A stretch of 34,189 nt of DNA from Candidatus Kapaibacterium sp. (GTDB lineage Bacteria > Bacteroidota > Ignavibacteria > Kapaibacteriales > UBA4661): assembly GCA_025358765.1 (NCBI GenBank), contig JANYIG010000115.1, positions 1 to 34,189 of the forward strand, given 5' to 3'. The translations under genes and the position numbers were made by a program. Below, one piece after another: positions 1-34,189 of this stretch; the first letter of the stretch is position 1, and each line of letters begins with the position of its first letter. The notes under the pieces are model-generated. The model was given only the letters and a program-made list of their open reading frames with translations. It made no database searches and was not told the origin of the DNA.

Positions 1-1183
1 GATCTGACGACGAGCGGAGGTACTGGAACCGAAGGCTTGCTTTATTATTGTCGTCAATGTTGTAGTTGAATTTCGCTGTCGCTTTATTGCTAAACGTCTT
101 GAGGTCGTAGCCCTCATACACGCCCGGATCATATTGATAATTGGTAATCAAAAACTGACGGAGCGCATCAAGCTGTGTAGCACTTGCGCGAACAACTGTA
201 CCCGTACCAGCTACATCGCCAGGGCGGGCAGCACGAAAGGTCGTTGCAGGAGAACTTCTTTCCTCACGCTCGGCATTCAAAAAGAAAAACAGCTTGTTCT
301 CAATAATCGGACCGCCTACGCGGAAACCAACTTGGTAGGAATTGAAATTGTTCTGGTTAGTGGGTAACGTATTAAAATTATTTGTGTCAGCATGTTTGCC
401 TGTAACGCCATCGTTACGGAGAGTGTAGAATGCTGAAGCACGAAACTCATTATCGCCACTGCGCGTGATAGCACTCAGGGCAGCGCCTGTAAAACCGCCT
501 TGACGCACGTCATAGGGAGCAACGTTAATCTGCACTTCCTCGATAGCGTCCAACGAAATGGGCGACTGACCTGTTTGACCAGCTGGTGTCGAAGCCAAAC
601 CAAAAGTATTATTAAACACTGACCCGTCAATCGTCAGGCTGTTCAAGCGGTCGTCTTGCCCACCAAAAGAACGACCATTAGAGCGTGGGTCGGTCTTGCC
701 AATATCCACAATGTTGCGGCTGAGGGTCGGCACAGCGTTGATAACCTCTCTGCTTACGTTTGTTGACGCGCCGGTGCGTTCATTACTCATCACTTTATTT
801 CTTTGTGATATTACCACAATGTCAGCAAGTTTTACATCTCCTTCGGACATCCCTGCGTTCAGTGCGTACGGATTGCCAAGCTGAACAAAGATATCGCCAA
901 AGGCTTCTTCTTTCAATCCAATGGACGAAAATTTTACGGTGTACGGACCGCCGGTTCTCAATCCGGGTATGGTATAACGACCCGTTGAACCAGTAATAGA
1001 ACCATATTTCGTGCCGCTCGGTTCGTGCGTAGCCGCCACACGAACGCCCGAAAGCGGTTTACCTTGCTTATCTGTAACCGTGCCACTTATAGCGCCAGTT
1101 GTGAGCTGTGCGTATCCTGCAAACGGTGACAACGCAAGAAGCAATGCTACGACTGCCGTAGCAAGCAGTACACTTCTTTTCAT
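1..1183 (-). CDS. TonB-dependent receptor with carboxypeptidase-regulatory-like domain (partial, N-terminal part)
   Basis: This outer-membrane receptor starts at the ATG at 1183 and runs off the left edge of the window, so about 394 residues are visible out of roughly 1000 usual for the family. The start is supported by an AGGAG seven bases upstream. A cleavable signal peptide (MKRSVLLATAVVALLLALSP, then FAGYAQ) is followed by a carboxypeptidase-regulatory-like beta domain (from GAISGTVTDKQGKPLSGV, about residues 30-110). Next comes a plug domain that includes the segment LNSLTIDGSVFNN. Later segments such as FFFLNAEREER and ATAKFNYNIDDNNKASLRF look like early barrel strands. Proteins of this type import large substrates or act as OmpA-like surface proteins in Bacteroidota; the substrate cannot be told from this part. 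It is divergent from plsY and shares a 246-bp upstream region with it. Confidence 0.88.
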   Translation of the reverse strand, partial: MKRSVLLATAVVALLLALSPFAGYAQLTTGAISGTVTDKQGKPLSGVRVAATHEPSGTKYGSITGSTGRYTIPGLRTGGPYTVKFSSIGLKEEAFGDIFVQLGNPYALNAGMSEGDVKLADIVVISQRNKVMSNERTGASTNVSREVINAVPTLSRNIVDIGKTDPRSNGRSFGGQDDRLNSLTIDGSVFNNTFGLASTPAGQTGQSPISLDAIEEVQINVAPYDVRQGGFTGAALSAITRSGDNEFRASAFYTLRNDGVTGKHADTNNFNTLPTNQNNFNSYQVGFRVGGPIIENKLFFFLNAEREERSSPATTFRAARPGDVAGTGTVVRASATQLDALRQFLITNYQYDPGVYEGYDLKTFSNKATAKFNYNIDDNNKASLRFQYLRSSSD

Positions 1184-1251
1184 AACGACTCCTGTAAAAA
1201 AATAAAAAATGAGAGAGAATTGATTGCCAACATTCCACATACCAAGAAGGG

Positions 1252-1283
1252 CAAAAATACACTTTTGGTTCATTACATTGAAA
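1252..1283 (-). promoter_or_regulatory. Candidate Bacteroidota-type promoter for the TonB-dependent receptor
   Basis: Read on the minus strand, TATTTTTG at 1259-1252 matches the Bacteroidota -7 consensus TAnnTTTG exactly. TTTC at 1283-1280 lies 20 bases upstream, where TTTG is expected. The receptor ATG is about 70 bases downstream. The match is by eye in an AT-rich region, so chance remains possible. Confidence 0.35.
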
Positions 1284-1429
1284 GGAAATTGATTGATATT
1301 ATTAAGTCTTAACATTTTTACTGTACGGCGGCTTCCTTTCGTGCCGTTTCAATGCAATTATGTAAATTGCAAATGTCCAGTTTTTTTTTGTCTTTCCATC
1401 AAGTCTTTTTCATAAGTTGAATTCAAGTA

Positions 1430-2089
1430 ATGAATATCTTGCTTCAAATTTTGTGTGTTCTCACGGGTTATCTGATCGGTGCCTTCCCAACGGCACGTTT
1501 ACTCACGTCCTTCACATCCCAAAAAAACGTCCTTACCGAAGGCTCCGGCAACGCTGGCGCTATGAACGCGTACCGCGTGAGCGGGCAAAAGTGGGTGGGC
1601 GTACTAACGGCGGTGATTGATATTGCCAAAGGTTTTTTGGCGGTGCGGGCGGGCGTGGCTATTGGCGCTGCATTAGGAACCACGACGTTTATGGCTCCGA
1701 TGCTTTGCGGAATATTTGTTGTACTAGGACACAATTACAGCATCTTCCAGAAAATGCGTGGCGGGCGTGGCTTGGCTCCGGCAGCAGGTGTGATGCTGGC
1801 TGCAAACCCGCTTCCGGCAGCGCTTTTTGTTTTGATGTGGCTTACGGGCTACTTCGTTATTCGGCGCGATGTCCATGCGGCAAGTATGGTGGCGATTTGC
1901 GGCGTGGCGATTTTGATGTATAATGTTCCTGAGCCGCTCGTGCAGATGCTGATGCAAATTCCCATCATCAACGAAAAACAATCTATCTTTACGGTATTGG
2001 TGTATCTTATTTTGCTGCAACTCTTTGTCCGCCATCTTGAGCCAATTCGTGCGTTGCTCGGCAATGATGATCGTGAAGAGAGAACATAG
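1430..2089 (+). CDS. plsY: Glycerol-3-phosphate acyltransferase PlsY
   Basis: PlsY is an inner-membrane enzyme that transfers an acyl group from acyl-phosphate to glycerol-3-phosphate, the first step of phospholipid synthesis. The 219-residue protein has the usual length and hydrophobic segments. It carries the three family motifs: GYLIGAFPTA near the N-terminus, GSGNAGAMNAYRV (family form GSGNxGATNxxR) at about residues 37-50, and GHNYSIFQKMRGGRG (family form GHxFPVFLxFKGGKG) at about 100-115. The last motif has R in place of the usual K. The start at 1430 places the first membrane segment correctly, but there is no clear ribosome binding site. No terminator with a U-tract follows; only a weak AT-rich inverted repeat is seen downstream. 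Confidence 0.93.
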   Translation: MNILLQILCVLTGYLIGAFPTARLLTSFTSQKNVLTEGSGNAGAMNAYRVSGQKWVGVLTAVIDIAKGFLAVRAGVAIGAALGTTTFMAPMLCGIFVVLGHNYSIFQKMRGGRGLAPAAGVMLAANPLPAALFVLMWLTGYFVIRRDVHAASMVAICGVAILMYNVPEPLVQMLMQIPIINEKQSIFTVLVYLILLQLFVRHLEPIRALLGNDDREERT

Positions 2090-2164
2090 AGATCGGAGAA
2101 TAATGGGGGATTTTTCTTACGACTCTCACCTTTTGACGTTTTATGTCTGGTTACTACCACGTAA

Positions 2165-2205
2165 ATTGTATTTTCAAATTTGAAACGATGTATGAAAGAT
2201 ACAAT
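2165..2205. repeat. Weak AT-rich inverted repeat after plsY
   Basis: ATTGTAT-TTTC at 2165-2175 pairs with GAAAGATACAAT at 2194-2205, with one bulged base. The 14-bp palindrome TTTCAAATTTGAAA (2172-2185) overlaps the left arm. There is no U-tract, so it is either a poor terminator or a chance AT-rich palindrome. The rest of 2090-2239 shows nothing recognisable. Confidence 0.3.
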
Positions 2206-2239
2206 CGGAACTATGCTTATTCATTCGTTGTTTTCATTG

Positions 2240-2382
2240 GAGTTTATTCCGAATACTTTTTTCTGTCATTCCCGCGAAGGTGAGAATCCAGACCACAAGC
2301 GACCTCTGAATGTCTGCTGGAGCTTACTATAGCAAAGGCTGGGGGAGATGTGACAGACCTGCAAATAATTCGGAATACACTC
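2240..2382. repeat. Degenerate palindromic repeat element (MITE/REP-like) upstream of sdhC
   Basis: The element is bounded by inverted ends: GAGTTTATTCCGAAT at 2240-2254 and its near-perfect reverse complement ATTCGGAATACACTC at 2368-2382 (14 of 15 pair). Nested inside are TCTGTCA (2262-2268) against TGACAGA (2351-2357), and TCCAG (2287-2291) against CTGGA (2317-2321). The left half contains TGTCATTCCCGCGAAGG (2264-2280) followed by GAGAATCCAG, which resembles the dispersed palindromes of the TGTCATTCCCGCGAA...GGGAATCC type seen between genes in many bacteria. The right half has diverged. I see no target-site duplication and no ORF inside. It ends 41 bases before the sdhC start codon. Confidence 0.6.
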
Positions 2383-2423
2383 TACTGTTTCAGTTTTGTA
2401 TTATTTTTTCTTGGGAGGTTATT

Positions 2424-3086
2424 GTGAGTGCTTTTGATAAGTTTTTCAAGTATTCAATTGGCAAAAAGCAGGTAATGGGCGTTTTGGGCTTGTTGCTATG
2501 CGGTTTTGCGCTCGTCCATATGACGGGGAATTTTCTGGTGTTTCGAGGGGAAGATCAATTTAACGCCTACGGCGAATTTCTGCATCATCTTCCTGCCTTT
2601 CGTTTTATTGAACTTAGCCTTGCGGCGCTCTTTATTGTCCATATTGTGATGGGCTTGGTACTTGCGGTGCAAAACAGCCGTGCTCGTCCCGAAGGTTATG
2701 CCGTGAAAAAGGCTGCCGGCGGTGCTACGCTTGGTTCCTCGACGATGGCATATACCGGCACGTATTTTATTCTATTTCTCGTTCTTCATTTGCTAAATAT
2801 TCGTTTTGGCATTCTTCCACAAGTGGCTGACAGCATGGAAGATTACGGCATTGTGGCAAACGTGCTGGCAAATCCGATTTGGGCAACGTTCTACGTGGTG
2901 TCCGCATTGGTATTAGGGTTGCATCTTAGTCATGGTTTGCAAAGTTCATTCCAATCGCTCGGGTTTTATGACCGCGAGTACACGCCGCTTTTGAAAAAAA
3001 TTAGCATTCTTTACGGTATTGTGATTGCCGTCGGTTATAGTGCTATTGCGCTGTTCATGCTTGTGAAGCACGGACAAGGCGGTTAG
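2424..3086 (+). CDS. sdhC: Succinate dehydrogenase/fumarate reductase cytochrome b558 subunit
   Basis: SdhC is the di-heme membrane anchor of complex II; it passes electrons between the SdhAB head and menaquinone. I chose the GTG at 2424 because GGGAGG lies 6 bases upstream (2413-2418). It gives the usual 220-residue protein that begins at the conserved KFFKYSIGKKQVMG. The frame is open further upstream to an ATG at 2310, but that would add a non-family tail encoded by the repeat element. Five hydrophobic segments are visible. Histidines at about 32, 73, 122 and 170 are placed in membrane segments as expected for the two hemes of the b558 (Bacillus/Wolinella) type. No sdhD is present, as expected for this type. 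Confidence 0.9.
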   Translation: MSAFDKFFKYSIGKKQVMGVLGLLLCGFALVHMTGNFLVFRGEDQFNAYGEFLHHLPAFRFIELSLAALFIVHIVMGLVLAVQNSRARPEGYAVKKAAGGATLGSSTMAYTGTYFILFLVLHLLNIRFGILPQVADSMEDYGIVANVLANPIWATFYVVSALVLGLHLSHGLQSSFQSLGFYDREYTPLLKKISILYGIVIAVGYSAIALFMLVKHGQGG

Positions 3087-3183
3087 TAGCCACTTGGTCA
3101 TTTGGCGATGCGATTAACAAGGAAATATACAAGAAGACTTCAATTCATACTTTTTAATTTTATTAATTTTAATTGGGAAAACT

Positions 3184-5091
3184 ATGTTGGATTCCAAAGT
3201 TCCAAGTGGTCCCTTAGCTGAGAAATGGGATAAACACAAGTTTGAATCAAAACTCGTGAACCCTGCTAACCGCCGCAAGTTCTCCGTGATTGTGGTGGGA
3301 ACAGGTTTGGCGGGTGCGGCTGCCTCCGCGACGCTCGCAGAAATGGGCTACAACGTCAAGACGTTCTGTTTTCAAGACAGCCCCCGCAGGGCGCACAGCA
3401 TTGCGGCGCAAGGCGGTATCAATGCGGCAAAAAACTACCGTAACGACGGTGATAGCATTTACCGTTTGTTCTACGACACCATCAAAGGCGGCGATTACCG
3501 CGCCCGCGAGGGAAATGTTCACCGTCTTGCACAGGTGAGCGTGAACATCATTGACCAGTGTGTGGCGCAGGGTGTGCCGTTCGCACGGGAATACGGTGGA
3601 ATGCTTGATAACCGTTCCTTCGGCGGCGCTCAAGTATCGCGGACGTTCTACGCTCGTGGGCAAACCGGACAACAACTCCTGCTTGGCGCATACAGTGCAT
3701 TGGAGCGTCAAATCCACTTAGGTACGGTGGAAATGCACTCGCGCACGGAAATGCTTGAGCTTGTGGTGATTAACGGCACTGCACGAGGCATTATTACTCG
3801 TGATTTGGTTACAGGGGCTGTTGAACGCCACGTAGCAGACGCAGTGTTACTTTGTACGGGCGGTTACGGCAACGTGTTTTTCCTTTCGACCAACGCGCAA
3901 GGCTCAAACGTGACGGCAACATGGCGTGCACACCGCAAAGGCGCGTTTTTTGCGAACCCATGCTACACGCAGATTCACCCGACGTGTATTCCAGTTCACG
4001 GCGAAGACCAATCCAAACTCACGCTGATGAGTGAGAGTTTGCGGAATGACGGTCGCGTTTGGGTTCCAAAGAGCAAAGGTGAGACACGTCGCCCGGAGGA
4101 GATTCCTGAAAGTGACCGCGATTATTTCCTTGAGCGCAAGTATCCGTCGTTTGGCAACCTCGTTCCACGCGATGTGGCTTCGCGCAATGCAAAAGCGGTC
4201 TGCGATGAGGGGCGCGGTGTGAGCGGCGGCATGGCGGTGTATATGGATTTTGCTGATGCTATCAAGCGCGTTGGTGAACACACCATCCGCGACCGCTACG
4301 GCAACCTGTTCGATATGTACGCAAAAATCACGGCGGAAAATCCATATGAAACGCCTATGAAAATCTATCCGGCTGTGCATTACACGATGGGTGGCTTGTG
4401 GGTGGACTACAACTTGATGAGCAATGTTCCGGGATTGTTCGTATTGGGCGAGGCAAACTTCTCCGACCACGGTGCAAACCGCTTGGGCGCAAGTGCGCTG
4501 ATGCAGGGTTTAGCAGACGGATATTTCGTGATTCCCTATACGCTCGGCAATTATTTCGGTAGTACAAAATCTGAACCCGTCACAACCGATCACGACGCAT
4601 TCAAAGAAGCGGAAGCCGCCGTGAACGAACGTACCAACAAACTGCTTTCTATCAAAGGCAATCGCACGGTGCTGTCGTTCCACAAAGAGCTTGGCAAAGT
4701 TATGTGGGATGATTGTGGTATGGCACGAAATAAAGAGGGTTTGAACAACGCACTAAAACGCATTCCCGAAATCCGCGAGGAATTCTGGCAAAACGTTGCT
4801 GTAACAGGTTCAGGTGATGATTTTAACCAAACATTGGAGCGTGCTGGGCGTGTGGCGGACTTCCTCGAATTTGGCGAAATGTTTGCTCACGATGCGTTGT
4901 TACGTGAGGAAAGCTGTGGCGGACACTTCCGCGAAGAACACCAAACTGAGGAAAACGAGGCAAAACGCGACGACGATAACTTTGCCCACGTTGCGGCGTA
5001 CGAATTTAACGGCTATGGCAAAACACCGACACGTCATGTTGAACAACTTGTCTTTGAAAACGTCAAACTTACGCAAAGGAGCTACAAATAA
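3184..5091 (+). CDS. sdhA: Succinate dehydrogenase/fumarate reductase flavoprotein subunit
   Basis: SdhA is the catalytic flavoprotein that interconverts succinate and fumarate on the cytoplasmic face of complex II. The 635-residue length matches the Bacteroidota/epsilon-proteobacterial type. The FAD-binding VVGTGLAGA lies at about residues 37-45. His71 in [14 protein letters not shown] is the covalent FAD attachment site. Further conserved blocks are [16 protein letters not shown], the MGGLWVDYN region around 405, and [18 protein letters not shown] near 420-437. It lies 97 bases after sdhC and overlaps sdhB by one base (TAATG), so translation of sdhA and sdhB is probably coupled. Confidence 0.97.
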
Positions 5092-5885
5092 TGGCTACAA
5101 CAAACGGTTCCATCAATGGACACTCCGATGGTCATAGCGGCAAGACCATCGCTTTACATCTGCAAGTATGGCGGCAGAAAAACAGCACTACCAAAGGTCA
5201 TTTTGAGAATTATGATTTGAGCGGTGTTTCAACGGAAATGTCGTTTCTTGACATGCTTGATATGCTTAATGAACAACTCACACACGAAGGTAAAGAACCC
5301 GTTGCGTTCGACCACGACTGCCGCGAGGGTATCTGTGGTACGTGTAGCCTGATGATCAACGGCTATGCTCACGGACCGGATGAACACACCACTACGTGCC
5401 AAACCCATATCCGTTCATTCAGTGATGGCGAGACGATTGTGATTGAGCCATGGAGGGCGCGGGCATTCCCGCCAATCAAGGATTTAGTGGTTGACCGCAC
5501 GTCATTTGACCTTCTTATCCAAGCCGGTGGCTACGTGTCGGTCAGCACGGGCGGTGTGCCGGATGGCAACGCAATCGCCGTTGCAAAAGAGTCTTCCGAC
5601 AAAGCGATGGATGCGGCAGCGTGTATTGGCTGTGGTGCGTGTGTAGCTGCCTGCCCGAACGCTTCGGCAATGCTTTTTGCAAGCGCAAAAATCTCGCACC
5701 TTGCTTTGCTTCCGCAAGGGCAAGTCGAGCGTAAAAACCGCGTGGCGAATATGGTTCGTGCTATGGATGAACTTGGCTTTGGCAACTGTACTAATCACGG
5801 CGAATGCGAAGCCGTTTGTCCGAAGGAGATAAAGATGGACAATATCGCTCGTATGAACCGCGAATACTACTTTGCAGCGCTGTAA
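5091..5885 (+). CDS. sdhB: Succinate dehydrogenase/fumarate reductase iron-sulfur subunit
   Basis: SdhB carries electrons from the SdhA flavin to the SdhC hemes through three iron-sulfur clusters. The 2Fe-2S ligands are Cys77, Cys82, Cys85 (CREGICGTC) and Cys103. The ferredoxin-like half has [12 protein letters not shown] (Cys178, 181, 184, 188) and a second set at Cys233, Cys239 and Cys243 ([12 protein letters not shown]). Length (264) and spacing fit the b558-type enzymes. The start codon overlaps the sdhA stop, and AAAGGAG lies upstream at 5075-5081. It is the last gene of the operon and is followed by a strong terminator. Confidence 0.97.
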
Positions 5886-5911
5886 TCACAAACGATGCTC
5901 TTTAAATTGAG

Positions 5912-5950
5912 AAAGCCCGTACTGAATTATCTTCGGTACGGGCTTTTTAT
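5912..5950 (+). terminator. Rho-independent terminator of the sdhCAB operon
   Basis: AAAGCCCGTAC (5912-5922) pairs perfectly with GTACGGGCTTT (5936-5946) across a 13-base loop and runs into TTAT. It lies 27 bases after the sdhB stop codon and before the convergent NamZ-like gene. Confidence 0.9.
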
Positions 5951-5983
5951 ATCATGGCGTTTTCAGCACCTTGTACGTGGGGC

Positions 5984-7258
5984 TTAGTCGTACAGAAGAT
6001 ATTTTTTTCGCAACTCGCCGAACTCCTTCACGCCTTTGGTGGCGAATTTCCGTACTTCTTCGTCAGGGGATTTTTTCACGAACAAAAGGTCGAAGAGCTT
6101 ATCACTGCCCGCTACTTTGGTAAACATCGAGCGGAGATTGTCGGTGATGGATTTTGGTGCGAAGAACTCAGGATGCACCGCCCGCAAGGCAAGCATCAGC
6201 TCCAAACCCGCTGTAAACGGACGGAAGCGTGTTGCATCGGGGAAAAACGTGAGCAAAATGCCATTGCAATCCGTGTTAGCAAATTTATTGTAAAACGGAC
6301 GGAAGCGCGTGGGTACAAGCGCCAAACTATTCATTGGTGTTCGTCGAAGTGCTTCTAATACGAGGTCAGGGTTTAAAAGTGGTGAGCCAAGCAATTGAAA
6401 TGGAGAAGTAAAACCTACGCCTACGCTAAACAGCGATAACTCGCCTAACAGCCCTATGACTGCCATTCCACGCACCGCATCAATGCTGGGTACGTGTGGC
6501 GAGGTTGGAATCCACTGAAAATCGGTGTCTTCCCACGTCATCCAGCGTTGCCAACCTTCTGCTTTAACCACCGTAAGCTGGCATCTGCGCGGCTTGCCTG
6601 TGCTGTCGTGCGGAAGCCACCCTTCACCGTTGATGAGTTGAGCTAATTCAGCCAACGTACAGCCGTGAACGTAGGGAATCGGTATAATCCCCACAAACGA
6701 GGCAACCGTTGTGTCTAACACTGCGCCGTCCATGATTTTTCCGCCGAGTGGATTCGGTCTATCCAAGATTGTAAGCGGTTTGCCGAACTCTGCACAAGCA
6801 TCCATCACGTTATACAGAGTGCCGAGATAGGTATAGGGGCGAACCCCAACGTCTTGAATATCGAACACAACGGCATCACAAGCGGCGAGCATGGCTTTGG
6901 TGGGACGGCGCGTTTTGCCGTAAAGTGAGAACGAGTTGATGCCGTAAATCACATCGGTATCCTGCACAGCATCGCCCGCCCGTGCTAACCCGTAATAGCC
7001 GTGTTCTGGCGTTAGCACAGAAATAACTTTGCATGATTTTGCCGCCAGAAACGCATCAAGCGTCGAAGCTAATGTCCGCATTCTGCCGCTTTGGTTTGTG
7101 ACGAGCGTAATTTTCTGATTTTGGAACATTGAAAAATTTTGGCTGACCACAACATCAATTCCGTTTTTCACATCGTATCGGAAGGATTGTTGAGCGATGG
7201 CGCCGGGGGCAGCAGACAACATCACAGCAAGAAACAAACAAACGAAGCGCTGATTCAT
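5984..7258 (-). CDS. namZ: NamZ-like exo-beta-N-acetylmuramidase (DUF1343)
   Basis: DUF1343 proteins of the NamZ type remove terminal MurNAc from the non-reducing end of peptidoglycan chains or muropeptides, feeding cell-wall recycling. The 424-residue protein has a signal peptide (cleavage likely after AIAQ, near residue 23), so it acts outside the cytoplasm. Family blocks are LVTNQSG (52-58), TPEHGYYG (83-90), NSFSLYG (108-114), FDIQDVGVRPYTY (132-144), LDRPNPLGG (165-173) and HGCTLAELA (198-206). This order and spacing match the family closely. The ATG at 7258 gives a good signal peptide. It is convergent with sdhB and lies downstream of the LysM gene, separated from it by a terminator, so it probably has its own promoter. 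The symbol is by family, not by proven activity. Confidence 0.88.
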   Translation of the reverse strand: MNQRFVCLFLAVMLSAAPGAIAQQSFRYDVKNGIDVVVSQNFSMFQNQKITLVTNQSGRMRTLASTLDAFLAAKSCKVISVLTPEHGYYGLARAGDAVQDTDVIYGINSFSLYGKTRRPTKAMLAACDAVVFDIQDVGVRPYTYLGTLYNVMDACAEFGKPLTILDRPNPLGGKIMDGAVLDTTVASFVGIIPIPYVHGCTLAELAQLINGEGWLPHDSTGKPRRCQLTVVKAEGWQRWMTWEDTDFQWIPTSPHVPSIDAVRGMAVIGLLGELSLFSVGVGFTSPFQLLGSPLLNPDLVLEALRRTPMNSLALVPTRFRPFYNKFANTDCNGILLTFFPDATRFRPFTAGLELMLALRAVHPEFFAPKSITDNLRSMFTKVAGSDKLFDLLFVKKSPDEEVRKFATKGVKEFGELRKKYLLYD

Positions 7259-7300
7259 TAGGGCTCAATTCTGCGCTAAAAGTGATTCATAAAGGCAATA

Positions 7301-7328
7301 AAAAATCCCGTTTCAACAAGAAACGGGA
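7301..7328 (-). terminator. Rho-independent terminator of the LysM gene
   Basis: On the minus strand TCCCGTTTC (7328-7320) pairs perfectly with GAAACGGGA (7314-7306) across a five-base loop and is followed by a run of T (7305-7301 read as TTTTT). It lies 57 bases after the stop codon of the LysM protein. Confidence 0.88.
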
Positions 7329-7384
7329 CGGAAAACTTCGCTTACAAAAATACGAACGTGGCTGAAATATTACAGCACACGAAA

Positions 7385-8203
7385 TTAGTTATTCGCACCG
7401 TTTGTTCTGATGGGCAATTGCGGATTGCCGTTTTTGTCAAGCGTGATGCGCTTCGTGCGGTAATACTTGCGTTCTGCCTTAACTTCATCGTCTGTTTTTT
7501 CTGTTTTTGCCGGAATTTGCAATTGCTGTCCTGGGAAGATGATGTCAGGATTGCGGATGATCTCTTTGTTTGCAACCCAGATTTTGGGCCAAAGGAACGG
7601 GTCGTTATAGATTTCCTGCCGTGCGGAAATATTCCATAAACACTCACGATTTTCGGACCATGTACCAACAGTATAACCTTTGACCTTCTTTTCGCGATAG
7701 AGGCTTTTAATCTCGTTGCCGAGCGCGAGAACGCGGGGGTAAAATTCTGGTAGGACGGCGATTTTCTCTTTGCGAAGTGCGGTCAACTCATCATCAAGTG
7801 ATTTCACTTGGTCTTGACGTTCGAGCAATTGGTCTTCGGAGAGTTGTTTCATCTCACGGACTTTGCCTTCAAGGATTCCTAAGCGCTGACGGAATTTTTC
7901 AACATCTTCTTTGGTTGCGCCTATAAGCACATAAAGAGAGTTTTCGCAATCGGCAAGCTGTTGTTGAAGTTTGGGCAAATCTAATCGCGCTTTGTCGGCT
8001 TTATCGTTGACTTGCTTCAGTTGTGCTTCAAGGTTTGTTACGTTATCTCTGAGGTCTTTAATCCGAACATCACCTTCTTCTTTGGTGAGTTGCTCATCAG
8101 GCTTGTTTGGGTCGAGCGGTACTTGTTTTTGTTGTGCTTGCGCTTGTACGCTCCATGTTGCCAGCGTGAGCATCACGACTGGAACAACAAGTGTTTTCTT
8201 CAT
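7385..8203 (-). CDS. Secreted coiled-coil protein with C-terminal LysM domain
   Basis: This is a probable periplasmic peptidoglycan-binding protein of 272 residues. A signal peptide (MKKTLVVPVVMLTLATWSVQ, cut near AQAQQ) is followed by a long heptad-rich region, about residues 45-170, with many K, E, Q and L. A LysM module spans about 177-231 (from YTVGTWSENRECLW to FPGQQLQIP). Within the module, DPFLWPKIWVANKEII is the usual helix pair. The basic, Asn-rich tail has no known motif. LysM binds the GlcNAc-MurNAc backbone. The upstream lipoprotein gene, 65 bases away, also encodes a coiled coil, so the two may form an outer membrane-to-wall tether. That role is inference. Confidence 0.85.
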   Translation of the reverse strand: MKKTLVVPVVMLTLATWSVQAQAQQKQVPLDPNKPDEQLTKEEGDVRIKDLRDNVTNLEAQLKQVNDKADKARLDLPKLQQQLADCENSLYVLIGATKEDVEKFRQRLGILEGKVREMKQLSEDQLLERQDQVKSLDDELTALRKEKIAVLPEFYPRVLALGNEIKSLYREKKVKGYTVGTWSENRECLWNISARQEIYNDPFLWPKIWVANKEIIRNPDIIFPGQQLQIPAKTEKTDDEVKAERKYYRTKRITLDKNGNPQLPIRTNGANN

Positions 8204-8268
8204 AATGCTATGTGATTGAGTTGGGAGTAACGTGTTTTTCTATAAATACTTCGACACCGAGATGATGG

Positions 8269-8646
8269 TTATTTACTCTTCTTGGGTGTGGTTTTGGTGC
8301 TGTCGGCGGATGATGCAGCGTCGGGCCAGACATTAGGCCACTGAGCCAAACGTTGTTCTACGGCGGCTTTATCCTCTTTGCATTTATTGACTGCTTTTTG
8401 GCGGTCGGCAATTTCAGACTCAAGACGGGCAATGTCGCCCTGTGTGGCTTTGATTTTGTCGTTGAGCGCCGTTTGTTGTTTGCGGAGTTCGCGGATTTGT
8501 GAAAGCTGCTCTTCGGTGATTTTACTTGCTCCGCAGCCTGTAGCAAGTAAGGCAATCACTGCCACTCCAGCAAGCACTGTGCGGCTAAACGTAAGATTAA
8601 ACCTGTAGTTGAACGTTGTGCGGTTGACCTTCGGATTAAGTCTCAT
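8269..8646 (-). CDS. Small coiled-coil lipoprotein
   Basis: The 125-residue protein carries a lipobox LLATGC with the lipid-attachment cysteine at residue 38. A heptad-rich helix follows (about 43-97, with repeated K, E, Q, I and L), then a Trp/Pro segment QWPNVWPDAA and a Ser/Lys-rich tail. The n-region before the hydrophobic segment is unusually long. The ATG at 8646 is nevertheless supported by GAGGAG eight bases upstream. It resembles small outer-membrane lipoproteins in layout, but I do not recognise a named family. It precedes the LysM gene on the same strand and is probably co-transcribed with it. Confidence 0.75.
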   Translation of the reverse strand: MRLNPKVNRTTFNYRFNLTFSRTVLAGVAVIALLATGCGASKITEEQLSQIRELRKQQTALNDKIKATQGDIARLESEIADRQKAVNKCKEDKAAVEQRLAQWPNVWPDAASSADSTKTTPKKSK

Positions 8647-8757
8647 GGGATAGTCTCCTCGTACCTAATTCGTGAAACGATTATGGAATTTATAGCAGAA
8701 TTTTTTACATTAGAATAAACTAAACAGGCTTTAAATATAGTACATTTTTCTTTTATT

Positions 8758-8786
8758 CTACTATTGCACCTACTCTTTTTTGTCAA
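8758..8786 (-). promoter_or_regulatory. Candidate sigma70-type promoter for the lipoprotein-LysM operon
   Basis: On the minus strand TTGACA (8786-8781) is a perfect -35 box. TAGTAG stands 17 bases downstream and TAGAAT 20 bases downstream as possible -10 boxes. The lipoprotein start is about 110 bases further on. The -10 boxes are weak, so this is a tentative call. Confidence 0.3.
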
Positions 8787-8936
8787 GAAACCAAATAAAG
8801 CTCTACCAAGGCGGACGGCAGCAATGCGAAATTGCATATCAAACCTTTGCGGAATTTGTCGTAAATTCAAAGTCTTTGGTTAAATGTATTTGCCTCTGAG
8901 GATTGCGGCAACAACAAAACTGCACTAAAAACTGCG

Positions 8937-10097
8937 ATGAGCAACCAGTCCGATTCTTCCTATATTCCACAAATTACCGGCATCCGTGCGATTGCTGCGT
9001 TTATGGTGTATGTGCATCATTTTCCGACGGGGCAGGAGATATTGCCGTCAGCATTGTTTCGGATGACATTAGAATTACACACCGGTGTGGGGTTGTTTTT
9101 TGTGTTGAGTGGTTTTTTGATTTATCAACGGTACTACGAATCTTGTACGTTTGAACGCTCGTGGTGGGGAAATTATACCAAAAACCGCGTGGCGCGTATC
9201 TATCCCATGTATTTTCTCCTCACATGTGCAACGTTACTTAACCGTGCGCTTCGTCACGGAGACGCAGGTGTTTTACTTTGGATATTAAATTTGAGTTTTT
9301 TTCGTGGATTTTCAAACGAGTTGTACATGTCCGGTATTTCGCAGGGTTGGACGCTGACGGTGGAAGAGTGTTTTTACTTTTCAGCCCCCGTGCTGTTTCT
9401 GTTATTTCGGCGTGTGAATTTCTGGTTGCCACTTTTGGGAATATATCTCATTGGAGTAGTATTGATGGCAGTTGGAGGCATAGCGAATGGTATGGGTTTG
9501 AATCCAATGGGCTTTTTTGAAGGCTTTCATTTTATGGCAACGTACACGTTTTTTGGTCGCTGTTTTGAGTTTTTTGCGGGTATGTTCCTGGCAAAATATA
9601 TGGCTGAACGCCGTTTATATGCTGTTCCGCAGGAACGCGGACGATTCACGTGGATAGCGCTTAGCGGCATAATAGGCTCGTTATGGCTCATGTCCACATT
9701 GCAATCACCAGAGTATCGTTACGGCATCCAGCATCCGCTCGGCATGGTTTTGAATAACGTTGCTCTTCCCGTGTGCTACGCGCTGCTTTTTTTCGGACTT
9801 GTCCGCGAGCGAACCGTTGTGCAGCGATTTCTCGCCACGCGCTTTATGGTGTTATTGGGAAAGAGTTCGTATATTTTTTACCTTATCCATATGGGTGTTG
9901 CACAAGCGCTGATAGCTCGTGTAGTCTGTCCAGCTACATTTACGCCTGTAACAACAATTCAATACATCGCACAATTTGTGTTACTCAACGTTGCTTCCAT
10001 TATTCTGTTCCTGTGTATCGAAGACCCGCTTAATCGCTTGGTTCGCCGCATCTGGAAGACAGGCTCGGCAAAGCCAACGTTTGAGGCAGTATCATAA
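8937..10097 (+). CDS. Acyltransferase-3 family membrane O-acyltransferase
   Basis: Members of the OafA/YrhL-type acyltransferase-3 family are many-pass inner-membrane enzymes that move acetyl or other acyl groups onto extracytoplasmic glycans (LPS, exopolysaccharide, peptidoglycan). The 386-residue length is typical of the family without a fused SGNH domain. Family features are TGIRAIAAFMVYVHHF at residues 13-28 with the conserved Arg and His pair, GVGLFFVLSGFLIY near 51-64, NRVARIYPMYF near 83-93, and QGWTLTVEECFYF near 140. The C-terminal EDPLNRLVRR is also typical. About ten hydrophobic segments are visible. A close paralogue lies at 16596-17732. A TPR-SASA esterase gene starts 36 bases downstream on the same strand, which suggests an operon. 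Confidence 0.88.
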   Translation: MSNQSDSSYIPQITGIRAIAAFMVYVHHFPTGQEILPSALFRMTLELHTGVGLFFVLSGFLIYQRYYESCTFERSWWGNYTKNRVARIYPMYFLLTCATLLNRALRHGDAGVLLWILNLSFFRGFSNELYMSGISQGWTLTVEECFYFSAPVLFLLFRRVNFWLPLLGIYLIGVVLMAVGGIANGMGLNPMGFFEGFHFMATYTFFGRCFEFFAGMFLAKYMAERRLYAVPQERGRFTWIALSGIIGSLWLMSTLQSPEYRYGIQHPLGMVLNNVALPVCYALLFFGLVRERTVVQRFLATRFMVLLGKSSYIFYLIHMGVAQALIARVVCPATFTPVTTIQYIAQFVLLNVASIILFLCIEDPLNRLVRRIWKTGSAKPTFEAVS

Positions 10098-10133
10098 CGA
10101 AGCTCACTACTACTTTTTATTATTTCACGCTCA

Positions 10134-12683
10134 ATGAACTATACTCAATCGAAAATTCGGTCTATCACACAGTCTATAGTAATGAAATCGGTCATCTCTT
10201 TTGTGGCTGTTATCTGCTCGCTTTTCCTGATAAACATATATTGGGCATCAGCGCAACAAGCCTCAACGAAGGCTGTGCAAGAAGTATTTAAAAAGGCAGC
10301 TGCAAGAATGATTGCGGGTGATTATCAAGGTGCGGTAGAAGGTTTTACCAAGGTACTCCAACTTGACCCAAAAAACATTGATGGGTATGTGAATCGTGGG
10401 ATTGCTCAACTACAGCTCCGGCACCCTAATGAAGCGTTGAGTGATGTGAATACGGCGTTACAGTTAGCTCCGGCTGCGAATAAAAACGCCAGAAGCGTGT
10501 TGCTGACTGCGCGTGGCAAATGTTATTTTAATGCTCAACGTCTCGCCGAAGCGTATCGTGATTTTACAGAAGCTATTCAACTTAATACCAAAAATGAAGA
10601 TGCGTATCTACAGCGTGGGACGCTGCGAGTTTTTCTCAAGGATTATACGAATGCTGTAGCTGACGTGACGCAAGCAATTCATTTGGACAATCGGTCAGCA
10701 CAATCGTATTTTGTTCGTGGCAATGCTAATCGCTATTTAGAAAAAATCAAGGATGCCGAGAAAGATTACACAGAGGCGATTCGTTTGAATCCTCAATATA
10801 TAGATTGTTATGTCAATCGAGGTACAGTCAGAGCAGATATGAAGGACTTTAAAGGAGCCATAGAAGATTTGAGTCATGCGCTTAGGCTAGATCCAAAGTT
10901 TCTATTAGGATACTCTAATCGTGCGGTTCTTAAATTTAATAGCGGCGATTATCGTGGGGCGGTTGAAGATCATAGCGTAGTTCTGAGCATGGATTCTAAT
11001 TACACCCCGTCATACCTCAACCGTGCAATGGCTTGGCAATCGCTCAAAGACTACAATCGTGCCGTTGCTGATTACAACGAGGTACTCAAACGCAACCCGC
11101 AAGATATTCAAGGGTTTTTGAATAATACGTCGGCTGTGAGCGCTAGGATGAATGAACAAAATTACACGTCTGTTTCTACATATGCGCTTCGTGGGCAAAC
11201 ACGGATTATGACGGGCGATACCGTAGGAGCGTGTGAGGATTTCCAAAAAGCGCTCACACTTGGTAATAATGCCATTTACAACCTTATTTCCAAATATTGT
11301 AACGCTCCTACTACGCTGCTCGTCTCTGGGTCGGCATTCCCGCGTTCGTTGCAATTTTATCCGCGCGATGCACAAGATTCCGCGACCATGCTGATAGAGG
11401 GAACGATTAACAGCCCTGCCGTTGTCTATGATTCCGTGTATGTCGATATCCAGAAAAACAACGTTGCTTACAAACGATTAGCAGCAACGCTTTCAAGCAA
11501 AGATGGGAAAGCAGCATTTTCCTTCCAGCCTAAAATCCATGCGGAGCTGAGTAATTATAGCCTTCGTTTGGGTGTAAAAAATGCCACCAAGGACACGGTG
11601 CTTGCCGTGCGTGATAGTATTGTTTGTGGCGATGCCCTCTTGGTAAGTGGTCAATCCAATATCATGCTTGGCGAAACGTGGAACGCGCCGGAGCGCCGCT
11701 TCCTGCGGACGTTTAATTGGGGAATTGGTGATAATATGTGGGCAATGGCAAATGCTGGCAATGAAGATAAAATCGGTGGTGTTGGTGCTGTGGGATTGCA
11801 AATAGGAAGTTCCATTGCTTCGCAATATAAAATCCCCGTTTGTATTATTAACGGCGGTATGGGCGCTTCCACCATAGAGCAGCATTTACGGATAAAACAG
11901 CGTCCATTTGATCCATTTACGCTGTATGGACGCACACTTTTGCGTACACGTGAAGCCGGGGTACTCTCTTCAATAAAAGCACTCGTTTGGTATCAAGGAG
12001 AATCGGATGCCGTTCCTAATTACTTTGAGCGCTTTATTGATTTGCATCGTGGGTGGAAAGAGGATTATTCCGCACTCAAAAAAATCTATCTTGTACAGAT
12101 TCGCCCTTCCGATTGTGGGCAACAGGATCAAGACTCTTTGCGTGATATGCAACGTGGTTTGGGTGGGTTTAGTAAAGTTGAAGTGTGTGCTTCGGTGGCT
12201 GTACCCGGACATGATGGTTGCCACTACTCGCCAGAAGGCTACAAAGCGCTCGGCACACAAATATTCCGTTTGATGGCTCGTGATTTTTACGGTTCGAGCG
12301 ACACAGCTGGTATTGGCTCACCTAACCTCAAAAAAGCATCGTTCGTAACAAAAGAACGCAGGGAAATTGTGCTGGACTTTGCTACTTCAACCACGACAAC
12401 GCTTATTGTGCCTCACGATACGGTCGGGGGAGTAGTGAATACTCCCATAAAAGAATATTTTTTCGTAGATGGCAAAAGTGGCATTGTGGAAAATGTTGTT
12501 GCTGTTGGTAATAAGGTACGGCTCACGCTCAAACAGCCGATGGACGGCAATCTCCATAAACTGTCGTATCTGCCGAATATGTATTACAACGGTATGACGG
12601 TTGTGTACGAAGGTCCGTGGTTGACAACGCAGCGCGGTGTGGGTGTTCTTACATTCAAGAGCGTCACTATTGACAATCCGTAA
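10134..12683 (+). CDS. Secreted TPR protein with C-terminal SASA (sialate O-acetylesterase-like) domain
   Basis: This 849-residue protein joins a TPR array to an SGNH-type carbohydrate esterase. A signal peptide or anchor (residues 17-41) precedes about nine TPR units (roughly 47-390; typical pieces are AYRDFTEAIQLNTKNEDAY and DYTEAIRLNPQYIDCYVNRG). A beta-rich linker (about 400-495) leads to the SASA domain (about 498-720). Catalytic-type blocks are GQSN with Ser508, WYQGES at 619-624, and HDGCH at 693-697, which holds the Asp/His pair. SASA enzymes remove O-acetyl groups from sialic acid or other sugars. The substrate here is unknown. An alternative start at 10182 (M17) would give a more compact signal peptide; neither start has a good ribosome binding site. 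A paralogue lies at 27931-29973. Confidence 0.85.
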   Translation: MNYTQSKIRSITQSIVMKSVISFVAVICSLFLINIYWASAQQASTKAVQEVFKKAAARMIAGDYQGAVEGFTKVLQLDPKNIDGYVNRGIAQLQLRHPNEALSDVNTALQLAPAANKNARSVLLTARGKCYFNAQRLAEAYRDFTEAIQLNTKNEDAYLQRGTLRVFLKDYTNAVADVTQAIHLDNRSAQSYFVRGNANRYLEKIKDAEKDYTEAIRLNPQYIDCYVNRGTVRADMKDFKGAIEDLSHALRLDPKFLLGYSNRAVLKFNSGDYRGAVEDHSVVLSMDSNYTPSYLNRAMAWQSLKDYNRAVADYNEVLKRNPQDIQGFLNNTSAVSARMNEQNYTSVSTYALRGQTRIMTGDTVGACEDFQKALTLGNNAIYNLISKYCNAPTTLLVSGSAFPRSLQFYPRDAQDSATMLIEGTINSPAVVYDSVYVDIQKNNVAYKRLAATLSSKDGKAAFSFQPKIHAELSNYSLRLGVKNATKDTVLAVRDSIVCGDALLVSGQSNIMLGETWNAPERRFLRTFNWGIGDNMWAMANAGNEDKIGGVGAVGLQIGSSIASQYKIPVCIINGGMGASTIEQHLRIKQRPFDPFTLYGRTLLRTREAGVLSSIKALVWYQGESDAVPNYFERFIDLHRGWKEDYSALKKIYLVQIRPSDCGQQDQDSLRDMQRGLGGFSKVEVCASVAVPGHDGCHYSPEGYKALGTQIFRLMARDFYGSSDTAGIGSPNLKKASFVTKERREIVLDFATSTTTTLIVPHDTVGGVVNTPIKEYFFVDGKSGIVENVVAVGNKVRLTLKQPMDGNLHKLSYLPNMYYNGMTVVYEGPWLTTQRGVGVLTFKSVTIDNP

Positions 12684-12768
12684 TGATATGGATTTCACTT
12701 TCTGACGTTAGAGGAACGGTCACTGCCAAGAACACAATAAAAACATCAATCGAATCTATAAGGTCGTT

Positions 12769-13215
12769 ATGGTTATCATTACAGCTATAATTCTCGCACT
12801 TCTATTCCTCGTGCTTTCGGGGTTTCATTGGTGTTGGGCATTTGGTTGGGGTATAGGGCTTACGCGGATTTCGGTCGTGCCAGAGCGACAAAATAGTAAC
12901 GGCGCAAAAACGTTCAAGCCACGCCCGTTGGAAACTATTGCCGTTGCGCTTGGATTGATGGGCTTTGCCAGTGTTGTGCTATTGCGGGCAAACATTGTGC
13001 AGTTCGGCGCACCCTTTAGCATACTCAGTGTGTGGAGTGCGTATGGTATTTGGGCGATTGTCGCAATCTTCCTGCTACGCAGTATTGGTGAGTTCAAGTA
13101 TGTGGGTTTGTTTAAGAGTGTTCACACAACGAATTTTGCTTACTGGGACACACGACTTTTTACGCCATTATGTTTGGTAATCTCGCTGCTATCGGTTATT
13201 ATAGCAATACAGTAA
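12769..13215 (+). CDS. DUF3995 family membrane protein
   Basis: The 148-residue protein has four hydrophobic segments (about 1-26, 50-70, 78-100 and 125-147). It shows the features of DUF3995: SGFHWCWAFGWG near the N-terminus, a Pro-rich loop ending in KPRPLETIAVALGLMGF, LLRSIGEFKYVGLFK, and FAYWDTRLFTPLCL near the C-terminus. No function is established for this family. AAGG lies five bases before the ATG. It lies 85 bases after the TPR-SASA gene and 44 bases before the SDR gene, on the same strand. Confidence 0.75.
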   Translation: MVIITAIILALLFLVLSGFHWCWAFGWGIGLTRISVVPERQNSNGAKTFKPRPLETIAVALGLMGFASVVLLRANIVQFGAPFSILSVWSAYGIWAIVAIFLLRSIGEFKYVGLFKSVHTTNFAYWDTRLFTPLCLVISLLSVIIAIQ

Positions 13216-13259
13216 CGTGCTTGAGGGGACATTCCACATTTCAATCAACCCAAAACCAG

Positions 13260-14114
13260 ATGAAATCTATCCTCGTCGTCGGTGCAACCGGTCAACTCGG
13301 ACGGCACATTGTCACTGTCCTCAAAGAGCGTAATTACAAGGTTCGCATACTATCTCGCAATCCGGAAAAACTTGGGCAGCTTCGCCACCTTGCCGACGAA
13401 ATATTTTCGGGTGATTTGACATACCCCGTCACGTTTGCTTGCGATGGCGTGGATGCGGTGATTTCCGCTGCAGGTGCAAGTATGGATTTGAACAATTTCA
13501 GCGATAAGATTTCCTTCAACGATGTGGATTATCGCGGTAATGCGAACTTGCTCACGGAGGCGCAGAGATTCGGTGTGCAAAAATTCGTGTATGTGTCGGT
13601 TTTTGGCGGCGCTTCACTCAATACAGCTTATACCAATGCTCACGAGCATTTTGTGAATGTACTCCGAAAATCCGGCATTCCCTCCACGGTAATGCGTCCA
13701 ACGGGTTTTTTCTCCATCAATGCTGAATTTGTGAAGCAAGCGCGGCTAAATCGAGGTATGGTTATTGGCTCAGGCACGTGGCGCACTAATCCTATACACG
13801 AACGCGACCTTGCCGAAGCGTGTGTGGATGCGCTCGACAGCACCCAAGAGGAAGTCAATCTTGGAGGACCAGATGTCTTTTCGCGGCAAGAAATTGTGGA
13901 AATGGCATTCAAAGCGCTTGGTAAAAAACCGTCCATTATGCACGTTCCTGTGTGGTCGGCTCAGGCAATACCGTTTATTGCAAAACCCTTTAACAGGCGC
14001 ATTGCAGAGTTGATAGAATTTGGAGTCCGGGTTGCGACGCAAGATTGTATTGCGCCAAAGGTAGGCGGGCGCAGGTTGGAAGATTTTTTTGCGGAACTGG
14101 CTGCCAACGGTTAA
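13260..14114 (+). CDS. NAD(P)-binding atypical SDR / NmrA-like protein
   Basis: I take the ATG at 13260 because MKSILVVGATGQLGRHI begins the Rossmann fold directly, whereas upstream in-frame codons overlap the DUF3995 gene. The 284-residue protein has GATGQLG (8-14) as its dinucleotide site, RILSRNPEKL for the NADP-type second strand, DAVISAAGAS, KFVYVSVFGG in place of the classical YxxxK, and STVMRPTGFF. This is the pattern of NmrA/atypical SDR proteins. These can be reductases, isomerases or redox-sensing regulators; the substrate cannot be predicted. It may form a loose operon with its neighbours. Confidence 0.82.
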   Translation: MKSILVVGATGQLGRHIVTVLKERNYKVRILSRNPEKLGQLRHLADEIFSGDLTYPVTFACDGVDAVISAAGASMDLNNFSDKISFNDVDYRGNANLLTEAQRFGVQKFVYVSVFGGASLNTAYTNAHEHFVNVLRKSGIPSTVMRPTGFFSINAEFVKQARLNRGMVIGSGTWRTNPIHERDLAEACVDALDSTQEEVNLGGPDVFSRQEIVEMAFKALGKKPSIMHVPVWSAQAIPFIAKPFNRRIAELIEFGVRVATQDCIAPKVGGRRLEDFFAELAANG

Positions 14115-14218
14115 TGCGGCAACCGTATGGAACTGGCAAATACACCAGTGAATTCACCTTCCGCGTTCACCCTACCCAAGACGATTACGATTTTAATAGA
14201 TAATGTCGCACGAATGCT

Positions 14219-16546
14219 ATGAGTGAACTCAAAGAATCACCCGTCTTGCAGGAACAAAAATCGCTCAAAGCCAGTACGAAAGATGTTTCGCCACTTCAGT
14301 ATATGAAGGGCATCGGTCCGCGCCGTGCCGAAGCGCTTGCGCTGGAAGGTATGCTTGCACCCGCAGATTTGCTGCGATTTTACCCGCGTTCGTACATTGA
14401 CCGCAATGCAATTCCTTCCCTCCGTGAACTGCGAACGGCTCTGCTGAACGCGCAACAGCAAGATGCTTTTTCAGACGAGAGTATCAAATTGCAAGGTGAA
14501 ATCACCGTCGTCGTGTTCGTAAAGGAAGTCCGCGAACGTGTGTACGGCAAAAACCGCTCAATGGTCGTCGTTGAACTCGACGACAATAGCGGCACGAAGG
14601 CGGAAATCGTGTTTTGGCAGCAGGCGACGTACTTCAAAAAAATCTTTGAACCCGACCAACTCTTGGCTGTAAGCGGTGTTCCCGTGTATGAATATGGGAA
14701 AATCCAGTTTCATCATCCTGAAATCGAAAAGATTGAGCCGGACGATGCCGACCTTTATCGCGAAGGGCAGATTTTGCCCAAATACCGCCTCACGCAGAAA
14801 ATGAAGGACGCGGGTTTGACCATGCGCGTCATGCGGAACCTGATTGCATCCGTAATTGATGCCGAACTGCCATCCGTCGAGGAAACCCTTTCGTCCGAAC
14901 TGCTTGCAAAGCTGAATTTCCCTGACCTCCAAACCGCCGTTCGGCAGTTGCATTTTCCGTCAACGCCCGCCACACTTGCTACTGCGCGGGAGCGAATGAA
15001 ATTCGAGGAGCTTTTTTTCTTTGAGTTGCTGCTCGCCATGCGGCACAAAGGCGTAAAAACCTTCGATAAAGCGCCGCCAATCCTCCCCAAAAGCCCCAAA
15101 GCACGGGCGCTACTTGATTCGCTCCCCTTTGATTTGACGAGCGCACAAAAGCGTGTTCTCCGCGAAATTGCCGCCGATGTGCAATCTACCGAACCGATGA
15201 ATAGGCTCTTGCAAGGTGATGTTGGCTCAGGTAAGACGATTGTGGCGCTGCTGGCAATGCTCATGGCGATTGATTCCGGCTACCAATGCGCACTCATGGC
15301 TCCAACGGAAATCCTTGCCGAACAGCATTACAACACACTTTCAAGCTATCTTAGCGGCACGGGCGTGAATGTTGTGCAGCTTATTGGTGGACAAAAAGTC
15401 CGCGCACGGCGCGAAATTGCGGAGAAAATTGCTTCCGGCGAAGCAAATATCGTGGTCGGTACGCACGCTCTCTTCCAAAGCACCGTTGAATACAACAAAC
15501 TTGGGTTTGTTGTGATTGACGAACAACACCGTTTTGGTGTGATGCAACGTGCTGAACTCAAGAAAAAGGCGACACAGTCGTTTACCAAAGGTGTCAATGG
15601 TCATTTGCCATTGGTCATTGGTGAAGACATTCATGCTCAAGCGTCAAACGCCGAAATCTCTCCGCACATCCTTGTTATGTCGGCAACGCCCATTCCGCGA
15701 ACGCTTTCGATGACGCTCTATGGCGATTTGGACGTATCGGTCATAGATGAATTACCTAAAAATCGTAAGCCGATTAAAACCAAAGTTGTGTTCGAGAGTA
15801 AGCTGTCACAGGTGTTTGATTTCATCCGCGAGCAGGTAACAAAGGGCTTTCAGGCGTACATCGTCTATCCGCTCGTGGAAAAATCCGAAAAAGTCGAGGC
15901 GAAATCTGCCGTTGAGCACTATGAACATCTACAGCAAGAGGTGTTCCCTGACCTCAAACTCGGTTTGTTGCACGGGCAGATGTTTTGGTACGAAAAAGAA
16001 GATGCAATGAAGGCGTTCAAGAATAAGGAATTTCACATTCTTGTGGCAACGACGGTCGTGGAAGTGGGTATTGACGTGCCGAATGCAACGGTGATGCTTA
16101 TTGAAAACGCAGAACGTTTTGGGCTATCGCAGTTGCATCAGCTTCGCGGGCGCGTTGGTCGTGGTGCCGAACAATCGTTCTGTTTGCTTGCCACCAAAGA
16201 CCATTTTAAATTTCAGCTTGGCAAACGTGACAATGCGGAGAGTGAGCGCAAGTCGTGTATTATTCGTCTCAAGACGATGCAAGAAACGACCGATGGTTTC
16301 AAAGTTGCGGAAGTGGATTTGCGATTGCGCGGACCGGGCGATTTTATGGGAACGCGGCAATCAGGCATGCCGGAATTTGTGTTTACGGACTTAGCAAGCG
16401 ACAGTGAAGCTATTGCGCTTGCCCGCACGGAGGCATTTTCACTCGTTGCAGCAGACCCACACCTTCGCAAGTCCGACCACGCCAACATCCGTCGTGAGTT
16501 CGCACGGCAAAATCAAAAAGATTTCACATTTTTGGATGTAGCGTGA
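14219..16546 (+). CDS. recG: ATP-dependent DNA helicase RecG
   Basis: RecG remodels stalled replication forks and branch-migrates Holliday junctions. The 775-residue protein has the N-terminal wedge domain (starts YMKGIGPRRAEAL; OB fold about 80-165). The helicase core carries Walker A GDVGSGKT near residues 331-338, the DEQH box at 434-437, SATPIPRTLSMTLYGDLD at 488-505, and the C-terminal motifs EVGIDVPNATVMLIENAE and QLRGRVGRG. Between the DEQH box and the SAT motif there are about 24 more residues than in E. coli RecG, part of them encoded by a short DNA repeat (15596-15622). The reading frame is intact, so the protein is probably functional. It lies 104 bases after the SDR gene. Confidence 0.96.
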   Translation: MSELKESPVLQEQKSLKASTKDVSPLQYMKGIGPRRAEALALEGMLAPADLLRFYPRSYIDRNAIPSLRELRTALLNAQQQDAFSDESIKLQGEITVVVFVKEVRERVYGKNRSMVVVELDDNSGTKAEIVFWQQATYFKKIFEPDQLLAVSGVPVYEYGKIQFHHPEIEKIEPDDADLYREGQILPKYRLTQKMKDAGLTMRVMRNLIASVIDAELPSVEETLSSELLAKLNFPDLQTAVRQLHFPSTPATLATARERMKFEELFFFELLLAMRHKGVKTFDKAPPILPKSPKARALLDSLPFDLTSAQKRVLREIAADVQSTEPMNRLLQGDVGSGKTIVALLAMLMAIDSGYQCALMAPTEILAEQHYNTLSSYLSGTGVNVVQLIGGQKVRARREIAEKIASGEANIVVGTHALFQSTVEYNKLGFVVIDEQHRFGVMQRAELKKKATQSFTKGVNGHLPLVIGEDIHAQASNAEISPHILVMSATPIPRTLSMTLYGDLDVSVIDELPKNRKPIKTKVVFESKLSQVFDFIREQVTKGFQAYIVYPLVEKSEKVEAKSAVEHYEHLQQEVFPDLKLGLLHGQMFWYEKEDAMKAFKNKEFHILVATTVVEVGIDVPNATVMLIENAERFGLSQLHQLRGRVGRGAEQSFCLLATKDHFKFQLGKRDNAESERKSCIIRLKTMQETTDGFKVAEVDLRLRGPGDFMGTRQSGMPEFVFTDLASDSEAIALARTEAFSLVAADPHLRKSDHANIRREFARQNQKDFTFLDVA
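15596..15622 (+). repeat. Short internal repeat inside recG
   Basis: The stretch holds two direct copies of TGGTCATT (15598-15605 and 15612-15619). It also holds an inverted pair AATGG/CCATT (15596-15600 and 15608-15612). It encodes residues 460-468 of RecG, within a segment absent from typical RecG proteins. It looks like a small intergenic-type repeat captured in frame. Confidence 0.45.
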
Positions 16547-16595
16547 CAAAATTGTATCTTTTCCCCCTTTATTGATATTCTACGATTACGTTTAT

Positions 16596-17732
16596 ATGGC
16601 TCAAGCACAACCGTCTTTAACTATTCCGTCGCTCACGGGTATCCGTGCCATTGCTGCGTTTCTGGTGTTTTTTCACCATTATCAGTTCTTCAAATTTCGT
16701 TTGCTCAATGAATTCCACATCGGGGTTAGCATATTTTTCGTGCTCAGCGGGTTTCTAATTTATTACCGTTATTACGAATCGTCAACATTGTCGGGTGCGT
16801 GGTGGAAAACCTATATCATCAACCGAGCCGCACGCATATACCCAATGTACTTTCTGCTTACCTGCGCGACGTTTGTCGTTGAGTATGTGCAAAAATCAAC
16901 ATTCAATGCGCCTGTATTTTTCCTCAATATTACGTTTTTGCATGGTTTTTTTAAAGACTACGGAGGATTCACCGGCATTCCTCAAGGATGGACGCTCACG
17001 GTGGAGGAATGTTTCTATTTTCTTGCACCACTTATTTTTACGATACAACGCAAAGGAAAATTCTGGTTGCCTATTTTGGGTATCTATGCAGTTGGTCTGG
17101 TTTTCTTATATATTGGGAGGGTTCTTTTGGCAGGTACGCCGGGAGGATTCTGTGCTTCATTTGAATTTGTTGCCATATACACCTTTTTCGGCAGGTGTTT
17201 TGAGTTTTTTGTTGGCATGTTTGCCGCACGTCTTGTTTTGCAATCACGGAAACGCTCAAATACGGCTGGTAAAAGCCGCGCACGGGAGTTGAAGCTGCCG
17301 AACGGCACAGCGACGTGGTGTGGTATCGTGGGCATGAGTATTATTGTATCGTGCATGTCCATCTTTCAGGACTATCCGCATTGGATTAGTTTATTCCATA
17401 CCGCAGGACTGGCATTGAACAATCTTGTTTTACCATTATTTATTGGAATATTGCTTTGGGGGCTTGCGCGTGAGGTAACGCCTGTCAGTCGTTTTTTAGG
17501 CTCGAAGCCAATGCTCGTTCTGGGTAAAAGCTCCTACCTCTTTTATTTGCTGCATTTGGGTCCGCTTGCAGGTCTTCTTCAAATACTCACGACCGACCAA
17601 ACAAGCGTAATGTATGTTGTTCTTGTGCTATTTATTACCGTCATCGCCGTCTCCATTGCACTGTTTTACTTTGTTGAAGACCCGCTCAATCGTATTCTTC
17701 GCAAGCTCTTGGGCGGCACACCACAAACGTAG
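16596..17732 (+). CDS. Acyltransferase-3 family membrane O-acyltransferase (second copy)
   Basis: This is a paralogue of the protein at 8937-10097, with the same blocks: LTGIRAIAAFLVFFHHY, GVSIFFVLSGFLIYYRYYES, NRAARIYPMYFLLTCATF, PQGWTLTVEECFYFLAPL, GKSSYLFYLLHLG and VEDPLNRILRKL. I chose the ATG at 16596 (378 residues) because it gives an N-terminus of the same length as the paralogue; an in-frame ATG at 16572 would add eight residues. It follows recG by about 50 bases and meets the epimerase gene tail-to-tail with a 10-base gap. There is no esterase gene directly beside this copy. A role in O-acylation of an envelope glycan is likely by family; donor and acceptor are unknown. Confidence 0.87.
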   Translation: MAQAQPSLTIPSLTGIRAIAAFLVFFHHYQFFKFRLLNEFHIGVSIFFVLSGFLIYYRYYESSTLSGAWWKTYIINRAARIYPMYFLLTCATFVVEYVQKSTFNAPVFFLNITFLHGFFKDYGGFTGIPQGWTLTVEECFYFLAPLIFTIQRKGKFWLPILGIYAVGLVFLYIGRVLLAGTPGGFCASFEFVAIYTFFGRCFEFFVGMFAARLVLQSRKRSNTAGKSRARELKLPNGTATWCGIVGMSIIVSCMSIFQDYPHWISLFHTAGLALNNLVLPLFIGILLWGLAREVTPVSRFLGSKPMLVLGKSSYLFYLLHLGPLAGLLQILTTDQTSVMYVVLVLFITVIAVSIALFYFVEDPLNRILRKLLGGTPQT

Positions 17733-17742
17733 AGGCGAGGAG

Positions 17743-18813
17743 TTACACTATTTCCACACCCAAACCCGGTTTGTCGTTCGGGCGCATAATGCCATTTTCA
17801 AGAATAAATCCGTCCGTAACCACATCCCGCGCCAAATCAAGGCTACCATCGAGGTCAATATACTTAGTGTTTGCGCTGGAAAATGCCGTGTGTAGTGCGG
17901 CTGTGATGCTTACGATGCTTTCATCGTTACAACCCCACATCAGTTCCACGCCGGCGTTTTCAGCAATGCGAGCGATTTCAAGCCCTTTCGAGACACCGCC
18001 GCATTTCATCAATTTGACATTAAAAATTCCACACGCTGCTGGCTTCTGAACGAGATTGAGCGCGTCTTTAGGGCTAATAAGCGTTTCGTCGGCGGCAATA
18101 GTGCGACGAATTTCCTCCGGCAGCAATCGCATGTCTTCCAGAGCGCTTACAGGAATAGGTTGTTCGTTAAGTTCGATGTTCAACTTCCGCGTTCTCTCAA
18201 AAAATTCAATCATCTGCGCGGCGTTGTATCCTTGATTGGAATCAATCCGAATTGTGATGCTGCTGCCGTGCACCTCGCGCAGCTTTGTAAGCCGTTCCAC
18301 GTCTTCTTCCAACGACTCGCCCGTTTTTACCTTCAGCACCGTAAATTTACGTTCAATATATTCCTTTGCCTCTGCGAGTGTTTCCGCTACGTTTTTGATG
18401 CCGATGGTGATAGACGTAGGCAAACTCTCGACTTCGCGCCCTAAAAACTCCACAAGCGGTACACCAAGCCATTTTGTGAAGGCATCCCACAGCACAATGT
18501 CGAGCGCAGCACGAACGCCGGGCGTAACGGGAAATCGCGTAGAAACTTCGCTGCAAAGCCTGTGAATCGTCCGAATGTCTCGTCCAACAAGCCACTCTAC
18601 GTTTTCAGCGTGTGTCAAAATGCGCTCCGAATCCTCCAGCGATTCACCTACCACGTAATGCGACGGATTACACGTGCCAATAGCGTGAATGCCGTTATCA
18701 AGCTCAAGTACAACGACCATGTTTTCTACGTGGCTTGTGGTCTTGTACGCAATGGTGTAGGGGCGGGTAAGTTCGAGGTTTTCCTTGCGGACAGCGATAC
18801 GTTTGATGTTCAT
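17743..18813 (-). CDS. Enolase-superfamily dipeptide epimerase / N-acetyl-glutamate racemase (AEE or DgcA type)
   Basis: The 356-residue protein has every catalytic feature of the muconate-lactonising branch of the enolase superfamily. The KxK motif is LKVKTG with Lys161 and Lys163. Metal ligands are Asp191 (RIDSNQGY), Glu217 (NEQPI) and Asp242 (ADET). The opposite base is Lys267 (NVKLMKCGG). The DxD motif is Asp320 and Asp322 (IDLDGS), typical of L-Ala-D/L-Glu epimerases. Such enzymes recycle murein dipeptide. Because the start overlaps the stop of a DUF1611 gene by four bases (ATGA), the alternative is DgcA, which racemises N-acetyl-D-Glu made by DgcN. Family membership is certain; the choice between the two reactions is inference. 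Confidence 0.9.
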   Translation of the reverse strand: MNIKRIAVRKENLELTRPYTIAYKTTSHVENMVVVLELDNGIHAIGTCNPSHYVVGESLEDSERILTHAENVEWLVGRDIRTIHRLCSEVSTRFPVTPGVRAALDIVLWDAFTKWLGVPLVEFLGREVESLPTSITIGIKNVAETLAEAKEYIERKFTVLKVKTGESLEEDVERLTKLREVHGSSITIRIDSNQGYNAAQMIEFFERTRKLNIELNEQPIPVSALEDMRLLPEEIRRTIAADETLISPKDALNLVQKPAACGIFNVKLMKCGGVSKGLEIARIAENAGVELMWGCNDESIVSITAALHTAFSSANTKYIDLDGSLDLARDVVTDGFILENGIMRPNDKPGLGVEIV

Positions 18814-19880
18814 GCTTTTTGTTCCAAAATGCGAGTTTTAATGAGGGTTATGATTTCATCTACGCCGTCTTCAATCGGTAGGATGACAGGAATACCAAGT
18901 TCTGCACGGAATTGTTGTTGGTATTTTCGTGCTTCGTCGAGCGTCAAATCGCTATTGTTGAGCGTGACGGCGAGTGTTTCTGCACCATAAAAACGGATAA
19001 GTTCAATCTCGTTTTTGAGCGGTGGAAGTGGCGTGGTTGTGCCTTTGAAACACTGCCGTGCAGGGCTGTGTTGCAACACAACGTGTTTCGCACCGCCGGA
19101 GACAATAAACTCTGCACCACAAGGACCAAGTGGGTTACGAAGCGCGGATTGCCCTTCAAGGAACATCACGTCGGGCTTTACGTCGTTATAACAGTTCACA
19201 ATCGCTGTTTCCAACTCGCCAGAAACAAAGTCGTTCAGCGTGGAATCGAACACGAAGCCGTACTTACTGCCTTGCATCCAGCCTGTTTGTCCCGTATAAA
19301 TCATTTCCGCCTTCAAACCCGCATTACGCGAGGCTTGCATCAGGAACCGAGCAGTTGTGCGCTTTCCAAGTGCACAATCCGTCCCAATCACGGCAATACG
19401 CGGAGCCGGAACGTCGTGAATCCGCCCTGACCAATACTCCATCTCCTCGACAATCTTGGGTTTGCGAACATCTACAAGCGAGACACCGTGCTGTTTGGCA
19501 AGTTCCACATACTCCGGCATGTTCGTCAGAAATTCGTGCAACCCATTCACGATGCCGATACCACCGCGAATGGCTTCTTTCAGGATATCCATAATATCGG
19601 GTGGGAATTTACCACCCGCGAAGGCAAGCCCTATAATACAGAAATCAATCTTCTCGGTACAATTTTTTTGCGCCTCCGCAATAGAAGCGTAAACAGGGAT
19701 GTTCCGATGTTTGCCGTCCAGAACCTCACCAGCGTCTTTGCCAGCATTTTTTGTATCAATAATAGCCTTGATAGTGAACCGTTCCGTCCCACGAATCAGA
19801 CCGTGTGCAGTTTTGGCAGAACCAGAATCCAACATGCCGTGCGTTAGCACAATTGCGTTATTACCCACAACATTACCCAT
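18810..19880 (-). CDS. DUF1611 family protein, DgcN-like (probable D-glutamate N-acetyltransferase)
   Basis: The 356-residue protein belongs to DUF1611. It has an N-terminal Rossmann-like domain (MGNVVGNNAIVLTHGMLDSG, then CIIGLAFAGGKFPPD at 81-95) and a C-terminal P-loop domain with VIGTDCALGKRTTA (164-177), GQTGW near 197-201, and DVMFLEGQSAL. I chose the ATG at 19880, with GGAAAG about ten bases upstream, over the longer frame to 20036, which overlaps the sensor kinase gene. In marine Proteobacteria DgcN acetylates D-Glu and its partner DgcA converts the product to N-acetyl-L-Glu. The four-base overlap with an enolase-superfamily gene here repeats that pairing. Activity is inferred from family and context. 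Confidence 0.82.
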   Translation of the reverse strand: MGNVVGNNAIVLTHGMLDSGSAKTAHGLIRGTERFTIKAIIDTKNAGKDAGEVLDGKHRNIPVYASIAEAQKNCTEKIDFCIIGLAFAGGKFPPDIMDILKEAIRGGIGIVNGLHEFLTNMPEYVELAKQHGVSLVDVRKPKIVEEMEYWSGRIHDVPAPRIAVIGTDCALGKRTTARFLMQASRNAGLKAEMIYTGQTGWMQGSKYGFVFDSTLNDFVSGELETAIVNCYNDVKPDVMFLEGQSALRNPLGPCGAEFIVSGGAKHVVLQHSPARQCFKGTTTPLPPLKNEIELIRFYGAETLAVTLNNSDLTLDEARKYQQQFRAELGIPVILPIEDGVDEIITLIKTRILEQKA

Positions 19881-19920
19881 AACGTAAGAGCTTTCCTGTT
19901 TGATACGATAAATGATAGTA

Positions 19921-22900
19921 TTATTTCTTGCTTGGAGAGGGTTTTGATTGTGGTGATGACGACGGTCGTGTTGTAGGCAATTCGATAATGAACGTTGCGC
20001 CAGCACCAATTTCGCTTTCGCACCAGACACCCCCATCCATCATTTCCACAAGCCGTTTGACGATGGACAATCCCAATCCTGTTGCGTGTTCGCCGCCCGT
20101 AGGCTGCGCTGAAAGCCGTGCAAATTTACCAAAAAGTTTTGACTTATCATCTTCCGATAAGCCCGGACCCTCATCTCTCACGCACACTTGCATAGATGGT
20201 AATTCGTAACTTGTGGTTTGTGGATGCTTTATTGTTTTAGCCTTCCCCTTGTCCACCGAAACCCAAATATTCTTGCTGTGCGGCGAGTATTTAACGGCAT
20301 TCGAGACAAGATTTTCGACGACCTCCACGGTAGCATTATAATCAGCATATACAAAGGCTTCGTCGGATATGTCTGTTTGAAAATGAAGATTAATGAGCTT
20401 TTCTTCAGCGCGAACTTTATAATCACTCACGACTTCATTCACAAGTTCCACAATCCGAACATTTTGCATGACCAAATTCATCTTGCCGGATTCAATGGCG
20501 TTCACGTCCAAAAGATTCGTAATCGTCGCCCGCATCCGCCGTGCTACGCTTTGCAGGTGACTGAGTTGCTCCAAAATATCCTTCATTGTCATGTTGCTGT
20601 GATATTGCTCAATGATGGAGGCGCTCATCATAATGCCCGTGAGTGGGTTTTTCAGATCATGCGCGGCAATGCCCAAAAATTCATTCTTTTCCTCATTAAG
20701 CTGGATAAGGCGCTCATTTTGCCATGTTATTTCATCGTTTCTGGATTGTAGCTCCAGCGTACGCTCTTGCACAAGGCGTTTTAATTCTTCATTACGATGT
20801 TCAATAAAACCAACACGCCATTTGAAACTAACAAAAACGCAACTTGCAAATATGAGCAGCGCAAGAGCACGAAACCAAATCGTTTTCCACCACGGCGGGT
20901 GGATAATAATATGAAGTATTGTTTCGGCACCCGCAGGAGTCCATACGCCATCAAACGTTGCCGCACGTATCCGCAACGTATAGGTTTTGCCATCAAGATT
21001 TGTGTAACTTGCTTCACGCTTGGTTCCGAGGTCAATCCAGTTGTCGTCGAATCCATCCAACTTGTATATATATCGTGTCCGTTCCGGCAAAATGAAGCTC
21101 AAAAGCGCAAACTCTACGGAAAAAAATGAATCCTCGTAGGAAAGATGAATTTCGCGAGCTTCCGAGATGGATGAATCAAGCGTGACCGATGTATTGAACT
21201 TCCTAAAATCGGTGAAAACGAGTGGCGGTACATAGGTATTCTGGCGAATACTATCGGGGTGGAACATATTAAATCCCGCAATACCAGCAAAATATAGCAT
21301 TCCTTGACGATTTTTGAAACACGCATTTTGGTTGAATTCATTGCTCTGTAAACCGCTGTGAGCATCATAGTTCTGCACCATACCATTTGAAGGCGTAAAG
21401 CGGCACAGCCCGCCGATAGTACCGAGCCAGAGATTGCCGTATTCATCATCCAATATGCTACAAATCGCATTGCTCGGCAGTCCGTCCTTTTGGCGAAATA
21501 CGATGAATGTATTTTGCGTAGGGGTAAAGCGATTAAGCCCGCTATGCGTTCCCACCCAAAGCGTACCGGTGCGGTCTTCAAGGATAGAGAGAACAAAGTC
21601 ATCGCTGAGACTCTGAGGATTTGCGGGGTCATTGCGGTAGGTCGTAAATGTTTTTGTTGTACGGTCGAACTTATTCAAGCCGCCGCCCCGTGTGCCAATC
21701 CACAAAATGCCTTGTTTATCCTCGTAAATTTTACGAACGGCGTTAATGCTAAGACTGTGCGGATCGCCAACAATATTTTTATAGGTTGTGCTTTCGCCGT
21801 TGGCAGGGTTGAAATGACATAGACCATCGTTGGTGCCGAGCCAAAACATCCCCCTTGCGTCTTCGTGGATGGCATAGACATCATCATTGCTGAGGCTTTG
21901 AGGGTTAAGTGGATTATGCCGAAACACAGTAAAACTACGGCTTTTGGGGTCGAACTTATTCAAGCCGCCGCCAAATGTCCCCACCCAAAGCACTCCGTTG
22001 CGGTCTTCATGCAGTGTCCACACAAGGTTTTTACTCAAGCTGTGCGGGTTTCCGATTATGGTTTTGTAGGTAGTAAACGCACCAGTGTTGGGATTGAGCA
22101 TCTGCAAGCCACCGCCATAAGTTCCCATCCAAATCATACCTGAGCGGTCTTCGCAGATCGCAAGCGTGATATTTACGGTGCGGTCGGTAGTATTGGTATT
22201 ACGAATCGTTCTGAATTTATGTGCCGTGCGGTTGAAGTAATTCACGCCTACCCCCTCCGTACCGAACCAGATACCGCCGGATTTGTCTTCGTAGATGCTT
22301 ACAATTGCATCACCATTCAAACTTTCCGGCGTGCTGCTGTCATTCTTAAATGTGGCGATAGCACTATTGGTTGGATTGATACTCTGCAAGCCACCACCGT
22401 GCAGACCGACCCAAATGAGACCGGTTTTATCCTTCCAGACCGACCGGGCATTGCTTCCAGAGCCTTGCACTGTGGTGAAGCGCATCGTAGAACAATCAAG
22501 CCGTACCAAACCATTATCGGTGGCGAGCAGGAGAATTCCCGAACGATCTTCTCGAATGCTCCAAACCTCGTTGCCAAATGGGGCGCTGGTTTGGAATGTC
22601 AGCCATGAGCCATTTTTAGGGTTAAAGCGATTTAGTCCACCACCCTCAGTTCCCACCCACACTATACCAAAAGTATCCTCAAACACGCATCGAACCTTAT
22701 TATTACTCAGGCTTTGGGCGCTGCCTGGTTGATGAGCGAATATCTCGCATCGTTGACTCACTCGGTCTATGCCTATAAGCCCAGCATCTGTACCCACCCA
22801 AAAGCGATCGCCGCTACCTTCACAAAAAGCGAAAACATCCGTGCCACCAAGATTCAGAATACTTTTGCACTCCCACGACGATGCACGGAATTTTTCCGTA

Positions 22901-23277
22901 ATTCGGTCAAACATGCAGACACCGCCACCGCGTGTGCCAATCCATAATACCCCAGAACGGTCTTCGTATAAGGCTTGAATATAGCTATTAGGAAGGGCGG
23001 TGGAGTCAGCACGATTGCTACGGAAGGTTGTGATTGTGTAGCCGTTGTAACGATTCAAGCCATCCTGTGTGCCGAACCACATAAATCCACGATTGTCTTG
23101 TATAATGCACTCAACAGAACTTTGTGATAGACCCTGTTCAACGCTAAGATGGCTGAATGCGACGGTAAGCGGTTGTGCAGGAAGACCTATTACGAACACA
23201 ATTGATAACAGCGTTGTAACGCAGATAGCAGCGTGCACAAAGCAGAAATATTCTAATGGCAATCTATTAACGTTCAT
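19921..23277 (-). CDS. Beta-propeller sensor histidine kinase (Reg_prop, Y_Y_Y, HisKA, HATPase)
   Basis: The 1118-residue protein is a membrane sensor kinase. A signal/anchor segment (13-34) precedes a periplasmic region with fourteen repeats around the core (L/I)W(V/I/F)GT, for example at about 66, 112, 159, 206, 383, 432, 480, 527, 575 and 617; fourteen fits two seven-bladed propellers. A Y_Y_Y domain spans about 710-795 and a membrane helix about 800-818. A coiled coil leads to HisKA with phospho-acceptor His873 (AAHDLKNP), then a HATPase with an N-box near 989-995, DEGPGL at 1035-1040 and GLGL at 1067-1070. There is no receiver or AraC domain, unlike hybrid Bacteroides sensors, so a separate response regulator is needed; none is in the window. 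It lies 40 bases upstream of the DgcN-like gene and is probably co-transcribed with it. Confidence 0.92.
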   Translation of the reverse strand: MNVNRLPLEYFCFVHAAICVTTLLSIVFVIGLPAQPLTVAFSHLSVEQGLSQSSVECIIQDNRGFMWFGTQDGLNRYNGYTITTFRSNRADSTALPNSYIQALYEDRSGVLWIGTRGGGVCMFDRITEKFRASSWECKSILNLGGTDVFAFCEGSGDRFWVGTDAGLIGIDRVSQRCEIFAHQPGSAQSLSNNKVRCVFEDTFGIVWVGTEGGGLNRFNPKNGSWLTFQTSAPFGNEVWSIREDRSGILLLATDNGLVRLDCSTMRFTTVQGSGSNARSVWKDKTGLIWVGLHGGGLQSINPTNSAIATFKNDSSTPESLNGDAIVSIYEDKSGGIWFGTEGVGVNYFNRTAHKFRTIRNTNTTDRTVNITLAICEDRSGMIWMGTYGGGLQMLNPNTGAFTTYKTIIGNPHSLSKNLVWTLHEDRNGVLWVGTFGGGLNKFDPKSRSFTVFRHNPLNPQSLSNDDVYAIHEDARGMFWLGTNDGLCHFNPANGESTTYKNIVGDPHSLSINAVRKIYEDKQGILWIGTRGGGLNKFDRTTKTFTTYRNDPANPQSLSDDFVLSILEDRTGTLWVGTHSGLNRFTPTQNTFIVFRQKDGLPSNAICSILDDEYGNLWLGTIGGLCRFTPSNGMVQNYDAHSGLQSNEFNQNACFKNRQGMLYFAGIAGFNMFHPDSIRQNTYVPPLVFTDFRKFNTSVTLDSSISEAREIHLSYEDSFFSVEFALLSFILPERTRYIYKLDGFDDNWIDLGTKREASYTNLDGKTYTLRIRAATFDGVWTPAGAETILHIIIHPPWWKTIWFRALALLIFASCVFVSFKWRVGFIEHRNEELKRLVQERTLELQSRNDEITWQNERLIQLNEEKNEFLGIAAHDLKNPLTGIMMSASIIEQYHSNMTMKDILEQLSHLQSVARRMRATITNLLDVNAIESGKMNLVMQNVRIVELVNEVVSDYKVRAEEKLINLHFQTDISDEAFVYADYNATVEVVENLVSNAVKYSPHSKNIWVSVDKGKAKTIKHPQTTSYELPSMQVCVRDEGPGLSEDDKSKLFGKFARLSAQPTGGEHATGLGLSIVKRLVEMMDGGVWCESEIGAGATFIIELPTTRPSSSPQSKPSPSKK

Positions 23278-23339
23278 GATGATGACATCGGAAAGAATTG
23301 ATTGTTATTGTGGAACAGCCGACAGAATCGTATCTACAC

Positions 23340-26300
23340 TCATCCATACTCATCCATTATCGGTAGCTCGACGATGAACGTTGCTCCATGCCCAAGTTCG
23401 CTTTCGCACCAAACTTTGCCTTTCATAGATTCTACCATCTTTTTGACGATGGAAAGCCCTAATCCCGTAGAATGCTCACCACCTGTCGGGCGGGCAGATA
23501 GTTTAACAAATTTCCCAAACAAATTGCTCATATCTTCTTCCGAAAGACCAGGACCTTCGTCCTTGACAAGTATCAAGCAATGAGGAACAGGTTGTAAGGC
23601 AGAGTTATGTTCTCTATTTCTTGCTTCTTGTTCTTTGGTAACCGAAATCCACACATTCCTGCCGTGTGGTGAATATTTAATGGCATTCGACACGAGATTC
23701 TCCAAGATTTCGGTGGTTGCAGTGCTATCGGCGAATACAAAGATTTGTGGGTGGGAAGGTTGAAAATAGAGTGTAATATCTTTATTCGTAGCACGTTCGC
23801 GGTAATCTTCTGCTACTTGACGGGCTGTTTCAACAATGTCCAATCTCGTTGGTGTAAACGTAAATTTTCCTGTTTCCAATGCGTTAATGTTGAGCAAATT
23901 CATGATAATGTCGCGCATTCGCTTTGAAGTGCGCTCAACATTGGTCATCTGGGCGACAACTTCTTCGACCTTCATTTGATACGCATATTGCTGCACCATC
24001 GAAGAACTCATCATAATTACCGTGAGTGGGTTTTTCAGGTCGTGGGCAGCTATAGCAAGAAAATCATTTTTTTCGGTGTTGAGTTCTTGAAGTAACACGT
24101 TTTGTTCATGAAGTTGTGCATTTACTAATTCTATTTCACGGGCTTGGTCATCTAAAATAGCAATTTGGTGTTGAATTTCCGCCGTTCGCTCATTCACAAT
24201 CTTCTTGAGGGCACGATTCCGGCGTTCTAAATGTCGTGACCGAAGTCGTGCAGCTCCATAGACTAATCCGAACCATCCAACCACATCAAGCATATATGCC
24301 CACCATGTCTGATACCAATGCGGTTGCACAATAAACGGAAACTCCGTCGGATCGCTCCACAATGATCCTGTTTGTTGGGCACGTATTTGAAACGTGTACG
24401 AGCCGGAGTTGAGCAGTGGCAAAATTGTGTAGGACTCATATGATGTCTCCGACCATGCAGAATCCAGTCCCACCACGCGCGTTTGATAGCGAATTTTGTC
24501 CGGGGGATACGATAGGGAAGCAAAATGTACCTCCAAATATGCACCTGCTTCATACCGATGCTCCAATACGAGTTGACGTACTGGAGTGCTATTCACCTGT
24601 ACGGAAAGCAATACTGGAGCGGGTGTTTTCTGGTAGTGCATCGCTGAATTAGGCATAAACAGGACACCTTGCGTCGTACCAACCCAAAGCTGTCCTTCGC
24701 GGTCACGCACCATATTTCGATAGCTGATGGTCATCGTGGAATTGCCGCTCCGAAGGTCAAGTGTGAGCAATTGTTTGCCGATATAAAAATTCATTGTTTG
24801 CTCGGTTGTGAAAAATATACTGCCGTCCGGCGCTATTTTCACAGAGGTAATATTTTGGCGGGCGATTTCTTTGGGCAAGGCGATTTTTTCTATGATTCCG
24901 CCCTTGCGACGCAACAGACCGTATGTCGTCCCAATCCAGATAGTTGTGTCCGCACTAACGGCTATATCATTGACGTTGAGTGCCGTGGTCGTCTTTAATG
25001 GTACTTGAATACTGATATCGGCAAATGTATCCGTAGCCGCATCATAACGATAAAATGTATTTTCTTTGCCACCAACGTAGATAGTTTTATCGGGCGCATG
25101 GCTTACCACTTGCGGAATAGTCGTAATGCCTTTTTGCCGTCCATAATGTTCTACCTGACCGTTCGGCTTGATTTTTATGACCTCTTCCACCGCCTGTTGA
25201 CACGCCCATATTTGTCGTTTTTCATCCACCAACAAAAAAAAGATAGCTTGGTTGCCAATACGTGCAACCGTTGTACAGTTGCCGTTATGCAGTCGCAAAA
25301 TGTACCCCAGGGATGTCCCCACCAGCAAATCGTCGCCATCGTGAGCAAGCGAAAGAAAAATTCCCCATTCTTCCTCTTTCGTTGTTAATATGGATTTGTA
25401 AGAAGTGGAGCCCTGTTGTAGAGCGGGCTGTACGACGGTAGAGTTCAATTTGAGTATGTTGATGCCGTCGGTAGCGAGCACGTCACCATTAGGTGCAAGC
25501 GAGATATGTTGAATATACGGGCGTTTGAAAGGAATATCCAGATGGCGAAAGCGCGTTGGCTGTACTAAGGCAATACCGTCGTCTGCACTAACCCAGAGAT
25601 TATTATTGGCAGTCAGTTTAATATCGTTAATGGTCTGGGAGCCGACAGCTTTGAGGCGTTCTAATACTCCTTCAGCTTGATTGAATGTGTAGAGTCCGCT
25701 GTACCAAGCACCAACATAGATTGTTCCGTTAGCGTCTGCTGCAATGTAGCTTATATCCTTGCCTTCCGCAAGCCGCCGCGCGGTCCATCCGCTTGGCGGA
25801 CTATCGGCAGTTTGCTGAATCTGCACTTCAAATACACCGCCATCCGTCCCCACCCACCAGCGGTCATCGCTACGGCAAAAAATTGCATCTACGTGGCGAA
25901 ATGGTTTTGCGGAAGGCGCGTTTGGTACAGGTACTGAAGATGGAGAGGTTGCCTGCAAGGGAATCCGTTTGAAATTATCCGCCACAGGGTCAAAGCAAAA
26001 CAAGGCGCAGCCTCGTCGAGAGAACATGAGAACGTGTCCTTGCTTATCCTCAAAAAAGGAGAACGAACGGGCAAAATTGTCGCTGGAAAATTCTTCCGCA
26101 AACCGATACCGTTTCATTCGCCCATCGGCATAACGCACGACGGCATCTGGTTCGCCAATCCACAAAATACCTTTTCTATCTTGATAGAACGACTTAGGGT
26201 AGAGTATTGTTGAATCTGTCCGAACAACCGATCCAGGTAACACGACCGTAAAGCGTGTCGTATCAGCATCGTCCTGAATCTTGAGAATACCCATATCAGT

Positions 26301-26633
26301 CATCACGAGCAAGTCGCCGTTGTTCGTCTTCAGAAAGCCTTTGATATAAGGGTTCGGAAGATTGTCATAGCTTACACAGCGTTTTCCGTCGAAACGCAAG
26401 AGTCCCGCATCGGTGGCTATCCAGACAAAGCCACGCTCGTCTTGATAGGTTGCCTTCACTAAGTCAGTCGGGAGGCTGTTGCCGATGTTATAGAATACAA
26501 CGCGCAGGTCTTGAGCAGAAAGGACAAAAAAAGAAGCGAAGAAAAAGAGAGAAAGCACCATGAATACCACATAAAAAGCACTCGACACGCCAGAGCGGGT
26601 AGAGGTTCGTACTACGGGAAACATTGCTTTCAT
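23340..26633 (-). CDS. Beta-propeller sensor histidine kinase (second copy)
   Basis: This protein (1097 residues from the ATG at 26633; an in-frame start at 26711 would add 26) has the same layout as its neighbour: N-terminal hydrophobic anchor, propeller repeats (such as GFVWIATDAGLLRFDG and GQLWVGTTQGVLF), Y_Y_Y domain, membrane helix, coiled coil, HisKA with AAHDLKNP (His864 in this numbering) and a HATPase with DEGPGL and STGLGLSIV. The kinase cores of the two proteins are very similar while the propellers differ, which suggests duplication followed by change of ligand. It too lacks receiver and DNA-binding domains. It lies 62 bases upstream of the first kinase on the same strand. No good ribosome binding site supports either start. 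Confidence 0.9.
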   Translation of the reverse strand: MKAMFPVVRTSTRSGVSSAFYVVFMVLSLFFFASFFVLSAQDLRVVFYNIGNSLPTDLVKATYQDERGFVWIATDAGLLRFDGKRCVSYDNLPNPYIKGFLKTNNGDLLVMTDMGILKIQDDADTTRFTVVLPGSVVRTDSTILYPKSFYQDRKGILWIGEPDAVVRYADGRMKRYRFAEEFSSDNFARSFSFFEDKQGHVLMFSRRGCALFCFDPVADNFKRIPLQATSPSSVPVPNAPSAKPFRHVDAIFCRSDDRWWVGTDGGVFEVQIQQTADSPPSGWTARRLAEGKDISYIAADANGTIYVGAWYSGLYTFNQAEGVLERLKAVGSQTINDIKLTANNNLWVSADDGIALVQPTRFRHLDIPFKRPYIQHISLAPNGDVLATDGINILKLNSTVVQPALQQGSTSYKSILTTKEEEWGIFLSLAHDGDDLLVGTSLGYILRLHNGNCTTVARIGNQAIFFLLVDEKRQIWACQQAVEEVIKIKPNGQVEHYGRQKGITTIPQVVSHAPDKTIYVGGKENTFYRYDAATDTFADISIQVPLKTTTALNVNDIAVSADTTIWIGTTYGLLRRKGGIIEKIALPKEIARQNITSVKIAPDGSIFFTTEQTMNFYIGKQLLTLDLRSGNSTMTISYRNMVRDREGQLWVGTTQGVLFMPNSAMHYQKTPAPVLLSVQVNSTPVRQLVLEHRYEAGAYLEVHFASLSYPPDKIRYQTRVVGLDSAWSETSYESYTILPLLNSGSYTFQIRAQQTGSLWSDPTEFPFIVQPHWYQTWWAYMLDVVGWFGLVYGAARLRSRHLERRNRALKKIVNERTAEIQHQIAILDDQAREIELVNAQLHEQNVLLQELNTEKNDFLAIAAHDLKNPLTVIMMSSSMVQQYAYQMKVEEVVAQMTNVERTSKRMRDIIMNLLNINALETGKFTFTPTRLDIVETARQVAEDYRERATNKDITLYFQPSHPQIFVFADSTATTEILENLVSNAIKYSPHGRNVWISVTKEQEARNREHNSALQPVPHCLILVKDEGPGLSEEDMSNLFGKFVKLSARPTGGEHSTGLGLSIVKKMVESMKGKVWCESELGHGATFIVELPIMDEYG

Positions 26634-26731
26634 CACACGTCTATGATTGGGGAATGAATAGCTTCGAGAGATATGCGGTTGTCCGGGGGGAACGAAATAT
26701 GATATTATCACGCCATCATCTGCACATCAAT

Positions 26732-26788
26732 ATACTGCCGTTCAAACATCATTGCAAACGAATTTGCGGTGAATTTGAACGGCAGTAT
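26732..26788. repeat. Perfect 15-bp inverted repeat with inner stem-loop
   Basis: ATACTGCCGTTCAAA (26732-26746) is the exact reverse complement of TTTGAACGGCAGTAT (26774-26788). Between them GCAAA-CGAA-TTTGC forms an inner five-pair stem with a tetraloop (26754-26767). It lies 16 bases after the BON gene stop codon and about 100 bases before the second kinase start. There is no U-tract on either strand. It may end transcription of the BON gene, protect mRNA ends, or be a small palindromic repeat. Confidence 0.6.
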
Positions 26789-26804
26789 TATGTGATTGAG
26801 ACGC

Positions 26805-27374
26805 TTACTTCTTCTTCTTACCGTCTTTCGCGGCAGCTTTTTCTACTTCCAATTGGTTGTCAACAGATTTTACGCCGGAAACACGCTTCACAACATTTGT
26901 TGCAACACCCTTCAAACCACCATTTTTCACTTTGCCAGTCAACGTTGTAATGCCGTCTTTTACCGCCACACTAATGCTCGCAGCTTTGAGTGATGGTGTT
27001 TTAGCAAGTTTATCTTTGACGGCATTCGTCAAGCCAGCATCATCAACCTTTGCAGCAACAGTCGGAGCAGCAGCTTTTACCGCATCTTTTGTTTGGGTAG
27101 CAGCAGCAGTACCCGTTGCCTTGGCATCTTTCACAGTTTCTTTTACTGCCTCTTTTGCAACTTCTTTCGTTTGTGTAGCAGCCGCACCCGTTACCTTAGC
27201 ATCTTTTACTGTTTCTTTTGCAGCATCTTTTACAGCTTCTTTCGCCTGCGTAGCAGCAGCGGCTGGGGTGGTTGGTTTTGCTGCAGGTACAGCAGCCGGA
27301 GCAGTTTTCGATTGTGCGGCAGCGGCAACAACGAATGTGAGTGACAGTGCGACTGTCAGAAGAATATTACGCAT
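26805..27374 (-). CDS. Secreted BON-domain protein with LEA-like repeats
   Basis: The 189-residue protein has a signal peptide (cut near AAAAQS, residue 21), an Ala/Pro-rich spacer, and a repeated Ala/Lys/Glu/Thr segment at about 41-104. Two 25-residue copies are built on ATQTKEVAKEAVKETVKDAK; a third is partial. The amphipathic 11-mer-like pattern resembles group 3 LEA proteins. The C-terminal BON domain (about 112-177, AVKDKLAKTPSLKAASISVA, then DGITTLTGKV) is a phospholipid- or stress-linked fold seen in OsmY. A poly-Lys tail ends the protein. GAGG lies six bases before the ATG. A periplasmic envelope-stress role is plausible but unproven. Confidence 0.83.
   Translation of the reverse strand: MRNILLTVALSLTFVVAAAAQSKTAPAAVPAAKPTTPAAAATQAKEAVKDAAKETVKDAKVTGAAATQTKEVAKEAVKETVKDAKATGTAAATQTKDAVKAAAPTVAAKVDDAGLTNAVKDKLAKTPSLKAASISVAVKDGITTLTGKVKNGGLKGVATNVVKRVSGVKSVDNQLEVEKAAAKDGKKKK
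27105..27254 (-). repeat. Tandem 75-bp repeat coding for the LEA-like segment
   Basis: Two imperfect copies of a 75-bp unit (about 27183-27254 and 27105-27179) encode residues 41-64 and 66-90 of the BON protein; a truncated third copy continues to about 27063. The copies differ mainly at third codon positions. Confidence 0.6.
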
Positions 27375-27407
27375 AAAAAACCTCGTAGGTTAATGTAAAA
27401 AATAAAT

Positions 27408-27426
27408 AAACGATACATTATCGTTT
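27408..27426 (-). terminator. Weak hairpin after the SnoaL-like gene
   Basis: AAACGAT (27408-27414) and ATCGTTT (27420-27426) form a perfect seven-pair inverted repeat with a five-base spacer. Read on the minus strand it is followed by a T-rich stretch (ATTTATTTTTT), and it lies 18 bases after the SnoaL-like stop codon. The stem is AT-rich; an operator for the BON gene is an alternative. Confidence 0.4.
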
Positions 27427-27443
27427 CATTTCGGTCATTTCTT

Positions 27444-27905
27444 TTATCGTTCTTTCGATGATGTATGGTCATGGACGATCTTCCAGCCGTTTTGCGTTTT
27501 GCGAAATAGCAAGGTAAACATGCCAGAAGGCTCATCATTGGCTCGTTGGAGTTTCCAGCGTCCAAACACAATGGCGGCATCACCAGGCAGTATCGTCGTT
27601 TCAAGATCGCTGAACATCAGCGTTCCCATAGCAGCTTTGTTTGGATACGACTTTTTATATCGTTCCAGCACATTTTTCCAGCCGCGTTGCACATTACCGC
27701 CGGACGCAAAACGAATGGAATCCGATTGGTCATAGCCTTGCATATACGTTTCAATATCTCCTGCATTCCACGCTTGTACCTGTTTTGTAAGTACCGCAAG
27801 CACCTCTGCTCTTGCGTCGTTCACGTGAGGCATTACATAACAGGGTACAGATACGTTGAATGAGCTAAATGAGACCGCTGCAATAAGCATTATTCGTAAG
27901 AGCAT
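27444..27905 (-). CDS. Secreted SnoaL/DUF4440-like (NTF2-fold) protein
   Basis: I chose the ATG at 27905 because GAAGGA lies four bases upstream and it opens a clean signal peptide (MLLRIMLIAAVSFSSFNVSV). The frame upstream overlaps the SASA gene. The 153-residue protein follows the DUF4440/SnoaL-like pattern: QVQAWNAGDIETYMQGYD (helix with conserved W and D), WKNVLERYKKSYPNK, then strands ending in FTLLFRKTQNGWKIVHDHTS. These cone-shaped folds bind small ligands; the function of secreted members is mostly unknown. It follows the TPR-SASA gene by 25 bases on the same strand and is probably in its operon. Confidence 0.78.
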   Translation of the reverse strand: MLLRIMLIAAVSFSSFNVSVPCYVMPHVNDARAEVLAVLTKQVQAWNAGDIETYMQGYDQSDSIRFASGGNVQRGWKNVLERYKKSYPNKAAMGTLMFSDLETTILPGDAAIVFGRWKLQRANDEPSGMFTLLFRKTQNGWKIVHDHTSSKER

Positions 27906-27930
27906 AGATTCCTTCTCGTAGTTTAATGAG

Positions 27931-29973
27931 TTATGGTTGGTTTTGAACAGGGATACTAAAAAACGATAGGACACCAACTCCGCGTTTATTGATGAGCCAC
28001 GGACCGCGATACGAAACCCGCGTGCTATGATAGAATTTATCGGGTAAATAACCCACTGACACAATATTTATAGGCTGTTTCAGCCGCAAAAAAACGATAT
28101 TACCCTGTGTTCGCACACCGCTGAACACGTGCGGCATTGGAGCGATTTTCCCTCGCTCCGACACCTCTGCGAAAAAATACTCATGCAACGGCTGTGCGAC
28201 ATTAGCGACAACAACATCAGCGGTCGTCACAATTTCGCTGTTCCGTGGGGAAAACACAAGCGCAATTTCTGTTTTCTCCTTGCTTGTGTAATATGCTTTG
28301 CGAATCGTTGGCGAAGAAATATTGCTCGTGTCCGTCGAACCGTAAAAATCACGGGCTATCAAGCGAAATATTTGTTGTCCCAGTGCGATGTAGCCGCTAT
28401 CCGCATAGTGACAACCATCGTGAAACGGCACCCCCACCGTTGAAAATACCTCTACGCCTTTGAGCGAATCTTGCAATCGGCGCTGAATCTCGCGGAGCAT
28501 GATGTGAGGGAATTCATTGCAGTTGGAAGGGCGAATCTGTGCGGCATACACGCGCCGAAGGTTCGGATAATCGCGTTCCCACGCCTTGTACAACCGTTCA
28601 AAATCGTTGTAATAGCCGCGAGCATCGTTCGACTCGCCTTGATACCACACAATCGCTTTCACAGCACTTTGCAAACCAGCCGACTTCGTGCGATAGAGCG
28701 TTCGCCCATACAAATTTGATTGCCAGAGATGGTCTTCATGCGGAAGATGGTCTTGTATAGGCGTTGCTCCAATAGCGGATTTGACAATGCAGACGGGAAC
28801 GCGATAGGTTTGCACTATCAAGCGCTGTAATTCTCCTGCCAAACCGCCCACATGCTCCTCTTGATCAATAGTAGTAGCCGTAACAGTATTCGTGGCGGAA
28901 GAACGCTGCCAAATAATATTATCTCGTTGCAATGAGATGGTACGCAAAAACTGATCATCGGGCGAAGCGGGAACACCCCCAACCACCGCATTCGACTGTC
29001 CGGCAACCATCAACACATCCCCGCAAACGATGCTATCCCGCACAGCAATTACCGTATCTTTCGTCGCAGCTGTAAGCCCAACCTGCACCCCGTATTCGCT
29101 CAATTCCGCATGGAGTATTGGTCGGAGATGAAATGTTGCTATGCCCGCCTTATATTGCAACTGCTGTGATAGTCGTTGAATGCACGTGCCGTTTTTGAAC
29201 AATCGAACGTACGCAGAATCATACCCTCTCAACGAAATACTTCCCGACAAACTCATTTGTGCGCTGTCGTTAGCTCCACGCGGGTACAGTTGCCGCTCCG
29301 CCGGAAATAATTCGTCAAGTACAACAGGAATCACCGAGCGACATGATGCCCGAAGTGTTTCAAACAAGACAACATCTACCATACCCTTTCGGCGAGCCAT
29401 TTCGCATTCTTCGCACCCCTCTTTTACGGCTCCCGATTGAATTCTGGCTATCGCACGATATAGGTGCAAAGAGGCATACCTCAGAGGTTCGTTGTCCAAC
29501 AATGTCGTGAAATTGGGAATCGCTTGTGCATATCGTTTTGCCGCAATATGCATCAACCCCGAAAATAGTGCTATATCGGTTTCAAGGTGTTTAAAAGTAG
29601 AAAGCTGCTGTGGATATAGTTTGACGAGCAATGGTTGAAGCTGGAATGCTTTCGTAAAATCAAGAATAGCTTCTTGATAACTGTCAACTTTGCTATATGC
29701 TATACCTCGACGAAAATACGCCTCTGCGTGGTTAGGCGCTATATCAATCACTTCTGTGTAATGGATAATAGAGCTTTTGTAATCGCGCTTCAAATCGTAA
29801 TCCATCACGGCTTGGCTCCAAACACGCTCCATTGGCGAAGATTCTCTGGATTGTGCCATCAAACGCGCATTATTGGTGGCGCATACCATACAAGCCCCAA
29901 GAACACAAGATGCTACCGCACGACAAGTCAAGATTCTTAGTATGAGTGATAGGTCGGTTGAATACAATTTCAT
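27931..29973 (-). CDS. Secreted TPR protein with C-terminal SASA domain (second copy)
   Basis: The 680-residue protein is a paralogue of the one at 10134-12683 with a shorter TPR part. An N-terminal hydrophobic segment (about 10-32) precedes three or four TPR units (about 48-200; the clearest is DYKSSIIHYTEVIDIAPNHA). A beta-rich linker (about 225-315) leads to the SASA domain with GQSN (Ser327), WYQGES (443-448) and HDGCH (518-522). The sequence leading to the catalytic Ser, AVRDSIVCGDVLMVAGQSN, is almost the same in both copies. An O-acetylesterase role on an envelope or environmental glycan is likely by family. No acyltransferase lies beside this copy; its neighbours are a NAGPA-type glycosidase gene upstream and the SnoaL-like gene downstream. 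Confidence 0.84.
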   Translation of the reverse strand: MKLYSTDLSLILRILTCRAVASCVLGACMVCATNNARLMAQSRESSPMERVWSQAVMDYDLKRDYKSSIIHYTEVIDIAPNHAEAYFRRGIAYSKVDSYQEAILDFTKAFQLQPLLVKLYPQQLSTFKHLETDIALFSGLMHIAAKRYAQAIPNFTTLLDNEPLRYASLHLYRAIARIQSGAVKEGCEECEMARRKGMVDVVLFETLRASCRSVIPVVLDELFPAERQLYPRGANDSAQMSLSGSISLRGYDSAYVRLFKNGTCIQRLSQQLQYKAGIATFHLRPILHAELSEYGVQVGLTAATKDTVIAVRDSIVCGDVLMVAGQSNAVVGGVPASPDDQFLRTISLQRDNIIWQRSSATNTVTATTIDQEEHVGGLAGELQRLIVQTYRVPVCIVKSAIGATPIQDHLPHEDHLWQSNLYGRTLYRTKSAGLQSAVKAIVWYQGESNDARGYYNDFERLYKAWERDYPNLRRVYAAQIRPSNCNEFPHIMLREIQRRLQDSLKGVEVFSTVGVPFHDGCHYADSGYIALGQQIFRLIARDFYGSTDTSNISSPTIRKAYYTSKEKTEIALVFSPRNSEIVTTADVVVANVAQPLHEYFFAEVSERGKIAPMPHVFSGVRTQGNIVFLRLKQPINIVSVGYLPDKFYHSTRVSYRGPWLINKRGVGVLSFFSIPVQNQP

Positions 29974-30026
29974 AGTATATACTCAATCAATAGCTCAGAC
30001 ACTGTTGGTTTCTTTGCATTCAAGGA

Positions 30027-31418
30027 TTATTGATTAAAATTTGTCCGGCTGAGTTTTTTCTCCAACCGCGGTTTATCTTGCAATAGTGGTTTTGGAGGGA
30101 CGTACATCACACCCAATCCGAGAGAGATTTTGCGCCCGCTTTCGGCGGCGCTGCTCAGAGTACCTGTGCTATCGCTGACGACCATTGTCGTAGAGCCGCC
30201 GCCATCGAGATTCATTGCCTCGTGTGCCCCAATCATTTTCATGCAGTCTGCAAGTTCGTTCAGCGTCGCTGAGTTCATCCCCCGCCCCGCTCCTTCCACA
30301 ACCACAAAATAGAGCATATTGCCGCTTGCATCGGTGCCAATAGCGGTGCGTCGCAGACGATTCTTGATAAATCGCCTACTGATTGTGCCTTCTGCTGCGG
30401 CTTCGTGTGATGCAATGCCGTTTCGTACAAGGCGCGGCGTACCGGAGACAGCATTGATGAACGGAATCGAGTTTTGTGTATTCGTCGTAAAGCGCACGGT
30501 CAGTTTATCACCTGCTTTCGGAAGATGATTGAGTGGGGTGGCGGGTGGAAACGAGAGGACAAAGCCGTTCGCAGGAATGTTTGCCAGTCCTGTATCCACC
30601 GAGAGCACCTTGCAGGACGTTTCTTCGTTGACGGCGGGTGGTTTGGTGTAAACGATAACGGCTTTTGTGAGAGGCAATTCAAGATTGTTAGTGCGTTTGC
30701 GTTCGTTCACAGCGCGTTTAATGGCTTCGCGGCTCAGAGGTGCTTCCGTGTCGTCATTCACGGGTTGATTTGCAAGGAGTTCTTTTTCCAACTCCTCGGC
30801 AGAAAGCGATTGGCTGTATGGCACGGTAGCACCGGTAAAATGATTGTAAATGACAAGCTCGGAAGCATTGTGGCGACGATTCACTGATTGAACATCCATC
30901 CACGCGCCGCTTTTAACGCGAACTGCACCCGATAGCGTAAAACGGTCAATAACCATGCGGTGTTGGCGATCGAAAAAGCAACTCGACCATTGCTTGTATG
31001 CCGACATTTGCACAACCTCGCCGTTAATTACCGTCGGACCAATCGGCGCATTTTGGTAACTGCTCCAAAAATTCGCGTTGATAATGCCTTTAAGCGCTTT
31101 TGGCATCACTGAATCCACCCGCGCTGCAATATCCGTAAGGCGCTCCAAACCATCTATACGTTCTTGTGCTTTTATAACATGAATAGCGACGGTTGGCGTT
31201 GTGCGGTCAATCGAGAGGACGTGCATTGAATGATTGCCCGCGCGGGTGAGTAAATGGCGATACGTTACACCCGGCATTAGTTCACGATTTTGCAATGTTT
31301 GGAACAGTTCAGACGAAGCATTTATTGGCTTTTGAGCAAATGTTCGTTGCGGCACACTTCCGCCAAAGCACACAATGAGCAACAAGAGCAAGCCCAGATG
31401 AATAATAGTTCGCCGCAT
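30027..31418 (-). CDS. Phosphodiester glycosidase (NAGPA) family protein
   Basis: The protein carries the hallmark of the NAGPA family, named after the uncovering enzyme that removes GlcNAc from a phosphodiester-linked sugar. I take the ATG at 31418, with GGAAGG about seven bases upstream, over an in-frame GTG at 31433. The 463 residues start with a signal peptide (cut near TFAQ, residue 29). GIINANFWSS (111-120) and NLDGGGSTTMV (403-413) are the two conserved active-site blocks. Between them lies a 150-residue segment (about 170-320) rich in K/E and beta strands that I do not recognise. Bacterial members are thought to act on glycosyl-phosphodiesters of envelope glycans; the substrate here is unknown. 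A membrane-protein gene lies 35 bases upstream. Confidence 0.82.
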   Translation of the reverse strand: MRRTIIHLGLLLLLIVCFGGSVPQRTFAQKPINASSELFQTLQNRELMPGVTYRHLLTRAGNHSMHVLSIDRTTPTVAIHVIKAQERIDGLERLTDIAARVDSVMPKALKGIINANFWSSYQNAPIGPTVINGEVVQMSAYKQWSSCFFDRQHRMVIDRFTLSGAVRVKSGAWMDVQSVNRRHNASELVIYNHFTGATVPYSQSLSAEELEKELLANQPVNDDTEAPLSREAIKRAVNERKRTNNLELPLTKAVIVYTKPPAVNEETSCKVLSVDTGLANIPANGFVLSFPPATPLNHLPKAGDKLTVRFTTNTQNSIPFINAVSGTPRLVRNGIASHEAAAEGTISRRFIKNRLRRTAIGTDASGNMLYFVVVEGAGRGMNSATLNELADCMKMIGAHEAMNLDGGGSTTMVVSDSTGTLSSAAESGRKISLGLGVMYVPPKPLLQDKPRLEKKLSRTNFNQ

Positions 31419-31453
31419 AACGACACCTTCCACGTGATAATGTTTACGGTGAC

Positions 31454-32074
31454 TTATTGACCCTCGGAAGAATCTGATGATGGAGATGAAGTTTCGTCTG
31501 TAGATTGCCTATTCGCGGATGTTTTTTTTACTGCTTTTTTGGGTGAAGGTTCCAATAGCCGCCCGAAACCAAATACATGCCGCAAATACGGAATGTTGTA
31601 CGGAAAGATAATGGAGCGGTTCAGATTCGCAATATAATTTATCTGCTCTTCCGTTGTCAGCACAAAAAGCAACCGTTGTTGCCAGCGTAATTCCCCCGAA
31701 AGTGAACCGAGAAAGTACATGAGTACAATCACCGCCAAATGTGCCATAAAACCCATGCGCGGCAGCGCAAGAAATTGAGCTGTGATGCCAGCAGTAAGGA
31801 TAAAAAACATCAGCCCGAAGGACTCAATTGTATCACCCCAAAGGCGCTTTGTACTGTGTTCGCCTAACGTGCGACGTTGCTCGCGTGCGAACGCAAGGCT
31901 CCACGCTGTGCCAAAGGCACTCACCGAAAACCCCACTGCAAATACAGGATTGGTTTCGCTCGCCAATCCAACCGTAATAATCACTTGCAGCCCAATCAGC
32001 ACGGCGTATTCCACAAGACGCTGTTTACGTTTGCGCTTGAATGCCGCGTAGGCTATAGCGAGGTCTTCGGTCAT
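31454..32074 (-). CDS. Membrane protein of unknown function
   Basis: I do not recognise this family. The 206-residue protein has a basic N-terminal helix (FKRKRKQRLVEY), then four or five hydrophobic segments at about 21-38, 43-62, 84-103 and 110-125. A soluble part (from RWQQRLLFVLTTEEQINYIA) follows, with a low-complexity Lys/Ser tail. The gene reads in the same direction as the NAGPA gene and ends 35 bases before it, so they are probably co-transcribed. A structural or scaffolding role in the membrane is a guess only. Confidence 0.65.
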   Translation of the reverse strand: MTEDLAIAYAAFKRKRKQRLVEYAVLIGLQVIITVGLASETNPVFAVGFSVSAFGTAWSLAFAREQRRTLGEHSTKRLWGDTIESFGLMFFILTAGITAQFLALPRMGFMAHLAVIVLMYFLGSLSGELRWQQRLLFVLTTEEQINYIANLNRSIIFPYNIPYLRHVFGFGRLLEPSPKKAVKKTSANRQSTDETSSPSSDSSEGQ

Positions 32075-32132
32075 GGATTAACGATTGTGGTATGATGTGA
32101 AGTTCTTCGATGTTTTTTGTAATTGCTCAAAT

Positions 32133-32160
32133 CGCCCCAAAGCAAGGGGCGTTCTTTTTG
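32133..32160 (+). terminator. Hairpin with T-tract between the chemoreceptor and membrane-protein genes
   Basis: CGCCCC (32133-32138) pairs with GGGGCG (32146-32151) over a seven-base loop and is followed by TTCTTTTT on the plus strand. Both flanking genes read on the minus strand, and the chemoreceptor stop codon lies 25 bases away. The hairpin may serve the chemoreceptor even though the T-tract is on the other strand. Confidence 0.4.
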
Positions 32161-32175
32161 CGGCTTTTTCTGCTT

Positions 32176-34038
32176 TTACGATAACCGATGTCGCACTTGT
32201 GCTTTGTTTGTATGCGGTAACGATTGTCCATTGACCACAAAATAACCAATGAGTTTGTGCAGATTTGCCGCCAACTCTTTCAGCACGTCCGTTGATGTTG
32301 CGATTTCTTCCGTATTGACCGCCATATTTTCACTCAATGTACTCATCTCGTGAATCGTGTGGGCTATTTCTTGTTCGGTTTGCGCCTGCTGTTGATTCAC
32401 TTCTGCAACATGGGCAATGATTTTTGCTACTTTTGCCGTATGCTCAATAATTTCACGGAGAGCATTGTCAGCCTTTACTGCCAGCACTCGTCCTTTTTCT
32501 ACCTGCTCCGTCCCAATATTCATAGCTTCCATAGCAGTTTTTGTATCACGCTGCACCTGTCCTATCATCGTGGTGATTTCTTTTGTTGCTTTTGTGGTGC
32601 GTTCGGCAAGTTTTCGCACTTCATCGGCGACAACAGCAAACCCTCGCCCTTGCTCTCCTGCTCGCGCAGCCTCGATAGCGGCGTTTAGAGCCAGTAAATT
32701 TGTTTGGTCGGCAATTTCATGGATCACTTGAACAATTTCGCCGATTTGATCACTGTTGCGCTCAAGCACCTGAATTGTACTTGCTGATTGCTTTACCACA
32801 TCTGCCGTTTTTTTCATTTCTTCGATGGTTTCGCGCACAATGTTTCCACTCTCGACTGCGCTTTCTCCCGCTTTTTTAGCCACCTCTGCTGCATCCAATA
32901 CCAATTGGCTATTGTGCAGAATATTCTCCGTGTTCAATTGTACCGTGCGTTCAACTTCGGACATCTGAGCTTGTTGCTCGTGTGTGCCAGTCGCAATAGT
33001 CATTGCCTGCTCCGAAATACCAGCGCTGGCTTGATTCGTAGATTCTGCCGCTTGGCGAATTGTGACTACAAGGTTCAGAAGATTTTCTACTACTTGGTTA
33101 AATCCGCCGAATAATCTGCCAATATCATCATGGCTGTGCGTTTCGAGGCGTACATGCAGATTACCTTTGGCAAACTGCTCCATTGCTGTTAGCATCGTTT
33201 CTACACTTTCCGCCAAATAGTGTCTTTCAAATTCCGATTGCTCAACAGCTACTTTTACTTTCTCTTCAACGCTCCGCTTTTCCGTCTGTAACTCGGCTAT
33301 GCCCTGCCGAATACGCTCCAACATAATATGCAAAGAATCAGCAAGACTTCCCACCTCGTCATTTCTTCTCGTTGCCACACTGATTTCCGCATCGAAATTC
33401 CCGTTTGCAACATCTTCCGCAGTGCGCTGTAGTGCTCGCAAAGGACGAACTATACGCCGTGCGACGCGTAATGCCACAAACAAACTTACCCCTACGCACC
33501 CAAGTGCGACAAGGATGGCTATGGTTCCATAAATGCTAGCTCGACGCTCTTTTGCTGGAACAACCTGCTCAATTAAATCTTCTAAACGATGCGAGGCATC
33601 GCTAAGTTTTAGTGTTTCATCATTAATAGCAGCATATAGAGTGACAACATCATCAAAGCGACGTGCATAGTCTTCGGCAAGCACAACAATGCTGCCACGC
33701 GCTTCGTCTGGGAATGCTGCGGTTGCAAGTTCTTGCTTCAACCGTTCATAAAGTGTATGGAACTGGACAACATGCCCATCCTTGCTAAGATCCGTCTCTG
33801 CTGAAGTTACCTGTCTATTGCGAACGGTTTTTTCCTGTGTGAGTACAAATTCCCGCTCATTTTTTTGCATCCGCAAAACCAGAACTTCTATTTTATCGCT
33901 ATGATAGTTTTCGATGGCAGTTTGCAGAGATTGTGCTGAGGTTTTGAGTGTTTGCTCTTTTCCGGCACTGCCATCCACGCCGTATTCACGAATACGTTGG
34001 ACAAGATTTTTAAATGCAACATGATAATAAGCATTCAT
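32176..34038 (-). CDS. Methyl-accepting chemotaxis protein, probably 5'-truncated
   Basis: Chemoreceptors pass ligand signals to CheA/CheW; neither gene is in the window. The visible 620 residues hold a helical periplasmic sensor region (1-165, similar in layout to HBM domains), one membrane helix (168-190), a HAMP domain (191-245), a second HAMP-like unit (278-326), and the signalling hairpin. The hairpin tip [20 protein letters not shown] lies at 441-460 and [20 protein letters not shown] at 461-480. Chemoreceptors of this layout normally start with a first membrane helix, which is absent. The first visible residues already look like the middle of a sensor helix, and a probable insertion sequence begins within 100 bases. 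No good ribosome binding site precedes the ATG. The gene may therefore be a disrupted pseudogene. Confidence 0.82.
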
Positions 34039-34072
34039 CGCCTCTATAATAACGTGAGTTCGACATAAGAAG

Positions 34073-34136
34073 AAGGCTCTGAAAAAAGCGTAAATTGAGC
34101 TATCACAACCATTTACTCATTTTTTCGGAGAGCCTT
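34073..34136 (+). promoter_or_regulatory. Hairpin covering the transposase ribosome binding site
   Basis: AAGGCTCTGAAAAAA (34073-34087) pairs with TTTTTTCGGAGAGCCTT (34120-34136), with a two-base bulge. GGAGAG in the right arm (34127-34132) is the only Shine-Dalgarno for the ATG at 34139. A transcript entering from outside would fold and hide this site, as known for RBS-sequestering hairpins of IS10 and IS50. Confidence 0.5.
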
Positions 34137-34138
34137 CC

Positions 34139-34189
34139 ATGGATATTACAACAATATTTTGCCAGATTGATGATTTCTGCCATGACTTC
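34139..34189 (+). mobile_element. Start of a probable IS982-family transposase (partial, cut by the window edge)
   Basis: The last 51 bases encode MDITTIFCQIDDFCHDF from an ATG preceded by GGAGAG. IS982-family transposases typically start in this way, with a short hydrophobic piece and a Cys-x3-Asp-Asp-Phe-Cys pattern, and are about 290-310 residues long. Only 17 residues are visible, so the family is a pattern match and not certain. The left end of the element must lie between about 34039 and 34138, but I cannot place its terminal repeat without the right end. Confidence 0.55.

What the first reader, a model, noticed from the sequence alone, without database searches (positions are those of the whole stretch)
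8937..12683. Possible O-acyl writer/eraser pair: acyltransferase-3 next to a TPR-SASA esterase
A membrane O-acyltransferase is followed after 36 bases by a secreted esterase of the sialate-O-acetylesterase fold, with intact GQSN, WYQGES and HDGCH blocks. Opposite activities in one operon suggest controlled O-acylation of a surface glycan. Fusion of a nine-unit TPR array to a SASA domain is an unusual architecture and may dock the enzyme to a partner.
Basis: partly seen in the sequence, partly recalled or inferred. Interest (0 to 1): 0.55.

Follow-up and report, generated by a model that had tools for sequence, protein, structure and literature searches.

The report
Acyltransferase gene paired with TPR-esterase
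A bacterium from an uncultured group carries, side by side, a gene for an enzyme that adds acyl groups to sugars and a gene for an exported, repeat-tethered enzyme built like those that remove them; close relatives keep the two genes together often enough to suggest joint work on one envelope sugar chain, but neither activity has been measured.

Summary
In detail: an acyltransferase-3 gene (AT3a, 8937-10097) is followed after 36 bases by a protein of nine TPR units plus an SGNH/SASA domain (10134-12683) with intact GQSN, WYQGES and HDGCH. The catalytic part has a full SIAE/CE20-like acetylesterase fold with beta-sandwich flanks. The core is widespread; the TPR fusion was found only in the window's GTDB family. 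AT3a lies directly upstream, same strand, in 5 of 9 genomes of that family (two genera) that hold both genes, and in none of 20 genomes of other families with the core. In four relatives AT3a sits in a glycan-decoration cluster, and in two of these the TPR-SASA gene ends it. A shared envelope-glycan substrate is plausible. Writer and eraser is the likeliest reading, not shown. A bolder one is open: the SGNH protein is the missing partner of a stand-alone AT3. Its oxyanion-hole Gly is Ala in 4 of 5 AT3-adjacent copies, against 6 of 81 other cores; suggestive, post hoc, not diagnostic. The window also holds a second AT3 (16572-17732) and a second, short-TPR SASA (27931-29973, minus) that are not next to each other.

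The parts
8937..10097 (+). AT3a, stand-alone acyltransferase-3 (386 aa)
   Evidence: PF01757 E 1.6e-23; R-X10-H at 17-28 and RXXR at 84-87; orthologue at 52-55% in 8 of 8 genomes of the sister genus g3
10098..10133 (+). 36-base gap, no terminator-like site
10134..12683 (+). TPR-SASA protein (849 aa), SIAE/CE20-like esterase core behind nine TPR units
10257..11300 (+). TPR superhelix, residues about 42-389, break at 323-343
   Evidence: Pfam TPR hits; model helices
11313..12680 (+). beta-sandwich / SGNH / beta-sandwich catalytic core, residues 394-849
   Evidence: aligns to 7kmm, 9h4u, 9ega at Z 25-27
11655..11657 (+). catalytic Ser508 (GQSN, block I; Gln507 next to it)
   Evidence: Ser in 86 of 86, Gln in 85 of 86 distinct cores
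11865..11867 (+). Ala578 at the oxyanion-hole Gly position (Gly199 of Fl8CE20_II)
   Evidence: alignments; role of Gly199 from PMC12313940 passages
11994..12002 (+). block III QGE (621-623)
12114..12116 (+). Cys661, co-conserved with Cys696; disulfide next to the active site inferred
   Evidence: Cys at each column in 84 of 86 distinct cores
12213..12224 (+). block V Asp694-xx-His697
16572..17732 (+). AT3b, second stand-alone AT3, 25 nt after recG, last gene of the same plus-strand run
   Evidence: PF01757 E 9.7e-27; 45% to AT3a
27931..29973 (-). second SASA protein, short TPR (680 aa), not next to an AT3

Best explanation
AT3a moves acyl (most likely acetyl) groups across the inner membrane onto an envelope glycan, and the downstream TPR-SASA protein, exported and held by its TPR superhelix to a protein partner of the envelope, removes or trims such groups from the same glycan, so that the pair sets the final degree of O-acylation. 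Shown: gene pair, families, intact catalytic blocks, fold, partial conservation of the pair, glycan-gene context of AT3a in relatives. Inferred: co-transcription, periplasmic location, acetyl as the group, hydrolysis rather than transfer, TPR docking, same substrate.
For: Pair on one strand with AT3a directly upstream in G000, G003, G004, G008, G009, flanks different in G000 from the others, proteins only 52-55% (AT3a) and 41-44% (esterase) alike. All AT3-adjacent esterases lie in one 13-row clade of long-TPR copies, support 99/94. AT3a relatives in G003, G004, G005, G007 lie in a cluster with SxtJ and NodU-like carbamoyltransferase, with methyltransferase and GT4 scanned in G004 and seen by sequence in G003; the esterase gene ends it in G003 (two copies) and G004. 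Core fold as in known acetylesterases (Z 25-27), complete triad. Precedent: PatA-PatB-Ape1, acyltransferase and esterase in one operon (PMC12148441 and PMC6174289, passages).
Against: AT3a and the esterase are apart in 4 of 9 family genomes (G002, G005, G006, G007). Several family genomes carry two to five esterase copies for one AT3a. In the window genome the pair is away from the glycan cluster, whose SxtJ and carbamoyltransferase lie on other contigs. The core occurs without AT3a beside it in other families. The oxyanion-hole Gly is Ala in the window copy, which may lower or change activity. No activity or transcript data.
Confidence: 0.5

Rival explanations
1. Split O-acyltransferase: AT3a only carries the acyl group across the membrane, and the separate SGNH protein takes it on its serine and passes it to the glycan, as the fused SGNH domain does in OatA/OafB and PatB does for PatA. 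The TPR array would hold it at the membrane complex.
For: AT3a has no fused SGNH domain. Published work leaves open whether stand-alone AT3 proteins need an unknown SGNH partner (PMC9558356 section 4; PMC9833829 passage). The residue at the oxyanion-hole Gly is Ala in 4 of 5 AT3-adjacent copies versus 6 of 81 other distinct cores (post hoc, two of the four are near-copies); PatB and pneumococcal OatA also lose the block II Gly, to Ser or Asn in PatB (PMC12148441). G004 and G008 have one AT3a and one esterase each, adjacent.
Against: No SASA-family protein is described as a transferase in the passages read (PMC9487903). Non-Gly residues at that position also occur in 11 of 81 cores not next to an AT3a, among them flavobacterial ones, and G004's adjacent copy keeps Gly. 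AT3a is present without an adjacent esterase in 4 of 9 genomes. The cluster in G003 holds an MBOAT and a weakly matching GDSL/SGNH protein of its own.
Confidence: 0.15
2. Independent neighbours: the esterase is a general envelope or nutrient-glycan acetylesterase and AT3a serves another glycan; closeness is a remnant of local gene order.
For: Split in 4 of 9 genomes and absent outside the family; the paralogue at 27931-29973 has no AT3 neighbour; related cores occur in bacteria such as Mariniflexile fucanivorans.
Against: The pair persists across two genera while the genes around it differ; the expected chance of AT3a lying directly upstream of an esterase copy is about 0.0003-0.0008 per genome, with gene and copy counts that I assumed.
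Confidence: 0.3
3. Peptidoglycan O-acetylation and de-O-acetylation pair.
For: NamZ (5984-7258), a protein with a weak LysM match and a DUF1611 / mandelate-racemase-family pair, possibly muropeptide recycling, lie in the same window.
Against: In relatives AT3a sits with GT4, methyltransferase and carbamoyltransferase genes, not with cell-wall genes; the core is of another SGNH family than PatB and Ape1 (recalled for Ape1).
Confidence: 0.05

Closest known systems
CE20 carbohydrate acetylesterases (XacXaeA 7KMM, Fl8CE20_II 9H4U, PpCE20_II 9EGA) and mammalian SIAE
   Same: beta-sandwich / SGNH / beta-sandwich order, Gln in block I, QGE in block III; structural Z 22-27 over about 385-405 residues
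   Different: no inserted ancillary domain (about 30 residues between block II and WYQGES), block V is DxxH not DxH, oxyanion-hole Gly replaced by Ala in the window copy, TPR array in front
PatA-PatB-Ape1 peptidoglycan O-acetylation operon
   Same: acyl carrier across the membrane and SGNH proteins in one operon, transferase and esterase together
   Different: membrane part is MBOAT, not AT3; SGNH families differ; no TPR array known to me
AT3-SGNH fusions OatA, OafA/OafB
   Same: AT3 with R-X10-H and RXXR plus an SGNH-fold domain outside the membrane
   Different: here two separate proteins; SGNH part is of the SASA type with the inverted oxyanion hole
Stand-alone AT3 glycan O-acylases (Oac, IcaC, WecH)
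   Same: single AT3 domain without SGNH domain
   Different: no SASA neighbour mentioned in the passages read

Membership tests
Acyltransferase-3 (PF01757) | profile match over the curated cut-off | tested here: met
   83.7 bits, cut-off 31
Acyltransferase-3 (PF01757) | R-X10-H in TM1 and RXXR after it | tested here: met
   17-28 and 84-87; motif definitions from PMC9833829 and PMC9558356
Acyltransferase-3 (PF01757) | ten transmembrane helices | tested here: inconclusive
   crude hydropathy finds six; model from five sequences has pLDDT 59
SASA (PF03629) | profile match; Gln beside the block I Ser; QGE in block III; block V His | tested here: met
   46.6 bits, cut-off 24.8; columns; definitions from PMC9487903
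SASA (PF03629) | O-acetylesterase activity | not testable with these tools
   needs a bench assay
[quoted passage not shown]
   model 394-845 aligns across 7kmm, 9h4u, 9ega; definition PMC12313940
CE20 | oxyanion hole of a main-chain Gly and the block I Gln | tested here: not met
   Gln507 present, Gly replaced by Ala578 in this copy; Gly in 71 of 86 distinct cores
CE20 | block V DxH | tested here: not met
   D694-G-C-H697, DxxH
AT3-SGNH fused acyltransferase | both domains in one chain | tested here: not met
   two ORFs with a stop and 36 bases between
PatA-PatB-Ape1 operon | MBOAT membrane component | tested here: not met
   PF01757 is the only Pfam family matched by the window gene at 0.01

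The most novel reading that the evidence does not exclude
The TPR-SASA protein is the separately encoded transfer partner of a stand-alone AT3: a split AT3/SGNH O-acyltransferase in which a widespread glycan acetylesterase was turned into a transferase, tied to its membrane partner by a TPR array, with loss of the oxyanion-hole Gly as a mark of the change.
Probability: 0.15. Interest if true: 0.7.

Novelty: new variant of a known kind. Interest (0 to 1): 0.35.

Why it matters
Whether stand-alone AT3 proteins act alone or need an SGNH partner is stated as open in two papers (PMC9558356, PMC9833829). A partly conserved gene pair of a stand-alone AT3 and an exported SGNH protein gives a concrete case to test, whether the second protein turns out to be partner or eraser. 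It also shows a glycan acetylesterase core that carries a TPR array in one bacterial family where relatives carry a lectin-like domain or nothing.

Tried and rejected
Plasmid records hold no relative of the core. A first AT3 profile, built from close relatives only, found just AT3a/AT3b-type genes (its 14 hits listed), so the neighbour test was repeated with a 19-sequence profile (27 hits) and rests on Pfam PF01757 for the 20 genomes of other families. The idea that relatives are exported by type IX secretion while the TPR form is not: the genome has 131 Por-tail matches, but only 2 of 38 members match Por_Secre_tail at 1e-3, and of nine tails of relatives tested two match clearly and one marginally, so the contrast is only partly supported. 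AT3a structure: low confidence, not searched further. The core model was also as close to a cyanophage tailspike (9vyh, Z 26.9, tied with the CE20 rows); shared fold only. The Gly-to-Ala association was found after looking at the data and treats related rows as independent. Literature: 'tetratricopeptide' with 'sialate O-acetylesterase' and 'acyltransferase' gave one paper, off topic by its title and abstract start; 'acyltransferase 3' with 'sialate O-acetylesterase' and 'operon' gave none; 'Kapabacteria' with 'polysaccharide' and 'acyltransferase' gave none; 'standalone AT3' with 'partner protein' and 'SGNH' gave PMC9833829 only. Papers were read as passages; PMC9558356 section 4 was read in full.

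Full report
What is there. The window (contig C71 of a 4.86 Mb, 362-contig genome) carries AT3a at 8937-10097 and, 36 bases on, an 849-residue TPR-SASA protein at 10134-12683. AT3a matches PF01757 over its length and has the two motifs reported for AT3 proteins, R-X10-H and RXXR (motif definitions). The second protein has an N-terminal hydrophobic stretch that reads by eye as a cleavable signal, TPR units, and a SASA match that starts inside the Pfam profile, after block I. Its model (26-row alignment, mean pLDDT 88.3) shows eight TPR helix pairs, a low-confidence break at 323-343, a ninth pair with a cap, then a strand-rich region, the alpha/beta SGNH part and a second strand-rich region. Residues 394-845 align with the CE20 acetylesterases 7kmm, 9h4u, 9ega at Z 25-27 and with mammalian SIAE at about 22. 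AT3a heads a run of plus-strand genes: TPR-SASA, DUF3995, an NmrA-like protein, recG (named from recall, not scanned) and a second AT3; none of the nine terminator-like sites found lies in the gap between the pair.

The family. The catalytic core was found in 29 of 99 genomes searched: 9 of 10 of the window's GTDB family and 20 of 89 others of the order. A contig scan gave 66 named loci in Kapaibacterium/Ignavibacteria, other Bacteroidota, Planctomycetota, Fibrobacteres, Kribbella, Acidimicrobiales and others; the nearest are labelled Candidatus Kapaibacterium or Ignavibacteria, which places the window only roughly. In 86 distinct cores, Ser is kept in 86, the block I Gln in 85, the block V His in 85 (one row is cut before it), the block V Asp in 83, Cys661 and Cys696 in 84 each; the cysteine pair suggests a disulfide by the active site, not checked on coordinates. 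Of 38 full-length members scanned, 38 match SASA, 17 TPR_2 and 7 Laminin_G_3. With a TPR profile made from the window protein itself, hits occur only in the window's family; inside it two short members (L039, L043) have none, two are cut at a contig start (L040, L045) and one falls under the threshold (L054). So the TPR fusion is a family-level feature, not a one-off.

Is AT3 a regular neighbour? An AT3a orthologue is present in 9 of 10 family genomes, the exception being 70% complete and also without the core. AT3a lies directly upstream on the same strand in 5 of those 9: G000 (window), G003, G004, G008, G009. In G002, G005, G006 and G007 it lies elsewhere, inside its contig with other genes on both sides. 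Gaps cannot be fixed exactly because starts are ambiguous, but a plausible start lies within about 85 bases of the AT3a stop in all five. In the tree of 47 cores all AT3-adjacent rows fall in a 13-row clade of long-TPR copies (99/94), the window copy being sister to the other 12; the label, which there includes the second tandem copy of G003, needs four changes, and 4 of 500 shuffles are as low. One gain with later splits is the simplest story, not proven.

Glycan context. In G004 the gene before AT3a is a GT4 glycosyltransferase and the one before that a methyltransferase, with touching ends. SxtJ and NodU-like carbamoyltransferase genes lie within about 12 kb of AT3a in G003, G004, G005 and G007; G003 also has an MBOAT and a weak GDSL-like match there. 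In G003 and G004 the TPR-SASA gene follows AT3a at the end of this cluster; in G005 and G007 a TerD-domain gene and an RNA-methyltransferase-like gene follow instead. I scanned the GT4 and methyltransferase only in G004, saw close sequences in G003, and infer them in G005 and G007 from size and position. In the window genome the SxtJ and carbamoyltransferase genes are on other contigs.

Eraser or partner? Every characterised SASA or CE20 enzyme in the passages read is an esterase, and the triad here is complete, which favours an eraser; PatA-PatB-Ape1 is the precedent for joining both acts in one operon. The partner reading rests on the lack of an SGNH domain in AT3a, on the stated open question about stand-alone AT3 proteins, and on one residue: the main-chain Gly of the CE20 oxyanion hole (Gly199 in Fl8CE20_II, aligned) is Ala578 here. 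It is Ala in 4 of 5 directly AT3-adjacent copies and in 6 of 81 other distinct cores; counting Ser too, 11 of 81 others lack the Gly. Fisher p is 0.0005 for Ala alone and 0.003 for any non-Gly; after merging the near-identical G008 and G009, 0.003 and 0.013. This was found post hoc, rows are related, the adjacent G004 copy has Gly, and several cores without AT3 lack the Gly. It is a hint.

Verdict. Observation confirmed; interpretation partly supported. The pair is real and partly conserved inside one family, the shared-glycan idea is plausible, and the direction of the second enzyme's chemistry is open. Filed as a new variant of a known kind: an SIAE/CE20-like core that fails two CE20 features in this copy, with a TPR array and an AT3 neighbour.

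Noticed in passing
L041:3427-8303 (G005) and L034:6486-11470 (G007): Short-TPR SASA paralogues follow directly, same strand, a KdpD-type histidine kinase (PF02702 E about 1e-73), overlapping in L041.
   Followed up: partly
window 19921-29973: The second SASA is followed on the minus strand by DUF4440, a BON protein and two histidine kinases with Reg_prop/Y_Y_Y sensor parts.
   Followed up: no
window 5984-8203 and 17743-20036: NamZ exo-muramidase, a protein with a weak LysM match, and a DUF1611 / mandelate-racemase-family pair: possible peptidoglycan recycling theme.
   Followed up: no
window 30027-31433: NAGPA phosphodiester glycosidase directly upstream of the second SASA on the same strand.
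   Followed up: no
G005:C337, 7226-8206 (+) and 34919-35899 (-): Two PF01757 hits with identical scores on opposite strands of one contig: inverted duplication or assembly artefact.
   Followed up: no
model of window 10134-12683, residues 415-849: Best structural row is a cyanopodophage tailspike (9vyh, Z 26.9), suggesting the same esterase fold on a phage tail.
   Followed up: no
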